Origin: Victivallis vadensis
Lineage (GTDB): Bacteria > Verrucomicrobiota > Lentisphaeria > Victivallales > Victivallaceae
Length of the DNA stretch: 64,000 nucleotides
Direction of reading: 5' to 3'
Assembly (NCBI RefSeq): GCF_003096415.1
Contig: NZ_QEKH01000015.1
Span: 1-64,000, forward strand
Under the pieces are notes generated by a model. That model ran no database searches. It saw only the letters and a program-made list of their open reading frames with translations, and was not told the DNA's origin. How positions within the stretch are numbered: position 1 is the stretch's first letter; the number at the start of each line of letters is the position of its first letter. The translations under genes and the position numbers were made by a program. This document shows, piece after piece, positions 1-64,000 of this stretch.

Positions 1-163
1 TATGCCGGATTTTCGCTTGAACGCGGACGGGTTCGGATGTATTACCCGCCGCAAAAACAAAACTTTCATTTTTTCATATTACTTTTGACACTACCCCCTC
101 GACTTGGCAAGAAAAAGTCAAGGATCAGCCGAGCGAGCTCATTGCCGTCAAATAGGTGTCTTC
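1..163. other. upstream region of the first gene, no gene recognised
   Basis: I see no convincing coding region before the ATG at 164. The reading frame of the downstream gene is open further back to a TTG at 104, but that extension is basic and lacks signal-peptide character. The ATG at 164 is directly followed by a hydrophobic leader. No clear promoter or terminator was identified. Confidence 0.4.
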
Positions 164-3100
164 ATGCGGAATATAGCGATCGCGTTGTCATCCCTCCTGC
201 TGCCGGTGCTGCTGCAGGCGGCGGTGGTGGAAACAGACTGGTGCAGAATTGAAGCGCCGGATTCGGTCAAGGTGCAGGAAAACTTTTCCGTCAAAGTCTT
301 CCTGAAACAGGGGGCACCCGCCGGGTTGAAGCTCGGCGGCGACATCCACCTGCTGAAACAAGACGGCACCTATCTCGGGTTCGGCGCTTGGGGAGGAACG
401 CCCCGGGACGCTGCTTCCGGAAACGTGATGGAATTTCAATATCGTATGCCTGAGATGAAAAACGGGTCAGATACGGTGATTATCCACTATTTCCTGACGA
501 AAAGCGGCTGGGCGGAACGGGTGAAGGACGTTTCCTCGCCGCGGATCAAAGTCGAAGGGGCCAATACGAAACGCCCGGCTTCCGCTTCGCTCAAGAAGAG
601 CTGGATTACGACCGGCAGGGCGGAACGCGCCGACGGCAGACCGCTCTCCTCCTGTCCGTTGCGGGAGGGGGAGGAGTTTCTGCTCCCGGTCCGCTACTAC
701 GTCGATCCGTCGGACGACTGGGGCGGAACGGAGTTGACGATCCTCGGTGTCGGCCCCTGGATCGACTGTCCGGATGGCGTCTATTCGAAGCATCAGCGCC
801 ACATGATGTATCCGCTCGCAATCTCTCCACTCCGCTGCCGAATCGGCGAAGAGGTGCAGGAGAAGATCAAAATCCGGGTACCGAAACTATTTTCCGCCCG
901 TCCTCCGGAAGCGGGGGTGCTCGGCGACAGTCTGCTGCTGATTTTCCAGTTCCGCGGAAACGACGGGGGAACATGGCCCTGGCAGGTCCGCACGGAACTC
1001 GGGAATTTCCAGCGCGGGGAGAGCTTTTTCGACTTGAGCACTCCGATGCCGGGCAACCTCTTCCCCGGTCCGAAACCAGTCGAGATCATTGTAACGCCCG
1101 GCACGCTGGCGGCGAAATCGGGGGAAACGCGCGAACTTGTCTGGCAGGTTTTCCAGATCGATGGCAGCCGGGTTGCCACAGGGAAGCAATCCCTCTCTGC
1201 CGCAGCGGAGCCGCTGCACATTTTCCCGCAAATTCCGCCGGAAAAACGGGGCACCTTCCGCATCCGTGCCGCGGTGGACGGCTGGGAAGCCAGAGAGACG
1301 ACATTTGCCAGAATTCCGGACATCGAGGCGATGACCGGGGGGGCCGCCACGCCGTTCGGCGGCCAGAAGTTTGCCGGAAATCCGGAGGCGGTTGCCGCCG
1401 CCCGGCTGCTCGGCCTGCGGTTCTGCCGCACCTGGGTGAAGTGGAACTCGCTGCAGCCCGCTCCGGAGGTGTGGAACGATGCCTATCTCAATGAATTGAA
1501 AGAGTCGGTCGCACAGCTGAATGCGAACGACATCCGTCCGTGGCTGGTGATCTACGATCCGCCGGCCTGGGCGATCGACAATCCGGAAGGGTGGTCCGCC
1601 GGATTCTTTCCGTTCCCGTTCCGGGAGCGGCAGCTGGAAAACGTCGTCCGTCGGCTTGCCGAAACTTTCAAGGAACAGGTAATCGGCTTCGAATGGCTGA
1701 ACGAGATCTGCCCTGGGAAACTCAGCAGCAATCCGGTGGACGACTACCTCCGTTTCTGCCGGGTCGCGACGCAGACCGCCAAAGCGGTAAATCCGTCGTT
1801 CGAAATTCAGGCCGCGGGCGGATTGTGGCCCCGCTCCTACCGGAAATCGCTGCTGGCCGCGGGACTCGCGAACCATGTCGACATTCTGCCCATTCACTAC
1901 GGCGACTCCAATTCCGTGCAGCTGGCGACGGAGGATCTGAAGAACCACGGAGCGACTCTCCCGGTCATCGACAATGAAACCGGACGCGGCCTTTCCACCT
2001 GGAGCATGCCGCTGGAAACCGCCCTGAAAGACCGGAGCCAGAGCGACTACTTCTTCACCCGTTTCCCGGCGGAACTGCTTGCCGGCTGCCGAAGGATCGT
2101 GCTCTTCGGCGGCGAGCCGGATCCGGCCGGGAACTGGTCCCTTTTCTGGGGAGACATGAGTCCCCGCCCCTCCGCGGCGGCGCTGGCGGTTTTGATCTCC
2201 AAGCTCTGGAACACCAGGCCGGTCGGAGAGTTCTCCCTCGGCCGCGGAGACTCGATCAAACTCTTTGAAGCCCCAGGTAAACGGGCGGTCATGGTGGTCT
2301 CCACCGTCGAACGGGAAGGCGAGACCATCCAGCTGCCGGCGGGCAAAGGCAAACTCATCCTCACCGATCAGCAGGGCAACGAGCGGCACCTTCCGGAAGC
2401 GGAACGCCACACGCTCGAATTGACCACCTCCCCCTGTTTTGTCGAAGGCGGTGAAATCGACGTGCTCAAAGCGCAGCTGATGGTGCGCCCCACCACTGCG
2501 GGGAGTGGCGCTCCGAATCGGAATTTCGTGCAGGGGCACACGGCGGAACTGCCGGTCACGATTGCCAATCTCATCGACAGGCCGCTGAATTGCCGAATCG
2601 AACTTGCCGGCATTCCCGGCAAAACCGCACCGATCGTCATCACTGATCTGGCTCCGGGCGAAACGTTGCAGAAAAGTTTTCAGTTTCTGCCGGAGCGGAG
2701 CGGCAAATTCACTGCCATCCTTCGAGTGGACTTTCAAACACCGGAATTTCCGGAGGTGAAAAAACGCGTTTCCATCAGCGTCATTCAGCCGGATGCCGTC
2801 GGCAACCTGCTGAAAAATCCCGGGTTCGAACAGGCGCGGGGCGGGGAGGAAACTCTGCCGGCCTTCTGGTATCCGACGCCCGGCGACGCCGGGAGGCGTT
2901 TCCGGTTTCAGTCGCCGGATGAGCTGGGGCACGGGGAGTGGGTATTCCGCTTTCAGGGAATCGAAAAACAGTATGTTTCGATGTTCCAGAATCTGGAGGG
3001 CTCCTTCCTGCCGGGCAAATATCTCTACAGCTTCTGGATCAAGTCCGATTCGCTCCAGACCGGCAGCAACTACTCCGCTATCGCCCCGGGCGGCCGGAGC

Positions 3101-3943
3101 ATCCAACGCCACTGGCTCCAGATTTTCCAGTCGCCGGTGACCCAGCCGCACTGGGAGCTCTTCTCGGCGGTAGTGGAGGTGCCGGAGAAGACCGAGAAGA
3201 TCTCCTGCGTTCCTGTCTGTTTCGGCAACGGCTGGTCGATGATCGACAACGCGGTCTTCACCCTTTACGAAGGCACGGAGTATGTCGGATTCGCTCCGCG
3301 GAGCCGTTCGATTTCCATCGATGGGGAACTGAATGATTTCGACCGTTCCTCGCCGGTGCCGCTGCTGGGGAAGAGTCAGCTGCGGGTGGAAGCGGCCGGA
3401 TACGATTGGAGTCCGCAGCGCTTCAGCGGTGTCGCCTACTTCAACTGGGATGCGCAGAATCTCTACGTCGGGGTCGAAGTGATCGACCGCGAACACATCC
3501 CCGGCCCCCGGGAGGAGGAGTGCGTCAAAGGCGACAGCATCGAAATCGCGATTCATCCGCAGAACCGTCTGCCGGGTGAAGAGAACAAGGCACTGCTCTT
3601 TCAGGTGAGTTCGGTCGCTCCGGGCGGGAGCGGGAGACATACGATCTACCGCCCGGACCGTTACTGCGGCGGCTTGAAATCCGGCTCCTTGGCCAAAGAC
3701 TCTTCCGTCTACGACATCTCCGTACGGCGGCAGGGAAACAGAACCACCTATGAACTCGCCATGCCGTGGAGTGATCTCGGCGGAATTCGTGGTGAATTCG
3801 GCACGAAACTGGGACTCTCGCTTGCTCTGAACGATGGAGATGGAACGCGTAAACTGGCATCGATGGTTTGGGGGGGAGGGTTACTCCCGGCATGGAATCC
3901 AGACGCATTTGGAATGCTTGTTTTGGTAGAAAAACAGCAATAA
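164..3943 (+). CDS. secreted multidomain glycoside hydrolase (clan A-like TIM barrel) with C-terminal CBM9-like domain
   Basis: The 1259-residue protein starts with a signal peptide (MRNIAIALSSLLLPVLLQA). A beta-rich N-terminal half follows, then a TIM-barrel region at about residues 420-690. That barrel has the GFEWLNE motif with a candidate acid/base Glu514 and VIDNETGRG with a candidate nucleophile Glu605, the spacing seen in clan GH-A enzymes. Beta-sandwich domains follow. The last 180 residues (IDGELNDF, YFNWDAQNLYVGVEVIDRE) resemble CBM9/DOMON carbohydrate-binding modules. It probably attacks a polysaccharide outside the cytoplasm; substrate and GH family number cannot be given from sequence alone. 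The ATG at 164 is preferred to the TTG at 104 because the leader begins there. Confidence 0.8.
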   Translation: MRNIAIALSSLLLPVLLQAAVVETDWCRIEAPDSVKVQENFSVKVFLKQGAPAGLKLGGDIHLLKQDGTYLGFGAWGGTPRDAASGNVMEFQYRMPEMKNGSDTVIIHYFLTKSGWAERVKDVSSPRIKVEGANTKRPASASLKKSWITTGRAERADGRPLSSCPLREGEEFLLPVRYYVDPSDDWGGTELTILGVGPWIDCPDGVYSKHQRHMMYPLAISPLRCRIGEEVQEKIKIRVPKLFSARPPEAGVLGDSLLLIFQFRGNDGGTWPWQVRTELGNFQRGESFFDLSTPMPGNLFPGPKPVEIIVTPGTLAAKSGETRELVWQVFQIDGSRVATGKQSLSAAAEPLHIFPQIPPEKRGTFRIRAAVDGWEARETTFARIPDIEAMTGGAATPFGGQKFAGNPEAVAAARLLGLRFCRTWVKWNSLQPAPEVWNDAYLNELKESVAQLNANDIRPWLVIYDPPAWAIDNPEGWSAGFFPFPFRERQLENVVRRLAETFKEQVIGFEWLNEICPGKLSSNPVDDYLRFCRVATQTAKAVNPSFEIQAAGGLWPRSYRKSLLAAGLANHVDILPIHYGDSNSVQLATEDLKNHGATLPVIDNETGRGLSTWSMPLETALKDRSQSDYFFTRFPAELLAGCRRIVLFGGEPDPAGNWSLFWGDMSPRPSAAALAVLISKLWNTRPVGEFSLGRGDSIKLFEAPGKRAVMVVSTVEREGETIQLPAGKGKLILTDQQGNERHLPEAERHTLELTTSPCFVEGGEIDVLKAQLMVRPTTAGSGAPNRNFVQGHTAELPVTIANLIDRPLNCRIELAGIPGKTAPIVITDLAPGETLQKSFQFLPERSGKFTAILRVDFQTPEFPEVKKRVSISVIQPDAVGNLLKNPGFEQARGGEETLPAFWYPTPGDAGRRFRFQSPDELGHGEWVFRFQGIEKQYVSMFQNLEGSFLPGKYLYSFWIKSDSLQTGSNYSAIAPGGRSIQRHWLQIFQSPVTQPHWELFSAVVEVPEKTEKISCVPVCFGNGWSMIDNAVFTLYEGTEYVGFAPRSRSISIDGELNDFDRSSPVPLLGKSQLRVEAAGYDWSPQRFSGVAYFNWDAQNLYVGVEVIDREHIPGPREEECVKGDSIEIAIHPQNRLPGEENKALLFQVSSVAPGGSGRHTIYRPDRYCGGLKSGSLAKDSSVYDISVRRQGNRTTYELAMPWSDLGGIRGEFGTKLGLSLALNDGDGTRKLASMVWGGGLLPAWNPDAFGMLVLVEKQQ

Positions 3944-3989
3944 GAAAAAAGGAAGCGCAACGGAGAAATCTGTTGCGGAATTATAAACC

Positions 3990-5666
3990 ATGTTTTATCA
4001 GGAAGAACTGCGTTGGGCAAGAGAAGCGGAAGCATTGAAGCCGCACTTGATTCATGAGATGATTTCAACTGTCTCGGTAGTACGGACCGAAGAAGATTCT
4101 GCGGTATGGCAAGGCTGGAAAATCAGACCGATTGCTTCTCCAGAAGATATTTTCAATCGGGAGTTGCCGCACACTTGGGAATACACATTTGACTTCGGTC
4201 GTTTCTGCGTTGGTTTTCCCGTGTTGGACTTTGAATTTATTGGATTGTTTGATGCTCCGTTTCGATTGGAAATCAAAATGGCGGAAACTCCTTGCGAATT
4301 GGCACGTGACTTCTCATCATACCATGGCGACCTCGGCCGAAGTTGGCTTCAAGAAGCTTTGATTGTGGAAGATGTTGCGGTATCCACAATCCGTTTGCCA
4401 CGCCGCTATGCATTCCGGTATCTGAAACTGAGAGTCGTGGGAAATTTCACTTACAAGGTGATTCTCCGCAATGTTCGATGCGACACGGTATCTGCAGCGG
4501 ACTGGTCAGTGATTCAACCGCTTGGAGAACGGTATGACGAATTGGATCATGCAATTTACCGGATTGGCTTGACGACACTTGCATCCTGTATGCAGGAAAG
4601 CTTTGAGGACGGCCCCAAGCGAGACCGTCGTCTTTGGTTGGGGGATTTACGTCTTCAGGCGCTGGCGAACTATAATTCGTTTAGGAACTACAACCTTGTA
4701 AAACGCTATAATTATGAATATGAAGTTGATGATTTGACGATCGAAACGGTGAAAGAGGAGAAAAAAGACGAAATCACTTCTCCTGTATTTTCTGCTGATT
4801 TCAATCAGAATACAACGGCAGTCGATGATAAGGGGAAAGCGATTTTGCCGGAGCAAAGCAGCCGTGTTTCATTTGTTCCGGGCGTAGAAGGGACTGCTGT
4901 TCAGGTAAAAGCTGCCAATACCAAGTTACTGAAGTACCGGCCTGCACTATGGTTTGTTACGGAGGATGGGCGACTGGAAACGAAAAGCTTCGGTTTGCCG
5001 GGAGCGGAACTGGAGGTACCGTCCCTGAAGGATTTCAATATTTCCGTCAAGATGCGTCGCCTTGGCGAAGTGCCGGCCAAAGGGAAATTCTGTTCGTTCC
5101 AACTTACTGCTGCTGATGATCGGCTTCTCACTATCAGTAATAATCGTGAGAAAATCTGGGAAGTAAAGACTCTCGACGACAAATATTTTCCCCGGCAGAT
5201 AGAGCAACTGGGGGCTGATTTCCAGGATGAGGCGATGCTAACATATACATTTGAACAAAAAGCCGGTGTGCTCACCTGCGCAGTAAACGGCCAGGAATTC
5301 TATTCCGGCCCTGGTGTCGACGTATTGAAGAAATTCACGATTATCTCGTATGGAGTTAACCCTCTCCTTTCCGCTGGTCGGAACGTCGGCCGGATTGATA
5401 ACAATATTTTTCACGCCGAGGCAACAGAGCGTACGATGCGCCTCATAACCACTGAAGCCCGCTTCATATACACTCCGATATTCAGCCTCCGGATAATTCC
5501 GCTTCAAATGGTTCGCCAGTTCAACTGGGTCCGGGTTCATGCTGAAGTTTTCTATTTGGTGACAACAATGTCTGATTGTCACATGCCAGCTCTTCTTGTG
5601 TACATCTATTCCGCAATAAATCACTTGACCTTTGAACGATACCGTGCTACATTCTTTCATGGCTGA
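3990..5666 (+). pseudogene. mosaic ORF: alpha-L-rhamnosidase-like fragment fused to a LamG-like fragment and antisense IS110 sequence
   Basis: The open frame (558 residues) joins three unrelated pieces. Residues 1-239 look like the upstream beta-sandwich part and the start of the catalytic barrel of a GH78-type rhamnosidase (ESFEDGPKRDRRLWLGDLRLQ). Family resemblance stops abruptly after NLVKR near 4706. Residues about 240-455 resemble a concanavalin/LamG-like beta-sandwich (VSFVPGVEGTAVQV, LTYTFEQKAGVLTCAVNGQEFYSG) and stop near 5357. The remainder is the antisense of an IS110 transposase. The catalytic half of the rhamnosidase is absent, so no rhamnosidase activity is expected. There is no signal peptide. 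I read it as gene debris created by recombination, although the frame is still open. Confidence 0.7.
5358..5660 (-). pseudogene. 5' fragment of an IS110-family transposase (DEDD recombinase)
   Basis: On the minus strand, from an ATG at 5660 preceded by GGAG, the first 101 residues match the N-terminal DEDD_Tnp_IS110 domain. They include YCGIDVHKKSWHVTI with the first catalytic Asp, VYEAGFSGY and VINPADVPTSGKERV. Homology ends at about 5358; the frame then runs into LamG-like DNA to a stop at 5238. The last DEDD residues and the whole C-terminal Tnp20 domain are missing, so the transposase is dead. The real upstream (left) flank of the element should lie at 5661 and above. Confidence 0.8.
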
Positions 5667-5812
5667 TGTCTCCTTTGGGATGTTTTAACTGTCTGCATGA
5701 CTCTGACCGTCAGAGCCGATGCCTTATTTACAGTATCACATCTTTGAGAATCAGCCTCTTTTATTTCACATGCGCTACTTCATTACTTTTACCATAGCAA
5801 CTTTGAAGGTTG

Positions 5813-5853
5813 TTTTTGTCGGCGCGCTCACTTGACTGACGCGTCGACAAAAA
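5813..5853. repeat. hairpin, 14-bp stem
   Basis: TTTTTGTCGGCGCG pairs with CGCGTCGACAAAAA around a 13-nt loop, with one G-T wobble. The arms begin and end in T and A runs, so it could act as a bidirectional intrinsic terminator. It also marks the region where the accessory element begins. Confidence 0.6.
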
Positions 5854-6001
5854 ACGGTTTTCAAAAGCAATGTTTGAGGAATATGTATTTATATACCTGA
5901 TCGAGGAAATCTAAATTTGTTTTACCGATCAGTTCCTCTTTTCGCTGAATAAGCTGCATTTGATTCATTTTCATTCCTTCAAAGTAATGATTTTCGCTTC
6001 G

Positions 6002-6039
6002 GGAATTTCCCGGCTCACTCTGAGTGGCCGGGAAATTCC
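6002..6039. repeat. hairpin, 13-bp perfect stem with nested inner stem
   Basis: GGAATTTCCCGGC at 6002-6014 is the exact reverse complement of 6027-6039. Inside it CACTC pairs with GAGTG around a single base, so nearly all of the 38 bp folds. It lies between the minus-strand remnant and the DUF3791/DUF3990 operon. A terminator role is possible, but there is no long T run. Confidence 0.6.
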
Positions 6040-6125
6040 TCACCGCAAATCCCGGCCGAAAATTAATATTTTTCGCACTGTTTCAAAAGAAGAAACAAGA
6101 GTTGATATGATTCCATATTTTCAGC

Positions 6126-6153
6126 TTGTTTTTTGGCATAATAGACTTATAGT
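6126..6153 (+). promoter_or_regulatory. sigma70-like promoter of the DUF3791-DUF3990 operon
   Basis: TTGTTT at 6126 and TATAGT at 6148 are separated by 16 bp. The distance to the GGAGG ribosome-binding site (6161-6165) and the ATG at 6172 allows a short leader. This is a sequence prediction only. Confidence 0.45.
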
Positions 6154-6171
6154 AAATGATGGAGGACTTCA

Positions 6172-6393
6172 ATGAGTACATCGGAAGAAAAAAAGCTTGC
6201 ATTTGTTTCTTTCTGCGTGGAAGAGTACAAGGCAAAGATGGGGTGTTCCGGTCAGAAGGTGATCGATTTTTTCAATCGCTATGGAGTGATTGAATATCTG
6301 CTGGAGCATTATGAGGTGTTGCACTCGATGGGAGCACGCGCCATTTTGGAGGAAATTGAAGCCTTCATTCGCAATCGGAGGGAGCAGGCATGA
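6172..6393 (+). CDS. DUF3791 family small protein
   Basis: This 73-residue, probably all-helical protein matches the DUF3791 pattern: FVSFCVEEYKAKMGCSGQKVIDFFNRYG, then VIEYLLEHYEVLHSMG and a final helix ILEEIEAFIRNRR. It has no signal peptide or membrane segment. A GGAGG lies at a good distance before the ATG. Its stop overlaps the start of the DUF3990 gene (ATGA), so the two are probably translationally coupled. DUF3791 genes are commonly found next to DUF3990 genes in gut bacteria. Its function is unknown; a neutralising partner for the downstream ADP-ribosyltransferase-like protein is an inference from context. Confidence 0.8.
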   Translation: MSTSEEKKLAFVSFCVEEYKAKMGCSGQKVIDFFNRYGVIEYLLEHYEVLHSMGARAILEEIEAFIRNRREQA

Positions 6394-6887
6394 AATTATT
6401 CCACGGCGGCCTCGTTCCAGTCAAGGAGCCGAAAATTTTATCGGCCGACAGGATCGGAGATTTCGGCATCGGGTTTTACACGACCTCAAGCGAAGAGCAG
6501 GCCCGACGTTTTGTCCAAAGCAAAGCTGCCCGGCAAAATGTAGCCGAAGGATGTCTTTCGATCTATGATGTGCCGGATGATTTTCTGCACAATGACTTTC
6601 TCCGAGTTCGGACATTCAAAGCTGCGGATGAAGAATGGGTTGATTTTGTTTTGAAGAATCGGCGGCAACCGGATTTTTGCCATGATTATGATATTGTTGC
6701 GGGGCCGGTTGCGAATGATCAGGTGTACGCCAGTTTTGCTCTGTATGAAAATGACCTGATCTCGAAAACGGAATTATTGGAACGGCTGAAAGTCCGCCGG
6801 TTGGTCGATCAGATTTTGTTTCATACGGAAAAGTCTCTTTTGATTTTGAATTTTACGGGCAGCGAGGTGATCCGATGCAGGAAATAA
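6390..6887 (+). CDS. DUF3990 family protein (ADP-ribosyltransferase-like fold)
   Basis: This 165-residue cytoplasmic protein begins MKLFHGGL and carries FGIGFYTTSSEEQARRF. These are the His and Tyr blocks expected for the NAD-binding H-Y-E type ADP-ribosyltransferase fold to which DUF3990 is assigned. AGPVANDQVYASF is the third conserved block. The catalytic third residue cannot be fixed without an alignment. It is the middle gene of a tight three-gene operon (ATGA overlap upstream, 13-nt overlap downstream). A toxin role is plausible from fold and context but not demonstrated. Confidence 0.75.
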   Translation: MKLFHGGLVPVKEPKILSADRIGDFGIGFYTTSSEEQARRFVQSKAARQNVAEGCLSIYDVPDDFLHNDFLRVRTFKAADEEWVDFVLKNRRQPDFCHDYDIVAGPVANDQVYASFALYENDLISKTELLERLKVRRLVDQILFHTEKSLLILNFTGSEVIRCRK

Positions 6888-7288
6888 ACCAGCAGAATTT
6901 GCGCTTGCTGATTCCCGGGAAAGCTGCGGGAGTTGCCGGCCTGATTTCAAAGAATACCGGAATGCCGTTGAAAGAGGCATTGCTTCTGTTCTATCGCTCT
7001 TCCCTGTATAAGCAACTGGAAAGAGAGGAGACCAAAGTCTGGCATTACAGTCCGGCACAGCTTTATGAACTGGGATTTCGCAGATTTTCCCGCCATAAAC
7101 GGAATGGCCCCGGGCACAGCAAGCTGGCAGCGCATGAAAAGTGGATACTGAAAGCTTGGAATGAGCAGCACATGAGTGCCAGAGCGATTGCCGAGGAGTT
7201 GCATAAACAAGGCATCGAAACATCACCGTCGAATGTTTGGAAATTTGTGAAAGTCCGCAGGAAGAACGAAAGCAGAAAAATAGATTAA
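6875..7288 (+). CDS. third protein of the DUF3990 operon, with C-terminal helix-turn-helix
   Basis: This 137-residue protein has two parts. Residues 1-68 (GLISKNTGMPLKEALLLFYRS, YKQLEREETKVWHYSPAQLY) look like the helical partner usually coded next to DUF3990. Residues about 84-128 (HSKLAAHEKWILKAWNEQ, MSARAIAEELHKQGIETSPS) form a resolvase/homeodomain-like helix-turn-helix with a basic tail (KVRRKNESRK). GAGGTGA precedes the ATG, which lies inside the end of the DUF3990 gene. A DNA-binding domain here suggests an autoregulating antidote-type protein; this is inference. Confidence 0.6.
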   Translation: MQEINQQNLRLLIPGKAAGVAGLISKNTGMPLKEALLLFYRSSLYKQLEREETKVWHYSPAQLYELGFRRFSRHKRNGPGHSKLAAHEKWILKAWNEQHMSARAIAEELHKQGIETSPSNVWKFVKVRRKNESRKID

Positions 7289-7353
7289 TTTCCCTCGTTT
7301 GGACAAACTGCTTGATTGGAAGTTTCAGCTTTTGCAAAAGCAAATTTCCGGGA

Positions 7354-7815
7354 TCAAAAGATCAGCGGCTGCCCAGCCAGATAGGATTGGAAAATATAAT
7401 CCGGGTTCTCGAAGAACATGCTGCTGTTGTAGTCATCCAGTTTATCAGCGATCCACGAATTATAAACCTCGACCAAGGCGTCTGCAAAATCAATGCCTTT
7501 TTCCCGGGCTACCGCAGCAATCAGACGTTTGTAAACTTTGCCGATGTCGAAGTGGGACGGTAACGAATAGCGGCACATTGCGACATTGTCGAATGTTCCC
7601 GGCTGAATGTGGCATTTTTCCACCAGCTCATCCAATAATTTATCCATATTCTCATTATGGTAAATATCGGCCAGCTCCAGCAGATGCCGTATCTTTTCAA
7701 TTCCGAGAGCATTGACTACGACACGTCGGTGGTTTCTGGTTTTACGTCCGATATATTCGAGCAGAGAACATACGAAAAACAGATCGTTTTCCCGCTGATC
7801 TTCACGTCCGGTCAT
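7354..7815 (-). CDS. conserved partner protein of the second DUF3990 locus
   Basis: This 153-residue soluble protein has FFVCSLLEYIGRKTRNHRRVVVNALG in its first third. Its second half contains YSLPSHFDIGKVYKRLI and ALVEVYNSWIADKLDDYNSSMFFENPDYIF. I recognise this layout as the protein usually encoded beside DUF3990 in Clostridia and related gut bacteria. No function is known. Its ATG overlaps the stop of the upstream DUF3990 gene (ATGA), so the pair is coupled. It ends 66 bp from the end of the first, oppositely oriented locus. Confidence 0.65.
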   Translation of the reverse strand: MTGREDQRENDLFFVCSLLEYIGRKTRNHRRVVVNALGIEKIRHLLELADIYHNENMDKLLDELVEKCHIQPGTFDNVAMCRYSLPSHFDIGKVYKRLIAAVAREKGIDFADALVEVYNSWIADKLDDYNSSMFFENPDYIFQSYLAGQPLIF

Positions 7816-8267
7816 TTGGCAACCTCCTGACTGCTTTGAAAGCTCAAACAGCTCAAGGCCTTTTCTGAACAGAAAGCGATCTGATGAGTCGGATGCTTGA
7901 ATTTTGCCAGAATCCAGAATTGTTCGCGTGTCAGAATACCGCTGATGAAATCCGCCACATAGTTCCAGATCTGGTCATTGGCCATTGCTCCAATCACAAT
8001 ATCATGCGGATGCGGTTTGCCGTTACGGCAGGCCACGATGAAATCCAGCCATTCTTCCGTCATCTGGTCGAAAGCAAGGATATCCAGTTGGAGATTCGGA
8101 GTGTATTCGTAGGTGTTGACGACCGGAGTATCGAAACGTCTTGACCAGCGCTCTGCTTGAGGCAATAGTTTCGTACAGTAGAAACCCGGTCCGAAATCTT
8201 TATTATTTCGACTCGGTTTGACTTCCGGAGTCCGGATTTCACTGTAACCGCCGTGATAGACAATCAT
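7812..8267 (-). CDS. second DUF3990 family protein (ADP-ribosyltransferase-like fold)
   Basis: From the ATG at 8267 the protein (151 residues) begins MIVYHGGYSEI and has FGPGFYCTKLLPQAERWSRRF and GAMANDQIWNYVADF, the same three blocks as the first locus. The frame is open back to an ATG at 8312. That codon lies inside the -10 box of the only good promoter I see (8311-8338), so an internal start at 8267 (or 8288) is preferred; a weak AACAGG precedes 8267. The two DUF3990 proteins are clearly homologous but diverged, so this is not a recent duplication. Confidence 0.7.
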   Translation of the reverse strand: MIVYHGGYSEIRTPEVKPSRNNKDFGPGFYCTKLLPQAERWSRRFDTPVVNTYEYTPNLQLDILAFDQMTEEWLDFIVACRNGKPHPHDIVIGAMANDQIWNYVADFISGILTREQFWILAKFKHPTHQIAFCSEKALSCLSFQSSQEVAK

Positions 8268-8310
8268 TGTCGCAACCTGTTTTTCCATATATCGCAAACT
8301 GTGGTACTTC

Positions 8311-8341
8311 AATATAACATTTGCAATTATATTTACAAATG
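8311..8341 (-). promoter_or_regulatory. promoter with overlapping inverted repeat for the second DUF3990 operon
   Basis: On the minus strand TTGTAA (8338-8333) and TATATT (8316-8311) are 16 bp apart. An inverted repeat, CATTTGCAA/TTACAAATG with one mismatch (8319-8341), covers the -35 box and spacer. That is the position expected for an autorepressor operator. Prediction from sequence only. Confidence 0.45.
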
Positions 8342-8354
8342 ATACCGGCCCGAA

Positions 8355-8600
8355 TTACGCGGATATTCGTTTGAGGCGGGCAAATGCTTCCGCAGCAATG
8401 TCGGCAGCTGCGATCTGGGCGGACTCGCTGCAGATTGCGATAGCTTCTCCATCCTGTAATTTTGCCGCTGAACCGTTGACGGCGTATAGCACGCCGTCCG
8501 ATTTGCGGTAGAAAATCTGAATGGTTTCGTCAGGATTTTTGCGTTGTTCCAATTGAATATCGATGATAAGTTCCGTTGGTTTGGTAATTGCCGGCAGCAT
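8355..8600 (-). CDS. small hypothetical protein
   Basis: This 81-residue protein has a beta-rich first half (ELIIDIQLEQR, ETIQIFYRKSDGVLYAVNGS) and an alanine-rich helix at the end. A purine-rich AGAGGA lies upstream of the ATG at 8600. It has no signal peptide or membrane helix. I do not recognise a family. It lies between the DUF3990 pair and the larger minus-strand genes of the element. Confidence 0.45.
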   Translation of the reverse strand: MLPAITKPTELIIDIQLEQRKNPDETIQIFYRKSDGVLYAVNGSAAKLQDGEAIAICSESAQIAAADIAAEAFARLKRISA

Positions 8601-8706
8601 TTCTTTTTCCTCTTGTTCGGTGTAAAATATGATTCTTCATTGCTGAAAAATCAAGATTCGGAATGAAACTTCCGGGATGATTTTCCTTTTTCAGACTTGA
8701 GCAGGT

Positions 8707-8726
8707 AAAAGTGATAAAACACTTTT
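8707..8726 (-). terminator. short hairpin terminator after the 8734-9492 gene
   Basis: AAAAGTG pairs with CACTTTT around a 6-nt loop just beyond the minus-strand stop at 8734. The 3' arm ends in a T run on the minus strand. The stem is A/T-rich and weak. Confidence 0.35.
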
Positions 8727-8733
8727 CGTATTT

Positions 8734-9492
8734 TCATTGGCAGTTTGTCCGTATGGTGTGATAAATCTGCCGCAGCCATTGGTACTGATCCTGATATTTT
8801 GTCTGCCGTTTGCCGTTATCAGCCAGAATCTCATCGAAGAGGTAAGAGATCAGCGGCTGACCGTGAAGTGAAACTGAACTGATAAAATGAACCTCCGGAG
8901 AAGTTCTGTTGTCGGGAACCACGCTTCGGACTTTCGGCAGCGACCGATCGAACCGCAACTGAACCATGTTCCGGTTGACCGGCAGGTGTGGGGGCTCAAA
9001 CCTGCATAACTGCATCTTCGCTTCCTGCGGCAGCATGAAGAGGTAAACGGATTCATATCGTACTCCCTTGAAGAAATCGACCTCATGATTTTCCGGCTCC
9101 TCCACCTGCTCAAAAATGTTCCGGTTCTTGCCGATCAATTGCTCTCTCAAATCACAGATGCACAGGTTTTCCAGTGTTCGTGTCAATTCGATCTCCACAC
9201 GGCAGCTCAATTCATTGATCAGGATTTGTTTCAAAGTCTCTTCCGGTTGCCGGATTGAAGCAATGTGGGCGAAGTAGGTCGGCCAGATATAGACAACGTC
9301 ATCATCATAGCAGTTGAGGCAGTATTCAATGGAATCCATACCGATGGTTCGGCATTCCTCGGAACTGAATGACATGAATTCAGGACGCTGTCCCTTGCCG
9401 GGAAGGATGAGTTGTTTTTTGACCAGGAATTCGATTCTGCCTGCCTTGAGATCGACATGAGCCATGACGATGGTTCGGCGCTCGTTCTTCAT
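8734..9492 (-). CDS. hypothetical protein of the T4SS element
   Basis: From the ATG at 9492 (MKNERRTIVMAHVDLKAGRIEF) the protein has 252 residues, with no signal peptide or transmembrane helix. Motifs that stand out include EECRTIGMDSIEYCLNCYDDDVVYIWPTY and a C-terminal helical tail. No family was recognised. The ATG overlaps the stop of the upstream gene (ATGA), which fixes this start over the longer open frame to 9567 and indicates translational coupling. Confidence 0.55.
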   Translation of the reverse strand: MKNERRTIVMAHVDLKAGRIEFLVKKQLILPGKGQRPEFMSFSSEECRTIGMDSIEYCLNCYDDDVVYIWPTYFAHIASIRQPEETLKQILINELSCRVEIELTRTLENLCICDLREQLIGKNRNIFEQVEEPENHEVDFFKGVRYESVYLFMLPQEAKMQLCRFEPPHLPVNRNMVQLRFDRSLPKVRSVVPDNRTSPEVHFISSVSLHGQPLISYLFDEILADNGKRQTKYQDQYQWLRQIYHTIRTNCQ

Positions 9493-10028
9493 ACAGCCTC
9501 CGGCATGACGGCTGCTTTCTGCCGGGAAAGCGGCAGGGACTGTTCCGGCGGCGGCAGCGCCTCCCATAACCAGAGGGTGACATATGCGGCCGGCAGCGTT
9601 TCAAGATTGACACCGGAATTCAGGAATTGTGTCCGGATACAGTGGCAGTAGAATGGATCATGGCCCTGAGTTGCGAGGTGGGTTTCAATCAGTTTTCGTT
9701 TGTCTGCACATCGTTGCCATGAAGCCCATTTTCGGAGTTTGAGATTGTTTAAGCGGGCCAGCTTTTGCAAGCGCAGCCGGACACGTTCCCGATGAGACCG
9801 TTCTTTGGCAAGAATCATTCTGCCGGTTTCCAATGCCGTGGACGTCCAGAACACTTTGGACATCCAGCCCGGGCGGTTCTCCGGGCAGTAATCCATCGTC
9901 AGATCGACCGTCCCCCGCCAACGAGCAATCAGATCGCTTTCCGACAGTCTGTCGAGCTTGAGTATGAGCGTCGGGAACAAGATAATCCGTTCCCGGCTCA
10001 TCGCTTCGTATACCTCGCATCTTCTCAT
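9489..10028 (-). CDS. hypothetical protein, coupled to the 8734-9492 gene
   Basis: This 179-residue protein is rich in Arg, Trp and Leu. It has a basic helical middle (RSHRERVRLRLQKLARLNNL) and a Cys/His cluster (GHDPFYCHCIRTQF). AGGAGG sits just before the ATG at 10028. No family was recognised. It forms a two-gene unit with the next gene through a 4-nt overlap. A strong palindrome at 10048-10080 separates it from the gene upstream. Confidence 0.55.
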   Translation of the reverse strand: MRRCEVYEAMSRERIILFPTLILKLDRLSESDLIARWRGTVDLTMDYCPENRPGWMSKVFWTSTALETGRMILAKERSHRERVRLRLQKLARLNNLKLRKWASWQRCADKRKLIETHLATQGHDPFYCHCIRTQFLNSGVNLETLPAAYVTLWLWEALPPPEQSLPLSRQKAAVMPEAV

Positions 10029-10047
10029 GATACCTCCTGTCCTTTTG

Positions 10048-10080
10048 GTTCTGCGCGCTCAATCGCAGAGCGCGCAGAAC
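10048..10080. repeat. perfect 13-bp palindrome with 7-nt loop
   Basis: GTTCTGCGCGCTC pairs perfectly with GAGCGCGCAGAAC around AATCGCA. It lies between two minus-strand genes. No T run follows on either strand, so it is either a processing site or attenuator hairpin or a Rho-assisted terminator. It resembles the palindrome at 23183-23216. Confidence 0.6.
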
Positions 10081-10124
10081 AACAAGAGATAGGATAGAAG
10101 GGAAAATATTTTTACAGATAGTTT

Positions 10125-10826
10125 TCATGACATCGGCCGGTTCTGTTTGGAGTGGAATTTCCACATTCTCCTGCGCTTTCGTTCGAGATTTTGGATTTTT
10201 CCCTGAACCTCTTCCCATAACGTGTCGTCGAGACTGTCCTGCCATTGTTCCAGTTCATGCCGGGAGCGAAATATTTTTATTTCCGGACAATTGGCCTGCA
10301 TTGTTCGAATCGCGGCATCAGTAAAATCGGGAACGGCAGCGAGCGGCAGGACATCCGCCTGATTCCCGCCAGGAAAGTTGAAGCTGAGAAAAACCAGCTC
10401 CGCAGAATCGTTTTGTGAATACATACGGAGTTGCCGCCGCCATTTTTCGACTGTCACTCGGCTGTTTTTATCAGGTTTCGACAACTGATTTATGGTTTCC
10501 CGGAACGCCTTATCTATTATCAGGTAATTGAGGTCGAATTTCGAGGTACAGAATAAAAACAGATCCTCATCCGCGATCTCATAGACATGATAAGGGTGCC
10601 CATCTTTGAAACTGATCAAAGTCAGCATCCGTTTTTTCGGAGTCCGGAAAAAGCAGGCCTCAAGAAGAATCAGGAAGATCGCGGCGATCAACAAAATTCC
10701 CATGATCAACATCGAGAATGCCAGCGGTTCGGAAGAGTCTTTACGAGTATCGCTTCCAGCGAGTATAATCAGGAGCAGCCCGAAACAGCCCGCTTCCAGC
10801 ACAGGCAACAGTTTTTCATGCTTCAT
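10125..10826 (-). CDS. hypothetical inner-membrane protein
   Basis: From the ATG at 10826 (GGAG 8 nt upstream; a TTG at 10832 is the alternative) the protein has 233 residues. Two transmembrane helices lie near residues 9-24 and 37-58 (PVLEAGCFGLLLIILAG, MLIMGILLIAAIFLILLEA). A soluble domain of about 160 residues and a very basic C-terminus (LERKRRRMWKF) follow. No family was recognised. Its position in the element and its topology would suit an accessory envelope or regulatory function; nothing firmer can be said. Confidence 0.55.
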   Translation of the reverse strand: MKHEKLLPVLEAGCFGLLLIILAGSDTRKDSSEPLAFSMLIMGILLIAAIFLILLEACFFRTPKKRMLTLISFKDGHPYHVYEIADEDLFLFCTSKFDLNYLIIDKAFRETINQLSKPDKNSRVTVEKWRRQLRMYSQNDSAELVFLSFNFPGGNQADVLPLAAVPDFTDAAIRTMQANCPEIKIFRSRHELEQWQDSLDDTLWEEVQGKIQNLERKRRRMWKFHSKQNRPMS

Positions 10827-10885
10827 ATTCAATACTCCGGAATTGGCCCCGCTGCAGCCGTACCACTGCCGCGGGGCGGGGGGGA

Positions 10886-11830
10886 CTATTTGCCGATAAC
10901 CGGCGCTTTGGTTTCTTTTTCCAGAACCGAGCGGGTATCGAGGACACTGCCGAGTTCGATCATATCATCTTCCGGCATATCGAATCCCGGAATGATTTCC
11001 TGCGGGAGTTCCGGAGGATAAAGCCGCTCCTCTTCAAGTTTGCGGCGCTGTTCCACCGCTTCGCCGAGTGTGGCGAAACGCAAAAGCCCCGTTTCGGCAC
11101 TTTTTTCCACTTCATCGGTGAGGTGAAAGATTTCGCCGATATCACCGGCCGCCCGAACACAAATGGCATACCTGACCGGTGGTGTAGCAGAATCACCGTC
11201 CCGGAATTTCTCCCAGAGCCGATAGTCGCGTTCCGCTTCTTCTTCGGTGTCGAAAGTGAATCGCTCCCGGTAGTTTTCCCTGAGTTCGTCGTGAGTGATT
11301 TCCCATCCGGTTTCAGGCGGAAATGGTTCGATATCGTTGAGCTGTACGAAGAAGGGCGCGGTTTCAACTGTGAAACCGAACCTGGGCTTTGCGGGTGGTT
11401 CCGGCTCCCGGCCGGGTACTGCGAGTGGGAGTTCGATCTTCTGCTCGCGCAGCCGCACCAGCTCCGGGTAGAGTTCGACGGCATAGCCGCGCGCGATCTC
11501 CCGGCCGAGGGCATCGGCCCCGGCCAGCACCATATCGTAAAGATAATGCGAAGCCGGCAGCGGCAGTTCCTCCTGAATTTGAGCGCGGGCGATAGCGCCG
11601 CCGATCCGGCGGGCCCGGATCAGAAAATCGAGGCGGTTGCGGGAGTCGGCATCCATTTGCGGATGGGCGGCAGCGGCGGCTGTCTCCGCCGGAGCTTCCG
11701 GCACAGAAAGTTGACGAAGTTCCGACAGGATTTTTTCACGCAGCGGCGCGGACTGAAACCCGTCCTCCTGACGGTGCATTCCGATTTCACAGGTGAGTTT
11801 GTCGATGAGTTTCCGGTAATGTTCCATCAT
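10886..11830 (-). CDS. hypothetical acidic protein of the T4SS element
   Basis: The 314-residue protein is highly charged and lacks a signal peptide. An N-terminal helical part is followed by an Ala-rich linker (PAETAAAAAHPQ). A repeated pattern then appears (ETGWEITHDELRENYRERFTFDTEEEAERDYRLWEKF, and FATLGEAVEQRRKLEEERLYPPEL). AAAGG lies upstream of the double ATG at 11830. No family was recognised. It sits directly downstream of the 11844-12833 gene in a minus-strand run led by the AAA+ ATPase. Confidence 0.55.
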   Translation of the reverse strand: MMEHYRKLIDKLTCEIGMHRQEDGFQSAPLREKILSELRQLSVPEAPAETAAAAAHPQMDADSRNRLDFLIRARRIGGAIARAQIQEELPLPASHYLYDMVLAGADALGREIARGYAVELYPELVRLREQKIELPLAVPGREPEPPAKPRFGFTVETAPFFVQLNDIEPFPPETGWEITHDELRENYRERFTFDTEEEAERDYRLWEKFRDGDSATPPVRYAICVRAAGDIGEIFHLTDEVEKSAETGLLRFATLGEAVEQRRKLEEERLYPPELPQEIIPGFDMPEDDMIELGSVLDTRSVLEKETKAPVIGK

Positions 11831-11843
11831 TGAAATGCCTTTC

Positions 11844-12833
11844 TTATTTGATTTGACTGTTGCGCAGAATGTCGAGAGCGGCGTTCCGCGACATCATGGC
11901 GGTTTCGTAATCGGGAAAGACCTGAGCGTACAGGTCGTAGCGGGGAAGCGAAATCATCTCCGACTTCTCGCCTCGGGCGGCCGGCGTGATCTCGCCGATC
12001 TCCACCCGACCGTCGGAAAAATACCGTTCGCAGTAACGCGCGGGTTCGGGGGATTTTTCGATTTCAGATGTGAAATGTTTCTGATTGGCGAGGAAGCCCC
12101 ACACCATCGAAATGGGCGTTGCCAGCTCGGCTTCCACCTTGCCGCAGCCGCGCAATGCGAGAGAGCCGGCCATGGCCCGCCGCGATTCACCGGCTTCGGC
12201 TTCCGCTCGCGCGAGGATGATATTCCGGAGATAGTGATGCGCCCGATTCCGGAAAATCTCCTGATTGGTTTCTTCCTCTCGGATTAGGGAGAGTTCGAGG
12301 AGCGTGACGAACAGTTCCATCAGAAAATAGCGTTTTTCGACATCCGGCTCCTGCTGGAGAAAATCGCAGATGTAATTCCGGACGCCGGCGCTTTTCAGAA
12401 CCGGGTTGGAGAGCGCGGAACGGATCAGCCGCAGGCGCCTGTCCGCCAGTTGGAAGATTTCGATGAATCTCTCCGGCAGGAATCCCGGCTCCGTCTGCAT
12501 CTCCAGTTCGAGGTTCAGGAACTTGAAGAAGACGCAGTGAAATTTTCCGGCGCACTGCCAGAACTTCAGGTGAAGCCGATCCCATTCGCTTGTCAACTCC
12601 ATGACGCCGGCCAGCCCCCACTCTTTGATGGTACGGTGGTACTCTTTGTCGGCAGCCAGGTGCCAGACGATCTTGAATGGCGGCGTGATGCCGTACAGCT
12701 CGTCCAGAACGGCGGTGCGGCATCCTTTGCCGGTGAGCTTCGCGTGGACGGCCTTGCGCTTGAGCATCAGCAGGAACCCCTGCAGCCTGTGGTCGAACAC
12801 GTGGGTCTGGAAACAGTCGTTGATCAGTAACAT
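11844..12833 (-). CDS. hypothetical protein coupled to the AAA+ ATPase gene
   Basis: From the ATG at 12833 (AGGAG at a good distance) the protein has 329 residues and is mostly helical. Examples are LPERFIEIFQLADRRLRLIRSAL and KRYFLMELFVTLLELSLIREEE. No signal peptide is seen. The start lies inside the last 10 nt of the ATPase gene, so the two are co-translated. No family was recognised; as the immediate partner of a ClpB-type ATPase it may be a substrate adaptor, which is inference. Confidence 0.55.
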   Translation of the reverse strand: MLLINDCFQTHVFDHRLQGFLLMLKRKAVHAKLTGKGCRTAVLDELYGITPPFKIVWHLAADKEYHRTIKEWGLAGVMELTSEWDRLHLKFWQCAGKFHCVFFKFLNLELEMQTEPGFLPERFIEIFQLADRRLRLIRSALSNPVLKSAGVRNYICDFLQQEPDVEKRYFLMELFVTLLELSLIREEETNQEIFRNRAHHYLRNIILARAEAEAGESRRAMAGSLALRGCGKVEAELATPISMVWGFLANQKHFTSEIEKSPEPARYCERYFSDGRVEIGEITPAARGEKSEMISLPRYDLYAQVFPDYETAMMSRNAALDILRNSQIK

Positions 12834-13831
12834 GAATGGAACTCCTTTGTTTGATTGGGTTTGGGAAGCAAAATCAACTGCCGCGATCCGCCGGGAGCAA
12901 GATCGAGCCAGCCGGTTCGTTCTTTTTCCGGGGAGCACAACAGTTCGAACATAAATTCTCGGATGGTTCTCTCGACGGAGCTGCGAAGCTCGCGCGCGCC
13001 GTTGCGCGTATTGTCGATGGAGCGGATCGTTTCCTCGATCAGATCGGCCGAAAAGCCCCTGATATCGATCCGGTGCGTTCCCCGGTAGACCGGAAGCAGC
13101 TGCGCATAGAATTTACGGGCGATCAGCCGCAGGTGTTCCGGCTTGAGCGGCCGGAAGATCAGGATTTCATGGTTGAATTTGCCGAAACGGGCGACGAATT
13201 CGGGAGAAAACCGCTCTTTCAACTGCATCTCCAGACTCTGCTGCAGCCGGCGTTCGCTGAGGTGTTTTGCGCTTTGGAAAAGGTGAGCGCCGATATTGGA
13301 GGTGGCGATCAGGAAAAAGCGTTCGAGATTGTAGGTGCGATTGTTGTTGAGCGTGATCCGCGCGGCATCCAGCTGCTGCAGAAGGATCGTGAAAAGCTGC
13401 GGATGCGCCTTTTCGATTTCATCATAAAGGATGATGCCCTCGTCGTTCTCTTCGAGGAAGCGCTCAAGACGGCCCGGAGATTTTCCGCCGGGAGTACCGA
13501 GCAGGTTGACCAGCGCCTCCTCTCCGGCCTGGCGTGAAAACTCCGACATATCGAGCCGCAGCAGCCGCGCATCGGGCGAACCGTACATGAACTCTGCCGC
13601 GGCCCGGACGGATTCCGTTTTCCCCACACCGGTGGGGCCGAGCAGAAACAGGGTTCCGCGCGGCCGGTTGGGAGTGCTGAGTTGGCACCAGCCGTATTTG
13701 ATGCAGTCGGAAAACGACCCGATGACGGTCTCCTGTCCGATGATCTGCCGGCGCAGAAAAGTTTCCAGACGACGGCTTTTCTCGACGACTTCCCGCATGG
13801 TGTCTTTTGAATCTCTGTTCAGGTTTCTCAT
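12824..13831 (-). CDS. single-ring ClpA/ClpB-type AAA+ ATPase
   Basis: The 335-residue protein matches the second AAA+ module of ClpA/ClpB. It shows IIGQETVI, Walker A GPTGVGKT (residues 65-72), RLDMSEFSRQ, Walker B GIILYDEIEKAHP, sensor-1 LIATSNIG, the arginine-finger block FSPEFVARF and the sensor-2 block NGARELRSSVERTI. The N-terminal domain, first ring and middle domain of ClpB are absent, and no ClpP-binding loop was identified. It probably remodels or unfolds a protein. It leads the minus-strand gene run opposite the T4SS operon, with which it shares the intergenic region 13832-14106. Confidence 0.85.
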   Translation of the reverse strand: MRNLNRDSKDTMREVVEKSRRLETFLRRQIIGQETVIGSFSDCIKYGWCQLSTPNRPRGTLFLLGPTGVGKTESVRAAAEFMYGSPDARLLRLDMSEFSRQAGEEALVNLLGTPGGKSPGRLERFLEENDEGIILYDEIEKAHPQLFTILLQQLDAARITLNNNRTYNLERFFLIATSNIGAHLFQSAKHLSERRLQQSLEMQLKERFSPEFVARFGKFNHEILIFRPLKPEHLRLIARKFYAQLLPVYRGTHRIDIRGFSADLIEETIRSIDNTRNGARELRSSVERTIREFMFELLCSPEKERTGWLDLAPGGSRQLILLPKPNQTKEFHSCY

Positions 13832-14106
13832 GGTTAATTAACTCATAAAAATTTGAAATTTTGTTGAGATTTGCTCTTGATGTTTTGAATCCGAGATGCT
13901 TTATTGATATCGCATAAAGGAGATCTATTCTAAAATTAAATTAAACACATATCATCTTTATTTCAAGCGCATAGCAAAAATAAATCAAATAAAAATCGAT
14001 AAAAATGAATCATATATAACCATTGTATATCACGGTTATTTATCGTTACGATAATAACGATAAAATAATAGTAAATAATAACGATAAAAAACAAGGAGCG
14101 GATAAG
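13832..14106. promoter_or_regulatory. AT-rich divergent regulatory region between the ATPase genes and the T4SS operon
   Basis: This 275-bp stretch is far richer in A+T than its surroundings. It holds the palindromes GTTAATTAAC (13833-13842) and AAAATTT-G-AAATTTT (13848-13862). Near the T4SS start it has an inverted repeat TTATCGTTA/TAACGATAA (14040-14063). A 15-bp direct repeat, ATAATAACGATAAAA, occurs at 14051-14065 and 14075-14089. These are likely operator sites controlling one or both divergent operons. AGGAG at 14094 serves the first T4SS gene. Confidence 0.55.
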
Positions 14107-14433
14107 ATGAAAATGTACCATCAGCTCTCCGACAAAGTGAAAGGCTTCGTGATTTCCGTTGTGATCCTGGGAATGTCGTGGCGGTCGGACGCCTCAATTC
14201 AGCAGGTGACGCTGGACCAGGGTCTCGGTTTTGTGGGGTATTTCATAATCGGGATGATCATGCTGACGAGCCTGATTCTGATCGGAGTCGGTGGGTATCA
14301 GCTCAGCCAGGATTCCGGACGCGGCAAAATGACGATTGCCGGCGGCGTACTGACCCCGGTGTTTCTGGCGGTGGTCTATTGGATCTTCAAAAATATCCTG
14401 AACATCGACCTGGATTTCATTTCCAATCTGTGA
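14107..14433 (+). CDS. VirB2/TrbC-like T4SS pilin candidate
   Basis: From the ATG at 14107 (AAGGAG upstream) the protein has 108 residues. An N-terminal hydrophobic segment is followed by two helices (GYFIIGMIMLTSLILIGVGGYQL and AGGVLTPVFLAVVYWIF), the layout of VirB2/TrbC conjugative pilins. It is first in an operon directly followed by VirB3-like and VirB4 genes, the standard order. The frame is open further upstream, but that part has Asn/Lys-rich AT-driven sequence. Identity rests on topology and position, not on a clear motif. Confidence 0.6.
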   Translation: MKMYHQLSDKVKGFVISVVILGMSWRSDASIQQVTLDQGLGFVGYFIIGMIMLTSLILIGVGGYQLSQDSGRGKMTIAGGVLTPVFLAVVYWIFKNILNIDLDFISNL

Positions 14434-14443
14434 GGAGCCGGAT

Positions 14444-14779
14444 ATGAACGAGGAAATTTTGATCGTAATCAACCGCAATCCCGGCCAGGCGGTTCACTCG
14501 GTCGTGAAACTGTTCGGCATCCGCATTCGGGGCAACAGCGTCTACATCTTTTTCGGCGGCCTGCTCGCCGGGGTGCTGCTGGCCATGGCGGCTTATCAGG
14601 TCAGCATTCTGCTGGCGGCGATGTTGCTGGTTGCGCCGGCAGCTGCTGCGGTCGTTTTCATCCGGATGTTCGTGGCCAACAAACCGCGCGGTTATTTCGG
14701 CTTCTGGCTTGAGGAACGTTTTCGCGGTTCCAAACTCAATCCGCCGCAGAAAGCAGGAGGTAACCATGCGTCTGCCTAA
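14444..14779 (+). CDS. VirB3/TrbD-like T4SS inner-membrane protein
   Basis: The 111-residue protein has two adjacent transmembrane helices (YIFFGGLLAGVLLAMAAYQV and ILLAAMLLVAPAAAAVVFI) after a short N-terminal region. A basic cytoplasmic tail follows, as in VirB3/TrbD/TraL. It begins 10 bp after the pilin gene, and its end overlaps the VirB4 start by 14 nt. VirB3 works with VirB4 at the inner membrane in pilus assembly. The assignment is by size, topology and operon order. Confidence 0.65.
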   Translation: MNEEILIVINRNPGQAVHSVVKLFGIRIRGNSVYIFFGGLLAGVLLAMAAYQVSILLAAMLLVAPAAAAVVFIRMFVANKPRGYFGFWLEERFRGSKLNPPQKAGGNHASA

Positions 14780-17636
14780 TGCGTACATCGTACAGACAGC
14801 GAATCCGCAGGAGAGTTTTCTGGTCTACGGGGAACTCAACTCCAGGGGATTTGCAGCGAAAGGCTACCGGCTTGAGGTGCCGAATCTCGACAATGCGGGC
14901 AATGCGCTGAAGAACGATCTGTTCATGCGCCTATCGGGCTGGCTGGCTTCGCAGAGCCTCGATAAGCGCATCCAGATCCGCTATACGCGGGATGCGGACT
15001 ACCGGGATATTCTGGAACGGTACAAAGAGGACACGGAACAGTATGCCGCCGATCTCTGGAGCCGGAAAATCCGCTCTGAGAATTATGATGATTTCATGCG
15101 GCGAATTGCGGAACGCAGACTGTACCGGGAGTATGTTTCCGTATATTTCAGCAGGGAGCTGCGTCAGTTTATCGGTTCGGATTTCATACCGGAACAGGAA
15201 CAGGACAGGCGCCAGTTTGAACGGGAAGTGACGACCGCCTTTGAAGCAGACCGGACGGAACTGCAGCAATTTTTGAATCAGCCGGTAACTCCGTTGGATC
15301 ACATCGGACTGTACAAGGAATACTACCGCGCGGTCAATAAATCGGCGTTCGATCTGGATATCGATTACGAGGAGGATTTTGAGGCGGATCTCGCCGGAAT
15401 CTACCGTTGCGGCTATGCGAAAACTTCTTCCGAACCTGGTGCGGTGAGTTTTCACTCGGACGGCTATTTCCACAATATCTTCACACTCCATGACTTTCCG
15501 AAAAGCGACCTGACGCCGTTCGCCGGCAACCGCCTGCTGGGAAACGATATTCAGAATTTGACGATAGCAGTCAATATTGAACCGCTGGACACGGAAAAGG
15601 TCATTGAACAGAAACAGAAGCACTGGCGCCGGGTGCGTGCGGACCTGCTGGAAGAAGAGAGCGAAGTTGCGGCCTCCGCCGGGCTGGATGAGCTGACCGA
15701 GCACATTTACCGGCTCGGCAAGGGAGAGGATTCGCCTTTCCGGATTGAGTATGTGATCCATACCTGGAATAAGGATGCCGCTGAACTTCAGAGCGACAGC
15801 ATGATTCTGCGGCAGGCTGCGACTTCAATGCTGACCTCGCTGGACTCCTATGAACTCGGTCTGCAGTCCATGCACAATTTCCTGAAGACGCTGCCGGGGT
15901 ACACCTGGTATAAGCGGCATGATGCGGCACTGGACTGCATGCACCGCCCGCTGGCGGCCATGCTGCCGTTTTCCTGTTCGTTTGTCGGAAAAGGCGCGGA
16001 GGGAAATATTCTGTTCGGAGGTGATCACTGCAATCTGATGACCTTTTCGTTTTTCGACGGCGACACGCCGCAACATACATTGTGCCTGGGCCAGACCGGA
16101 TCGGGGAAGTCGGTCAATTTCGTATCGATTCTCTCGCAGGCATACTACCAGTTTGCCAAGGTCGTGATCATCGAAGAAGGCGGCAGTTACTACAACCTGA
16201 CGCGGATTCACGGGAATGAAGCACAATATATTGTGATCGACCCGAATGCCAACCAGACGTTGAACTACTTTGACACCGGCGGCCTGCCGCTGACTCCGGG
16301 ACAACTTGAATTTGTGACGGCGTTCCTGACCGCCATGTGCGGCGAGAGCAGCGACCTGGAGGTGATTCAGGACCGGACCGCTCTCATCAGCCCGTTCGTC
16401 GCGGCAGTCTATACGGATGCGTATGTCGAATGGCGCAACCGGAACCGCGAAGGACTCGAACAGGCTGCCCGGATGGCGTTGTCCGTGGAAAAACTGATTC
16501 CGTCCATGCCGATCGACCGGAATACTGCGCTGGACGCCTGGATCGAACTGCGGGATGCGCTGGCAGCCCCGGCGGAGAGTCCGGATGAGGCCCGGCGCCG
16601 ACTGAAGGAACTTTACAAATCGTGGACGATCCGGGAGCTCAATGACTATATCATCGAGGATCCGGAGATGCTGCGCAATATTTCGTATGCGTATATGGCG
16701 AAGTCGGATATGCCCTATCACAGTCAGCTGGTGGAGGCGCTGCGCGAAACTTCGCTGCTGCATCTGGATCGCTCCGACCTGAACCGGGTCGCGGCCCGGC
16801 TGGCGGTCTATTCCGTTGAAAGCGGCAAAGGCAGTCTGTTCGACGGAGAAACGACGGTGGATCTCGGCAGACGCTGGGTTCATATCGAACTCGGAAAAAT
16901 CGCGCAGAGCGGTTCCGTACTGCGGAATCTGGTCGGGATCGTGATCAACAATCTGGTGATGAACCAGATCATCAATATGCCGCGCGGCAGCGCCAAACTG
17001 TATTTGTTTGAGGAGCTGGCCCGATTGCTCGCCACGGTTCCCGGAGCGGCGGAGATCGTCAAACAGTCTTATGCCCAGTTGCGGAAATACAAGTGCGTAG
17101 CGGTCACGATCACGCAGTCCGCCGCCCAGATGACGCAGAGCGGTGTGGGGCAGATCGTGATGACGCAGAGCAAGCAGTTTCTGTTTTTGCGCAATACCGA
17201 TGCGGCCGAACTGCGGCTGATCACGAATTATGTGCCGCTTTCGGAGGATGCTCAACAGAACATCCGGAATTTCCCGACGCCGGAACATCTGCCGCCGGGC
17301 AGGAAGTTTTCCTCGTTCCTGCTGGTTGCGCAACGGGCCGGCTGGCCGCTGTGCGGCGTCGGACGGAATTACGCTTCTTCGGCGGTTCTGGCGGCCGCGG
17401 CGACCTCGGGAGGGCTGCACAGCCGGCTGGAACGGCTGATGAAGGAACTTCAGGCGCAGAATGCGGGCTTGCCGTTTGCCGAACTGCTTTTGAGGGCAAT
17501 GGAGATCGCGACGGTCGACAACACGCTGTTTGCGATCCTCGACCGGATCGAAAAACTCGGCAATGAACAGATCAAATCTCTGGTGATCGATGCCAGAATT
17601 GAGTTCAAAACTTTACAGAAAGGAACAATGATATGA
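14766..17636 (+). CDS. virB4: VirB4/TrbE/TraC-type T4SS ATPase
   Basis: The 956-residue protein starts at the ATG at 14766 (AGGAGG upstream). The N-terminal half is the CagE/VirB4-like domain. The RecA-like C-terminal half has Walker A LCLGQTGSGKS near residue 445, then VVIIEEGGSYYNL, Walker B KLYLFEELARLL and AVTITQSAAQM, the usual VirB4 motifs. It powers substrate transfer and pilus biogenesis at the inner membrane. It is the largest conserved gene of the operon and the most certain sign of a type IV secretion system. No truncation or frameshift is visible. Confidence 0.9.
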   Translation: MRLPNAYIVQTANPQESFLVYGELNSRGFAAKGYRLEVPNLDNAGNALKNDLFMRLSGWLASQSLDKRIQIRYTRDADYRDILERYKEDTEQYAADLWSRKIRSENYDDFMRRIAERRLYREYVSVYFSRELRQFIGSDFIPEQEQDRRQFEREVTTAFEADRTELQQFLNQPVTPLDHIGLYKEYYRAVNKSAFDLDIDYEEDFEADLAGIYRCGYAKTSSEPGAVSFHSDGYFHNIFTLHDFPKSDLTPFAGNRLLGNDIQNLTIAVNIEPLDTEKVIEQKQKHWRRVRADLLEEESEVAASAGLDELTEHIYRLGKGEDSPFRIEYVIHTWNKDAAELQSDSMILRQAATSMLTSLDSYELGLQSMHNFLKTLPGYTWYKRHDAALDCMHRPLAAMLPFSCSFVGKGAEGNILFGGDHCNLMTFSFFDGDTPQHTLCLGQTGSGKSVNFVSILSQAYYQFAKVVIIEEGGSYYNLTRIHGNEAQYIVIDPNANQTLNYFDTGGLPLTPGQLEFVTAFLTAMCGESSDLEVIQDRTALISPFVAAVYTDAYVEWRNRNREGLEQAARMALSVEKLIPSMPIDRNTALDAWIELRDALAAPAESPDEARRRLKELYKSWTIRELNDYIIEDPEMLRNISYAYMAKSDMPYHSQLVEALRETSLLHLDRSDLNRVAARLAVYSVESGKGSLFDGETTVDLGRRWVHIELGKIAQSGSVLRNLVGIVINNLVMNQIINMPRGSAKLYLFEELARLLATVPGAAEIVKQSYAQLRKYKCVAVTITQSAAQMTQSGVGQIVMTQSKQFLFLRNTDAAELRLITNYVPLSEDAQQNIRNFPTPEHLPPGRKFSSFLLVAQRAGWPLCGVGRNYASSAVLAAAATSGGLHSRLERLMKELQAQNAGLPFAELLLRAMEIATVDNTLFAILDRIEKLGNEQIKSLVIDARIEFKTLQKGTMI

Positions 17637-17671
17637 AGAACGACCAAGACAATCGCCGGAGCTTGAAATGA
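17633..17671 (+). CDS. tiny overlapping ORF 1 (12 residues)
   Basis: ATG at 17633 overlaps the VirB4 stop (ATGA) and encodes MKNDQDNRRSLK. AAAGGA lies about 10 nt upstream. Its stop overlaps the next tiny ORF in the same way. It may serve only to pass ribosomes on. Confidence 0.25.
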   Translation: MKNDQDNRRSLK

Positions 17672-17733
17672 AAATTCCAGTTCTCAATGAAGGCATCAAA
17701 ATATCAATCAGTTTACAGGAGGCATTATGTTAA
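17668..17733 (+). CDS. tiny overlapping ORF 2 (21 residues)
   Basis: ATG at 17668 overlaps the stop of the preceding 12-residue ORF and encodes MKIPVLNEGIKISISLQEAL plus Cys. It ends 7 nt inside the coiled-coil gene. CGGAG precedes it. Together the two ORFs form an unbroken chain of overlaps from virB4 to the 925-residue gene. Confidence 0.25.
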   Translation: MKIPVLNEGIKISISLQEALC

Positions 17734-20504
17734 AACACTCACTGCTTGCGACAGCTCTTACCGGAATCATGCTCTGCAGCCATGGAGCCAGAGTATTTTA
17801 CCAGTCCGAGGAGGCGGCACGGAGCTACCAGATTCCGGTGACGGCGGATCAGGTCGGCCATACGGCCACTTTTCTCGGATGCGCCCAGCGGTTCAACGAC
17901 AATTATCTGCACATCGTGATCTACCTGACTGATCCGGAGGGAACCCGGCTCGGCCAGACGATCCTCGACACGAAAGTGACGGCGAGCATCAGCCTGATCA
18001 AGACGACGCAGCTGATTGAGGGAAATTACGTCCTTGCAGAAACCGGCAACGGCGACGATCCCACCAGGGGCGAGATGGTGATGGCGACGGCGATCGACTG
18101 GGACGCCCCCGGCGACGATATCGGCAATCTGCAGGAGGAGTGGAATCAGATGCTTGACGATCTCAAGGATGAACTGAGCGGCGAGCTGGATTCCCGGACC
18201 GCAGAATTGCAGGGTAAAATCACAGAGCTGCAAAAACAGTTGAATGACGCGATTTCCAAACACGATGCGGATCAGGCGGCGATCCTGAAAAAGATCGAAG
18301 AGTTTCAAAAAGAGATTTCCACCTTGGAAACGGAGCTGAAAGCCAGAATTGCAGAATTGGAAAAAGCCAAAGGCGAGTTGCAGGCGGAACAGGATCAGCT
18401 TCGTGCGGATCATGAAAAGGATATTGCGGCACTGAATGCCCGGATCAATGAACTGGATTCCAAGTTCGGAGCCGAGATATCCAAGATTCAGAACATGATC
18501 ACGCAGCTCACGCAGAACATGGAACAACTTGAAGATCGCTTTTCCGCGACCGACGAGGAACTGAAAGATAAAATCGAACAGCTTGAAAAGGAGCAACAAG
18601 AAATTCGGCAGGAGATCGCCGAAGGCAATCCTGAACTCAACGCCAGACTTGACACACTTGAAAAACAGCAGCAGGAGTTGGAAAACAGGCTGGATGAGGA
18701 AACGGAGGCGCTTCGCAGCGAGATTTCCGAGCTGAGCAAACAGCAGAATCAACTCCGGCAGGAACTGGAGCTTGCGAAGATCAGGCATGACAGCGATATC
18801 GCGTCGATCCGAAGCCGGATCGATTCGGAAACCGCCACGCTGAAAGCCGCGCATGAGGCGGATATCAAACTGCTCGAACAGTCGATTTCCAACCTAGATT
18901 CCAAATACACCGCAGAGTCCGGACGGCTCAGTTCGGAACTGGAGAGGACCAACGACCGGCTGGCAGAACTGGAAAAGGCGTATGCGGCCGGCAACAAGGA
19001 GCTTGAAAGCGAGATCAATGCTCTGAAGCTGGATCAACTGTCGCTGTCCAACCGGATTGCGAATCTGGAAGCGGCGCATTCGCGTGATGTTTCCTCGCTG
19101 CAGTCGCAGATCAACGAGAAGAATGCGGCGTTGAACGACAAAATCGACAGCGCCGTGGCCGATCTGCGTCAGGAGCAGCTTGCCGCCGAAAACCGGTATC
19201 GGGAGCAGGTCCGGGAGCTGAATGACCGCCTTGCCGGTCTGGAATCGAAATTGGACGCCAAAGTCGATCGCCTGAGCGACGCCGATCGGGAGCTGTATAA
19301 GGAGATCGCCGCTCTGCGCGAAAAGCTGGCGGGGCATCAGGCAGAACTGGAAGCGGTCAAGGCCGCCCATGAACGGGACATCGCCGCTCTTGAGGAACAA
19401 TACCGCGAACTTGACGCCAAATATCAGGCCGACAAGGCGGAACTCGATTCCCGGATTGCCGACATCGAAACCGATATTGTAGGGCTTCGTGAGAAGCACG
19501 AGGCGGATGTTGCGGCTATCCGCGCGGAAATCGATGAGGCCGCGCAGGGACTCAATGAGGAAATCAAAACTCTCTATCAGGAACTGGCGGCGCAGAAAGA
19601 GGCGATGGAAATTCATAAACAGGAAGTGGTTCAGGCGATAGACCGTATTCAACAACAGATTTCCCTGCTGGATGAGGCGATCAACGAGCGGCTGGCCAAC
19701 CTTGAAAACCGGATTCGCTACTCCGTCTATTCGGATGAGAGGTTGGCCGAACTGAAGAAAGAATACGAACAGAAAGTCCGGGAAAAGGAAGCGGAAATCG
19801 CCGCGCTGGATATCGAAATCAGAAAACAGCAGGCGGCCGGTCAGGACGTTGCGTTGTTGCTCGAACAGCGCAACCAGGCGCTCACGGAACTCGAAAAGCT
19901 GCGGAATGAACTCAAGGATATCGAATTTGCGATCGTAATTCGCAACGATGAGTCAGAATTTGCGGTTCACGAGGCTGAAATCCTGCAACTGAAGAAAGAA
20001 CTGGCTGCGTTGCGAAATTCGACTGACGCTCTGATCAAGGATCTGCAGCAGCAGTTGATCAATACGGAGAAGAAACTGCTGGCGTTGATCGAGGAAATCA
20101 AGGCCGGCGCCGCAGGCGAGGATCAGGAACTCCGGCAGGAGCTGGAAGCGTTCAAGGAACAAGTTCTCGAATTGATTGAAAAACTGCAGGCCGGCCAGAC
20201 CGGAGGCGACGACGCCTTGAAACAACTGATTGAGGAATTGGACGCCTCCCACAAAGAGTTGCTGGCGAAGTTGGAACAGCAATTCGCGGACCGTCTGGAG
20301 GAACTGAAGGTTCAGCAGGACAAGCAGTACGACAATCTCCGGACAACGATAAGCGATCTTGCGCTGCAGCAGCGATACTCCAACGGAGGCTTTTACGAGC
20401 GTAGTTCTTATCAACTGCCGAACATCGAATCAGAAGAAGTGCCGGCGGATAATCGCGATCTTCGGGTAAGTCCCGATAAAACTCTTGAAATGGAAAATTT
20501 TTAA
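17727..20504 (+). CDS. secreted giant coiled-coil protein of the T4SS operon
   Basis: The 925-residue protein starts with a signal peptide (MLKHSLLATALTGIMLCSHG). A beta-rich domain of about 110 residues follows (YQIPVTADQVGHTATFLGC, NNYLHIVIYLTDPEG-like block). From about residue 130 to 880 it is almost uninterrupted heptad-type coiled coil, with repeated blocks such as KAAHERDIAALEEQYRELD. There are few breaks and no cysteines after the N-terminal domain. A polar tail with FYERSSYQL ends the chain. AGGAGG precedes the ATG. Such a rod would be roughly 110 nm long if fully extended. It is not a standard VirB component; a periplasmic or surface rod, or adhesin, is the inference. It is flanked by virB4 and a lipoprotein gene. 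Confidence 0.75.
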   Translation: MLKHSLLATALTGIMLCSHGARVFYQSEEAARSYQIPVTADQVGHTATFLGCAQRFNDNYLHIVIYLTDPEGTRLGQTILDTKVTASISLIKTTQLIEGNYVLAETGNGDDPTRGEMVMATAIDWDAPGDDIGNLQEEWNQMLDDLKDELSGELDSRTAELQGKITELQKQLNDAISKHDADQAAILKKIEEFQKEISTLETELKARIAELEKAKGELQAEQDQLRADHEKDIAALNARINELDSKFGAEISKIQNMITQLTQNMEQLEDRFSATDEELKDKIEQLEKEQQEIRQEIAEGNPELNARLDTLEKQQQELENRLDEETEALRSEISELSKQQNQLRQELELAKIRHDSDIASIRSRIDSETATLKAAHEADIKLLEQSISNLDSKYTAESGRLSSELERTNDRLAELEKAYAAGNKELESEINALKLDQLSLSNRIANLEAAHSRDVSSLQSQINEKNAALNDKIDSAVADLRQEQLAAENRYREQVRELNDRLAGLESKLDAKVDRLSDADRELYKEIAALREKLAGHQAELEAVKAAHERDIAALEEQYRELDAKYQADKAELDSRIADIETDIVGLREKHEADVAAIRAEIDEAAQGLNEEIKTLYQELAAQKEAMEIHKQEVVQAIDRIQQQISLLDEAINERLANLENRIRYSVYSDERLAELKKEYEQKVREKEAEIAALDIEIRKQQAAGQDVALLLEQRNQALTELEKLRNELKDIEFAIVIRNDESEFAVHEAEILQLKKELAALRNSTDALIKDLQQQLINTEKKLLALIEEIKAGAAGEDQELRQELEAFKEQVLELIEKLQAGQTGGDDALKQLIEELDASHKELLAKLEQQFADRLEELKVQQDKQYDNLRTTISDLALQQRYSNGGFYERSSYQLPNIESEEVPADNRDLRVSPDKTLEMENF

Positions 20505-20519
20505 TGGAAGGAACTGAGT

Positions 20520-20969
20520 ATGAAACGAATTGTGATGATGATATGTGCGGGAGCGATCGGAGCGGCGGCATTGTGCGGCTGTTCGTCGAGCCAGTTGGCG
20601 AATACGTCAGCTTCCGGCCTGCTGGCCCCGGCCCTCGGCCTTGGCGGCGGACTTGCCGGATTGTATGCGACCGAGGACGAGGATGTCGGCACGCAGCTGG
20701 CGGCAACCGGTGCGGCGGCAGCGGGAGCTTTCCTGCTCGGCCAGTTCATTGAGAACGACTTCAAGGAAGAGAAGGCCAAAGAGTACCGGGCCGGTTACGA
20801 CCTCGGCCGGGCGAACTCCATCAAGGAACTGTACTGGCTGACGCAACAGCTTCACCGTGCGCAGGATGGCGATCAGCCGCAGATGCAGATGTATGAACTG
20901 CCGGTGCAGTACCCGGCCGATGGCGCGAAGTATGTCCCGGATACGGTCTATCTGCCGGTCGTCAAGTAG
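20520..20969 (+). CDS. outer-membrane lipoprotein of the T4SS operon (VirB7-position)
   Basis: The 149-residue protein has a lipoprotein signal peptide with lipobox ALCGC (acylated Cys21). Two glycine/alanine-rich hydrophobic stretches follow (LLAPALGLGGGLAGLYA and ATGAAAAGAFLLGQFI), then a soluble C-terminal part with several Gln and Tyr residues. It starts 15 bp after the coiled-coil gene. By position and lipidation it could replace VirB7 in the outer-membrane core complex, but I see no sequence match, and it is longer than typical VirB7. Confidence 0.65.
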   Translation: MKRIVMMICAGAIGAAALCGCSSSQLANTSASGLLAPALGLGGGLAGLYATEDEDVGTQLAATGAAAAGAFLLGQFIENDFKEEKAKEYRAGYDLGRANSIKELYWLTQQLHRAQDGDQPQMQMYELPVQYPADGAKYVPDTVYLPVVK

Positions 20970-20980
20970 GAGATGCAACG

Positions 20981-21862
20981 ATGAAAATGGCGAAATATAC
21001 CGCTGCAGTCCTGTTTGCCGCGCTTCTCTGTGCCCCGCCGCCGGCGATGGCGTTTCTGCAGGAAGTGCATGACAGCGTGATCTATGTGCACAACACGATC
21101 AAGGCGATTCAGGACGAAGCTTATCAGCAGATGGCATTGGATATCGGCGCCGACCAGCTCGGAACGACCGGCGAAATCCTGAAAACCAGCGTGGACACGT
21201 TGAAAGTCACCAAAGATACCTTCGATGTCTGCAAGGACACCTACGATACCGCTATGGATATCTCCGGCTACATCGGTGATCCGATGAAGCTGACTTCCTA
21301 CCTGAACTCGCGCTTCTGGCACGAGAACGAGATCTCCGCCGCGCTGAACATCACCCGCGACGCGATGGAAATGGCCGACGGCGATGTCGCCTATACCGGC
21401 GAAATCGAATCGATGCTGCATCAGGTCGATTACGCGGTCGCCGACGTTCAATTGAAGCAGTCGGAGAATCTGGCGGAAACTCAGAAAGGGGCGATTGCGG
21501 TTCACAAGTTCATGTCGGAATGGGGGCCGAAGGCGCTGATTCAACTGGCCGATCTGAACCGGGAGGACCAGAAATACAATCCGCGCGAATCCTCGCTGAC
21601 GGAAATGCAGTACGCAGCTTACCGGAACGGCATCTGGCAGTCCAACACGCTCGGACAGATGTTCGCGGCGCAGACCGCCCACTCCGCGATGGTGGCGCAG
21701 CAGCTCTACATGGAAAATGTGCGCACGGATCAGGCGGACTACGACCGTGCCAAAGCGATCTATGACAACCGGAATCTGACGGAAGCCGGGAAAGCGGCGC
21801 TTGAGTCCAAAGGGGCCATATCCGGCAATTTCATCGACGCAATTCTGGGAGATGACGAATGA
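20981..21862 (+). CDS. VirB5/TrbJ-like periplasmic T4SS protein
   Basis: The 293-residue protein has a cleavable signal peptide ending AMA-F. It is then nearly all helical, with long Gln/Asp-rich helices (IQDEAYQQMALDIGADQLG, AAQTAHSAMVAQQLYMENV) as in the TrbJ/VirB5 family of minor pilus-tip proteins. It lies directly before the TrbL/VirB6-like gene, the usual trbJ-trbL neighbourhood, and overlaps it by 4 nt. The assignment is by architecture and synteny. Confidence 0.65.
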   Translation: MKMAKYTAAVLFAALLCAPPPAMAFLQEVHDSVIYVHNTIKAIQDEAYQQMALDIGADQLGTTGEILKTSVDTLKVTKDTFDVCKDTYDTAMDISGYIGDPMKLTSYLNSRFWHENEISAALNITRDAMEMADGDVAYTGEIESMLHQVDYAVADVQLKQSENLAETQKGAIAVHKFMSEWGPKALIQLADLNREDQKYNPRESSLTEMQYAAYRNGIWQSNTLGQMFAAQTAHSAMVAQQLYMENVRTDQADYDRAKAIYDNRNLTEAGKAALESKGAISGNFIDAILGDDE

Positions 21863-22866
21863 AACCGGAAATGGCATTGCAAAACATCATGCAGGTGATG
21901 GTCGATATTCTGGACAAGATGCACATGGTCTGTCTGGCGTTCGCCCTGCTGCTGATCCTGCTCTCCGTCTACCGGCAGTATTCGCAATTCGGGGAGTTCC
22001 TCGGATTGAAATACATGGCGGGCGTACTGCTGACGATCGTCCTGATCGGGCTGTTCCCGGAAGTCTCGGATTACCTCTTCCGGGCCATGTTGAAGTGGGG
22101 GCGGCAGGTCACTGCCGAAGCGGAGGCGGTGATGAAGGTCCTGTTCGATATTGAAATCGACGGAGCCTGGTATGACTCGATCGTCGTGGGGATTTCGAGC
22201 GTGATGTACAAAGGGGGCATCTGGATCGGCCGTTTTATCCGGGAGATCATGGTCATCGTGCTGTGCGGTTTGTTCCTGATCCTGAAAACCCTGTCGCCGA
22301 TCTTCATTGCGATGCTTGCCGTGCCGGAAACCAAAAGCGTTGCGATCAATTTCCTGACCGTGGCGTTCGGATTGGTAATGACGCCTCTTTGCATGTTGTT
22401 CGGCGACCTTGCGATGATCTGGGTTGCGGCCCAGATGTGGGAGCAGACCGGGATGCTTGCCGCCGTCACGGCTGCAACCGGAAGCCTGGCCGGCGGCGCG
22501 GTCGGCGGAAGCCTGACGGTGCTGGCGAGTTCACCGCCCGGAGCCATCACGGTTGCCGCCGGAGCAGCCGGGGCGCTGATCGCTTTCGTTTGCGTGTTTG
22601 TCCTGTTGTGCGTGGTGATGTATGTGGGAATTCCGTGGGCCTGCATTTCGCTTTTCCGCGGAGCGGGAATCGGCAATGCGCTGGCGATGTCGCTCAATAC
22701 CGCCTCCAATGTGATGGCGGTGGTCAGAACCGGCCAGACTGCCGCCAGATCGGCGCCGGGAGGGCTTGGAACCGTTTCAAAGGCATTACACGCCAGAAGC
22801 GCTGCAGCCAATCCGGCCGGAGCCGCCGGGGCGGGACGCTCCCCGGCCGGAAAGGAGGAAGCATGA
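21859..22866 (+). CDS. TrbL/VirB6-like polytopic T4SS membrane protein
   Basis: The 335-residue protein has about six to seven transmembrane helices, for example VCLAFALLLILLSVY, YMAGVLLTIVLIGLF and EIMVIVLCGLFLILKTLSPIFIAML. There is a long Gly/Ala-rich loop, and the C-terminus is Ala/Gly/Pro-rich and polar, as in TrbL/VirB6. Its ATG overlaps the stop of the VirB5-like gene. VirB6 proteins form part of the inner-membrane translocation channel. The next plus-strand gene begins only after a 360-bp gap filled by an antisense gene. Confidence 0.75.
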   Translation: MKPEMALQNIMQVMVDILDKMHMVCLAFALLLILLSVYRQYSQFGEFLGLKYMAGVLLTIVLIGLFPEVSDYLFRAMLKWGRQVTAEAEAVMKVLFDIEIDGAWYDSIVVGISSVMYKGGIWIGRFIREIMVIVLCGLFLILKTLSPIFIAMLAVPETKSVAINFLTVAFGLVMTPLCMLFGDLAMIWVAAQMWEQTGMLAAVTAATGSLAGGAVGGSLTVLASSPPGAITVAAGAAGALIAFVCVFVLLCVVMYVGIPWACISLFRGAGIGNALAMSLNTASNVMAVVRTGQTAARSAPGGLGTVSKALHARSAAANPAGAAGAGRSPAGKEEA

Positions 22867-22871
22867 AACGG

Positions 22872-23147
22872 TCACTCTTTGTCTTTCCCGGCCGGATTCT
22901 CGTTGAAGAACAATGTTTCCGGCGCGGGCGTGGAGTGCTTGCGGATATTTTCCCGTTGAATCCGGTGGATTTCCCGGGCGTCTTTGATCGCCTGCCGGCG
23001 TCTCGCCGCTTTCCGGCGGTCAGCCTCGGCCTGCTTTTCCATAAGCTCGGTCTGGCGTTTGATGTTCGCTCGGGTTTCCTCCGATTCGCCGCAGCCGGTG
23101 AAAACGAAACCCGCAAGGCAGGCTCCGAGGATCAGGAATTTCTTCAT
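22872..23147 (-). CDS. small antisense lipoprotein, TrbK-like entry-exclusion candidate
   Basis: This 91-residue protein is encoded on the minus strand inside the plus-strand T4SS operon. It has a lipoprotein signal (MKKFLILGACLAGFVFTGC, Cys19 acylated), then a short charged helix (RQTELMEKQAEADRRKAARRRQ) and a disordered tail. AAAGGA precedes the ATG at 23147. In RP4-type systems trbK, a small lipoprotein gene next to trbJ and trbL, blocks entry of a second copy of the element. Position and form fit that role here, but the reversed strand is unusual and I see no sequence match to TrbK. Confidence 0.55.
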   Translation of the reverse strand: MKKFLILGACLAGFVFTGCGESEETRANIKRQTELMEKQAEADRRKAARRRQAIKDAREIHRIQRENIRKHSTPAPETLFFNENPAGKDKE

Positions 23148-23182
23148 AGCAGTTCCTTTCTTTGGAAAAGTTGTTACAAACG

Positions 23183-23216
23183 GGTCTGCCCGTTCACTGA
23201 TCAGAACGGGCAGACC
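23183..23216. repeat. perfect 13-bp palindrome with 8-nt loop
   Basis: GGTCTGCCCGTTC pairs perfectly with GAACGGGCAGACC around ACTGATCA. It lies between the starts of the divergent antisense lipoprotein gene and the VirB8-like gene. It resembles the palindrome at 10048-10080 (consensus TCTGC-S-CG-Y-TCA). It may be an operator or a hairpin in the long T4SS transcript. Confidence 0.6.
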
Positions 23217-23229
23217 GGAAAGGCAATAT

Positions 23230-23838
23230 ATGTCTGCTGAAATTTATCATCCCACTGCCTGTGAACTGGTTTGCCGGGAACGTCGGTTACTCGTTTTCTG
23301 GATCGTTTATCATGCCGTCATCTGGATTGCCATTGCATTGGGCGCGTTTTTCGCGGTCCAGTATATGACCATGCCGGACCGGGTGCTGGTCCTGGGACGC
23401 GACCGCAATATCTACCTGGGCAATTCCGCACCGGTGGAGTCCCGGATCGTAATTGAGGACATCGCACTGCGGGCGGCCTATGCACTGCTGTCGCGCCGGT
23501 ACGATTCCCGGGACGACCGGCTGCTGGAAATGGTCTGTACGAAGCGCGGCCTCGGGCGGGCGCGCAACTATCTGGACAGTACCCGGGAGTTGTTCGAGCG
23601 GCGGATGCTGATGCAGGAGATCGAACACTGTTCGGTCGAATACGTCAGTTCCGGCGGCGGATATTTCGCTCTGGTCAAGGGAATCCTGAACCTGAGCGGC
23701 ATCTATTTCGGCTATCCGCACATTCAGAAACGCGACTTCGCGCTGCTGATGCGGCTGGAACGCTCGGCTTCGGATTTCGAGCTGCCGTTCCGGGTGGAAG
23801 GACTGAAACTGTATGAGGAGGAACATCAGGATGAATGA
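23230..23838 (+). CDS. VirB8/TraE-like T4SS protein, first copy
   Basis: From the ATG at 23230 (AAAGG upstream) the protein has 202 residues. It has a cytoplasmic N-terminus of about 20 residues, one transmembrane helix (LLVFWIVYHAVIWIAIALGAFFAVQY) and a periplasmic alpha+beta domain. This is the bitopic plan of VirB8/TraE/TrbF inner-membrane scaffold proteins. The open frame extends far upstream, but that part is antisense to the lipoprotein gene. The stop lies 8 nt inside the next gene. Confidence 0.6.
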   Translation: MSAEIYHPTACELVCRERRLLVFWIVYHAVIWIAIALGAFFAVQYMTMPDRVLVLGRDRNIYLGNSAPVESRIVIEDIALRAAYALLSRRYDSRDDRLLEMVCTKRGLGRARNYLDSTRELFERRMLMQEIEHCSVEYVSSGGGYFALVKGILNLSGIYFGYPHIQKRDFALLMRLERSASDFELPFRVEGLKLYEEEHQDE

Positions 23839-24418
23839 TCCGAGTTATCGCAACTGGAACCGGTGGCTGCTCCGGGGAGTGCTGGTCTATGTGCCGCTCT
23901 CTTTCCTGACTCCGCTGCTGATGTACCAGTTCCGGGACAACAATCGTCTGATCGTGATCGACGGGCGCAATTCATACCATGTCACGAAATACGCCTCACA
24001 GGAACAACTGGTCCGGCTCTATGAATATATGGCAAGGCTGGGGACCGATGCGCTGCTGATGCGGAACCCGGCGGGGCTGGACCGGCCGGAACTCTTCGAT
24101 GAGATGTATGTGGGACAGGCCCGGCAGAAGGCGCTCGATCTGCTCAAGGCCGAGGCGGAGAATTTCGGGAAACAGGAGCTCCACCAGAAAGCGGAGATTC
24201 TCGGAATTCAGGTATTGGAGGCCGACAGCCGCACCTCGTTTTTGAAAATCTCAGGACAGCTGCTCCGCAACTCCGGCAGGAACCTCAACGCTTCCGCAGA
24301 AATTCTGCAGTTCGAGCTGTCGATGAATCTCGTGGTCAACTACGACCTCGGAAAAAATACGGTTTATCCGTTTGTCGTTTCCGATATCAATTTCAATCAG
24401 CAATCAATCAGAAAGTAG
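23831..24418 (+). CDS. VirB8/TraE-like T4SS protein, second copy
   Basis: From the ATG at 23831 (GAGGA upstream, overlapping the previous stop) the protein has 195 residues with the same plan. It has a short N-terminus, one transmembrane helix (LLRGVLVYVPLSFLTPLLMY) and a periplasmic alpha+beta domain (LVVNYDLGKNTVYPFVVSDI). It is of similar size to its neighbour and probably a diverged paralogue, possibly forming a hetero-oligomer with it. It precedes the VirB9-like gene as expected. Confidence 0.6.
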   Translation: MNDPSYRNWNRWLLRGVLVYVPLSFLTPLLMYQFRDNNRLIVIDGRNSYHVTKYASQEQLVRLYEYMARLGTDALLMRNPAGLDRPELFDEMYVGQARQKALDLLKAEAENFGKQELHQKAEILGIQVLEADSRTSFLKISGQLLRNSGRNLNASAEILQFELSMNLVVNYDLGKNTVYPFVVSDINFNQQSIRK

Positions 24419-24427
24419 AGGTAACAC

Positions 24428-25543
24428 ATGATGTTGAGAAGTAACATGTTCCGCCGGTTCGGATTCCTGCTTGCCCTTGGCGGGCCGATGTTCTGTTCCG
24501 CCGGGGAAAGCCCGGAAAGGCAGATCCGGGAGATGAACCAGTTTCAGGAGTATGTGCTGGCGCAGGGGGAAGTCTACAAGATCTATGTCAAAAAGGACGA
24601 CGGCGTGACGACTGTGACGTTTCCGTCCGCCATCTCCAAGATCGCCGGGGTGAACGTCTCCACCGATGGAAGCACCGATTTTCAGATTTCCGCGCAGCCG
24701 GGCGGCTATTACTTCAATCTGGCGGCGCTGAAGGAAGGCGCGGCGGGAACTTTGACCGTCGTATTCAACCGCAAGACCTACATCCTGTATCTGGTGCAGG
24801 ACAACGCCAAAGCGTTCGCCGCCGTCAACTTCACCGGCGGCTCCGGCGGCGGTCCGGAGGCCGTCGGCCGCTCCGGCGGCGTAACACCGGCAAGGCTGCT
24901 CTCGCTGATCGATATGGCCAAGGCATACGATCTGCTTATGCAGCGCTATCCGACCGAGCTGCGGGATACGAAACGCTCGACCGCCAGGGCGGTGTTTCAG
25001 TTTGAAAAATTCCGGCTGGAGCTGCTGGAGGTGATCCGGTTCCACCATGAGGACACCCTCGTTTTCAAGGTCTTGCTGCACAATGATACAGATGAGGAGA
25101 TTCTCTATGACAAGTTCAGCTTTTCGGTTCAGGCGGGGAATCGGACTTATCCGATGAGCGCCGCCGACGCCACCGGCGTGATGCCGCCGCAGAGTGCCAC
25201 CTATGCGTTCTTCACCGTCACCGGCACGCCGGAGGGACGCCGGAACAATCTGGCCCCGGACAACGATTTCAAAGTCGGAGTAACGGCACAGTATATGGAA
25301 ACGGCACCGCTTACGGTGGTGCCGGAACAGCCGGACCGGGCCGAAGCGAAGATGGACCGACATCTCGAAAAGCTCACGGATTCCGTGGAGAAGCTGTTGG
25401 TACAGCAGGCCGTTCCCGCGCCGGCGGCAGAACCTGCTGAAGAGGAGAACGCCGGGAAACTCCCGGAAACACCGGAGAAGATCGAGTGGTGGGACTTTTC
25501 GGAGTTTCCGTCGAATCTGGCTTTTCTTATCAATTGGATGTGA
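24428..25543 (+). CDS. VirB9/TrbG-like T4SS outer-membrane core protein
   Basis: The 371-residue protein has a signal peptide (FGFLLALGGPMFCSA). Its N-terminal beta domain resembles the VirB9/TrbG N-domain that contacts VirB10 (GVTTVTFPSAISKIAGVNV, GTLTVVFNRKTYILYLVQD). A second beta domain follows (HNDTDEEILYDKFSFSVQAGNRTYP). The C-terminus (MDRHLEKLTDSVEKLL and beyond) is helical and charged. GAGG precedes the ATG. Position after VirB8 and before a VirB10-like start supports the call. Confidence 0.65.
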   Translation: MMLRSNMFRRFGFLLALGGPMFCSAGESPERQIREMNQFQEYVLAQGEVYKIYVKKDDGVTTVTFPSAISKIAGVNVSTDGSTDFQISAQPGGYYFNLAALKEGAAGTLTVVFNRKTYILYLVQDNAKAFAAVNFTGGSGGGPEAVGRSGGVTPARLLSLIDMAKAYDLLMQRYPTELRDTKRSTARAVFQFEKFRLELLEVIRFHHEDTLVFKVLLHNDTDEEILYDKFSFSVQAGNRTYPMSAADATGVMPPQSATYAFFTVTGTPEGRRNNLAPDNDFKVGVTAQYMETAPLTVVPEQPDRAEAKMDRHLEKLTDSVEKLLVQQAVPAPAAEPAEEENAGKLPETPEKIEWWDFSEFPSNLAFLINWM

Positions 25544-25561
25544 TAAGGTGAAGGTGACATC

Positions 25562-25753
25562 ATGAATTTGCGGGAATTCTTCAAGAAATTGCGCAGTCCG
25601 CTCGGGACCTCTCTTTTGTTCCTTGCGGCAATCGTCACACTGGCCTTCTCGGCAGTACCGTTCCTGATCCGGGAAGATGCCGGTACACTCCAGGTCGTCC
25701 GTTCGGAAAGCGGCGAGGCGAGCTTCAATATCCCCGGCAAATTAAGCAGGTAG
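25562..25753 (+). pseudogene. 5' fragment of a VirB10/TrbI-like gene
   Basis: Only 63 residues. A basic cytoplasmic start (MNLREFFKKLRSPLG), one transmembrane helix (TSLLFLAAIVTLAFSAVPFLI) and a few polar residues are present, then a stop. VirB10 proteins have this start, but then a long linker and a large periplasmic beta-barrel domain, absent here. A new, complete ribosome-binding site and an unrelated secreted protein begin immediately after the stop. I infer a deletion or insertion breakpoint at about 25740-25755 that removed the rest of the T4SS. Confidence 0.55.
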
Positions 25754-25765
25754 GAGGATATTACG

Positions 25766-27193
25766 ATGAAGAAAAAAATAACTGGAGCGCTCCTTGGTCT
25801 GGCGATGCTGAGCGTCTCTGCCGAATCGCCGGTTTTGACCATGCCGGAAACATTGATCCCGCCGGTAATTGATGGCAAAGTCAATGCGGAAGAATGGCAT
25901 GATGCTTTGGAAATCACAGGGTTACAACTCTCAACCGGCCAAGGTTTGGCCAAAGAGAATACTCGTATATTTTTGAAATATGACAAGGAGCATCTGTATA
26001 TCGCGGCGATTGCTGCAGACAGCAATACAAAGATTCTGAATCGGAGTAAATATGACTATGACGATTGTGTGGAGTTTTTCATAATGACTCCCTTCAATCA
26101 AAATATCTACCACTGGTTATTCTATTCTCGCGGCAAAGCGACTTTCAATTTTGTTGATTCTGAATATGGTGGCATGCTACGCAGTCCGGTCGACATTCAA
26201 TACAGAACAACGGTGAACAGCGACAATTGGATGCTTGAAGCGGCGTTGCCCGCCGCCGCCTACGATCTTTCCGGATTTTTCCGCTCGTCCGGTTGGAAAG
26301 CCAGTTGCCATAGAACATTTAATCATGATATGACCAGCAAAGAAGACGGAAGAGCTCCGGAATTTTCCAGCTTTGCACCAATTCTGGGACAGTTTCAAAA
26401 GCCGCTGGAATTTCCGGAGCTGAAGTTGAAGGAACACAGCGGAACTCCGGTGAAAATGCGGAAGTTCAACATGGATGGCTTTGAATTGACCGCTTCCGCT
26501 TCTGCTGAATTACGCATGACCGTGAATGATAACGAAACGACTACGGTATCGAATCGGAACGGCATATTTTCCGCCTCGATTCCGAAAGGAATCCGCTCGC
26601 TTGAACTTCTGCTTACGGACGGGACCGATGTGCTTTTGAAGAATCGCTGGAATTTTCCGGAAAATTTGGCTTCCAGATACAAAGCTTTGCGTGAAAAACA
26701 AATGCAGGTGAATGGCCTCGGGGTTTCGGCAACCGGAAGTTTCGAGCGAGTGTTTGCCGATTTGCCGTATTATGGCGAAAGTTGTGAAATCAAACTCGAA
26801 GCTGCCCGCAATGAATTTGAAAATTTTCAGCTGGTTTTATTTGCCGGCAAGGAGCATGTAAAAAATATTACACTCAAAGTTTCTGCATTGTGTAATGCGC
26901 GAGGCAATGAAATTTCCGCAGAAGCATTTCGCGTTTATAAAGAAGGAAGTGCGCATGCCCTGCCTGTCGGCTATCCGACGGTACGTGGAGCTGGTGATTA
27001 CCCCGATCCGCTTTATCCGGTACCGGAAAAAATGGAGCTGAATCCCGGCGAGGTCCAGCCGCTCTGGTTTTCTCTGAAAGTACCGTATCGCTCGCGCGGG
27101 AGACGGTGTCCCGACGCGAATCGCCTCCCGTCACAGCAACGGCGGCAACTACCTCTGGGCGGATGGACACGCCGCGTGGAAGTCGCTCGTTGA
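25766..27193 (+). pseudogene. truncated secreted CBM9/DUF4091-like protein
   Basis: From the ATG at 25766 (AGGAGG upstream) there is a signal peptide (ITGALLGLAMLSVSA). A CBM9/DOMON-like domain follows at residues about 25-220 (VIDGKVNAEEWHDALEI, IFLKYDKEHLYIAAIAADSN, DDCVEFFIMTP). Then comes a beta domain leading to the start of a DUF4091-type region (ESCEIKLEAARNEFENFQLVLFAG, LNPGEVQPLWFSLKVP). At about 27088 the family match stops and the frame reads out-of-frame prepilin DNA for 36 more residues. The catalytic domain is missing. Its codon use is A/T-richer than the GH5 gene that follows. Confidence 0.7.
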
Positions 27194-27257
27194 AATGAAC
27201 AACGGCAAAAGCGATGGCAAGAACATCAAGCCGGACTGGTATTTCAAAGCGCATTGA
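27090..27257 (+). pseudogene. 3' fragment of a DUF1559/H-X9-DG type prepilin gene
   Basis: In the frame beginning CGT at 27084, offset from the truncated gene before it, the DNA encodes RHSNGGNYLWADGHAAWKS and ends KPDWYFKAH plus a stop at 27255-27257. This is the C-terminal H-X9-DG signature of the type II/IV pseudopilin-like proteins that are numerous in Lentisphaerota. The remainder of the gene is gone. It shows that sequence from a different locus was joined here. Confidence 0.7.
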
Positions 27258-27278
27258 TCCAAATTGAAAGGTTCACAG

Positions 27279-29075
27279 ATGATACAGAAGAAACTGCTTT
27301 CACTCGGCATGGCGGCATTTGTCTCCGCGACACCGCTTTTCGCCGGAATGGCGTCTCCGGAACGGGAACTTTCCATCTTCCCGGCAAAACCCGGGAGCGA
27401 GCCGGAAATTACCTGTCAGGGAGAACAGAAGGCCGTTGCCTCCATCCGGGACGGCATCCTGACGATCCGGCGCACGGAATTCACACAGCAGCCGGGAATC
27501 CGGTGGAACTTCCAGTTCAAGCCGCAGCTCGACCTCGCGGAGTTCCCGGAAGCCGCGCCACTGAAAATCCGGCTGCGCGGCGGAGAACCCGGTCAGGAAT
27601 ACCAGCTGGAAGCCCATTGGTATCTCACCGATCCGCGCGGTTCGATGGGGCGGATGGTCACTTTCAAGGGCGGCCCGGAGTGGCAGACGCTGGAGTTCCC
27701 GGTGCCGCGCCGCCCGAGCGGCAGCAAGGCCCGGATGCTGGCGTTCCGCCTGAACCGGATCGCCGACTTTGACGTCGCCGAAGTCCGGCTCGGCGAAGCC
27801 CGCAAACTCTCCGTCGAATTTGCGAACGAACCGGAAAAGGCCGCCACGGAACTGCGCCTGCAGGGCCGGGTCTCCGGCGGCGATTCCGAAGTGACGATCA
27901 AGCTCCGCGACGCCTCCGGCAAAAAGACCGCCCGGAAGGTTCCCGTCAAAGATGGCCGGTTCGAGTACGCCTGGAAAAATCCGCCCCTGTCCATTCAGAA
28001 ATACAACTTCGTCACCGTTTCCGGCCCCCAAAGCGGCGAATCGCTGCCGCTCGCAGTTTTCGGTTATCGCCCTGACTACGATTTCGCGTGGCTCAAGGTG
28101 AAAGGTCCGCAGATCGTCACCGCCGACGGCAAGGAGTTCCTGCCCGCCGGAATCGGCTACTGCCGCGACGTGATCATCAGCAATCAGGACGACGCGGTCA
28201 TGGAGTACGCCAAGGCGCGCGGCCTCAACACCATCCGCCTGCCTTTCTACACCCGCTACTTCAACAACAACGTCAACGAACCGATCGACCTCGACGCCCA
28301 TATCCGCGACTTCATCGACCCGGTGGTTCAGGCCGCAAAACGACACGACATGTATGTGATTCTCGACGACCACGGGTATTTCAGCGAGAAGATCGACGAA
28401 GCCAAAGCCCGCAGCAAGCAGGCCGTTTCACTGTGGGACGAAGCCGGAGTGACGGAGTGGACCAACCGCTGGCGCAAGGTCGCCGAACGCTACAAGAATG
28501 AACCGCACGTGCTCGGTTATGAGCTGATGAACGAGCCGCACGACATCCGTCCCGAACTGGCCCGCGAATGGTATATGCGCGCGATCCGCGAAATCCGCAA
28601 GGTCGACACCAGACACATCATCCTCGTCGGTTCCGCTGACTGGTCGCACAGCCGCTCCCTCGAACAGACCTGGGGACCGGTCGCGTCCACCGCCGACGCT
28701 CCCTATAACAACCTCGTTTTCGCATTCCACGACTATCCGCTGGACAATCATCCGTGGATCGTGCAGAAGCACATCGTGAAATTCCGCGACACCCATCAGG
28801 TGCCGGTGATGTGTACCGAGTTCGGCGCAACCCACTGGGACAAGGGCGAAACCGTCTGCCGCGAGTTTCAGGCCGGAATGCTAACGCTCTGCGCCCGCGA
28901 ACGGGTCGGCTGGATGATCTGGGCGCTGGGCAAGCTCACCGACCAGCCCCGCAATCCGTACAACGAAGTCGACAAGGTCGGTTTCGGCCCGCCGCGCTCA
29001 ATGGACTCCTGCGCCTACAGCGACCAGTGGATTCCCGCAGCCCGGATCACAGCGTCCCCGTTCCCGCAGCCGTAA
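27279..29075 (+). CDS. secreted GH5-family glycoside hydrolase
   Basis: From the ATG at 27279 (AAAGG upstream; TTG at 27264 is less likely) the protein has 598 residues. A signal peptide ends near AFVSATPLFA. Residues about 20-260 form beta domains, one resembling a carbohydrate-binding fold. Residues about 265-590 form a cellulase (GH5) TIM barrel with LMNEPHD (acid/base Glu419), HDYP, and VMCTEFGATHW (nucleophile Glu514). It probably cleaves a beta-linked polysaccharide; subfamily and substrate are not determined. Codon use is strongly G/C-biased, unlike the preceding fragment. Confidence 0.85.
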   Translation: MIQKKLLSLGMAAFVSATPLFAGMASPERELSIFPAKPGSEPEITCQGEQKAVASIRDGILTIRRTEFTQQPGIRWNFQFKPQLDLAEFPEAAPLKIRLRGGEPGQEYQLEAHWYLTDPRGSMGRMVTFKGGPEWQTLEFPVPRRPSGSKARMLAFRLNRIADFDVAEVRLGEARKLSVEFANEPEKAATELRLQGRVSGGDSEVTIKLRDASGKKTARKVPVKDGRFEYAWKNPPLSIQKYNFVTVSGPQSGESLPLAVFGYRPDYDFAWLKVKGPQIVTADGKEFLPAGIGYCRDVIISNQDDAVMEYAKARGLNTIRLPFYTRYFNNNVNEPIDLDAHIRDFIDPVVQAAKRHDMYVILDDHGYFSEKIDEAKARSKQAVSLWDEAGVTEWTNRWRKVAERYKNEPHVLGYELMNEPHDIRPELAREWYMRAIREIRKVDTRHIILVGSADWSHSRSLEQTWGPVASTADAPYNNLVFAFHDYPLDNHPWIVQKHIVKFRDTHQVPVMCTEFGATHWDKGETVCREFQAGMLTLCARERVGWMIWALGKLTDQPRNPYNEVDKVGFGPPRSMDSCAYSDQWIPAARITASPFPQP

Positions 29076-29081
29076 CTCTGC

Positions 29082-29409
29082 CCGGAGCTTTGCCTCCGGC
29101 GGCCGGGGGCGCTTCGCCCCCCGGGCCCCCCGACCGGCAAGGTGCCGGCGCCGGGTACGGTTTCGAGCTTTTTGCTACGCAAAAATCTCAAAACCGGGGG
29201 GTACTATCTATCAGTTTATTCGCTCTATGGGCGGTATCTGCCACCGGGTGCTACCCGGTCGTGATCCAACGGCGAAACCGTTGGCCGCCGGAGGTAATTT
29301 GTGCGCTACAGCGCCCAGCTACCGGTGCCTGATTGAAAATCAGGCCGCGTAGCGCACAAGGTCTGCAAACCGCAGGGTTGCAGACCCGCCTGCCTTCAAA
29401 ACGGCAGGC
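29082..29409. repeat. chain of eight adjacent hairpins (noncoding)
   Basis: Eight stem-loops follow one another: 29082-29099, 29101-29127, 29158-29196 (inner TTTTTGC-TAC-GCAAAAA), 29243-29259 (ACCGGGT-GCT-ACCCGGT), 29266-29284 (CCAACGG/CCGTTGG), 29301-29357 (outer GTGCGCTAC/GTAGCGCAC enclosing GCCTGATT-GAA-AATCAGGC), 29360-29386 (GGTCTGCAA/TTGCAGACC) and 29388-29409 (GCCTGCC/GGCAGGC). There is no coding potential. The CGGCAAGGTGCCG...GCCGGGT module near 29134-29155 recurs in the repeats at 56.7 and 63.3 kb. Confidence 0.75.
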
Positions 29410-29448
29410 TTTCCCCTGCGCGAATCGCCTCCGGCGGCCCCAAAAACC

Positions 29449-29634
29449 TCACCCTTCCTCCCTGATCCACCACCACACAACGATCAGCCCCAGAATCACG
29501 ATCAACCCGATCACCACGAAAAGCACACTGGTCGTCAGCCGCCTGCCCGACTCCGTTTTCTCAGATACCCTATCGACAGCATCAATGATTCCGACCAAAA
29601 GATCAAGCAGCAGATTGACCAGACCGTCACTCAT
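29449..29634 (-). CDS. small single-pass membrane protein
   Basis: From the ATG at 29634 (AGGAGG upstream) the protein has 61 residues. An amphipathic N-terminal helix (MSDGLVNLLLDLLVGIIDAVDR) is followed by a charged linker and one strong transmembrane helix (LFVVIGLIVILGLIVVWWWI). The frame is open to 29709, but the ribosome-binding site supports 29634. No family was recognised. It is divergent from the GNAT-GrpB gene. Confidence 0.55.
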   Translation of the reverse strand: MSDGLVNLLLDLLVGIIDAVDRVSEKTESGRRLTTSVLFVVIGLIVILGLIVVWWWIREEG

Positions 29635-29697
29635 CTCTTTCCTCCTGCCCTTTACAGACAAGATAAGCGGAAAAAATTCCATTTCAAGAGAAACGGC

Positions 29698-29726
29698 TTG
29701 ATCCGGCACAATTTTCCGGGTATATT
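29698..29726 (+). promoter_or_regulatory. sigma70-like promoter of the GNAT-GrpB gene
   Basis: TTGATC (29698-29703) and TATATT (29721-29726) are separated by exactly 17 bp. The start codon is at 29755 behind AAAGGAG. Prediction from sequence. Confidence 0.55.
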
Positions 29727-29754
29727 ATTGCGGCCAAAAGGAGAGAGCCTTACC

Positions 29755-30837
29755 ATGATTCAGACGATTCTTGAAACCGAGCGCCTGATGCTGCGCGAAC
29801 TCAACGACAATGATTTCGACGCCCTTCGCGCCATGCTGCAGGATCCGCGCGTGATGTATGCCTGGGAACGCACCTTTTCCGACGATGAAGTCCGCAACTG
29901 GATCGCCCGGATGCGGAAACGTTACCGGGAGGACGGCTTCGCCTACTGGGCCGCCGTCGAGAAAGCCTCCGGCGCGGTGATCGGCCAGATCGGACTGCTC
30001 AAGGAGGAGTTTGAGGGCAATTCCCACGTCGGCGTCGGCTACATCCTGAGCCATGCCGGTTGCGGCCGAGGATATGCGACCGAGGGAGCGCGGGCCTGTC
30101 TGGACCATGCGTTCCGCCGCCTCGGCGTCCGGCGGGTGATCGCCGACATCCGGCCGGAGAACCTCTCTTCGATCCGCGTGGCGCAGCGGCTCGGCATGGA
30201 CCCGGCCCAGCTTGTGGTCAAGCAGGTTTACGGCAAGGCGATGCCGCACCGGATCTATCTCAAACGCACCCCGCTGATCACGGTCGAACCATACAATCCC
30301 AAGTGGCCGGAACGGTTCAACCGACTCAAGGAGCTGCTTGCGCCGGTGCTGAACGACTTCGATTGCCGCCTGGAGCATGTCGGCAGCACGTCCGTCCCCG
30401 GACTTGCCGCCAAGCCGGTGATCGACGCCGATCTGATCCTGAATGCGCCGGAGCGGCTCGGCGAATTGAAAGCCCGGCTCGAACCGCTCGGCTTCGGCAG
30501 CCGCGGCGACCTCGGCCTGCCGGGGCGCGAGATGTTCACCGAATCGCTGCGGCTCGATTTCCCGCACAACTTCTACGTCTGCCTGCCCGGCGCCGCTCCG
30601 TTGCGCAACCATCTGGAACTGCGCGACTACCTGCGCAGCCATCCCGAAGCGGCCCGGCGTTACGGAGAACTCAAGCGGGAGCTGGCCGCCCGTTTTCCCG
30701 ACGATGTCGATGCCTACTGCGCCTCCAAAAGCGACCTGATCGCCGGATTCCTCGGCGACATCGGCTTCGACCGGGCGGAGGTGGAACAGATCCGGGCGGC
30801 GAATCTCGCATTCGCCCCCGCCGTCACGCCGGAATGA
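29755..30837 (+). CDS. fusion of a GNAT (RimJ-type) acetyltransferase and a GrpB/UPF0157 domain
   Basis: The 360-residue cytoplasmic protein starts at the ATG at 29755. Residues 1-170 form a GNAT domain: TILETERLMLRELNDNDF, VGVGYILSHAGCGRGYATEGA with the acetyl-CoA loop, and RPENLSSIRVAQRLGM. Residues about 175-350 form a GrpB (UPF0157) domain of the nucleotidyltransferase fold: VEPYNPKWPERFNRLKELL, EHVGSTSVPGLAAKPVIDADLI. Neither substrate is known. The two domains are usually separate proteins, though such fusions occur. The last 14 bp overlap the convergent terminase gene. Confidence 0.85.
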   Translation: MIQTILETERLMLRELNDNDFDALRAMLQDPRVMYAWERTFSDDEVRNWIARMRKRYREDGFAYWAAVEKASGAVIGQIGLLKEEFEGNSHVGVGYILSHAGCGRGYATEGARACLDHAFRRLGVRRVIADIRPENLSSIRVAQRLGMDPAQLVVKQVYGKAMPHRIYLKRTPLITVEPYNPKWPERFNRLKELLAPVLNDFDCRLEHVGSTSVPGLAAKPVIDADLILNAPERLGELKARLEPLGFGSRGDLGLPGREMFTESLRLDFPHNFYVCLPGAAPLRNHLELRDYLRSHPEAARRYGELKRELAARFPDDVDAYCASKSDLIAGFLGDIGFDRAEVEQIRAANLAFAPAVTPE

Positions 30838-32077
30838 AGCGCGGCGAAGCCGGTTCCATCAGCACGGTCATCGCCCAGACCAGCGCGTCAAGCCGGTCCG
30901 GGCTGCCGGTTCCGGTCTGCGGCGTAAAGGAGGTCATCTGCTCCTCCAGCTCCCGGAAACAGCCGACATGGTGCACCTTTCCCTGTTCGTATAAGGCGGC
31001 GACCGGTTCGGCGCGGGCGATCTTGCCGCGCATCGCCCGCACCTGACGGAACGGCAGATCCAGCTCCTGGCTGCGCAGCACGGTTTCGACCAGATCGCCG
31101 CCGTTGTTGACCTCCGCCACCACCCGGTCGGCCCGGAAGCGGCGATACTCGTCGCGCACCCGCGCCGCCCATCCGGCGGGACGCTCCCGGCAGCTGGCGT
31201 CGGCGAGCACATAGTAGTGGCCGTCCGCCCCGCGTCCGGCGGTCACGATGCCGGTTTCGTCGGAATCCTTCCCCGAAGTCACCGCCGGGTCCACGCCGAT
31301 CACAATGCGCTCCAGCGACGGTGCGGCTTCGACCCGGCTGCGTTCGATCATCGCCGTCGACCAGAGCGCGCCGGAAAGATCGTCCAGCCACGCCCCCTCC
31401 TGAAACCGGAGCCGCTGGCGCTCGGTCAGTCCGGCCAGCGTCTCTTCGAGGTAGCCCTCCGGGAGATTCTCCCGGTTTTCCGCCGGGTTCAGCAGCATCG
31501 AGGCGTAGTTGTCCGGAAAGGACAGCGGCAACCCGGAAACCGGATCGCGCCGTTCGATGAAGAGCCGGTAGCTCCAGTGCGATTTACCGGCGGGGTTGCA
31601 GTCGAACCACGCCCGGTTCTTCAGCGCCGTCCGCTGGGCCAGCCGGGTCAGCGCGGTGCTGACCGCCTCGAATCCGAGTTCGGAGCACTCGTTGAAATAG
31701 ATCGTCGCGAACTCCTTGCCGAGAATCTTGTCCGCCCGTTCCTCGGTATCCAGCCCGCCGAACCAGAGTTCGGAGCCGTTCGGCAGCCGGATCAGCTGGT
31801 CAACCTTCGACTCCGACAGCCCCAGCCCCGGGAACGCCAGCTTCACCACCTTCGGCAGCGTGTCGAACCGGATGCTCTGCCGGACCGTGTTGGCGTGAAG
31901 CCGCAGGATCGCGTGGCGGCTGCCCGCCGCCCGCAGCGCCCGCACCAGAATCGCGTAAACCAGAATGAATGTTTTGCCGGAACGTGAACCTCCGTAGAGC
32001 ATCACGAACCGGCTCGGCCCCGACAGCAGCCGGATTGCCCGCTGCTGGGCCGCGGTCTTCACGAAGGCCCGTTTCAT
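30824..32077 (-). CDS. phage-type terminase large subunit
   Basis: From the ATG at 32077 (1-nt overlap, TGATG, with the upstream gene) the protein has 417 residues. The ATPase half has Walker A GGSRSGKT (29-36) and Walker B ATIYFNECSEL. The nuclease half begins IVIGVDPAVTSGKDSDETGI with the metal-binding Asp, and has VAEVNNGGD further on. Terminases pump DNA into phage capsids. No portal, capsid or small-terminase gene is in the window; only the companion gene at 32077-33588 is linked. Base composition matches the chromosome, suggesting an old resident. Confidence 0.8.
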   Translation of the reverse strand: MKRAFVKTAAQQRAIRLLSGPSRFVMLYGGSRSGKTFILVYAILVRALRAAGSRHAILRLHANTVRQSIRFDTLPKVVKLAFPGLGLSESKVDQLIRLPNGSELWFGGLDTEERADKILGKEFATIYFNECSELGFEAVSTALTRLAQRTALKNRAWFDCNPAGKSHWSYRLFIERRDPVSGLPLSFPDNYASMLLNPAENRENLPEGYLEETLAGLTERQRLRFQEGAWLDDLSGALWSTAMIERSRVEAAPSLERIVIGVDPAVTSGKDSDETGIVTAGRGADGHYYVLADASCRERPAGWAARVRDEYRRFRADRVVAEVNNGGDLVETVLRSQELDLPFRQVRAMRGKIARAEPVAALYEQGKVHHVGCFRELEEQMTSFTPQTGTGSPDRLDALVWAMTVLMEPASPRFIPA

Positions 32078-33588
32078 CAGTGCCGGTCCCAATAGCCCGG
32101 ATTCCATTCAAAGCCGTTCGGCGCCAGCTGGTAGCTGCGGGTCAGCCGCGTATACTGATCGCCTGCATCGTCGCAGGTTTCATCGCAGTTCTGCCAGACC
32201 TTCAGGTAGCTGCCGGTATAACCGGCGACTTCGCCGGTCAGAACCCGGCTGCCGGTCCAGCCGGCCATATCCTCAAGCACTCCCGAAGCACTGCCCCGGT
32301 GGTAAGTGGTCACGGTCACCACCAGAGTGTGCAGAATGGCGCCGACCAGATTTTCCGCCAGCTTGCCCGAACTCCGGAACGGGCAGCGGCTTGATGCACT
32401 CCAGCCGGGAATCGCTTCCCGTCCGCCGTTGGCGGCGAGCTGGTATCCGGCCTGCTCCGGCGTCACGCGGAATTCGCACATATCCGCCCGGATATCCCTG
32501 CGCCCGCCCAGGTCGGAACGGTCGCTGGCGGTGTAGTTCTCGAACAATCCGGGATTGTTCCGGTGCTGCGCCTCCACCGTCACCTGATATTCGATATCGG
32601 ATTTCCGAACCGGGGTCACGCGGGTCACGATGCAGTTCGGTTCGCTCCAGCCGGAAGCGTCAGTTCCGGTCAATTTGTAGAATTTGAACACCTCGGTCGC
32701 CATCACCTGGTACACTCCGGTCCAGACGATCTGCCGCCGGACGCCGCCGGAACGGCTGAAGCTCACAAACTCCTCGCTGCGCGAAGCCGACACCAGATGC
32801 GTGTAAATCTCCCGGGCGGTCAGCGTGACTTCATTGCCGATCACTCCGTAAGGCGACGTGTCGATCTTGTCGCAGTAAAAGCGTCCGCCGGCCCACTCCG
32901 CCTGGAAGCCGAGCGGATACTTCCTGAGGAATGTTTCGAGTTCCGCATCGGTGACGAAAAATTTCACACTCCTCTGCCGCTCCCCGTCCGCGCTTCGGGA
33001 ATCGGTGATGCCGCCGAGTTGAAGGATGCTGACTTCCCGCGCGGAAACCGTAACCTCCGCCTGTTGCCCAAGCCGGTTCGTTTTGATTTCGCAGCTTTCG
33101 CACACGAACGCTCCGCCCTCCCAATCCAGCACCGTGCCGGGAACGGGCCAGAGCAAAGATTCCTCCGGCTCTCCGGAGGCCGGCAGCTCCGGTTCCTCCG
33201 GATTCTCCGGGTCGGCGGAGACCAGCGGGACGCTCCAGCTTGCGCTGCGGGTACGCACGCCGTCCCGGTCGATCTTTTCCGTGACCTCGCCCAACAGTTC
33301 GGGGCCGGTCGCCGGTTCCGCCTGATAGGCGACGACCAATCCTCCGCCCTCCAGCTCCTTGAATGAGACCGAGGAGACTTTCAGCTCCTCACTGAGGGTG
33401 AAACCGCCTTCGGGAGTCGGCACCCTGAACGGTTCGCCGACGTTTCCCGCCCACACTCTGGCGGCCTCATAAAGCGCAGCCGCTCCCTCCTCAGGCGCTT
33501 CCTGCCGCAGCCGCCATTCGGCGCCGACGGAAAAGTTGCCGTTTTTATCGATGCTGTAAGTTCCGAAGCTCCGATTCTGAATGATCAT
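32077..33588 (-). CDS. hypothetical protein translationally coupled to the terminase
   Basis: From the ATG at 33588 (CGGAGG upstream) the protein has 503 residues. It is beta-rich and lacks a signal peptide, with an N-terminal MIIQNRSFGTYSIDKNGNFSVGAEWRL and an acidic Pro/Glu-rich linker (ADPENPEEPELPASGEPEE). Its long middle resembles repeated beta modules (LQLGGITDSRSADGERQRSVKFF). No family was recognised. Its tight coupling with terminase (TGATG) suggests a virion or packaging-related protein, but that is inference only. Confidence 0.5.
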   Translation of the reverse strand: MIIQNRSFGTYSIDKNGNFSVGAEWRLRQEAPEEGAAALYEAARVWAGNVGEPFRVPTPEGGFTLSEELKVSSVSFKELEGGGLVVAYQAEPATGPELLGEVTEKIDRDGVRTRSASWSVPLVSADPENPEEPELPASGEPEESLLWPVPGTVLDWEGGAFVCESCEIKTNRLGQQAEVTVSAREVSILQLGGITDSRSADGERQRSVKFFVTDAELETFLRKYPLGFQAEWAGGRFYCDKIDTSPYGVIGNEVTLTAREIYTHLVSASRSEEFVSFSRSGGVRRQIVWTGVYQVMATEVFKFYKLTGTDASGWSEPNCIVTRVTPVRKSDIEYQVTVEAQHRNNPGLFENYTASDRSDLGGRRDIRADMCEFRVTPEQAGYQLAANGGREAIPGWSASSRCPFRSSGKLAENLVGAILHTLVVTVTTYHRGSASGVLEDMAGWTGSRVLTGEVAGYTGSYLKVWQNCDETCDDAGDQYTRLTRSYQLAPNGFEWNPGYWDRH

Positions 33589-33871
33589 CCTGTACCTCCG
33601 CTGGTTATGAAATTCCGTTGAAAACAATCCATCATCATATTCCGTTTTTGTCAACCCGCCCCGCCATCCGCCGCGACGGCACAATATATGTAACTTATTG
33701 CAATTGAATTTATTACAAAATAATAACTATTTTATATTTCTATTTCTATATCGTTTCAGAAACACTTTTTTTTGAAAAAAACAGGTTTGAACCATTGATT
33801 TTTGCCGGGAAGGGTATATGCTAAATCGTGTAACCGGAAACCCTAAATCAATTTTCAGGAGTTGTCAACAA
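33589..33871. promoter_or_regulatory. AT-rich divergent region with the fucI promoter
   Basis: This 283-bp intergenic region is markedly A/T-rich at 33690-33790. For fucI, TTGATT (33795-33800) and TATGCT (33817-33822) are 16 bp apart, and CAGGAG precedes the ATG at 33872. No clear symmetric LacI-type operator was found by eye. The promoter of the minus-strand gene should also lie here. Confidence 0.4.
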
Positions 33872-35674
<1,803 letters not shown>

Positions 35675-35694
35675 TCGGTAAAGCCGATATTCCG

Positions 35695-35726
35695 GGGCCG
35701 GAGCAAACTACTCCGGCCCTTTTTTC
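35695..35726 (+). terminator. intrinsic terminator of fucI
   Basis: GGGCCGGAG pairs perfectly with CTCCGGCCC around a 7-nt loop, followed by six T residues. It lies 20 bp after the fucI stop. Confidence 0.9.
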
Positions 35727-35782
35727 GGCTCCGTTATTTTTCCGTCATTCATCCGTCACTTTTATAAGAAAGCATTGTTCAA

Positions 35783-36784
35783 ATGGTTACGCTGAAAGAT
35801 GTGGCAAAGGCCGCCGGTGTCAGTTGCTCGACAGTTTCGGCGGTACTGGGCAACCGCGCCGAGAAGCTGGGCATCAAGCCGGAGACCCGGAAGCTGGTTC
35901 AGCGCACCGCCGCCCGGATGCGCTATCGCCGCAACGCGATCGCCGCGCAGATGAAATCGGGGCAGGCCAACACGCTTGCGATGATCCTGCCCGAAGGCGG
36001 CACCCCGGAATTCGTGATGCGCGCCGCGACCGCCGCAACGGTCGAAGCGGAAAAGCACGGCTGTTTCATGAAGATCATCGCCGCAAACGGCAAAGAGGAC
36101 TTCATCACCCGTCTGGATTCCGTGCTGAGCCAATGTCCGGCGGCGCTGCTGCACTGGGGCAAGGCGGGCGAACGCGGCGATTATCTGATGAGTGCGGCGC
36201 GGGAGTGCGGCGTGCCGGTGGTGTTTCTGGACTTCTCCGAAACGATCGGTTCCGGCAGCGTGCGCACCGACGACCGGGCCGGAATCGCGCAGGCGGTGGA
36301 GCATCTGTACGCGCTCGGACACCGCCGGATCGCGCACGTGACGACCTTCAAAGGGGAACGCTTCGGCGACGAACGCGCAGAGGCGTTTCTGGCGGAGATG
36401 GCGAAGCGCAGCCTGCCGGTGAAAACGGAATGGATTTACCGGGATGAATGCTTCCGAAGCGGCGGGCCGCTGGTGCCGTTTCTGGAGCGGCTGTTTTCGG
36501 AGCCGGATCGGCCGACGGCGGTGAGCTGCGGCAATGACCTGATCGCGCTGCGGGTGATGACGGCGCTGGAGCGGCAGGGGATCCGGATGCCGGAGGAGGT
36601 TTCGGTGATCGGATACAGTGACCTGAGTTTCGGGGTGGCGTGCGAACCGGAGCTGACCACGATCCACCAGCCGTTCGACCGGATGGGTGAAACGGCGGTG
36701 AAGCTGGCGCTGGACGGAGGAGAGCGGGAAGTGCTGATCCCGACGGAGCTGGTGGTGAGAGGCAGTACGGCTTCTCCCTGCTGA
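35783..36784 (+). CDS. LacI-family transcriptional regulator
   Basis: The 333-residue protein has an N-terminal LacI helix-turn-helix (VTLKDVAKAAGVSCSTVSAVLGN). The hinge region follows, and then a periplasmic-binding-protein-like sensor domain (NTLAMILPEGG, VFLDFSETIGSGSVRTDDRAGI, GHRRIAHVTTFKGERFGDER). The end of the domain is VIGYSDLSFGVACEPELTTIHQPFDRMG. Its location next to fucI suggests control of fucose use, but its ligand is unknown. No obvious ribosome-binding site precedes the ATG. Confidence 0.9.
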   Translation: MVTLKDVAKAAGVSCSTVSAVLGNRAEKLGIKPETRKLVQRTAARMRYRRNAIAAQMKSGQANTLAMILPEGGTPEFVMRAATAATVEAEKHGCFMKIIAANGKEDFITRLDSVLSQCPAALLHWGKAGERGDYLMSAARECGVPVVFLDFSETIGSGSVRTDDRAGIAQAVEHLYALGHRRIAHVTTFKGERFGDERAEAFLAEMAKRSLPVKTEWIYRDECFRSGGPLVPFLERLFSEPDRPTAVSCGNDLIALRVMTALERQGIRMPEEVSVIGYSDLSFGVACEPELTTIHQPFDRMGETAVKLALDGGEREVLIPTELVVRGSTASPC

Positions 36785-36789
36785 AAAAA

Positions 36790-37070
36790 AGAAAAAAATC
36801 AAAAAGGAAGCCGCTTCAGCGGCATCGCCGCCGGCAGCTTGCCGGACGCGGTCTAGCGGCGGAACGCTGGTCGCTTTGCGCAGGGGCGCGCAGGCGCGGC
36901 CCCGGAGCGAAGCGAAATGTAAGGTCGGCGGATGCCGACCGCAACCGCAACAGTACCTACCGAGCAAAAGCGCTTGCCGGAATCAAAAATAAGCGACGCG
37001 AATTTTTGTTTCCGGCGGTAAGCGCGTTGCCGCCTGACATCACCCTTACGGCCACCGAAAACCCTTGCAA
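36790..37070 (-). repeat. structured repeat family B, copy 1
   Basis: The element begins with an A-rich tract and the hairpin GCCGCT-TC-AGCGGC (36810-36823). Read on the minus strand this is an intrinsic terminator with a long U tract. Further stems include GGGGCGCG-CAGG-CGCG(G)CCCC, GGTCGGC-GGA-TGCCGACC and a 15-position stem at 36976-37016 with an 11-nt loop. It ends near the shared block CATCACCCTTACGGCCACCG. Confidence 0.7.
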
Positions 37071-37084
37071 AGCTCTGTTCCTTC

Positions 37085-37380
37085 CCCCAATAAAGAAAAA
37101 CCAAGAAGAACAGGCGGCAAGCTGCCGCCGTCGCCGCCGGCAACTTGCCGGACGCGGTCCAGCGGCGGAACGCTGGTCGCTTTGCGCAGGGGCGCGCAGG
37201 CGCGGCTCCGGAGCGAAGCGAAATGTAAGGTCGGCGAATGCCGACTGCAACCGCAACAGTACCTTCCGGGCAAAAGCGCTTGCGCCGGTCAAAATAAGCA
37301 ATGCGCATTTTGACCGGCGCGTAAGCGCGTTGCCGCCTGACATCACCCTTACGGCCACCGAAAACCGTTGCAAAATTCTG
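37085..37380 (-). repeat. structured repeat family B, copy 2
   Basis: Same order of modules as copy 1. The terminal hairpin is GGCGGCA-AGC-TGCCGCC (37113-37129). The large stem (37282-37320) has a different sequence, GCGCCGGTCAAAAT/ATTTTGACCGGCGC, but the same 11-nt loop size and the same AAGC loop start. Flanking blocks are nearly identical to copy 1. Confidence 0.7.
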
Positions 37381-37401
37381 CCGCCTTGCCGATCACACAA
37401 C

Positions 37402-37441
37402 AACCTTGGAGTGCGGAGATTTATCTCTGCTTTCCAATCGC
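37402..37441 (-). repeat. structured repeat family C, copy 1
   Basis: The minus strand reads GCGATTGGAAAGC followed by a hairpin (37413-37430; GCAGAGAT/ATCTCCGC with one wobble) and CACTCCAAGG. It matches the copies at 37496 and 57499. Confidence 0.6.
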
Positions 37442-37495
37442 GCCCGGCTTTTACCGGTACGGCAGTCCAACTTGCTTAATCAGCCGAGGTTATGT

Positions 37496-37544
37496 GCGAC
37501 TTGAAAGCGGAACTGAAATTCTGCACTCCCAAGGCGCTTCGCGC
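37496..37544 (+). repeat. structured repeat family C, copy 2
   Basis: GCGACTTGAAAGC, then a hairpin GCGGAA/TTCTGC (37507-37524), CACTCCCAAG and a second hairpin GCGC-TTC-GCGC (37534-37544). The order is the same as at 57499. Confidence 0.6.
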
Positions 37545-37671
37545 AGCTGGGGCGCTCTCGCACCTGCATGGTTGCGTCTGCAATTATAATCCGCTTCCGA
37601 CGCCCCTCGCGGCGGCTCCGCGCTTCGAACCGGCAGCTCAAAGGCGCTTCGCTTCTTTGAGCTGCCGCGCG

Positions 37672-37845
37672 CTCCGCCGAGTGGTACTGCTGTATTGCGG
37701 TCGGCATCCGCCGACCTTACATTTCGCTTGCCTCTGGGCTGCGCCTGCGCAGCCCGGCGACAAGCGACCAGCGTTCCGCCGCTGGACCGCGTCCGGCAAG
37801 CTGCCGGTGGCGACGCCGCTGCGCGGCTTTACTTTTTTTGTTTTC
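37672..37845 (+). repeat. structured repeat family B, copy 3 (inverted, partial)
   Basis: The first half of the element is present in reverse orientation. Its terminal hairpin GCCGC-TGC-GCGGC (37815-37827) is followed on the plus strand by a long T-rich tract, a good intrinsic terminator 32 bp before uvrB. The stem equivalent to GGGGCGCG/CGCGCCCC is GGGCTGCG/CGCAGCCC here, with the loop kept. Confidence 0.7.
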
Positions 37846-37876
37846 TTATTGAAAATATTTTTTTTCGTGGCATGTT

Positions 37877-39898
37877 ATGTGTATGGGAATTTTCAAACTT
37901 CATGCACCGTACGCCCCCGCCGGCGACCAGCCGCAGGCCATCGCGCAACTGCTCGACAACTTCAAGCGGCAGCAGCGCTATCAGACCCTGCTCGGCGTCA
38001 CCGGTTCCGGCAAGACGTTCACTCTGGCCAACGCGATCGAAAAACTCGACCGCCCGGTCCTCGTACTTTCCCATAACAAGACCCTCGCGGCGCAGCTCTA
38101 CAGCGAATTCAAGGCATTCTTCCCGGAAAACGCCGTCGAGTATTTCATCAGCTATTACGACTACTACCTGCCGGAATCCTACATTCCGCAGACCGATACC
38201 TACATCGCCAAAGACGCGTCGATCAACGAAAACATCGAGAAACTCCGTCTCTCCGCCACCGCCAGCCTCGTCGAACGGCGCGACGTGATCGTGGTCGCCA
38301 GCGTCTCCTGCATCTACGGGTTGGGTTCACCGGACGACTACGCCGATCTCTGCGTCCGCGTCGAAGTCGGCGACACCCTCGACCGCGACGAAATCCTGCG
38401 CCGTCTGGTGGACATCCAGTACGGACGCAACGACATGTCCCCCGAAAAAGGAGAATTCCGTGTCCGCGGCGACGTGGTGGATGTGTACGAACCCCAGCGG
38501 GACGATTTCATCCGCATCTCCTTTTTCGGCGATGAGGTCGAATCCCTGGAACGGCGCGACGTCGTTTCCGGCAAAGTCAAGACCCGCCCCAAATTCGTGA
38601 CGCTGTTTCCCTGTAAGCACTTCGTGCTGCCGCAGGAACGGATCAACGGCGCCGCCGACCGGATTCTCGCCGAAATGGCCGAACGAGTGGCGTGGTTCGA
38701 AAAGAACAACCTGCTGGTCGAGGCGCAGCGCCTCTATCAGCGCGTAACCTACGATATCGAAATGATGAAGGAGATCGGGTACTGCAGCGGGATCGAAAAC
38801 TATTCGATGTACCTCTCCAACCGCCGCCCCGGCTCGCGCCCCTACTGCCTGTTCGACTTCTTCCCGCCGGATTTCCTGACGGTCATCGACGAGTCCCACG
38901 TGACGCTGCCGCAGCTTCAAGCGATGTACAAGGCCGACCGCAACCGCAAAATGGTGCTGATCGACCACGGCTTCCGGCTGCCGACCGCGCTGGAAAACCG
39001 GCCGCTGCAGTTCGAAGAGTTCGAGCAGCTCACCGGCGATACAGTGTTCGTTTCGGCGACGCCGGGAGAATACGAGCTTAAGCACAGCGACAAGCCCGTG
39101 GAGCTGATCGTGCGGCCGACCGGCCTGCTGGACCCGGTCATCGAAGTGCGCCCGCTGGAAGGCCAGGTTGACGATGTGATCGGAGAAATCCGCCGCGCCA
39201 CCGCCGCCGGAGAGCGGACTTTAGTCACCACCCTGACCAAGAAGAGTTCGGAGCGGCTGGCCGATTATCTGGCCGAACTCGGCGTAAAGGCCAGCTATCT
39301 GCACTCCGAACTCGATGCCCTGGAACGGGTGCGTGTGCTGAACAAGCTGCGGGACGGCGATTTCGACTGCGTGATCGGCATCAACCTGTTGCGTGAAGGC
39401 ATCGACCTGCCGGAAGTCGCGCTGGTCGCTATTCTGGATGCGGATAAGGAGGGCTTCCTGCGCTCCGAGCGTTCTCTGGTGCAGACCGCCGGGCGGGCCG
39501 CCCGCAACAAGGACGGCCGGGTAATCCTCTACGCCGACAATCTGACCCCCAGCATGAAGGGGCTGATCGACCAGACCAACGCCCGGCGCAAAAAGCAAAT
39601 GGAGTACAACAAGCTCCACAACATCACCCCGGAAACCATCCGCAAGGGGCGCAGCCTGACCATCGGCGAAATCGTTTCGACCGGCAGCGACAAGCAAAAA
39701 TCCAAGCTCAGAATGCCGAAGCTAGCCGACACCATGTTCACCGATTCGACCGACCTTGGCTCACTCGGGCTTTCCGCCGCCGACCAGGAGGCGCTGATCG
39801 CGGAGCTGACCGGAGAGATGCTCGCCGCCGCCGAAGCCCTCGAATTCGAACGCGCCGCCGATCTCCGCGACCAGATCAAAGCCCTGCAGAAGAAATAA
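37877..39898 (+). CDS. uvrB: UvrABC system protein B (excinuclease helicase subunit)
   Basis: The 673-residue protein is the usual length. Walker A is GVTGSGKT (residues 40-47). The DNA-separating beta-hairpin region is YYDYYLPESYIPQTDTYIAKD. Helicase motifs include DESHVTLPQL, FVSATPGEYE, INLLREGIDLPEV and QTAGRAARN. The C-terminal UVR domain (LTGEMLAAAEALEFERAADLRDQI) contacts UvrC. It loads onto damaged DNA with UvrA and positions UvrC for incision. The start is ATG at 37877 or, equally likely, 37883 (MGIFKLHAPY). It stands alone; uvrC is 20 kb away. Confidence 0.97.
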   Translation: MCMGIFKLHAPYAPAGDQPQAIAQLLDNFKRQQRYQTLLGVTGSGKTFTLANAIEKLDRPVLVLSHNKTLAAQLYSEFKAFFPENAVEYFISYYDYYLPESYIPQTDTYIAKDASINENIEKLRLSATASLVERRDVIVVASVSCIYGLGSPDDYADLCVRVEVGDTLDRDEILRRLVDIQYGRNDMSPEKGEFRVRGDVVDVYEPQRDDFIRISFFGDEVESLERRDVVSGKVKTRPKFVTLFPCKHFVLPQERINGAADRILAEMAERVAWFEKNNLLVEAQRLYQRVTYDIEMMKEIGYCSGIENYSMYLSNRRPGSRPYCLFDFFPPDFLTVIDESHVTLPQLQAMYKADRNRKMVLIDHGFRLPTALENRPLQFEEFEQLTGDTVFVSATPGEYELKHSDKPVELIVRPTGLLDPVIEVRPLEGQVDDVIGEIRRATAAGERTLVTTLTKKSSERLADYLAELGVKASYLHSELDALERVRVLNKLRDGDFDCVIGINLLREGIDLPEVALVAILDADKEGFLRSERSLVQTAGRAARNKDGRVILYADNLTPSMKGLIDQTNARRKKQMEYNKLHNITPETIRKGRSLTIGEIVSTGSDKQKSKLRMPKLADTMFTDSTDLGSLGLSAADQEALIAELTGEMLAAAEALEFERAADLRDQIKALQKK

Positions 39899-40064
39899 CC
39901 CTTTCCAGCGCCCCGATATCATCGGAACAGAGTTCCCGGCGTATCTGCCCGAATACAGCCTCCGGCAACTCGTAGAGCTTCAGCCTGAGCAGCCGCTCCA
40001 CGCATCGCAGCAGTAGCTGTGCGCCCCCTTGAGCAGGGTTCCGGTGCATCTCATGCAGATACAT
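39876..40064 (-). pseudogene. possible DUF4351-like C-terminal fragment
   Basis: A minus-strand frame of 62 residues (AQGGAQLLLRCVERLLRLKLYELPEAVFGQIRRELCSDDIGALERVISS, split here only for description) resembles the DUF4351 tail of Rpn/PD-(D/E)XK transposase-like proteins. The nuclease domain is absent, and it overlaps the end of uvrB. It is probably a decayed remnant; the resemblance is by eye only. Confidence 0.3.
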
Positions 40065-40075
40065 CCGAAAGACAA

Positions 40076-40105
40076 AAGACGCCGCACCAAACGGGGCGGC
40101 GTCTT
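40076..40105 (-). terminator. intrinsic terminator of rpsD
   Basis: AAGACGCCGC pairs with GCGGCGTCTT around a 10-nt loop, 26 bp after the minus-strand rpsD stop. A T-rich tract follows on the minus strand. Confidence 0.85.
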
Positions 40106-40130
40106 CCGAAATAAATCCGACGGAATCGGA

Positions 40131-40733
40131 TCAGCGGGCGTAGTATTCGATCACGCTCATGATCTTCACGCTGACCGGAATCTCTTCCAGCTGCGGAGCG
40201 CGGGTCAAAGTGGCCTTCAGGTTCTCGAGATCGACTTCCATATAAGCCGGAATCGTGGAGTTGCCCTTCTTGGCGATTTCAGCGATCGCCGGCGACTTGG
40301 CCGCGTCGATCGAGATGACCTGGCCTTCCTTGACCAGACAGCTGCTGCGGTCGATCCGCTTGCCGTCGACCAGGATGTGACCGTGGTTCACGAACTGCTT
40401 GGCCGCGAAGATGGTCGGCGCAAAGCCGGCGCGGAACACCATCGCATCCAGACGCTGTTCGAGGCTGCGGAACAGCTTTTCGTGGGTCTGGCCGGTACCG
40501 GCCTTCGCCTTGGCGTAAGCGATCTGGAGCTGTTTCTCGCTGATCGCATAGTAGTTCTTGAGTTTCTGCTTCTCCATCAGCAGCTCGCCATAGGTGGAGA
40601 GCTTGACGCGACGGCCCTTGCCGTGCGGTCCCGCGGCATACGGGCGCTTGACGCTCGGACATTTCGGATCACCCCAGATGCACTGGCCGATCCGGCGACA
40701 GAATTTGTGCTTCGCTCGACTTGCGGTTGGCAT
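40131..40733 (-). CDS. rpsD: 30S ribosomal protein S4
   Basis: From the ATG at 40733 (AAAGGG upstream) the protein has 200 residues. It shows KFCRRIGQCIWGDPKCP near the N-terminus, LMEKQKLKNYYAISEKQLQ and LEQRLDAMVFRAGFAPT. The S4 RNA-binding domain is AKQFVNHGHILVDGKRID. S4 is a primary binder of 16S rRNA and nucleates small-subunit assembly. It stands alone, not in the alpha operon, with its own terminator. The early Cys residues suggest remnants of the zinc-type S4 N-terminus, but the full four-Cys motif is not present. Confidence 0.95.
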   Translation of the reverse strand: MPTASRAKHKFCRRIGQCIWGDPKCPSVKRPYAAGPHGKGRRVKLSTYGELLMEKQKLKNYYAISEKQLQIAYAKAKAGTGQTHEKLFRSLEQRLDAMVFRAGFAPTIFAAKQFVNHGHILVDGKRIDRSSCLVKEGQVISIDAAKSPAIAEIAKKGNSTIPAYMEVDLENLKATLTRAPQLEEIPVSVKIMSVIEYYAR

Positions 40734-40892
40734 AACCAATCCCTTTCTTTAAACAATGATGCTTACTGCCTGAAGCCGGGTGTCAAGCCTTCAATAAAAT
40801 TGGGGCCCGGCTCCAGAATGAATACAGGTCTTTAAAATACTCCGTAACTCTGGTTTTGTCAAGCCGATACTGATACAAAACCGCATAAAAAA

Positions 40893-40916
40893 GCCCTCTC
40901 CTGATCAGGAGAGGGC
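40893..40916 (-). terminator. intrinsic terminator of the pilus-like operon
   Basis: A perfect 24-bp palindrome (GCCCTCTCCTGA/TCAGGAGAGGGC) lies 17 bp beyond the last secretin gene. On the minus strand six T residues follow. Confidence 0.85.
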
Positions 40917-40932
40917 CTGAACGATGCCGGAA

Positions 40933-43443
40933 TCAGCGATTGCGGCCGAATTCCGGGATTCCGCGCGAACGGGTTTCGTTCGGGAAGAACGCGGAGCCGT
41001 CCGGCTTCACCAGCCGGCAGGTCAGGAACACCAGCAGATTACGCTTCTGGGAATCAGTGTACTTCGACTGGAAAAGCCGCCCGACGATCGGCAGGTCGCC
41101 GAGCACCGGAATCTTGTCATTGACAATCTCCACCTTATCCTGCGCCACGCCGCCGAGCACGACCGTTTCGCCGTCATATACGGTGATGTCGGTTTCAATG
41201 CTGCGTTTGTCGAAGATCGGCATCTGATAGTATTCACCGTCGGTATTGCCGTCGGAGTCATAAGTACGGGCGTCGAAGATCATCCAGCCCGAAAGCGTCT
41301 GGACCGGCAGCAGCACATGCGCCGTAATCGTGCGGCGTTCCTTGTCGATTTCCGGCTGAATGTCGAACACAATGCCCAATTTGGTCGGCTCGGATTCAAA
41401 GTTCGGCTGGGGATCGGCGGAAATGCCGCGCCAGTAGGAGGTTCCCTCATTGGAACCGTCGCCGGAACCGCCGGTGTTGTTGTTCGGCAAATCCACAATT
41501 TCCCAGTCCTCCGGGAAATAACGCTCCGTCACCATTTCGATATGCGCCGGCTGTCCCGGAAGAGTCGTAACCCGGGGCGCCCCCAGCACATCCATGCTGT
41601 CGGCCTGATTCAAGGCGAACAGGTTCGCCACAATGGCAGTACCATCCGCATTCTGCCAGACATAGCTGAAAGTCGAATTATAAGTCGGATTGCCGGTGCT
41701 GGAATCGCCGCTGCTGTTGGTCTCATCCCGGTAATAACGCAACAGTTCGTTGGAATTCGGACCGAATTTGACATCCCGGGGATACTTGCCGTTCTCCATC
41801 ACGTTGGCCTCGGCGCCGCCATTGACCGTCAATTGATAATTGAACGCCAGCTCCTTCAGGTCATCCTGGGAAATTTCGATGAACTTGCAGAGAATCTGCA
41901 CCATCGGTTCCTGCTGGTCAAGCAGTTCGTGAATCACAGTATCGATTTTCTGAAGGTTGTCGACCGTGTTGTAAACAATCAAACGGGTGATTTTCGGGTC
42001 GTAAACGATCTTGGAGCCGGTCGGGAATTCAACACCGTTGCCGATGAAATAGTTTTTCAGCTCCTGCTCATTGTTGGGATCGTCGACCGGCGAACGGTCC
42101 AGCGGGAAAAGCCGGGTTTCCATATCGTCGATCGCCACACTCTGCGGAGCGATCACCACCGCGTATTTCTCAACCCGGTAGCGGAGCTTGGCCGTATCGC
42201 AAAGCCGCTTGATCGCGTCCATCAGGGTCTGATTCTGAATCAACAGCGAAATCCGCTGCTCATTATCGATCGGCAGGCCGTTTTCATCCAGCAACGGTTC
42301 CGCGCCGTCAGCCGCCGGCACCGGAGCCGGCTGGGGCCGCATTTGCGGAGGCATGCCGGGACCGCCCATTCCCATGCCATCCGGACCACCCATCATATCA
42401 TTCTGGGCATTCAGCTTGGCATACAACGCCGCCGCGGAGCCATCGTCACGCCGCAGGAAGATATTGACTCCGACCTGTTCCGGATCCTGCTGGCGACTCT
42501 GCTCACGAAGGTTTTTGATCGCGGCGGAGATCGTCACATCCTCAAAGTCGATCCGCGGAATCCGAATCGAATCCAGCTTCTTCTGAAGCGCACTGACCTC
42601 CCGCTCCTCCTTGACTTTGGGCTCGACTCCCAGCATGTTGACCGCATCCGCGCTGTTGCTTTCCGGCACAACCGGGATCGCGAACTTCCACTCCGTTTCC
42701 GCAATCAATTTGCGATGCTCGTTCGCATAGCGCGCCAAACCGGCTTTATCGACCCGCCAGTAGGTCGCCTTGATGTTCTGAATCGCATCCGCATTATACG
42801 GATCAATCAGCAGGACATTGTCGAATTTGCGAAGCGCACGGGTATACTCCCCTGCGGCCACCAGCTGGCGCCCCTGCTCCATCAATACCTGTATCTGGTA
42901 TTCCTGATTTTTCTGATTCGGCAGCAGGGTTTCCACACGGGCTTCCGGATTGGCGGCAAGATGAGCCTGACGCTTCTCATAAAGATCAATCCGGGACTGC
43001 AGCTTTCCCTTTAATTCCGGACAATACTTCAGGGCTTCCTTGCAAATCCGGATCGCCTCTTCAAAATCGCGCAGAGCCGCCCGCTCCTCCGCCTTGCTCA
43101 TCGCCTCCTCCGCCATATATTTATAGCAGGTGACGACCTGGGACCGACACATTTCCGCACGCTTCTGGAACTCGGGAGAAGGAAAGCTCTCAAAGATCTT
43201 GATTGCAGCCAGATATTTATCCCGCGCCTCCAGATATTTGCTGTCGATCAGAAGTTTGTTGGCTTCGGAAACCAGACGGCCCGCCCGGATTTCGTTTTCC
43301 TGCTTGCCCTGGTCAATTCTGCTGATATCCACGCGCATATCCGGAGAGATCGCCGCCGGCGCTTTCTCTGCGGCCAGTACCGGTGTCAAGCCTACGCCCA
43401 GCGCAAAAGCCAACCCCCATAATTTCTTTTCACGATTCAACAT
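40933..43443 (-). CDS. second secretin of the Amuc_1098-type pilus-like operon
   Basis: The 836-residue protein has a signal peptide (LWGLAFALGVGLTPVLA). TPR-like helices span residues about 40-240 (RAGRLVSEANKLLIDSKYLEARDKY, YTRALRKFDNVLLIDPYNADAI). A secretin N0/N1 region follows, interrupted by a Met/Gly/Pro-rich insert (MGMGGPGMPPQMRPQP). The secretin C-domain ends KIPVLGDLPIVGRLFQSKYTDSQKRNLLVFLTCRLV. It should form a gated ring in the outer membrane. It begins 23 bp after its paralogue and is last in the operon. Akkermansia has a single secretin in the corresponding locus. Confidence 0.85.
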   Translation of the reverse strand: MLNREKKLWGLAFALGVGLTPVLAAEKAPAAISPDMRVDISRIDQGKQENEIRAGRLVSEANKLLIDSKYLEARDKYLAAIKIFESFPSPEFQKRAEMCRSQVVTCYKYMAEEAMSKAEERAALRDFEEAIRICKEALKYCPELKGKLQSRIDLYEKRQAHLAANPEARVETLLPNQKNQEYQIQVLMEQGRQLVAAGEYTRALRKFDNVLLIDPYNADAIQNIKATYWRVDKAGLARYANEHRKLIAETEWKFAIPVVPESNSADAVNMLGVEPKVKEEREVSALQKKLDSIRIPRIDFEDVTISAAIKNLREQSRQQDPEQVGVNIFLRRDDGSAAALYAKLNAQNDMMGGPDGMGMGGPGMPPQMRPQPAPVPAADGAEPLLDENGLPIDNEQRISLLIQNQTLMDAIKRLCDTAKLRYRVEKYAVVIAPQSVAIDDMETRLFPLDRSPVDDPNNEQELKNYFIGNGVEFPTGSKIVYDPKITRLIVYNTVDNLQKIDTVIHELLDQQEPMVQILCKFIEISQDDLKELAFNYQLTVNGGAEANVMENGKYPRDVKFGPNSNELLRYYRDETNSSGDSSTGNPTYNSTFSYVWQNADGTAIVANLFALNQADSMDVLGAPRVTTLPGQPAHIEMVTERYFPEDWEIVDLPNNNTGGSGDGSNEGTSYWRGISADPQPNFESEPTKLGIVFDIQPEIDKERRTITAHVLLPVQTLSGWMIFDARTYDSDGNTDGEYYQMPIFDKRSIETDITVYDGETVVLGGVAQDKVEIVNDKIPVLGDLPIVGRLFQSKYTDSQKRNLLVFLTCRLVKPDGSAFFPNETRSRGIPEFGRNR

Positions 43444-43466
43444 ATTTTTATGCCTCCGGCGTTAAT

Positions 43467-46019
43467 TTAGCGGTTGAAGTCCGGCGCACCCAATGCCCTG
43501 TTCCGGCGAATCGGCACACCGTCATTGCCGACCAGACGAGTCGTCACAAACAAAAGCAAATTATTGCGCGTTATGTTTTCAGATTGCGACTGGAAGAAAC
43601 GTCCCACCAGAGGGAGATCGCCGAGGATCGGCCATTTATCCGTGCGGGTTGTTGTCGTCGCATCAATCATGCCGCCCAATATGATCGTCTCACCATCGTA
43701 CACATTCACGTTCACTTTCACGTTCCGGCGCGAAATGATCGGCTTCCAGACGTTGAACCGGTCGGTCGTCTTGGTCTGTTTCAAGGTCGTTCCTCCGGTA
43801 AATGCCCCGGTACTCGGATCGGTGGCACGCACATATTCCGTGAGAATACCCTTCACCTGAATATTGTATTCATCGCGGCCGATATAGTTCGTCACGGTCG
43901 GATTGACTTCCAGAGTGATCGTGTAATTGTCGGCATTCACCTTGGGGGTCACGTCAAAGATAATACCGATATCGGTTTCATCTCCGAAGGAGGGCACCGG
44001 CGCCGTGATCGTGTAGTTGCCGTCGTCGTCTTCAATCTCGTAAGCATCCCAGTCTTCCGGGAATTGATAGCTCTTCACCATCCGGACTGACGCCATCCGG
44101 TCATTTGAAGTCATCACCTTGGGGGCCGCCAGCGTTTCCGTCCTGGTATTACGACTCAAGGCATTGATCGTCAGCGAGATATTCAACGGCACATCCGAAC
44201 CGAACGGATGGACATTTCCGAACAGCGAGGGGAAGAAATTCCAGCCGTCGATCAAAGCGGTATTGACGCCGGTAATGCCTTCGCGCACCGTCCGCGTCGC
44301 CGGATTCGACTGTCCTCCCCCCTGCCCGAACAGCCAACCGCTGACCATATTGCCGGAAGCATCCGTCTTCACACTGCCGATCGCGCTCATCGACCAGTCG
44401 AAACCAAGCTCCTGAAGGTCTTCTTCGCTTACTTCGATGCCTTTGATCTCCACCATGATCAACGGTTTCTCAATTGCGTCAAGCTGGCGGATCAACTCAT
44501 CCAGCCGCCTCAGATTCTCCGGAGTGTTCTTCACGCTCAGGCGGCCGGAACGTTTGTCATAACTGATCGAAGAACCGTCGAAAAACATCACGCCGCGATC
44601 TCCGAAGTACTTTTTCAGAGCCGCTTCCGTAACGCGCTTGCGGACCTGTCCCGCCGAAGCATCCGTCAAAAAGGTCTTGGCATCCGTCGCAGCGCCCGCC
44701 ACGCCCAATTCAGCGCCGGCACCACCGCCGCCGCCGGCGGCTCCCGCCGGAGCGCCGCCCATCGGGCCGCCGCCCATATCCATACCGTCACCGGCCGCAT
44801 CCGCGCCGTCGGTGATGCTGGAAATCAAATCTCCGCGAATCTGGAAATTACGCACCTGCATTTCGTCAACTTCCGGCCCGATAAAAACATTGTCCCCGTC
44901 GATCCGGTACTTCAATCCGGTATCCTGACAGATGTAGCGCAGCACCTCGCTCATCGGAATCCGCGTGAAATTCATCGTAACCCGGCCGAGCTGCTCGATC
45001 GTTTTGGAATTCATACCGGTCGCAATATTCACTCCCTCCTTATCCGGATCGAAGGTTTTGCTCCGGTTATTCAGGAAACGGATCACCGCCATGATATCGG
45101 CGTCGTCAAATGCGATGGTCGGAAAAACAATCCGTTCCATCTTCGCATAAACCCCCTGATTGGAGGCCTGTTTCTGAATCGAATCGCTCGGTCCCTGCGA
45201 AAGCGTTGCGGAGAAAACCGGCTCAGCCCACGACCAATCCGAGTACGCAACCATGCCGGCGGTATCCGCTTCGTGGCGCGCCAACCCATAAGAGTAGAGC
45301 TGCCGATAAATCTTATTCAGCAGAGCGATCGCATCGACATCGTAGGGATCGATCAGGAACACCTGTTCCGCGCGGTTGCGGGCTTCATCAAATTTATTGT
45401 TGTCATAGAAAACCTGGGCTTCCCGAAGCAAAAGGCTGATCTTCGCTTTGTCGCTGGCATGGGAAGGAGCCGCCGTTTCCAGAGAAACATCGCGCTGCAC
45501 TTCGGCATTGCGCCGTTTCTTCTGAAACTCTTCGATCATCGCCTCCGCCTTCGCCTGCAGAGCCGGATCAACAGTCCGAATCTCGGTGGCAAACGCCAGC
45601 GCATCATTATACCGCTTGTCCGACATCGCGGAATAAGCACGGGCAATCAAATTGTCCGCCCAGGCGCGCCGCGTTTCCGCCAGCTCCCTGCCGAACGTTT
45701 CACGACGGGTATCGGCAAGAGATCCTTCCAGACCGTTCAGGCTCTCCATGATCTGCTCATAGAGTTCAACCGCCTCTTTGAACTTTTCCTCACTGCGGAA
45801 TTTCCGGGCCTTGCCCAGTAACTCATCCTGAAGGGCAAACTGTTTATCGGCCGTCGAAATCTTCTGCTCGGTCAAAGGATTGGCCTCAGCCCCCCAAGTC
45901 ACTGGCGACAAATCCGGCCGCTCCCCGGCAACCCCCTCACCGGGAACTCCGGAAACAGCAACCACCAGACCGATCGCGACCACTCCACGCGATAAAAGTT
46001 TACGGTTGGAGATTTCCAT
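43467..46019 (-). CDS. Amuc_1098-family type IV pilus-like secretin
   Basis: The 850-residue protein has a signal peptide (GVVAIGLVVAVSGVPGEGVA). TPR-like repeats follow (KFDEARNRAEQVFLIDPYDVDAIALLNKIY), then N-domains with a Gly-rich insert (MDMGGGPMGGAPAGAAGGGG). The secretin domain ends KWPILGDLPLVGRFFQSQSENITRNNLLLFVTTRLV. It would be the outer-membrane pore of the pilus-like complex. Order and size agree with Amuc_1098 of Akkermansia. The next gene, 23 bp on, is a paralogue with the same architecture. Confidence 0.85.
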   Translation of the reverse strand: MEISNRKLLSRGVVAIGLVVAVSGVPGEGVAGERPDLSPVTWGAEANPLTEQKISTADKQFALQDELLGKARKFRSEEKFKEAVELYEQIMESLNGLEGSLADTRRETFGRELAETRRAWADNLIARAYSAMSDKRYNDALAFATEIRTVDPALQAKAEAMIEEFQKKRRNAEVQRDVSLETAAPSHASDKAKISLLLREAQVFYDNNKFDEARNRAEQVFLIDPYDVDAIALLNKIYRQLYSYGLARHEADTAGMVAYSDWSWAEPVFSATLSQGPSDSIQKQASNQGVYAKMERIVFPTIAFDDADIMAVIRFLNNRSKTFDPDKEGVNIATGMNSKTIEQLGRVTMNFTRIPMSEVLRYICQDTGLKYRIDGDNVFIGPEVDEMQVRNFQIRGDLISSITDGADAAGDGMDMGGGPMGGAPAGAAGGGGGAGAELGVAGAATDAKTFLTDASAGQVRKRVTEAALKKYFGDRGVMFFDGSSISYDKRSGRLSVKNTPENLRRLDELIRQLDAIEKPLIMVEIKGIEVSEEDLQELGFDWSMSAIGSVKTDASGNMVSGWLFGQGGGQSNPATRTVREGITGVNTALIDGWNFFPSLFGNVHPFGSDVPLNISLTINALSRNTRTETLAAPKVMTSNDRMASVRMVKSYQFPEDWDAYEIEDDDGNYTITAPVPSFGDETDIGIIFDVTPKVNADNYTITLEVNPTVTNYIGRDEYNIQVKGILTEYVRATDPSTGAFTGGTTLKQTKTTDRFNVWKPIISRRNVKVNVNVYDGETIILGGMIDATTTTRTDKWPILGDLPLVGRFFQSQSENITRNNLLLFVTTRLVGNDGVPIRRNRALGAPDFNR

Positions 46020-46084
46020 GCTCTTTTCTACCTTATTTTTGATCGGAAATATTCAAAATTCTGTTTACTTTACCTGAGTCGGAA

Positions 46085-47323
46085 TCAATACCCGCCGCGC
46101 GGGGCCATCCCCATGCCGTCCTCGCGCAGCTGCTCATTTTCGAAGTTCACCAGCATTTCGTCAGGAATCATTCCCTTCTTGGTCACCACCATCTTACGAC
46201 CGGCGGGGTCCAGAGTCGTATCCCCTTCCACGGCGGACGGATTCTCCAAAGTCACCGTCATCGCCTTGGCGTCGATCGCCTTTACCCGATAGTTGGCGAA
46301 ACCGGTGGTACGAAGCCCCATCCGGAACCGTTCGCCGATGTCGCAGATAATCATGCCGTCCCGCACGCCGACATCTTTCATGATCGCCTTCGGACGCGAG
46401 GAGAAAACCTTTTTGCCGACCTGAAGCTCCAGTTTGTCCGTCCCCTCCACCTGCTCCAGATACATCACGGATTCATCGCTGATCCTGGGCGTTCCTCCCT
46501 TGGTTTCGGCGGGGATCTCCCTTTTCACCAGTTTGACATCCGCGATCTTGTAAGTTTTATTATCCAGCTCAATGGTATTTCCCACAGCTTCAATACTGGT
46601 GATTTCCCGGTTGCGCTTGTTCACCATGTTCAACTGAAGGTCCCAACGCGATTTATCGTCGCTGTTATTGGTATTGACCGCCATGAATTTGATCGGCAAT
46701 TCAACGCGCCGGATTTCCTGCAACCGCAACCGGTACCACATCGGAGAGTGGCTGCGGGGATCAACCGGACTGGTCTTGGCAACCCGGATTTCAAAGATAT
46801 TGCTGAAACCGTCATTGTCGCGATCCAGCAGAGCATCCTCCACATTCAATCTGAATCGTGTCGCCTCCTCCTGCGTCAACTGAATATTATTCAGGAAGAG
46901 CTGCCCTTCTTCCGCAGTACGCTTCGGCGGTTTCTTCAGTTCCAAGCCGCAGAACGGACACGGCTGCTCCTCCGTGAAATAATAGAGAGGAATGATTTTT
47001 CCACAAGGCTTCTTATCCTCGCCGGGACAACGGGCCATCGGAAAAGTCACCACCAGATCGGAGAAAAACGGATTCGCCTTATTCCTTGCCTGCGAAGCCG
47101 GCCAGTTCGCATTCCGGGACTGCCAGTAATCCGCAATTTCAAACTCCGCCGCCTTCGGGTCATGGACTTCATAATCCGCAGCACGGGTCGGAATCTGCAG
47201 ACTTTCCTCCGTAATCTCCTTGGTCTGGTCGATAATCCGCAGAACATATACCATCGAAAGAATAAAAGCCAACAGCAGCACAAGCAGTATCAGCTTTTCA
47301 TAATGTCGCTTCAAGAATTCCAA
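46085..47323 (-). CDS. Amuc_1099-family pilus-like system protein
   Basis: The 412-residue protein has one N-terminal transmembrane helix (LILLVLLLAFILSMVYVL) and a periplasmic remainder. A zinc-ribbon-like pattern is visible: RCPGEDKKPCGK followed by EEQPCPFCGLELKKP. A calcium-like loop (DALLDRDNDGFSNIFEI) resembles the dockerin/EF-hand type DxDxDG. The C-terminus is Gly/Met-rich (DGMGMAPRGGY). It matches Amuc_1099 in position, between secretin and the PilO-like gene. Its function is unknown; perhaps it is a pilotin-like or scaffold part. Confidence 0.75.
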   Translation of the reverse strand: MEFLKRHYEKLILLVLLLAFILSMVYVLRIIDQTKEITEESLQIPTRAADYEVHDPKAAEFEIADYWQSRNANWPASQARNKANPFFSDLVVTFPMARCPGEDKKPCGKIIPLYYFTEEQPCPFCGLELKKPPKRTAEEGQLFLNNIQLTQEEATRFRLNVEDALLDRDNDGFSNIFEIRVAKTSPVDPRSHSPMWYRLRLQEIRRVELPIKFMAVNTNNSDDKSRWDLQLNMVNKRNREITSIEAVGNTIELDNKTYKIADVKLVKREIPAETKGGTPRISDESVMYLEQVEGTDKLELQVGKKVFSSRPKAIMKDVGVRDGMIICDIGERFRMGLRTTGFANYRVKAIDAKAMTVTLENPSAVEGDTTLDPAGRKMVVTKKGMIPDEMLVNFENEQLREDGMGMAPRGGY

Positions 47324-47344
47324 AATGAGCCTCCGCGCCGTTCT

Positions 47345-48718
47345 CTAATTTTTATTCAGGATCACATATTCAACTGTAATCTGCGCCTGACAATCGCTGT
47401 TGGCGCCAACCAGTGTGTTGCCGTAACCGATACGCTCGTAAAAAGGCTTCTTCTTCTCCGCTTCGAGCCACTTTTTGCGCGCTTCTTCGAGCTGGGCGCG
47501 CTGCTCCTCTTCCGTCATCTGCCGGTCGGATTCCATCGGCCGCTGAATATTGCCGCGGCGGCCGCGGCCGCGCCCCTGGAATTGGGGCTGCTGCATACCG
47601 GGCATGCCCGGCTGCCTCATGTCGGGCATCCCCGGCATACCGGGCGGCTGCATACCGGGCGGCATGAAACCATCCTCGCCATTCTGTCCCTCCATTCCCG
47701 GCACTGCCGAAGCGGGCATGAACAACAATTTAGCCTGATCCTCCACCGCATATAGAAATACGGCGCGCACCACATAGACACGATTCCCCTTGAGGTAGGA
47801 CTGATCCAGCAGGGAAACCAGCTTGCGAATGCTCTCCAGCGAGCCTTCCACTTCAAATGTGAAGTTATAAACCTGATAATCGCCGACCGCTTCGCCGGCG
47901 ACGGTACGCTTGTAGAAGCCATTCAGACTCTTCACCTTGGCTTCCACCATCTTGGAGACGATATCGCCGATGATATCCCAGTTGCGGGCCACCTGCGGAT
48001 ACTCTTCCGGCTGGAAAACATCCTGTTGCGTAAAGGAAAAATTACCGGCCTCCACATTGCCGACGGTGATCTTGCCGGCAGAAAGCATATCAAGCAATTT
48101 GTACCGGTAATCCGTCATGAACCGCGAGAGAAGCTCCGGCTTGCCCTGCATGGTCCGCGGCACGCCAAGGGCGGTCAGAAAAACCTCATCCACCGACTGA
48201 TCCGTAATCGGTTCCGTCGTTGCCTTTTCCGCCAGCTTCTTGAACTCAAGCATCGCATCACGCCAGTTCGGAAAGCGCTGCTGAAATACCTTGAATGTAA
48301 TTCCCTGCTGAGCAACGTTGGCCGCATCAACTTTGTTCCATTCCTCGAAAAAGAGAGTTTTGAACTCGGCCAGAGAAATGGGCCTGTTCGCCTTCTTTTC
48401 CGGATCCCTATACCGCACAACCTTGATGAATTCCTCCAGCGCCGGCAGGAGCGGATCGTTGAATGCCCGTTCAATCGCATCGGCCGCCTTGGAGTAAGTT
48501 TCGATATCCTGCCGGATCCGGGGCTTGTTTTCATCCACCGGCGCAGGCTTCTTGGAAACCAGAACTCCGATATCTTCACGAAGTTTATTCACCTGATTGA
48601 TATAAGCGCTCATCCGGCTGTGTTCGATTGCGGTCCAAACCAGAAGCGCGATCGCCGCAACCGATGACAGACTGATCACAATGATCAGGATCATATTTTT
48701 CTTGACAAATCGATTCAC
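47345..48718 (-). CDS. Amuc_1100-family PilO-like protein
   Basis: The 457-residue bitopic protein has an N-terminal transmembrane helix (MILIIVISLSSVAAIALLVW). A coiled-coil (HSRMSAYINQVNKLREDI) and a PilO-like ferredoxin-fold region (YQVYNFTFEVEGSLESIRKLV) follow. A C-terminal insert is rich in Pro, Gly and Met (QPPGMPGMPDMRQPGMPGMQ). Amuc_1100 of Akkermansia (317 residues) is the well-known TLR2-active envelope protein; this relative is longer, mainly through the insert and added helices. It lies between the PilM-PilN-like gene and the Amuc_1099-like gene. Confidence 0.8.
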   Translation of the reverse strand: MNRFVKKNMILIIVISLSSVAAIALLVWTAIEHSRMSAYINQVNKLREDIGVLVSKKPAPVDENKPRIRQDIETYSKAADAIERAFNDPLLPALEEFIKVVRYRDPEKKANRPISLAEFKTLFFEEWNKVDAANVAQQGITFKVFQQRFPNWRDAMLEFKKLAEKATTEPITDQSVDEVFLTALGVPRTMQGKPELLSRFMTDYRYKLLDMLSAGKITVGNVEAGNFSFTQQDVFQPEEYPQVARNWDIIGDIVSKMVEAKVKSLNGFYKRTVAGEAVGDYQVYNFTFEVEGSLESIRKLVSLLDQSYLKGNRVYVVRAVFLYAVEDQAKLLFMPASAVPGMEGQNGEDGFMPPGMQPPGMPGMPDMRQPGMPGMQQPQFQGRGRGRRGNIQRPMESDRQMTEEEQRAQLEEARKKWLEAEKKKPFYERIGYGNTLVGANSDCQAQITVEYVILNKN

Positions 48719-48732
48719 TGTCGTTCTCCGTA

Positions 48733-50601
48733 CTATTTCTTGATCGGTTCTTTTAGCGTCACACGCATCTCGAACGAGGTCATATTCAATGCTTCGGTAT
48801 TGGGTTCATACTTATCAAGCACCGTACCGTCTTCCGCATCCGAAAAATACTTCGAAGTCTTGAACCGATTGCGCAACTCCCTTTCCAGCAGGTCGCGATT
48901 TTTCAATACCAGAGTATAGCCGACCAGCCGAAGCTGTTTCACTTCGCCGATGTCCCGGTAAACCCTTGCCACCGGCTCCGCCGGATTGGCCGAAGAACGG
49001 CGGCCTCCACCGCCGAACGGCCCGCCTCCAAACGGCCCTCCACCAAACGGCCCTCCTCCCATATCCATCCCCATGCCGGGACGGTCGCTTTCGCTGCCGG
49101 CGGCGGGAGCGATTTCATCACCGATTCCCTCCAGGGTCGTCAGCCACATCGTATCCGGGATCAACTCCTGAAGCTCCGTCAGCATCCCGGTCCATTTCCC
49201 GCGCGCATCCACAAAAGCTTTGGCATTCTCATAGCGGGATTTGGCGGAATTCATCTGATTCATCAGATTCGTGACTTCCTTCATCTTCTTGTTCGTCTCC
49301 TCCACACGCACCTGCACACGATCCACGCGGGACTTGTCGAAGTTGAGACGCTTGTACACGCCGATATAGAAGATCCCCAGACAGACCAGCAACGAAGCCG
49401 CCGAAATATAGAAGTACGGTTTCTTGCGGTCCAACTCCTTCTGATTCCGGATGGAAGCCGGAACCAGCGAAATATCGATCGGACACTGCGTGATGCTGCG
49501 CAAGCTCATGCCGATCAACTCCTGGAACATCGGAGCGACCGCCTGAAGTTCTTCCTTGTCCACCTGCTCCGCTATGGTGATGGCGCCGAACGTATTCAGA
49601 TATTCAACCGGCAACCGCAGCTTTTCCTGGAAGAAGTCGGTGATATACATCATCGTGGAACCGCCGCCGGCCAGCAACACCCGGGACGGAGCGTTGCCGC
49701 CATGCTGCGCGCGCCACACATTGATTGAACGGCTGACCTCACCGTGAAGGCGGGTCATCACATTTCGCGCAATCTTCGAAATCGTCGCGGCGACCTCGGA
49801 CTCCGGCTCTTCATAGGCGCCGCCCAGAGCGACGAAACCGTGACGGTGCTTCAGGTCTTCCGCTTCCGCGAAACCGATATTGTACTCTTTGGCAACCTGC
49901 TGGGTGATCGCGTCGCCCGCGATCGGAATGCTGCGGATGAACGCCCGCTGATGGTCGGCGATCATCAGGTTGGTGCCGCGTCCTCCGATATTCAGGATCA
50001 ACACGCATTCATCGTCCCGGCACTGAGTACCCTTGGCGGCGTTGAACAGCGCGACGGGAGCAATCTCCACCGACAGAATTTCCTTGCCGGAATCCTCGAT
50101 CACATCCGTATAACAGGTGATCTGGTCCGTTTTGACCGCAACGAACAGCGCCTCATATTCTTCATGGGAATCCGCGATTTCCAACGTGGAACCGTCCTCC
50201 TGGGTTTCAACGCGGGTGTCTTCCCACTCGTGCCGGATCAACTGATAATCCCACACCACCTCGTTCATCGGGTAAGGGACCGTCTGCCTGGCTTCATATT
50301 CCACGATTTTATTGATTGCGCTCTTGTTGCCCATCAACGGCGGCAGCTTGCTCAACCGGGAAAACGACGACTGGCCGGAAAGCGAAAGCCGCACACTTTT
50401 GGCGACAAAACCGCCCTCCGCCAGCATTTCGCGATAGTTCCGCGCGAAAACCTCCTCCGGAGTCATCCCTTCCTGTTCTTCCAGCTTGCGGAAAGCGAAT
50501 TTCCTCAGCATGATCGCTCCGCCGGGCGGGAAGACGAACTCAGCCATCTTCAGATTGTCTCCGCCGACGTCAATCGTTAAAACCGTGTTTTCTTTTGCCA
50601 T
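48733..50601 (-). CDS. Amuc_1101-family PilM-PilN-like fusion protein
   Basis: The 622-residue protein has a PilM actin-like ATPase domain (VLTIDVGGDNLKMAEF, CVLILNIGGRGTNLMIADHQ, VLLAGGGSTMMYITDFFQ). A transmembrane helix near residue 400 follows (YFYISAASLLVCLGIFYIGVY), then a coiled coil and a PilN-like periplasmic domain. A Gly/Phe/Met-rich tract (MGMDMGGGPFGGGPFGGG) interrupts the latter. In type IV pili PilM and PilN are separate and form the inner-membrane platform; here they are one chain. It heads the core of the operon. Confidence 0.85.
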   Translation of the reverse strand: MAKENTVLTIDVGGDNLKMAEFVFPPGGAIMLRKFAFRKLEEQEGMTPEEVFARNYREMLAEGGFVAKSVRLSLSGQSSFSRLSKLPPLMGNKSAINKIVEYEARQTVPYPMNEVVWDYQLIRHEWEDTRVETQEDGSTLEIADSHEEYEALFVAVKTDQITCYTDVIEDSGKEILSVEIAPVALFNAAKGTQCRDDECVLILNIGGRGTNLMIADHQRAFIRSIPIAGDAITQQVAKEYNIGFAEAEDLKHRHGFVALGGAYEEPESEVAATISKIARNVMTRLHGEVSRSINVWRAQHGGNAPSRVLLAGGGSTMMYITDFFQEKLRLPVEYLNTFGAITIAEQVDKEELQAVAPMFQELIGMSLRSITQCPIDISLVPASIRNQKELDRKKPYFYISAASLLVCLGIFYIGVYKRLNFDKSRVDRVQVRVEETNKKMKEVTNLMNQMNSAKSRYENAKAFVDARGKWTGMLTELQELIPDTMWLTTLEGIGDEIAPAAGSESDRPGMGMDMGGGPFGGGPFGGGPFGGGGRRSSANPAEPVARVYRDIGEVKQLRLVGYTLVLKNRDLLERELRNRFKTSKYFSDAEDGTVLDKYEPNTEALNMTSFEMRVTLKEPIKK

Positions 50602-50670
50602 TTTACTGTTTGTTCCGAATGTTCAGCACCGAGGGCAATTTCCGGCGCCGGATTTTATAAAATAATAAAC

Positions 50671-51357
50671 TTATTTTGCACGTGCCGGTTTTATATAGTC
50701 GTAATCGGAAAAATCGGTCCAGCGCCACGGCGACTCATCCTTGGAAAGAATCACTCCATCCCGGACGATATTGGGCTTGACCTGCAGCATCTTCGCGAAC
50801 TCCTGCCGCTGCAGGGCCAGAGTGGACCCCTTGACATTGCAATAAGCGATTCCGAGGATATTGTTGCTGCGATCAGTGAAAACCGCCTCCGCCCAGAAAG
50901 TACTCGAGGAAGCCGTACTGCTGCTGCCGCTCACCGGCAGATAACGGTCCAGAAGATGGGGAGGGATCATCATCAGGGCGACATGCCGGCGGCCGTCGAC
51001 CGGAATCGTCATGAACTCTGTCTTGCCGGTGAAAACGCACGGCACCATGCGCCCCTGGCTCTGGGCGTCAAATATCACGGTCAGCGTCAGGGTGATGTCA
51101 TCGATCCACGCATTGCGCAATTTGGAGATTTTGGGATAATATTCCACATAAAACACAACCCAGCGGTTGCGAAGCGCACCGCTGACCGAAGCCACGCTCC
51201 TGGAACTGTCTCCGCGAACCGAAGGCGTGCTCTCGCGGGAATAGGTCAGCTTCATTTTCGTGAAGAGAAACTCATCCGGCAAGACTCCGGGTGCAGCCCA
51301 AACCGTCATTCCGACAAATACAGCAGCCATCACGGACATGAGCAGTTTTTTCTTCAT
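50671..51357 (-). CDS. Amuc_1102-like secreted protein of the pilus-like locus
   Basis: From the ATG at 51357 (GGAG upstream) the protein has 228 residues. A signal peptide (LLMSVMAAVFVGMTVWA) is followed by a beta-rich domain (VVFYVEYYPKISKLRNAWIDDITLTLTVIF). Its position at the far end of the cluster corresponds to Amuc_1102. The open frame to 51450 overlaps secG antisense-free DNA but has no leader. The role is unknown; a periplasmic partner of the PilM/N/O-like proteins is likely. Confidence 0.65.
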   Translation of the reverse strand: MKKKLLMSVMAAVFVGMTVWAAPGVLPDEFLFTKMKLTYSRESTPSVRGDSSRSVASVSGALRNRWVVFYVEYYPKISKLRNAWIDDITLTLTVIFDAQSQGRMVPCVFTGKTEFMTIPVDGRRHVALMMIPPHLLDRYLPVSGSSSTASSSTFWAEAVFTDRSNNILGIAYCNVKGSTLALQRQEFAKMLQVKPNIVRDGVILSKDESPWRWTDFSDYDYIKPARAK

Positions 51358-51379
51358 CGTCGAGAAGCTCCTCCGAAAA

Positions 51380-51751
51380 TTACTTTTGCTCCGCCGCTTG
51401 CGGAGCGGCACTCTGTGCTGCGGGCGCTTCAGGCTGCGCCTCCGGTGCAACCGCGGAAGCGGATACGGCGGTACTCTCCAGCGCGGCAGTCACTCCATCC
51501 GTGGTTCCCTTGTTTACGCCATGCCCGATCAATGACGCCAAAACCAGCGTCACCAGAAAAAATACAGCCGTCATGATCACGGTGGCCTTGGTCAGATGAC
51601 TCCCGGCCTGAGCGCCGAACACAGACTCTCCCACACCGCCGAACGCGGCGCCCATTCCACCGGATTTGGAAGGCTGGACCAGAATGATCCCAATCAGAAG
51701 CAGCGCTACCACTACGACCAGCGCATACAACAAAACGGTTAAAGTCGACAT
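51380..51751 (-). CDS. secG: preprotein translocase subunit SecG
   Basis: From the ATG at 51751 the protein has 123 residues. The two SecG transmembrane helices are visible (VLLYALVVVVALLLIGIILVQ and IMTAVFFLVTLVLASLIG). Between them is the conserved loop PSKSGGMGAAFGGVGESVFG. The Ala/Pro-rich cytoplasmic tail is longer than in E. coli. SecG assists SecYEG in protein export. It follows tpiA, a gene pair found in many bacteria. Confidence 0.93.
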   Translation of the reverse strand: MSTLTVLLYALVVVVALLLIGIILVQPSKSGGMGAAFGGVGESVFGAQAGSHLTKATVIMTAVFFLVTLVLASLIGHGVNKGTTDGVTAALESTAVSASAVAPEAQPEAPAAQSAAPQAAEQK

Positions 51752-51903
51752 ATAAAGGCCCTTTAAAACTTGTCGTTTCCCGAAGCCGCCCGTCGACGGC
51801 TCCGGTTGCATTTGCAAAACTTTGATAATATTAACGCCAGCCGCAGCAAAAGTCAACCCCCAACTGCCGCCAATGCGTCAATATTATCGATATTTTTGCG
51901 AAA

Positions 51904-52674
51904 TTACCCGGCAATCGCGTTGTGAATCAGCGCGGAGAAGCTATCCGCCTTCAGAGCGGCGCCGCCGATCAGGCCGCCGTCGATGTTCGGCTGAGCGACC
52001 AGTTCCTTCGCATTTTCGGCCTTCATGCTGCCGCCGTACTGGATCCGGACGCCTTCACCGATCTCTTTACCGAACATATCGTTCAGGGTACAACGGATGT
52101 AGTTGTGGGTTTCTTCCGCAATTTCCGGAGTCGCGGTCTTGCCGGTGCCGATCGCCCAGACCGGCTCATAGGCGATCACGACCTTGGCCATATCTTCCTT
52201 GCTCAAACCGGCCAGTCCGCCTTCGAGCTGGGTGAACAGGACCTTTTCGGTCTTGCCGGTTTCGCGCTCTTCCAGAAGCTCGCCGACGCAGACGATCGGC
52301 TTGAGGCCGGCGGCCAGGGCGGCCTTCAGGCGTTTATTGACGGTTTCGTCGGTTTCGCCGAAATACTGGCGGCGCTCGCTGTGGCCGAGAATCACATATT
52401 CCACACCGAGTTCCTTCAGCATCGCCGCGGAAATTTCGCCGGTGAACGCGCCGCTTTCCGCCCAGTGGACGTTCTGCGCGCCGACCTTGATATTGCTGCC
52501 CTTGACCGCATCGATCACGGCGGCCAGCGTGGTGAAGGTCGGGCAGACCACGATGTCGGCGACATCCGGGCAGACATCGGCGACCAGCGGCTTCAGGGCA
52601 TCCACCAGCGCCTTGCCTTCGGCGGCGGTTTTATTCATTTTCCAGTTACCGGCGATAATTACTTTACGGCTCAT
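51904..52674 (-). CDS. tpiA: triosephosphate isomerase
   Basis: The 256-residue protein is standard length with all catalytic motifs. These are GNWKMN with Lys12, VILGHSERR with the catalytic His, and VIAYEPVWAIGTG with the catalytic Glu. The phosphate-binding loops are IQYGGSMKAEN and GGLIGGAAL. It interconverts glyceraldehyde 3-phosphate and dihydroxyacetone phosphate in glycolysis. It is located directly upstream of secG on the minus strand. Confidence 0.97.
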   Translation of the reverse strand: MSRKVIIAGNWKMNKTAAEGKALVDALKPLVADVCPDVADIVVCPTFTTLAAVIDAVKGSNIKVGAQNVHWAESGAFTGEISAAMLKELGVEYVILGHSERRQYFGETDETVNKRLKAALAAGLKPIVCVGELLEERETGKTEKVLFTQLEGGLAGLSKEDMAKVVIAYEPVWAIGTGKTATPEIAEETHNYIRCTLNDMFGKEIGEGVRIQYGGSMKAENAKELVAQPNIDGGLIGGAALKADSFSALIHNAIAG

Positions 52675-52827
52675 TTCTATGATTCCTCTCGAAAATTAGT
52701 AAAAAGATAATCAGTTCTGGCGCTTGATCGCCATCGGAGAACATATCACCAAAAAACTTATTTTGCAAATCCGCTGCTTATTCCGGTTGAAACAATCGGC
52801 AAAAAAACTGACCGGACGGCATCCCCC

Positions 52828-53247
52828 CTATTGCCGTTTCACCGTGACGGCGGAGGCGTTCAACGTCTTTTTCCACACGATTCCCAGCCCGATCCAGCCG
52901 GATACATCTTCCCGGAGCCGGACATCCTCTACGCCGTCCGCATTGTCCTTCGCGCACTGCCGGTCGAGCATCCGGAACATGTATTTATCTTCCAGATTAT
53001 CGGAAAACAGATTGTAGGCGCCATGGTTCGGAAATGAGACGGAACCGCTCCACAGCGGAATCCAGTACAGCAAATAAAATCCGGTGTTGGCCGCTTTCAG
53101 GTTGGTCACCACCGGGTTGCCGCCCTCACTCTGCTGCCCGGGAAGCGCCGGAGTGCTCTGCATCACCGACGTCGTACAGCCGCCGGCGAATACCAGCGCA
53201 ATCATGCAGAAAAGCCCGAACCGTCTCCCGATTCCCGTGATTTTCAT
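52828..53247 (-). CDS. hypothetical lipoprotein
   Basis: The 139-residue protein has a lipoprotein signal (LFCMIALVFAGGC, acylated Cys24). A Ser/Thr/Pro linker is followed by a compact domain (FYLLYWIPLWSGSVSFPNHGAYNLFSDN; CAKDNADGVEDVRLREDVSG). I do not recognise a named family, though the middle block looks like small outer-membrane lipoproteins of PVC bacteria. GGAGA precedes the ATG. It is divergent from the secretin-like pair that starts at 53448. Confidence 0.65.
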   Translation of the reverse strand: MKITGIGRRFGLFCMIALVFAGGCTTSVMQSTPALPGQQSEGGNPVVTNLKAANTGFYLLYWIPLWSGSVSFPNHGAYNLFSDNLEDKYMFRMLDRQCAKDNADGVEDVRLREDVSGWIGLGIVWKKTLNASAVTVKRQ

Positions 53248-53447
53248 CTTCCATCTCCTTGCACATATTCCGGAAAAACCGTCAAAAACACCTTTTAATT
53301 TAAACCGTTGATTCCGTTTTTACAAGCCCCCGGGTTTAATAAAGACATCTCACGAAATCCTTACAATATTCAAACAATCCACTCCTATATTAGAAAGCGA
53401 AATCAAAACAGGCAGTCCCCGAGTCCACCAACAGAAAGGATATTGAT

Positions 53448-54956
53448 ATGAACCGAACAGCCGCGGCCCTCCTGCTGGGAGCCGGCCTCCTGCAGGCCGT
53501 CTGCGCCGCCCCGGCGGAAAACGTCCGAACCATCCGCCTGATCCAGGATGACGCCCAGGATTACATGGTTTCCAAGATTTTCGAGCTGAAATACCTGATG
53601 GCCAATGATGTGACTCCATTCGTGCTCGGCATCGTCAAACGCTACAACCACCTCTCCACCGTCACCCGGATCAACTACAAAGCGGGGAAACAGCAGCTTC
53701 TCGCCGTCAGCTGCCCGGTCAGAATGATGCCTTACGTCGACGAGATGATCCGGCTCCTCGACCGGCCGTCCCGGATCGCGGGCAAAGCGCCGGGCGATCC
53801 GATCCGGGGCACCGGCTCCACCCGCGCCGTCTATCCGGCGAAATTCCGCGCCGCTCAGGTGATGGTCGACATCATGACCGGCAGCGGCATCAACAGCGGC
53901 AAAGATTCCTATGTCGGCTACGATCCGACGACCAACCTGATCTACTGGAAAGACGACCTCAACAAAAGCGACGATATGCTGAAATATCTCGCCTGGCTCG
54001 ACCGGCCGATTCCGATGGCGAATCTCTCCTTCACCGTCTATGAGGTGCGCGACAGCATCCTGCGCGATCTCGGGATCGACTATCTCGGCTGGCGCAACGG
54101 GCCGGGCCTCAACCTCTTTCAGGCAGGCATGGACGCGCTGTCGCTCTCCTCAGGCGGCAGCAGCGCGGTCAATGCGGCCAGCGGCGCTTTCGGCGGATTC
54201 TTTTTCGCGCCGCAGTTCGACGCCAGTTTCATCCGGATTCTCCAGCAGGACGGTTTGGCGAACATCGCGAACACCGCGAGCCTGACCGTCGCCAACAGCG
54301 ACTCGGCCGTCTACAGCATCGGCTTCCACCCGGAATCGCAGGCGATCTTCAAGCGGGACAATGATCAGCTTCAGGTCGGCGTCTCCGGACTCGGCATGCA
54401 GGGGGGAGTCAAGCCGCCTGAATCTTCGACCGGAGCCGAAAATCCGCTTCTCACCGGCTCCGCCCCTCCGCCGCCGCTGGCGCTGTCGGTCACCGCACCG
54501 CGCATCTGCTTCCGCGGCGAGGCCGATGCCAGAACCGGACAGGTTCCTTACCGGCTTTCCGACTACAATACCACGGTCAACGCCCTGGTCACATTCAATT
54601 ATAAGATTCAGGTCGCCGACGTCGTGGAACGCAACAACTACGGTGCCGAACTGGCCGAGATCGACCAGCTTTCCGGCGACTGCAACCTGCTCTCCGGCGA
54701 GGAAAAGATTCTGACCATGTGGCATAAGGAAAGCGAGGTGGAACAGACCATCGGAGTTCCGTTCCTCTCCGAAATCCCGATCCTGAAGCATCTCTTTTCC
54801 ACCACGACCATCAACCGGGAAAAAACCTGGTATTTTGTGACCGTCCGTACCGTGCTCGCCCACCCGGAAAGCCTCCCTCCGGCTTACGGCGGCCAGCTTC
54901 AGGCGTTTGAATCCATCTCTCCGGCGGCCGCGGCGGTCAGCTCCAACCAACTGTAA
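53448..54956 (+). CDS. secretin-like protein, first of a second pair
   Basis: The 502-residue protein has a signal peptide (AAALLLGAGLLQAVCA) and an N-domain (IFELKYLMANDVTPFVLGIVKRY). A short secretin-like beta domain ends GVPFLSEIPILKHLFSTTTINREKTWYFVTVRTVL, the VPxLxxIPxLxxLF signature of secretins. It is shorter than the PilQ-type proteins at 41-46 kb and has no TPR region. It forms a two-gene unit with the next gene (12-bp gap). No platform, ATPase or pilin genes lie next to it. Confidence 0.7.
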   Translation: MNRTAAALLLGAGLLQAVCAAPAENVRTIRLIQDDAQDYMVSKIFELKYLMANDVTPFVLGIVKRYNHLSTVTRINYKAGKQQLLAVSCPVRMMPYVDEMIRLLDRPSRIAGKAPGDPIRGTGSTRAVYPAKFRAAQVMVDIMTGSGINSGKDSYVGYDPTTNLIYWKDDLNKSDDMLKYLAWLDRPIPMANLSFTVYEVRDSILRDLGIDYLGWRNGPGLNLFQAGMDALSLSSGGSSAVNAASGAFGGFFFAPQFDASFIRILQQDGLANIANTASLTVANSDSAVYSIGFHPESQAIFKRDNDQLQVGVSGLGMQGGVKPPESSTGAENPLLTGSAPPPPLALSVTAPRICFRGEADARTGQVPYRLSDYNTTVNALVTFNYKIQVADVVERNNYGAELAEIDQLSGDCNLLSGEEKILTMWHKESEVEQTIGVPFLSEIPILKHLFSTTTINREKTWYFVTVRTVLAHPESLPPAYGGQLQAFESISPAAAAVSSNQL

Positions 54957-54968
54957 GGTGCTTCAACC

Positions 54969-56633
54969 ATGAAAAAGATTCTTCTGCTTCCCCTCTCCGG
55001 CCTCATCGCCATCGCCACCGCCGCCGCGCCGGGCGATTCCGCCTCGGCTCCGCTCTACACCAGCAACACCTTCACGCCGTCGCCGGGCATCCCGCGCGAC
55101 AAGAACAACGCGCCGACCGCCAGCTACATGGATTCGCAGGTGCAGGCCCAGTTGCGGGTCGATCTCGACAGGGACACCGATGCAGTTCACTTCATCCGCG
55201 ACAACAACGATCCAAGGGTGATCACCAAAACCTATCTGCTCAAGCACGTGCATCCGTATGCGGTGCGTTCGCTGCTGCGGGACGCGATCACCACCAAACG
55301 GGTCGACGCCAGCTACACCGGCGTGGAAACCATCCTGTTTGAAGACGGCACCGCGCTGCTGTTCGTTTCCGCCGAAGAATACCGGTTCAAGGACCATGAA
55401 AACGGCATGGGGATCGATTCGCTGGTCGCCAGGCTCGACCAGCCCGGCATGTTGAACAGTTCCGGGCAGCCCAAATTTGTATATTTTCCGGCCAACGTCC
55501 CGGCCGCGACCCTGATGCCGATGATCGAAAAGGTCGGCATGAACGTGAAGGACGACGAAGCCGAACTGATCGGCGGCAAGGACAAGGTCAAGCTCGATCC
55601 CGACCTGAACTGCCTTTTCTTCAACACCGCCAATTATTCGCGCAAAAACATCGAGGAGATGCTCCGCAAATACGACGTCCCCCTCCCCGAAATCAAAATC
55701 AAGCTGAACGTCTATGAGCTTTATTCGGAAAACGACGACAAGCTCGGCGTCGACTTTCAGGCGTGGAAAAACAACGAAGGCACCGATTTCTTCAGCGTCG
55801 GCGGCCGCTTCCGCGACAACTGGGCGGCCACCTACGGCGGCACCATGGCCCGGCCGCAAGGCTCCGAACGGACCAGTTTCTACAACTTCAACCCGAAGTG
55901 GAACACCCGTTACCTCGACTTCCTGACCTCGAAGGGAAAGGCGAAAATCGCCTATTCCGGCGAAGTGACCGTCCGGCAGAACACCACCTCCACGCTGTCG
56001 CGCACCACCCAGATTTTCTACACCGACACCACCGTCCCGCCGGACGACACGCAGGAAACCATCGACAACTGGTTCACCCGCCCGCTCGACAATGCGCTGC
56101 AGGCCCTTGGCAGGGAGTCACCCGGCAACGATATCCGGATCGGCAAGGACAATCAGCAGAATGTGACCAGAGCCCCGCAATCCTTTGGTTTCATCATGAC
56201 CGTCAAAGCCGGCTCGATCGCGCCGGAAGCCGCCATTCTGCAGATCAGCCTCGACAACTCCTCGCTGATCGGCTACCAGTCCAGCGGCGCGCCGCGCATC
56301 CAAAAGGGAAACACCATCCGCAACAGTGTGATGATTTCCACCAAGCGGAACGAGTTCGTGATCGGCGGACTCGAAAAGCGGGAAGTAGTACGCGGCTCCA
56401 CCGGCGTTCCCTACCTGAAGGATATCCCCGGCCTCGGATACCTCTTTCAGGTGGAATCCGAGTCCACCCGCAAATCGCAGCTCGTCGTCGCCGCCCAGTG
56501 CGAATATGTCTACCCCGAAAGTATCTCGCCGGAGGAATATGACAAGCTGATCCGCTCCATCCGCACCCGCACCGCCGATGCGGGCGGACGCAATCACTAC
56601 TTTTTCAATCAGTACCTGCTCGACCGGCAATAA
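54969..56633 (+). CDS. secretin-like protein, second of the pair
   Basis: The 554-residue protein has a signal peptide (ILLLPLSGLIAIATAAA). Secretin N-type modules follow (YLLKHVHPYAVRSLLRDAI; FVYFPANVPAATLMPMIEKVG), then a C-terminal domain ending STGVPYLKDIPGLGYLFQVESESTRKSQLVVAAQ. It could form a mixed ring or a paired ring with the upstream protein. Structured noncoding repeats begin 40 bp after its stop. Confidence 0.7.
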   Translation: MKKILLLPLSGLIAIATAAAPGDSASAPLYTSNTFTPSPGIPRDKNNAPTASYMDSQVQAQLRVDLDRDTDAVHFIRDNNDPRVITKTYLLKHVHPYAVRSLLRDAITTKRVDASYTGVETILFEDGTALLFVSAEEYRFKDHENGMGIDSLVARLDQPGMLNSSGQPKFVYFPANVPAATLMPMIEKVGMNVKDDEAELIGGKDKVKLDPDLNCLFFNTANYSRKNIEEMLRKYDVPLPEIKIKLNVYELYSENDDKLGVDFQAWKNNEGTDFFSVGGRFRDNWAATYGGTMARPQGSERTSFYNFNPKWNTRYLDFLTSKGKAKIAYSGEVTVRQNTTSTLSRTTQIFYTDTTVPPDDTQETIDNWFTRPLDNALQALGRESPGNDIRIGKDNQQNVTRAPQSFGFIMTVKAGSIAPEAAILQISLDNSSLIGYQSSGAPRIQKGNTIRNSVMISTKRNEFVIGGLEKREVVRGSTGVPYLKDIPGLGYLFQVESESTRKSQLVVAAQCEYVYPESISPEEYDKLIRSIRTRTADAGGRNHYFFNQYLLDRQ

Positions 56634-56686
56634 TGCAGACCGGCGGGCAGCCGGGCGGCAAGGTGGCGGCAAGGTGCCGCTGCCGG

Positions 56687-57178
56687 GTGCCGCTGCCGGG
56701 GGCGCACGCCAATGCCCCTACGGGGGGCGTGCGGCGGCTGGCACTGGTGAGCCGTGGTTGGTCGGCATATCACCTTACGCGATGCACAAATAAGGCCGAA
56801 TCGCCGTTTTCGCGGCGCACAACAAGCGCGGTCAGCGCCGCGGCGGCAAGGTGCCGCTGCCGGGGGCGCACGCCAATGCCCCTACGGGGGGCGTGCGGCG
56901 GCTGGCACTGGTGAGCCGTGGTTGGTCGGCATATCACCTTACGCGGCGCACAAATAAGGCCGAATCGCCGTTTTCGCGGCGCACAACAAGCGCGGTCAGC
57001 GCCGCGGCGGCAAGGTGCCGCTGCCGGGTGCGCACGCCAATGCCCCTACGGGGGGCGTGCGGCGGCTGGCACTGGTGAGCCGTGGTTGGTCGGCATATCA
57101 CCTTACGCGATGCACAAATAAGGCCGAATCGCCGTTTTCGCGGCGCACAACAAGCGCGGTCAGCGCCGCGAACGAATG
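56687..57178 (+). repeat. structured repeat family A, tandem array of three 164-bp units
   Basis: Units start at 56687, 56851 and 57015, each with GTGCCGCTGCCGGG. They are almost identical, differing at a few positions such as CGATGCAC/CGGCGCAC. Each unit holds GCACGCC-AATG-CCCC-TAC-GGGG-GGCGTGC, CGGCT/AGCCG, CCTTA/TAAGG and GCCG/CGGC stems. The third unit runs into the conserved downstream block shared with the copy at 63257. Confidence 0.85.
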
Positions 57179-57310
57179 TGAGGGAATTATTTTGCTGCCG
57201 CAAAATAACGAGGAACGATAGTGACGAAGCCGAACGTAGAGAGCGAAGCCCCTCCGGCGTAGTGAGCGCAGCGAACGCTGAGGAGTTGGCCGCCGCAGGC
57301 GGACAAGTAA
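57179..57310 (+). repeat. family A downstream block (array copy)
   Basis: The block is conserved with 63417-63560. It starts CGAACGAATGTGAGGG, then the hairpin TTATTTTGC-TGCC-GCAAAATAA, then GACGAAGCCGAACG, CGAAGCCCCTCCGGC and CAGCGAACGCTG. It ends with the hairpin CCGCC-GCA-GGCGG (57290-57302) and ACAAGTAAGC. Confidence 0.8.
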
Positions 57311-57498
57311 GCGGCGAAGCCGCGCCCGCGAGCGGAAGTGCTCCGCAACCGGACCGGCCTCAGCCACCGGCGAGGGGGTCCGGGGGACGTGCGCGACGTC
57401 CCCCGGAGCCATCCGCAGGCCGGAGGTGCGGTACTCACTACCCTCCGGGCCCCCTGCCTGTTCTTGATGCAATGCAAAGCCGGGTATAACACTCACGT

Positions 57499-57548
57499 GC
57501 GACTGGAAAGCGGAGATGAATCTCCGCACTCCAAAGACGCTTTGCGTC
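57499..57548 (+). repeat. structured repeat family C, copy 3
   Basis: GCGACTGGAAAGC, the perfect hairpin GCGGAGAT-GA-ATCTCCGC (57510-57527), CACTCCAAA and the hairpin GACGC-TTT-GCGTC (57536-57548). The same layout is present at 37496. Confidence 0.65.
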
Positions 57549-57574
57549 GCGGGAGCAAGCTCTGCGAATGCCGG

Positions 57575-58294
57575 TCAGCGGCGGTTTCCGAAAATGCGGA
57601 GCAGGAAAAGGAACAGGTTGATGAAGTCGAGGTAAAGCTCGAGCGCGCCGAAGATCGCGACTTTTTTACCGGTTTCGGCATCAAACTGCCCCTCGCCGAC
57701 GGCGAGCGACATCAGTTTGATCTTCTGCATATCCCAGGCGGTGAGGCCGGTGAACAGAACCACGCCGCAAATGCTGATCAGCAACGAAAACGTCGAATTC
57801 GCCCAGAACATATTGATCAGCATCGCGACGATCAACCCCCACAACGCCATGCCGCACATGCCGCCGATTCCGGAGAGATCTTTCTTCGTCACATAACCGA
57901 AGGCGCCGACGCCGCCGAACATCAGGCTGGTCGTGAAAAACGTGCGGTAGATTGCAGCCGGTTCATAGGCCATGAAAATCCATGACAGGGTCACGCCGTT
58001 GAGCGCGGCGAACAGCGCGAATCCGAGACCGGCGACGAAACTTGAAATCTTGTTGATCGCGGCGGAAAGGCCGATCACCAGCAGGACTTCCACGATCAGC
58101 AGTCCCAGGAACGCACCGCGGTTCTGGATCACGAAATCCTGCATGGTGGAGTTGGCGATCGCGTAACTGATCCCGGCGGTCAACGCAAGACCTCCGGTCA
58201 TCCAGCCGAATACTCGGTTCACGAAACCGGCCTGGGTCAGTTGCGCTTCCTGACCGATGGCGGCGGGAGCGCGTTCATAAGATCTGTCGTTCAT
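57575..58294 (-). CDS. Bax inhibitor-1/YccA family membrane protein
   Basis: The 239-residue protein has a polar N-terminus and seven predicted transmembrane helices. It carries VFGWMTGGLALTAGISYAI, LNGVTLSWIF (the BI-1 LNG/TLS block), the last-helix-pair region TGLTAWDMQKIK and LELYLDFINLFLFLLRIFG with the conserved acidic residue. Members are inner-membrane proteins linked to calcium or proton leak and to stress responses. It is monocistronic. Its transcript would read into the structured repeat DNA at 57.5 kb. Confidence 0.93.
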   Translation of the reverse strand: MNDRSYERAPAAIGQEAQLTQAGFVNRVFGWMTGGLALTAGISYAIANSTMQDFVIQNRGAFLGLLIVEVLLVIGLSAAINKISSFVAGLGFALFAALNGVTLSWIFMAYEPAAIYRTFFTTSLMFGGVGAFGYVTKKDLSGIGGMCGMALWGLIVAMLINMFWANSTFSLLISICGVVLFTGLTAWDMQKIKLMSLAVGEGQFDAETGKKVAIFGALELYLDFINLFLFLLRIFGNRR

Positions 58295-58361
58295 GGTAAA
58301 ATCTCCTCTTTCATTGTGTCGATGTTATTACAATACATCAACTTTGCGAAATTCCAAGCCG

Positions 58362-59819
58362 CTAACCGAGAGCGGCGAGAATCTTTTCCGCCAGCGCCTC
58401 GCCGATTCCCGGAACTTTTTCGGCAATTTCGTCCGGCGTGGCCTTTTTCAGGGCGCGCAAAGAGCCGAATGCGCGCAGCAGTTGCTTCTTGCGGGTGTCG
58501 CCGATTCCCTGAATTTCATCAAGGCGGGACTGCTCGATCCGCTTGTTCCGCAGTTCGCGGTGATAGGTGATCGCGAAACGGTGCGCTTCATCGCGAAGCG
58601 CCTGCAGCATCCGCAGCGCCGGATTGTGACGGTCCAGCACCACCGGTTCGCTGCGGCCGGGCAGATAGATCTCCTCGTTCCGCTTCGCAAGGCCGATCAC
58701 CGGCAGCGGCGGGCAGCCGATTTCCACCAGCGCGTCGATCGCACTGGAGAGCTGCCCCTTGCCGCCGTCGACCATCACCAGGTCGGGCAGCGGCCGCTTC
58801 TCCTCCAGCAGCCGCCCGAAATGGCGGACCAGCACTTCGTGCATCATCGCGAAATCGTCGCTCTGGTGGACGGTGCGGATTTTGAAGCGGCGGTAGTTGT
58901 CCCGGTCCGGCCTGCCCTCCTTGAAGGCCACCAGGCTCGCCACCGCCAGTTTGCCGAGGATGTTGGAGATGTCAAAACCGATGATCCGGCTGGGGAGCTT
59001 CTCCAGCCCGAGCGCCTCGCCGAGCGCCCGGACGGCGGCCATGCCGGGGGCGGTGCCCGGCAGTTCGGGACGCTCGAATATGCGGTTCCTTTTCCCGAAT
59101 ACCGCTTCCAGATTGGTCAGCACATCGCGCAGATGGGCGGCTTTTTCAAACCGCTGCTCCATCGCCGCCGCCGTCATCTTCTCCCTGATCGCGGCGGTCA
59201 GTTCGGCGATGTCGCCGTTCAACACCGCGACCGCCTGCTCCACCCGCTCCCGGTATTCCTCCGGCGTCACCGCGCCGGTGCAGGGGGCGCAGCAATCCTT
59301 CACGATCCGTTTCAGGCAGCGTTTGCGGGTCTCCTCATCGGGTTCGGAATCGCGGCAGGCGCGCAGCCCGAAATGGGCGAGCAGGAATTCAAGGGTCATC
59401 TTCAGCGCGCCCCCTTTCGGGAACGGCCCGAAATACTGCGCGCCGTCGTTTTTCTTCAGCCGTGCCAGCTTCAGAGTCGGAAACTTCTCATGCCAGTCGA
59501 TCTTGAGCAGCAGATATCGCTTGTCGTCGCGCATCAGCACATTGTAATGCGGCGCGAAATCCTTGATCAGCCGGGATTCGAGGATCAGCGCCTCGTCTTC
59601 GGTGCGGACCACCTCGTAGGACCAGTCGGAAATCGAATTGATCAGCGACCGCAGCTTCGCGTCGGCGCGCACCACCCGGGAGGGCTGGAAATACGAACTC
59701 ATCCGCCGCCGCAGGTTGGCCGCCTTGCCGACGTAGATCACCTTGCCGAACCGGTCGCGATAGACGTACACGCCCGGTTTGGCCGGTATTTCCGACGGAT
59801 GAAATTCACTTTTGTCCAT
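58362..59819 (-). CDS. uvrC: UvrABC system protein C (excinuclease nuclease subunit), short form
   Basis: From the ATG at 59819 the protein has 485 residues, against about 610 in E. coli. The GIY-YIG nuclease domain is KPGVYVYRDRFGKVIYVGKAANLRRR. A short UVR motif region follows (MEQRFEKAAHLRDVL). The RNase H-like C-nuclease is IIGFDISNILG, with DLVMVDGGKGQL carrying the acidic residues. A tandem helix-hairpin-helix ends the chain (IQGIGDTRKKQLLRAF; VPGIGEALAEKIL). It cuts both sides of a lesion after UvrB. The shortness comes from compact linkers; all nuclease domains are present. Confidence 0.95.
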   Translation of the reverse strand: MDKSEFHPSEIPAKPGVYVYRDRFGKVIYVGKAANLRRRMSSYFQPSRVVRADAKLRSLINSISDWSYEVVRTEDEALILESRLIKDFAPHYNVLMRDDKRYLLLKIDWHEKFPTLKLARLKKNDGAQYFGPFPKGGALKMTLEFLLAHFGLRACRDSEPDEETRKRCLKRIVKDCCAPCTGAVTPEEYRERVEQAVAVLNGDIAELTAAIREKMTAAAMEQRFEKAAHLRDVLTNLEAVFGKRNRIFERPELPGTAPGMAAVRALGEALGLEKLPSRIIGFDISNILGKLAVASLVAFKEGRPDRDNYRRFKIRTVHQSDDFAMMHEVLVRHFGRLLEEKRPLPDLVMVDGGKGQLSSAIDALVEIGCPPLPVIGLAKRNEEIYLPGRSEPVVLDRHNPALRMLQALRDEAHRFAITYHRELRNKRIEQSRLDEIQGIGDTRKKQLLRAFGSLRALKKATPDEIAEKVPGIGEALAEKILAALG

Positions 59820-60046
59820 GATGGCCCCGCAATTCCTTTCTTTCATCATAAGATACACCGGAATTGCGGAAAAATCCATCCGCAGTTTGCCTCGGCGCGG
59901 AGTTCCCCGCCCCGGAACCCGGGGGGAAGTGCCGGGGAAGAACAGCGGGTCAAAAAATTGGGGGAACCGCCAGTTCCATGCACTCCGGAATTCCGGGACA
60001 GAGAACTCCGCGCCGAAGCAAACCTGATGATTTTCGTTCCGTCAGT
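59820..60046. other. intergenic region with a long interrupted inverted repeat
   Basis: There is no gene. TTGCCTCGGCGCGGAGTTC (59887-59905) pairs with 60003-60021 with a single mismatch, enclosing 97 bp. The enclosed DNA contains the palindrome CCGGAATTCCGG (59985-59996) and G/C-rich short stems. The whole folds into one branched structure between uvrC and the dehydrogenase gene. Confidence 0.6.
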
Positions 60047-61033
60047 TCAATCGCACCTGACCGCGCCTTTGATGAAGCCGTTCGCGTGCTTTTCCATCTC
60101 CTCCATGCCTTTGTCGAATTCCTCAAGCGAATAGATGTGGTTCGTGACGCCGGTGAAGTTCCAGATGCCGCGGGACAGCAGCATCATGATCCGGCCGCAG
60201 AGCCCGGCCTCATACATGATCCGGCGCTCATGACAATTGATGGTGTCCATCGCCTTGAAGTTCCAGAGCTTGTAGTCGATCGTGCGCAGCGAATCGTTGT
60301 GGTAGCCGCCGATTCCCATGCGGCCGTGGGCGCAGACCATCTCGCCGGCGAGCTGCAGGCCGCTTTCGGTGCCGGTGAACTCCATCACATTCGGGAAGCC
60401 GATCCCGAAAATGTCGGTCTTGTGGCCGTCGCGCTTCAGGTCGGGAGCGCCGATCGCCTTCCAGTCGAGGATGTACTCCTGCGGCAGCTCCTCCGGCAGA
60501 TAGGTCTCGGTCGCGCCGAACCTCCGGGCGTTGTCGAGCGCCTCCTTACGGATATCCACCGCGACGATGTCGCCGTATCCCATCGCCTTGAACAGCGAAA
60601 TCATCCCCAGTCCCATATAGCCGCAACCGACCACCGCGACGGAATCTCCGAGCGTGGTCAGCGGCATCTTCACCGCGGCGCTCAGCAGACAGGCGAGAGG
60701 TTCGACGATCGCGTCCTCGTCCTTCAGGTTGTCCGGCACATGGACGACCTTTTCCGGCTCCATCACGATAAATTCCCGGAGGCCGCCGCCGCCGAGGCCG
60801 GTGACCCGGTCGCCCTCTTTGAAGCCGGTCACATTCCGGCCGCAGCGGGCGACCACGCCGACCGATTCGTGGCCGAAGAGTTCGCCCGGCTGCGCGACGG
60901 TCCACGGATACCACTCCGAATGGCACATGCCGGTGTAGGTGACCTTCACCAGCAGCTGGTCGTCGGTGATTTCCGGAATCGGCACATCGACCACTTCACT
61001 TTTCCGCGGCCCGACCATTACAACCTGTTTCAT
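60047..61033 (-). CDS. zinc-type alcohol/sugar dehydrogenase (MDR superfamily)
   Basis: From the ATG at 61033 (GGGAG upstream) the protein has 328 residues. A GroES-like N-domain is present (VKVTYTGMCHSEWYPWTVAQPGELFGHESVGVV, with zinc ligands Cys and GHE). A Rossmann domain follows (VAVVGCGYMGLGMISLFKAMG). The structural-zinc Cys cluster of classic ADHs is absent. It probably oxidises a sugar or polyol using NAD(P). It lies 19 bp after the Gfo/Idh/MocA gene, forming an operon with it. Confidence 0.85.
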   Translation of the reverse strand: MKQVVMVGPRKSEVVDVPIPEITDDQLLVKVTYTGMCHSEWYPWTVAQPGELFGHESVGVVARCGRNVTGFKEGDRVTGLGGGGLREFIVMEPEKVVHVPDNLKDEDAIVEPLACLLSAAVKMPLTTLGDSVAVVGCGYMGLGMISLFKAMGYGDIVAVDIRKEALDNARRFGATETYLPEELPQEYILDWKAIGAPDLKRDGHKTDIFGIGFPNVMEFTGTESGLQLAGEMVCAHGRMGIGGYHNDSLRTIDYKLWNFKAMDTINCHERRIMYEAGLCGRIMMLLSRGIWNFTGVTNHIYSLEEFDKGMEEMEKHANGFIKGAVRCD

Positions 61034-61052
61034 CGCAATCTCCCTGTTGAAT

Positions 61053-62135
61053 TTATGTTCTCTCCACGAATACCGGAGCGCCGGCGGCGGCGGAACGGTA
61101 GGCGGCATCGATGATCTTCATCAGCCAGACCGCGTCGTCCGGCGTGTTCAGCGGTTCGTCCTCCCCTTTCAGGACCCGGATGAAATTCTCGGCAGATTCG
61201 ACCCGCCCCATCGATTCATCCTTTACGAACTCGATCTCCCGGTTGACCGGCTCCGCCCCGCGCTGCCAGTACAACTCGCAGAGGTCCTCGGTGGTGCTTT
61301 CGTCGCCGTCCACCTCGAAAGTGCGGCGCAGCATCCCGCCCGCCTTCGTCCCCTGAAACGCGACCGAGACCTCCTCGGAGCGGATCATTTCAGCCCAGGA
61401 ACAGCGCAGCGTCAGTACCTGCCCCGTCCTGAACCGCACGAATCCGTGGCAGGCGTTTTCCACATCGGTGACGCCGCCGGGCTGCGCGACTCCCCACGGC
61501 CCCTTGAAATCCGGGTTCGAGATAAAATCGTCGAAGGTCTGCGCCAGCACGCAATCCGGCTCCGGCTCCCCGAGGAAGCAGAGCGCCAGATCGATCATGT
61601 GGAGCAGGTCGATCAGCGGCCCCCCGCCGGCCAGTTCCCGGTTGGTGAACCAGCCGCCGAAGCCGGGAATGCCGGTCCGCCGCATCCAGACCGCCTGCGC
61701 GGAGTTGACCCGCCCCGCTTTGCCCTGCTTCAGGAAGTCGACAATCGCGCGCACATCGGCGCGGGCCCGGTTGTTCAGGTTGAACATCAGAATCCTGCCG
61801 GAACGCCGGGCGGCATCGCGCATCGCCACCGCCTCCGCGGCGGTAACCGCGGGCGGCTTTTCGCAGAACACATGCACACCGGCGGCCAATGCCTCCAGAG
61901 TCATCGGGGCATGAAACCGGTTCGGCGCCAGAATCGCGACCGCATCAGCCTTCCCGGAAGCCAGCATCGAAGTCAGGTCTGGAAAATAAGCCGCGCCCAG
62001 CTCCCGAGCCAGAGCGCGGCCGCGTTCGCCGCAGCGGTCGGCGACGGCGGCAATCTCCGCTCCCGCCCGCCGGTAACCGGCGATATGATACTGCGCCATG
62101 CTGCCGGCGCCGACCAGACCGATTTTCAATGCCAT
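61053..62135 (-). CDS. Gfo/Idh/MocA-family oxidoreductase
   Basis: The 360-residue protein has an N-terminal Rossmann fold (IGLVGAGSMAQYHIAGY), the family motif HVFCEKPPAV with the catalytic Lys, and a C-terminal alpha/beta dimer domain (ELAGGGPLIDLLHMIDLALCFLG with the active-site Asp/His region). It is an NAD(P)-dependent dehydrogenase of sugars or inositol-like compounds; the substrate is not deducible. It heads an operon with the dehydrogenase downstream and is divergent from the AraC regulator at 62243. Confidence 0.9.
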   Translation of the reverse strand: MALKIGLVGAGSMAQYHIAGYRRAGAEIAAVADRCGERGRALARELGAAYFPDLTSMLASGKADAVAILAPNRFHAPMTLEALAAGVHVFCEKPPAVTAAEAVAMRDAARRSGRILMFNLNNRARADVRAIVDFLKQGKAGRVNSAQAVWMRRTGIPGFGGWFTNRELAGGGPLIDLLHMIDLALCFLGEPEPDCVLAQTFDDFISNPDFKGPWGVAQPGGVTDVENACHGFVRFRTGQVLTLRCSWAEMIRSEEVSVAFQGTKAGGMLRRTFEVDGDESTTEDLCELYWQRGAEPVNREIEFVKDESMGRVESAENFIRVLKGEDEPLNTPDDAVWLMKIIDAAYRSAAAGAPVFVERT

Positions 62136-62171
62136 GCCGGATTCCTCCTTCCCGAAAAGCGCACAAGCCGT

Positions 62172-62200
62172 TTGATTTCCTGTTCCGGTATTATTATATT
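62172..62200 (+). promoter_or_regulatory. sigma70-like promoter of the AraC-type regulator
   Basis: TTGATT (62172-62177) and TATATT (62195-62200) are 17 bp apart. The leader to the ATG at 62243 is about 35 nt with AGGAAAG as ribosome-binding site. The region is shared with the divergent oxidoreductase gene. Confidence 0.55.
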
Positions 62201-62242
62201 ACATCGAAAAGAAACATTCTTCCGCAAAACAGGAAAGATACT

Positions 62243-63124
62243 ATGCGTTTTCAATCAAAAACAGGAGAAATATCGGAAACGCAGTACGCGCCGATCCGCC
62301 TGCCGTCGGATTTTCCGGTTTCCGGCGTGGATGTGAACATACGCGGCGAAATTCCTCCTATTCCCCCCCATATTCACGACTGTTTTGAGCTGGGATACTG
62401 TTATTCCGGCGAAGGCCTTTTTCTGGTGGAGGATAAAATCCTGCCGTTTCGCGCGGGGGACGCCGCCATCATCAACCACCGCGAAGTGCATGTGATGGTG
62501 AGCAGTCCGGGAGGAAAAACCAACTGGTCCTTCCTGAATCTCGATCCGGCCGCGCTGCTCGCCGGCTATGTGACCGAACGGGAGGAGCGGCTGGAAACCG
62601 CCTCTTTCTGCGGCAACCGTTTCCCGAACGTGATCAGCGAAGCGGAATATCCCGAACTGGTGCAGCCTGTGCGGGAGATCATCGAAACAAGAGTGCGGGA
62701 ACCGGCCGGCTTCAGCTCCGAGATCCGTTCCCTGGTCTGGCTGCTGCTGGTGCGGCTGCACCGGGCTTTCCACTTTGAAACCCAGTCGTCCCCCCCGCCG
62801 GGAGTTTCGCGACTGATGCCCGCGCTGCACCATATCGCCCGCCATATCGACCGCCCGGTGGAAATCCCGCGCCTCGCGGCGCTCTGCAGCACCAGCGAAT
62901 CCAACTTCCGCAAGCTCTTTCACCGCTCCTTCGGCTGCGCCCCCAAGGTCTACCTCGGCCGGATGCGGCTGAAAAGCGCGGCGGTGATGCTCGAAACCGG
63001 TTCACTGCCGGTTCTGGAGATCGCGCTGCGTTGCGGCTACCAGTCGCTGTCGAACTTCAACCGCCAGTTTCACGCTTGTTACGGAGTCTCTCCCTCCGCT
63101 TTCCGCGCCGCCCGCAAAAGCTGA
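62243..63124 (+). CDS. AraC-family transcriptional regulator
   Basis: From the ATG at 62243 (AGGAAAG upstream) the protein has 293 residues. The N-terminal cupin sensor domain has PHIHDCFELGYCYSGEGLFLVEDKILPFRAGDAAIINHREVH. The C-terminal part has two AraC helix-turn-helix units (EIPRLAALCSTSESNFRKLFHRSFG and VLEIALRCGYQSLSNFNRQFHACYGVSPSAFR). It probably senses a sugar and controls the divergent dehydrogenase operon. A longer open frame to 61889 is antisense to that operon and rejected. Confidence 0.92.
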   Translation: MRFQSKTGEISETQYAPIRLPSDFPVSGVDVNIRGEIPPIPPHIHDCFELGYCYSGEGLFLVEDKILPFRAGDAAIINHREVHVMVSSPGGKTNWSFLNLDPAALLAGYVTEREERLETASFCGNRFPNVISEAEYPELVQPVREIIETRVREPAGFSSEIRSLVWLLLVRLHRAFHFETQSSPPPGVSRLMPALHHIARHIDRPVEIPRLAALCSTSESNFRKLFHRSFGCAPKVYLGRMRLKSAAVMLETGSLPVLEIALRCGYQSLSNFNRQFHACYGVSPSAFRAARKS

Positions 63125-63256
63125 ATTTCCCCGCCTGCCCCGGATCAGCTTAAAAAAATCGTAAAAAATTCTGTCGCACCTATTGACAATCGCATCCGAC
63201 TTTGGTATAATTGGAGTAGGCCTTTTGCTGAAAACAGCAAATGCCATAAAACGGAC

Positions 63257-63560
63257 GGCAAGGTGCCGCGGCCGGGTGCGCACGCCAATGCCCCTACGGG
63301 GGGCGTGCGACGGCTGGTACAGGCGAGCCGTGGTTGGTCGACAAAACCATCTACGTGGCGCACAAGTAAAGCTACATTGCCATTTACGTGGCGCACAACA
63401 AGCGCGGTCAGCGCCGCGAACGAATGTGAGGGAATTATTTTGCGGCCGCAAAATAACGAGGAACGATAGTGACGAAGCCGAACGTAGTGAACGAAGCCCC
63501 TCCGGCATAGTGAGCGCAGCGAACGGTGAGGAGTTGGCGGGCGTAGCCCGACAAGTAAGC
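63257..63560 (+). repeat. structured repeat family A, single copy with downstream block
   Basis: One unit of the 164-bp type (63257-63416) and the downstream block (63417-63560). Differences from the array are concentrated in stems: GCCA/TGGC instead of GCCG/CGGC (63379-63392), and CGGGC-GTA-GCCCG (63538-63550) instead of CCGCC-GCA-GGCGG. It ends 75 bp before the prepilin gene. Confidence 0.85.
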
Positions 63561-63635
63561 AGACATGACATTTGAGTTGTTGCCGGTAACGGCCTGAAAA
63601 ATAACCGCAACCCATTTATAACGGAGGTTAACTCA

Positions 63636-64000
63636 ATGAGCAATAAAGAGTTGCATATCAAACAACAGAGCAAGACAACCAGATTCTTCACTTTGATTGA
63701 GCTGCTGGTCGTAATTGCGATCATCGCCATTCTGGCAAGCATGCTCCTGCCGGCTCTGAATCAGGCGCGGGAAAAAGCCAAGGCGACAACCTGCCTGAAT
63801 AATATGAAGCAGATCGGACTGGCGGACGCTCAATACGGACTTGATTACGCAGGCTGGCTTTACGGCCCCAATCTGAAAGTTCCCCAGCCGACCGGAGTGA
63901 GCGGCGCGTTGACCATGGACCGTTGGACCATTTCCATGGCAAATCTCGGCTACCTGCCGATGTACCATACCGGTCGGAAAGGGAAAAGATGGCTGCCGGT
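63636..64000 (+). CDS. prepilin-type N-terminal cleavage/methylation protein (partial at window end)
   Basis: ATG at 63636 with GGAGG upstream. The 121 visible residues start with a polar leader ([17 protein letters not shown]). The prepilin signature [19 protein letters not shown] follows, with Glu5, then [25 protein letters not shown]. This is the DUF1559-like pseudopilin type common in Lentisphaerota and Planctomycetes. Prepilin peptidase should cut before the Phe of FTLIE. The C-terminal H-X9-DG part lies beyond the window. It may be a pseudopilin of a secretion system or a surface protein. Confidence 0.9.

What the first reader, a model, noticed from the sequence alone, without database searches (positions are those of the whole stretch)
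17727..20504. T4SS operon encoding a ~110-nm secreted coiled-coil rod
A 925-residue protein with signal peptide, a small N-terminal domain and about 750 residues of heptad-like sequence is embedded between virB4 and a lipoprotein gene. Standard T4SS operons have no such component. At about 0.15 nm per residue the rod could reach roughly 110 nm, suitable for a surface fibre, tether or spacer.
Basis: partly seen in the sequence, partly recalled or inferred. Interest (0 to 1): 0.7.

Follow-up and report, generated by a model that had tools for sequence, protein, structure and literature searches.

The report
Swappable-head coiled-coil rod for conjugation
A group of gut and environmental bacteria carry, inside the gene cluster for their DNA-transfer machine, a gene for a long exported rod whose tip has been exchanged between copies while the rest of the machine stayed the same, which suggests a contact fibre that helps decide which cell to mate with.

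Summary
The 925-aa ORF at 17727-20504 is real: signal peptide, ~110-residue beta-sandwich head, long coiled coil with a hairpin, conserved C-terminal tail. It belongs to a VirB-type conjugative system of Lentisphaeria: all 12 homologous places in 197 class genomes touch a T4SS gene. A divergent second T4SS in the same genome (VirB4 42%) has a 1243-aa counterpart in the same spot. On a VirB4 tree the gene marks one clade (100/100); a neighbouring clade fills the slot with unrelated beta-domain repeat proteins (3 of 3 loci).

New here: the N-terminal heads are exchanged. Between two close elements the nine other T4SS genes are 90-97% identical, the head mostly 28-68% with dS above 1.2. Head and coil trees conflict (AU p 1.5e-4 and 1.8e-8). 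The beta-repeat proteins show the same pattern. Stalk length varies, largely by repeat units. Best reading: a modular mating-contact fibre with a variable recognition head and a machine-facing C-terminus. Surface location and head function are inferred. Length is about 80-105 nm; the window's own element is broken in virB10.

The parts
17727..20504 (+). Exported coiled-coil rod protein (CC), 925 aa
   Evidence: homologues in the same place
17727..17786 (+). Signal peptide (residues 1-20), no clear lipobox; replaced relative to G005 copy 2
   Evidence: inspection
17787..18116 (+). N-terminal beta-sandwich head (residues 21-130), the exchangeable module
   Evidence: exchange in relatives
18117..19724 (+). 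Main coiled-coil stalk (residues 131-666); length varies between homologues
19725..19949 (+). Helical hairpin of the C-terminal module (residues 667-741), conserved between divergent systems
   Evidence: pLDDT about 85-91
19950..20378 (+). C-terminal helices (residues 742-884)
20379..20501 (+). Disordered C-terminal tail with the conserved pattern D-x-R-D-x-R-x-S-(x4)-L
   Evidence: invariant in 9 of 9 aligned rows
14101..14433 (+). VirB2-like pilin (assigned by size, hydrophobicity and order; no Pfam match)
14444..14779 (+). VirB3-like (weak DUF4133 match, E 0.016)
14766..17636 (+). VirB4 ATPase
   Evidence: TraG P-loop 2.6e-12; TraC-F-type 3.7e-31, VirB4_CagE 8.9e-23
20520..20969 (+). Small lipoprotein with a glycine-rich segment (VirB7 position)
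   Evidence: sequence
20981..21862 (+). J: VirB5/TrbJ-family relative, separate from CC
   Evidence: PF07996 in 4 of 17 members, best 1.5e-6; none in the window member itself
21859..22866 (+). VirB6-like membrane protein (assigned by order and hydrophobicity)
23236..23838 (+). First VirB8-position protein (assigned by order)
23831..24418 (+). Second VirB8-position protein (assigned by order; conserved across the phylum)
24428..25543 (+). VirB9-like (CagX, E 0.0023, below cut-off)
25562..25753 (+). VirB10 fragment, 63 codons; intact 398-aa VirB10/TrbI in G005
12824..13831 (-). AAA+ ATPase (AAA_2, ClpB/ClpX-like) divergent from the operon; related ATPases sit near many T4SS loci of the phylum

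Best explanation
CC is the stalk-and-head subunit of a mating-contact fibre encoded by integrative conjugative elements of Lentisphaeria. Shown by sequence: a Sec-type N-terminus; an N-terminal head that recombination exchanges between otherwise near-identical T4SSs; a coiled-coil stalk that varies in length, largely by whole repeat units; a C-terminal module and tail conserved between T4SSs whose VirB4s share only 42% identity; a fixed place between virB4 and the VirB7-position lipoprotein gene. Inferred: after Sec export the conserved C-terminal end docks on the T4SS envelope or pilus complex, the rod projects outward, and the head touches a receptor on the recipient (or on the same cell), so that head type sets partner recognition. 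The beta-repeat proteins in the same slot of a neighbouring clade would do the same job with another stalk.
For: T4SS linkage: 12 of 12 CC places in 197 class genomes are next to virB4 and/or the lipoprotein gene (contexts 14, 20, 37, 40, 41, 63); 7 of 7 loci from the 84,980-species collection likewise carry T4SS genes beside it (six of the seven are contigs also seen). VirB4 tree: CC clade 100/100; CC follows VirB4 in 8 of 10 rows, the other 2 contigs end in or at VirB4. Head exchange, C19 of the own genome versus G084 (another family): nine other T4SS genes 90-97% identical, dS 0.14-0.36; CC residues 1-290 are 28-68% identical with dS above 1.2; beyond residue 290 it is 90-96%. In sliding windows, 282 windows in the nine other genes have dS at most 0.78, while the first 22 of 102 windows of CC have dS of 1.35 or more. 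G044 pair: VirB4 94%, head 28%, coil 76-78%. AU tests reject one history for head and coil. Same pattern in the beta-repeat slot proteins. Two copies with different heads in tandem in G005 and in L061. C-module more conserved than head: mean pairwise identity 0.57 versus 0.34 over 10 pairs. Purifying selection on CC in the window-G005 pair, dN/dS 0.17. Head fold resembles TNF/C1q-type and lectin jelly rolls, best Z 9.0 with the BC2L-C N-terminal lectin domain.
Against: No experiment and no localisation data. The head match is middling (background best Z is typically 7-8) and rests on one of five models (85.7 versus 51-57). No outer-membrane anchor was found; the protein could stay in the periplasm. 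Exchangeable heads also fit exclusion or escape from phages. The window's own system lacks most of virB10, so this copy may be non-functional. One VirB4 fragment of related type (L083, G022) has no CC after it, but it is itself truncated. Several CC loci lie in MAGs on short contigs.
Confidence: 0.55

Rival explanations
1. Surface-exclusion or competition factor: the rod projects from cells carrying the element and its head blocks or inspects incoming donors, head type defining exclusion groups, as PrgA's long stalk serves surface exclusion in enterococci.
For: Head variation between related elements also fits exclusion groups; PrgA is a stalked surface-exclusion protein from a conjugation operon (PMC10588982, passages).
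Against: Position inside the VirB core operon and conserved C-module suggest a structural part; no protease or other enzyme domain; two different heads in tandem fit recognition as well as exclusion.
Confidence: 0.2
2. Periplasmic structural part: the coil lies within the cell envelope as a scaffold around the T4SS channel and does not reach the surface.
For: Signal peptide but no recognisable outer-membrane anchor, autotransporter barrel or C-terminal sorting signal found by Pfam; C-module conserved.
Against: A rod of 80 nm or more is far longer than a periplasm is wide (general knowledge), and stalk length is free to vary, unlike a fixed scaffold; head exchange is unusual for buried parts.
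Confidence: 0.15
3. Head variation is driven by escape from phages or other agents that use the fibre as a receptor, not by partner choice; the fibre itself is a general adhesin or spacer.
For: Saturated dS confined to the head shows replacement but not its cause.
Against: No phage using this structure is known to me; none was searched for.
Confidence: 0.1

Closest known systems
PrgA and PrgB of enterococcal plasmid pCF10
   Same: Stalked surface proteins encoded in a conjugation operon; PrgA presents a domain on a roughly 40-nm stalk, PrgB an adhesin domain on Ig-like domains (PMC10588982, passages).
   Different: Gram-positive, cell-wall anchored; PrgA has a protease domain; CC has no such domain in Pfam, is longer, sits between virB4 and the VirB7 position, and has exchangeable heads.
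Big (bacterial Ig-like) proteins of IncHI and IncA/C plasmids
   Same: Large exported proteins encoded in transfer regions that bind conjugative pili and flagella and promote conjugation (PMC8730810, abstract).
   Different: Ig-like beta domains, not a coiled coil. The CHB_HEX/Fn3_assoc proteins in the same slot of the neighbouring clade are closer in style, but were not tested for kinship.
TraN (F-like plasmids) and PilV (IncI plasmids)
   Same: Donor factors that decide recipient receptors; TraN has a divergent central region between plasmids (PMC7690428, passages).
   Different: TraN is an outer-membrane protein and PilV a type IV pilus tip adhesin; here the variable part is an N-terminal head on a coiled-coil stalk. 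Sequence kinship was not tested beyond the Pfam and NCBIfam scans.
VirB5/TrbJ minor pilins
   Same: Sec-exported product of a gene that follows virB4 in classical operons (recalled).
   Different: In these operons a separate VirB5-family protein (J) is present after the lipoprotein gene; CC has no VirB5 match.
Stalked TNF/C1q-like heads (BclA, C1q, BC2L-C N-domain)
   Same: The predicted head has a jelly roll best matched by these chains.
   Different: No detectable sequence relation (best E 0.89, to an unrelated chain); trimer formation not tested.

Membership tests
VirB-type conjugative T4SS element (host system of CC) | VirB4-family ATPase | tested here: met
VirB-type conjugative T4SS element (host system of CC) | VirB10/TrbI core component | tested here: met
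   Intact in G005 (PF03743, 35.3 bits against cut-off 35) and in C19 of the own genome; NOT intact in the window copy, 63 codons left
VirB-type conjugative T4SS element (host system of CC) | VirD4/TraG coupling protein | tested here: met
   C19, G005, and C55 of the own genome
VirB-type conjugative T4SS element (host system of CC) | Relaxase | tested here: inconclusive
   Three large proteins near virD4 (838, 950 and 984 aa) gave no relaxase match in Pfam; the elements were not scanned whole
VirB-type conjugative T4SS element (host system of CC) | Integration gene (ICE) | tested here: met
   Two phage-type integrases in G005 with the same region on C55; serine recombinase next to the C19 system
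VirB5/TrbJ minor pilin (for CC itself) | PF07996 match | tested here: not met
   CC has no match at E 1 or better; J does, by family
PrgA-type surface-exclusion protein | Protease domain on the stalk and cell-wall sorting signal | tested here: not met
   No such domain in Pfam; no LPxTG in the sequence
Big (Ig-like) conjugation proteins | Ig-like domains | tested here: not met
   Pfam scan of CC shows no Ig-like domain, mainly coiled-coil-type matches
Trimeric autotransporter adhesins | C-terminal YadA-type anchor | tested here: not met
   No match; the C-terminus is predicted disordered
TNF/C1q-like jelly-roll domains (head) | Jelly-roll fold with trimeric assembly | tested here: inconclusive
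   Z up to 9.0, rmsd 2.8 over 103 residues, 10% identity; eight strands in the model; oligomer not tested

The most novel reading that the evidence does not exclude
Lentisphaeria conjugative elements have a dedicated slot between virB4 and the VirB7-position gene for a modular recognition fibre. The slot accepts two unrelated stalk designs (coiled coil; beta-domain repeats), each with a conserved machine-facing C-terminus and an exchangeable N-terminal head, sometimes two heads in tandem; the coiled-coil stalk also varies in length. It works like a phage tail fibre built into a T4SS: head exchange retargets DNA transfer.
Probability: 0.4. Interest if true: 0.78.

Novelty: new variant of a known kind. 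Interest (0 to 1): 0.6.

Why it matters
How conjugative machines choose partners is known for few systems, mostly enterobacterial and enterococcal. Here a whole lineage outside those groups carries a candidate recognition fibre whose head is swapped while the rest of the machine is conserved, and whose length varies. That makes partner choice testable by head type, gives sequence handles (head, hairpin, tail motif), and suggests that a fibre slot in a T4SS can be filled by unrelated stalks.

Tried and rejected
Pfam hits of CC to intermediate filament protein, apolipoprotein and taxilin, and NCBIfam hits to Rad50/SMC, were rejected as coiled-coil look-alikes: they fall on the coil and all but one lie below cut-off (Filament alone passes, 43.5 against 40). 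The viral-contig scan with the C-module found nothing. In plasmids, VirB4 matched 2 records, at 26% and 21% identity. Sequence search of the head profile and of the J profile in the PDB gave no credible relative. PHROGs: no match for 7 proteins. Silent head cassettes: the head profile found 7 places in 197 genomes, all of them the heads of CC genes. It does not reach the C19-type heads; the profile comparison of the two head types aligned only 43 columns, including signal peptide, at 58% probability, so their common origin is open. Diversifying selection on the whole CC was considered and not supported (dN/dS 0.17). That indels are multiples of 7 was considered and dropped: every number above 59 can be written as heptads plus hendecads. 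The viral fold search of the head gave scattered tail-fibre and collagen-like proteins at TM below 0.6 and was not used. Literature: searches listed no paper that by title or abstract describes a T4SS or a coiled-coil conjugation protein of Lentisphaerae or Victivallis. The library is open-access PMC only, so absence from print is not shown.

Rows dropped: VirB4 fragments under 600 aa (L016, L083) were left out of the tree; L016 has CC after it, L083 does not and is truncated. L085, L095, L116 and L117 could not be read downstream because their contigs end in or at VirB4. L065 has 4.7 kb with an opposite-strand ORF between virB4 and J, and L068 gave no J match. Only 2 AlphaFold jobs were available, so C19-type heads, the beta-repeat proteins, J and oligomers were not modelled. 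The AU groups were named after the identity table had been seen.

Full report
OBSERVATION. The reading frame 17727-20504 (+) is open, 925 aa, with the features described. Hydrophobic periodicity of residues 136-870 stands 5-7 standard deviations above shuffles at 3.5-3.67 residues; a 700-residue stretch of VirB4 used as control reaches at most 1.8 at those periods and 2.1 at any period tested. AlphaFold2 with six sequences (mean pLDDT 63.7, pTM 0.24) gives a beta domain (22-124), long helices from 131 to 666, a hairpin (670-703/709-738, about 85-91), helices to 884 and a disordered tail. The rod is therefore about 80 nm, up to about 100 nm if the last helices continue it; 110 nm is an upper bound.

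OPERON. Order in the window: VirB2-like, VirB3-like, VirB4, CC, lipoprotein, J, VirB6-like, two proteins in the VirB8 position, VirB9-like, then a VirB10 fragment. VirB4 is secure; VirB9 is weak (CagX E 0.0023); the rest are placed by order, size and conservation. J belongs to a family in which 4 of 17 members match PF07996, the VirB5 family, so VirB5 is a separate gene and CC is an addition to the operon.

THIS COPY IS BROKEN. The window matches G005 (same genus) at 97-98% DNA identity from 10109 to 25740, except around 17637-17769. G005 has an intact operon with VirB10, VirD4 and integrases, and two tandem CC genes of 893 and 925 aa. In the window VirB10 stops after about 60 shared codons and unrelated glycoside-hydrolase genes follow. 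The right end of the element, with virD4 and an integrase, is on contig C55 of the same genome at 98%, while the 6.6 kb between was not found there. This is a real rearrangement or an assembly join.

DISTRIBUTION. With a profile of the C-terminal module, 12 places in 8 of 197 class genomes match at E 1e-10 or better. All 12 are flanked by at least one T4SS gene: virB4 upstream (or the tandem CC), the lipoprotein gene downstream, or both (contexts); where one side is missing the contig ends. The 84,980-species collection gave 7 loci, all T4SS-linked, six of them contigs also seen, the seventh a 3.2-kb contig labelled Syntrophobacterales. That scan uses two short peptide patterns and is not exhaustive. 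The own genome holds a second T4SS on C19 (VirB4 42%) with a 1243-aa CC in the same place.

SLOT AND TREE. VirB4 searches matched 27 of 387 phylum genomes and 12 of 197 class genomes. A tree of 39 VirB4 rows puts the CC systems in one clade of 10 (100/100): 8 have CC directly after VirB4, 2 end in or at VirB4. Outside it, 0 of 29 rows have CC. Of those 29, 22 have J starting -10 to 1207 nt after VirB4 (no room for a rod gene), 3 carry slot proteins of CHB_HEX/Fn3_assoc repeats (L058, L061 with two, L062), 2 are unreadable, 1 has an opposite-strand ORF in between, and 1 gave no J. Deeper forks are weaker, so whether CC and CHB systems are sisters is open.

HEAD EXCHANGE. C19 (own genome) and G084 (another family of the order) carry T4SSs with nine other genes at 90-97% protein identity and dS 0.14-0.36, evidence of fairly recent transfer. 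In CC, residues 1-28 are 28%, 29-100 60%, 101-215 40%, 216-290 68% identical, with dS 1.2 to saturated; from 291 on, 90-96%. In 60-codon windows, the nine other genes (282 windows) reach dS 0.78 at most, while the first 22 of 102 CC windows are at 1.35 or above. Synonymous saturation points to replacement by recombination, not only to selection. Second case: two elements of G044 have VirB4 94%, coil 76-78%, head 28% identical, while the head of one is 71% identical to that of a G031 element and the other's best match is G005 copy 1 (43%). AU tests: the head data reject the two G044 rows as a clade (p 1.5e-4), and the coil data reject the head grouping (p 1.8e-8). Third and fourth cases, in the beta-repeat slot: L058 versus L062 (VirB4 94%; first 220 residues about 30%; residues 321 on 76-82%) and the tandem pair of L061 (first 115 residues 25-28%; residues 221 on 76-91%). 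Against: in the window-G005 pair only the signal peptide and upstream stretch differ strongly; the head there is ordinary (dN 0.0135, dS 0.20) and the whole gene has dN/dS 0.17.

STALK LENGTH. Complete homologues run from 768 to 1269 aa. G044's CC carries a single 388-aa insertion against G031's, four times its 97-aa internal repeat; C19 has 160 aa, two 80-aa repeats, more than G084; G074 has a 69-aa repeat; the window differs from its clade by 50 aa.

C-TERMINAL MODULE. Nine sequences of both system types share 37 invariant columns in the module, including the tail pattern D-x-R-D-x-R-x-S-(x4)-L. Within the window's clade mean identity is 0.34 in the head, 0.44-0.46 in the coil and 0.57 in the C-module. 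Conserved end and variable end are thus opposite ends of a rod, as in a fibre with a machine-facing base and a recognition tip.

HEAD FOLD. Modelled alone (best pLDDT 85.7, the other four models 51-57), it matches jelly-roll domains best: BC2L-C N-terminal lectin Z 9.0, TNF, C1q-family, PLTL lectin and BclA at 8.1-8.9. The tool's note puts ordinary best scores at 7-8, so this is a lead. Many of these relatives are trimeric tips of stalks (recalled), which suits a coiled-coil stalk.

READING. A mating-contact fibre with exchangeable head is the most economical account. Steps shown: exportable N-terminus (by inspection), T4SS membership, modularity, head exchange, length variation. Steps inferred: surface display, docking by the C-module, receptor binding, partner choice. 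Exclusion is the strongest rival; PrgA is a precedent for a stalked exclusion protein (PMC10588982, passages). Big proteins that bind conjugative pili (PMC8730810, abstract) and TraN/PilV receptor specificity (PMC7690428, passages) are precedents for the functional idea. By the tests run here CC belongs to none of these families.

Noticed in passing
window 25540-25766 and G000:C55 (L125) 11953-18565: The window's conjugative element is broken inside virB10; its virD4/integrase end lies on another contig and 6.6 kb between was not found in the genome.
   Followed up: partly
L058 1622-3556, L061 8562-11862, L062 2898-4607: Secreted CHB_HEX_C_1/Fn3_assoc repeat proteins occupy the same slot in a neighbouring T4SS clade and also have exchanged N-terminal parts and a tandem copy.
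   Followed up: partly
window 12824-13831 (-); L015, L017, L057, L079, L081, L085, L116, L117: A ClpB/ClpX-like AAA+ ATPase gene sits beside the T4SS operon in many loci across the phylum, a possible undescribed partner of these systems.
   Followed up: no
window 23236-24418: Two adjacent genes in the VirB8 position; across the phylum mostly only the second has a detectable relative.
   Followed up: no
L023/L024 (G000:C19) and L055 (G084:C71): T4SS elements about 91-92% identical in DNA over most of the operon in genomes of two different families, evidence of fairly recent horizontal transfer.
   Followed up: partly
window 17637-17769: The signal-peptide and upstream stretch of the rod gene has no match in the near-identical G005 element, where a second rod gene precedes it: probably a recombination scar.
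   Followed up: partly
window 6390-6887 (+) and 7812-8312 (-): Two similar-looking small genes, the second a DUF3990 match, beside the left end of the element.
   Followed up: no
window 30824-32107 (-): ORF that looks like a phage terminase large subunit (by eye, recalled), suggesting a prophage right of the element.
   Followed up: no
L089: A 3.2-kb contig binned as Syntrophobacterales carries the C-terminal end of a rod gene with J and VirB6: mis-binning or transfer.
   Followed up: no

Follow-up and report, generated by a model that had tools for sequence, protein, structure and literature searches.

A dispersed family of mosaic multi-hairpin repeats at gene ends in Victivallis vadensis

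Results

The window analysed here is a stretch of 64,000 nucleotides from Victivallis vadensis. Between the gene for a LacI-family regulator (stop at 36784) and uvrB, the intergenic space contains three copies of a repeat. Copies 1 and 2 are direct repeats (36790–37080 and 37090–37385, respectively) with 92% identity over 169 nt, while copy 3 is inverted and runs from 37850 down to approximately 37406, the inverted arms being 109 nt long and 83% identical. Copy 1 begins where the LacI-family gene stops, and uvrB lies about 30 nt beyond the end of the copy 3 terminator. The parts of the three copies are as follows.

36785–36808, + strand: A-rich leader of copy 1, directly after the stop of the LacI-family gene; on the - strand it is a T-rich terminator tail
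36810–36823, - strand: terminal hairpin of copy 1, GCCGCT/AGCGGC, with a U-rich tail
36827–36873, + strand: core of copy 1 (pseudoknotted hairpin H1 and hairpin H2; model R1, 69.2 bits)
36873–36918, + strand: hairpin H3 of copy 1 (long, variable) and conserved CGAAAT
36923–36940, + strand: hairpin GGTCGGC/GCCGACC of copy 1
36977–37015, + strand: large stem of copy 1, CCGGAATCAAAAAT/ATTTTTGTTTCCGG, with 11-nt loop AAGCGACGCGA
37088–37129, + strand: A-rich leader of copy 2 and its terminal hairpin GGCGGC/GCCGCC (37113–37129; terminator-like on the - strand)
37133–37179, + strand: core of copy 2 (71.5 bits), where a C-A mismatch disrupts one of two pseudoknot pairs
37282–37320, + strand: large stem of copy 2, GCGCCGGTCAAAAT/ATTTTGACCGGCGC, with loop AAGCAATGCGC
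37406–37630, - strand: remaining inner part of copy 3, which holds a 36-nt palindrome
37631–37667, - strand: large stem of copy 3 ('type 2' inner part), CGGCAGCTCAAAG/CTTTGAGCTGCCG, with loop AAGCGAAGCGC
37699–37716, - strand: hairpin GGTCGGC/GCCGACC of copy 3
37765–37811, - strand: core of copy 3 (74.0 bits)
37815–37845, + strand: end hairpin of copy 3, GCCGC/GCGGC (37815–37827), and T-rich tail, a terminator just before uvrB

A sequence-only reading of this DNA had proposed that in two copies the large stem differs completely, is base-paired in each and keeps an 11-nt loop starting with AAGC. The stems of copies 1 (with one T-T mismatch) and 2 do pair and do carry such loops, although an apical TCAAAA(A)T is common to both and the difference was therefore slightly overstated. 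The large stem of copy 3, which lay beyond that description, likewise has an 11-nt AAGC loop. The reported exchange of the GGGGCGCG-type GC stem (hairpin 3) for GGGCTGCG/CGCAGCCC is real, and each copy has, as described, a different short end hairpin followed by a U-rich tract, at 36823–36810 (-), 37129–37113 (-) and 37815–37827 (+).

A covariance model built from the first two hairpins of the core returned at least 117 matches of at least 42 bits in the V. vadensis genome, a lower bound from 150 scored candidates. Core matches were found in 24 of 61 related genomes, and the named relatives are Lentisphaerae/Victivallales assemblies. Across 241 genomes of the phylum every match at the strict threshold lay within the same family and none outside the order Victivallales. 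The core is more widely shared than the full-length 'type 1' copies, which were seen in this genome only. An Rfam search of the window and five related loci gave no match above the curated threshold, the best low-threshold matches being far below the cut-off, and a known RNA family was rejected on this basis. Origin from a phage, plasmid or virus was also rejected, with no match among viral contigs, plasmids and phages, and likenesses to hammerhead and HDV-like ribozymes, integron attC sites and riboswitches were dropped, as the core seems to lack their features (formal comparison by Rfam). Judged from these sequence searches, the repeats form a large, previously unlisted family that, within the genomes searched, is confined to Victivallales.

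Related modules occur elsewhere in the window at 29110–29290, with a partial core at 29122–29152 and a diverged core at 29240–29287 (42 bits) in which both stems are replaced by complementary alternatives, CCGGGT/ACCCGG and CCAACG/CGTTGG. The 36-nt palindromic repeat TTGGAGTGCGGAGATTTATCTCTGCTTTCCAATCGC of copy 3 (37406–37441) recurs in inverted orientation at 57499–57534. A different repeat family, made of 164-nt tandem units, occupies 56652–57540 and 63241–63560; it has CGGCAAGGTGCCG in common with the core, and an 89% copy at 63256 lies directly upstream of a pseudopilin-like gene.

The core of approximately 80 nt consists of a pseudoknotted hairpin, a second hairpin and a third hairpin, followed by CGAAAT, and is reused with varying flanking modules. 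In 103 distinct core sequences, 97.6% of the cells are standard pairs, against 80.5% in shuffles, a control that may be inflated by related sequences, and 30–42% in slid controls. Both sides have changed in 13 of the 15 core pairs among the same 103 sequences. In the pseudoknot, the two nucleotides on the 5' side of hairpin 1 vary together with two in its loop, as GG/CC, CG/CG or GC/GC; 97.9% are paired, as scored in a covariance model of which the pseudoknot was no part, and the three states recur across genomes and classes notwithstanding the possible inflation of the shuffle control. The pairing of the large stem is far beyond chance: across ten copies it is 98.3% paired, against 68% in shuffles, and both partners have changed in 9 of its 12 pairs. 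The covariation across copies that had been set as a test is thus strong in both the core and the large stem. Read on the strand that runs from the pseudoknot to CGAAAT, the pseudoknot has a linker of two bases spanning a stem of six base pairs; this geometry fits an H-type RNA pseudoknot, which looks sterically feasible on this strand only and not on the terminator strand. The compensatory changes could also reflect a function of single-stranded DNA instead of RNA.

Terminator-like sites number seven in the locus, against 2.7 in shuffles. In 18 of 20 family copies a script detected an end hairpin followed, on the same strand, by a tail with 9–13 T among its first 15 nt; in the remaining two, which it missed, the hairpin is visible in the alignment. 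When seven 'type 1' and 13 'type 2' copies from across the genome were aligned, they showed the order A-rich leader, short GC hairpin and shared core, with one of two inner parts after it. At another locus (L126, approximately 1216–1964) a palindromic element lies inside the loop of an apparent bidirectional terminator (AAAATAAACCTATCCGCCTTCGGCAT ... ATGCCGAAGGCGGATAGGTTTATTTT).

The sequence-only reading took each copy for a repeated noncoding RNA gene ending in an intrinsic terminator, which would put the genes of copies 1 and 2 on the reverse strand and that of copy 3 on the + strand. The conserved multi-stem body, its covariation and the terminal hairpin with a U-rich tail on one strand all stand, and the fold z-score of the terminator strand is -2.8. 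The opposite strand, however, folds equally well (z-score -3.3), and no sigma-70-like promoter was found in the repeat copies, including at the end opposite the terminator, where a test for one had been suggested. The absence of an Rfam match also counts against such a gene. Moreover, the copies belong as modules to a mosaic family dispersed in the genome, in which the core is combined with unrelated modules and forms palindromes of approximately 700 bp. In single copies it is mostly the opposite strand that runs in the direction of the flanking genes, so that the terminator strand usually lies antisense to transcription of the neighbours. Stand-alone noncoding RNA genes are therefore very improbable.

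The commonest class in this genome is a palindrome of approximately 700 bp (649–955 bp, n = 30), with outward-pointing cores at both ends, ending at GCGAAATCCC. Sampled palindromes are only about 78–87% alike over aligned stretches. A protein-coding palindrome was rejected, as the inner part is without a long open frame. With strands assigned by codon usage, trained on window genes, the genes flanking the 30 palindromes are convergent in 22 cases, codirectional in six and divergent in two, and stop codons are often 3–30 nt from the boundary. The convergent bias has P ~1e-6 if 30% of spacers are convergent, an assumed figure. The class found in the window has codirectional genes on both sides in 14 of 14 cases, with the A-rich end usually at the upstream stop codon. 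Among 32 scored single copies, many of them related and the test hence not fully independent, 26 have the pseudoknot strand in the orientation of the upstream gene and 6 do not.

Gene-end location is not universal, as the core also lies upstream of pseudopilin and other genes. At loci L044–L047, L053, L060 and L062 cores are immediately upstream of pseudopilin genes; at one pseudopilin locus, inspected by eye, the frame that leads into FTLIELL continues upstream across the core, and no clear start codon lies in between. With its pseudoknot and three hairpins, and with pseudopilin genes downstream of several copies and other genes downstream of it in relatives, the core would be compatible with a cis-regulatory RNA, riboswitch- or leader-like, that is centred on it and controls the downstream gene. 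The downstream genes are diverse, though, the commonest class has convergent genes on either side and hence no downstream gene, and a riboswitch would not be expected to be dispersed in so many copies, all of which makes this explanation very unlikely.

The family could instead be non-autonomous mobile DNA, MITE- or REPIN-like, in which an enzyme recognises the hairpins as single-stranded DNA and the pairing reflects mobility, not RNA function. Inverted core pairs with the fixed outer boundary GCGAAATCCC, found in this genome and in genome G014, are in keeping with this, as are lineage-specific expansions and the GC-NNN-GC mini-hairpins (e.g. GCGAAGC) held in the large-stem loops; GCGAAGC-type mini-hairpins are extremely stable in DNA. 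Against it, the elements show no target duplication (mean best repeat 3.2 nt, against 3.24 when shuffled), which led to rejection of a MITE with target duplication. The RAYT-type Y1 transposase is absent from this genome, the richest genomes being without it, and showed no correlation with the family across 61 genomes; a RAYT-driven REP was accordingly rejected. No transposase gene flanked by cores was seen among the loci inspected, and the open reading frames of a 1.55-kb core pair in genome G056, read by eye, include no recognised transposase. The limited likeness of the sampled palindromes also speaks against mobile DNA, which we regard as possible but unlikely.

A lone retron-like reverse transcriptase gene (321 aa, YADD) is present at locus L269 (1366–2331), downstream of an smpB-like reading frame; as the only one and not flanked by cores, it was rejected as a partner.

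The copies are lineage-specific. In this genome an element follows serS, and none does so in seven congeners. Among the plus-strand loci compared, no exact empty site was seen at uvrB in congeners, where the upstream genes differ, and a search for joined flanks at six palindrome loci never found the two sides next to each other. No complete empty site turned up, as gene order around all six of the palindromic elements tested (L128, L129, L223, L225, L230 and L232) is rearranged in congeners; the elements may coincide with rearrangement points.

Discussion

On balance, the three copies probably belong to a large dispersed family of mosaic multi-hairpin repeats at gene ends, REP/BIME-like and far larger, which combine RNA structures with outward-facing terminators and were gained by copying. 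According to this proposal, the copies would be transcribed together with neighbouring genes and would fold within 3' or intercistronic untranslated RNA. The outward-facing terminal hairpins would end transcripts leaving the element, for example on the + strand at 37815–37845 before uvrB, and such transcript ends may insulate neighbouring genes from one another and protect the 3' ends of RNA. The copies would have been gained in the lineage by a copying process that leaves no target duplication and needs no RAYT-type transposase.

A bolder reading, which we consider improbable, would make the family a novel type of mobile element in bacteria: the pseudoknotted RNA core would itself be what is recognised and copied, in a SINE-like way and possibly through RNA guidance or reverse transcription, and the element would also serve as terminator and insulator at gene ends across an order. 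If the proposal of gene-end repeats is true, a little-studied order carries unlisted structured repeats that are larger and more complex than REP/BIME, contain a covarying pseudoknot and mark gene ends; they would be a test case for the spread of structured repeats without a RAYT transposase and for the genome-wide setting of transcript ends.

REP and BIME sequences are palindromic, mosaic and of high copy number, alternate in orientation and are enriched between convergent or unidirectional genes (PMC3733652, PMC1525189, PMC2817692). The Victivallales family is also palindromic, intergenic, mosaic, alternating in orientation and of high copy number, with stems kept as structures. Its position is REP-like, as there are at least 117 copies and the flanking genes are convergent or codirectional for 28 of 30 palindromes and for 14 of 14 members of the window class. 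By contrast, REPs are 20–40 bp long with a GTAG or CGTC tag, whereas the core of this family is approximately 80 nt long with three hairpins and a pseudoknot, its composites reach approximately 300–900 bp, it has no constant tag and it does not correlate with RAYT-type Y1 transposases. Among 138 distinct core regions, GTAG was present in 11 and CGTC in 54. CGTC-tagged REPs have been described as lacking a dedicated transposase (PMC3733652), a trait that this family appears to share, and CGTC adjoins the core in many window-class copies; the limited occurrence of CGTC among the core regions, together with size and architecture, sets the family apart from them.

Like MITEs and REPINs, the family shows inverted pairs, defined outer ends and lineage-specific expansion, but it has neither a target duplication nor an identified partner transposase and is palindromic throughout, not at its ends alone. 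Bidirectional intrinsic terminators are likewise intergenic, and the paired copies of the family resemble them in carrying an A-tract, GC hairpins and a T-tract at opposite ends; in the repeat family, however, hundreds of bases of conserved modular structure separate the two ends.
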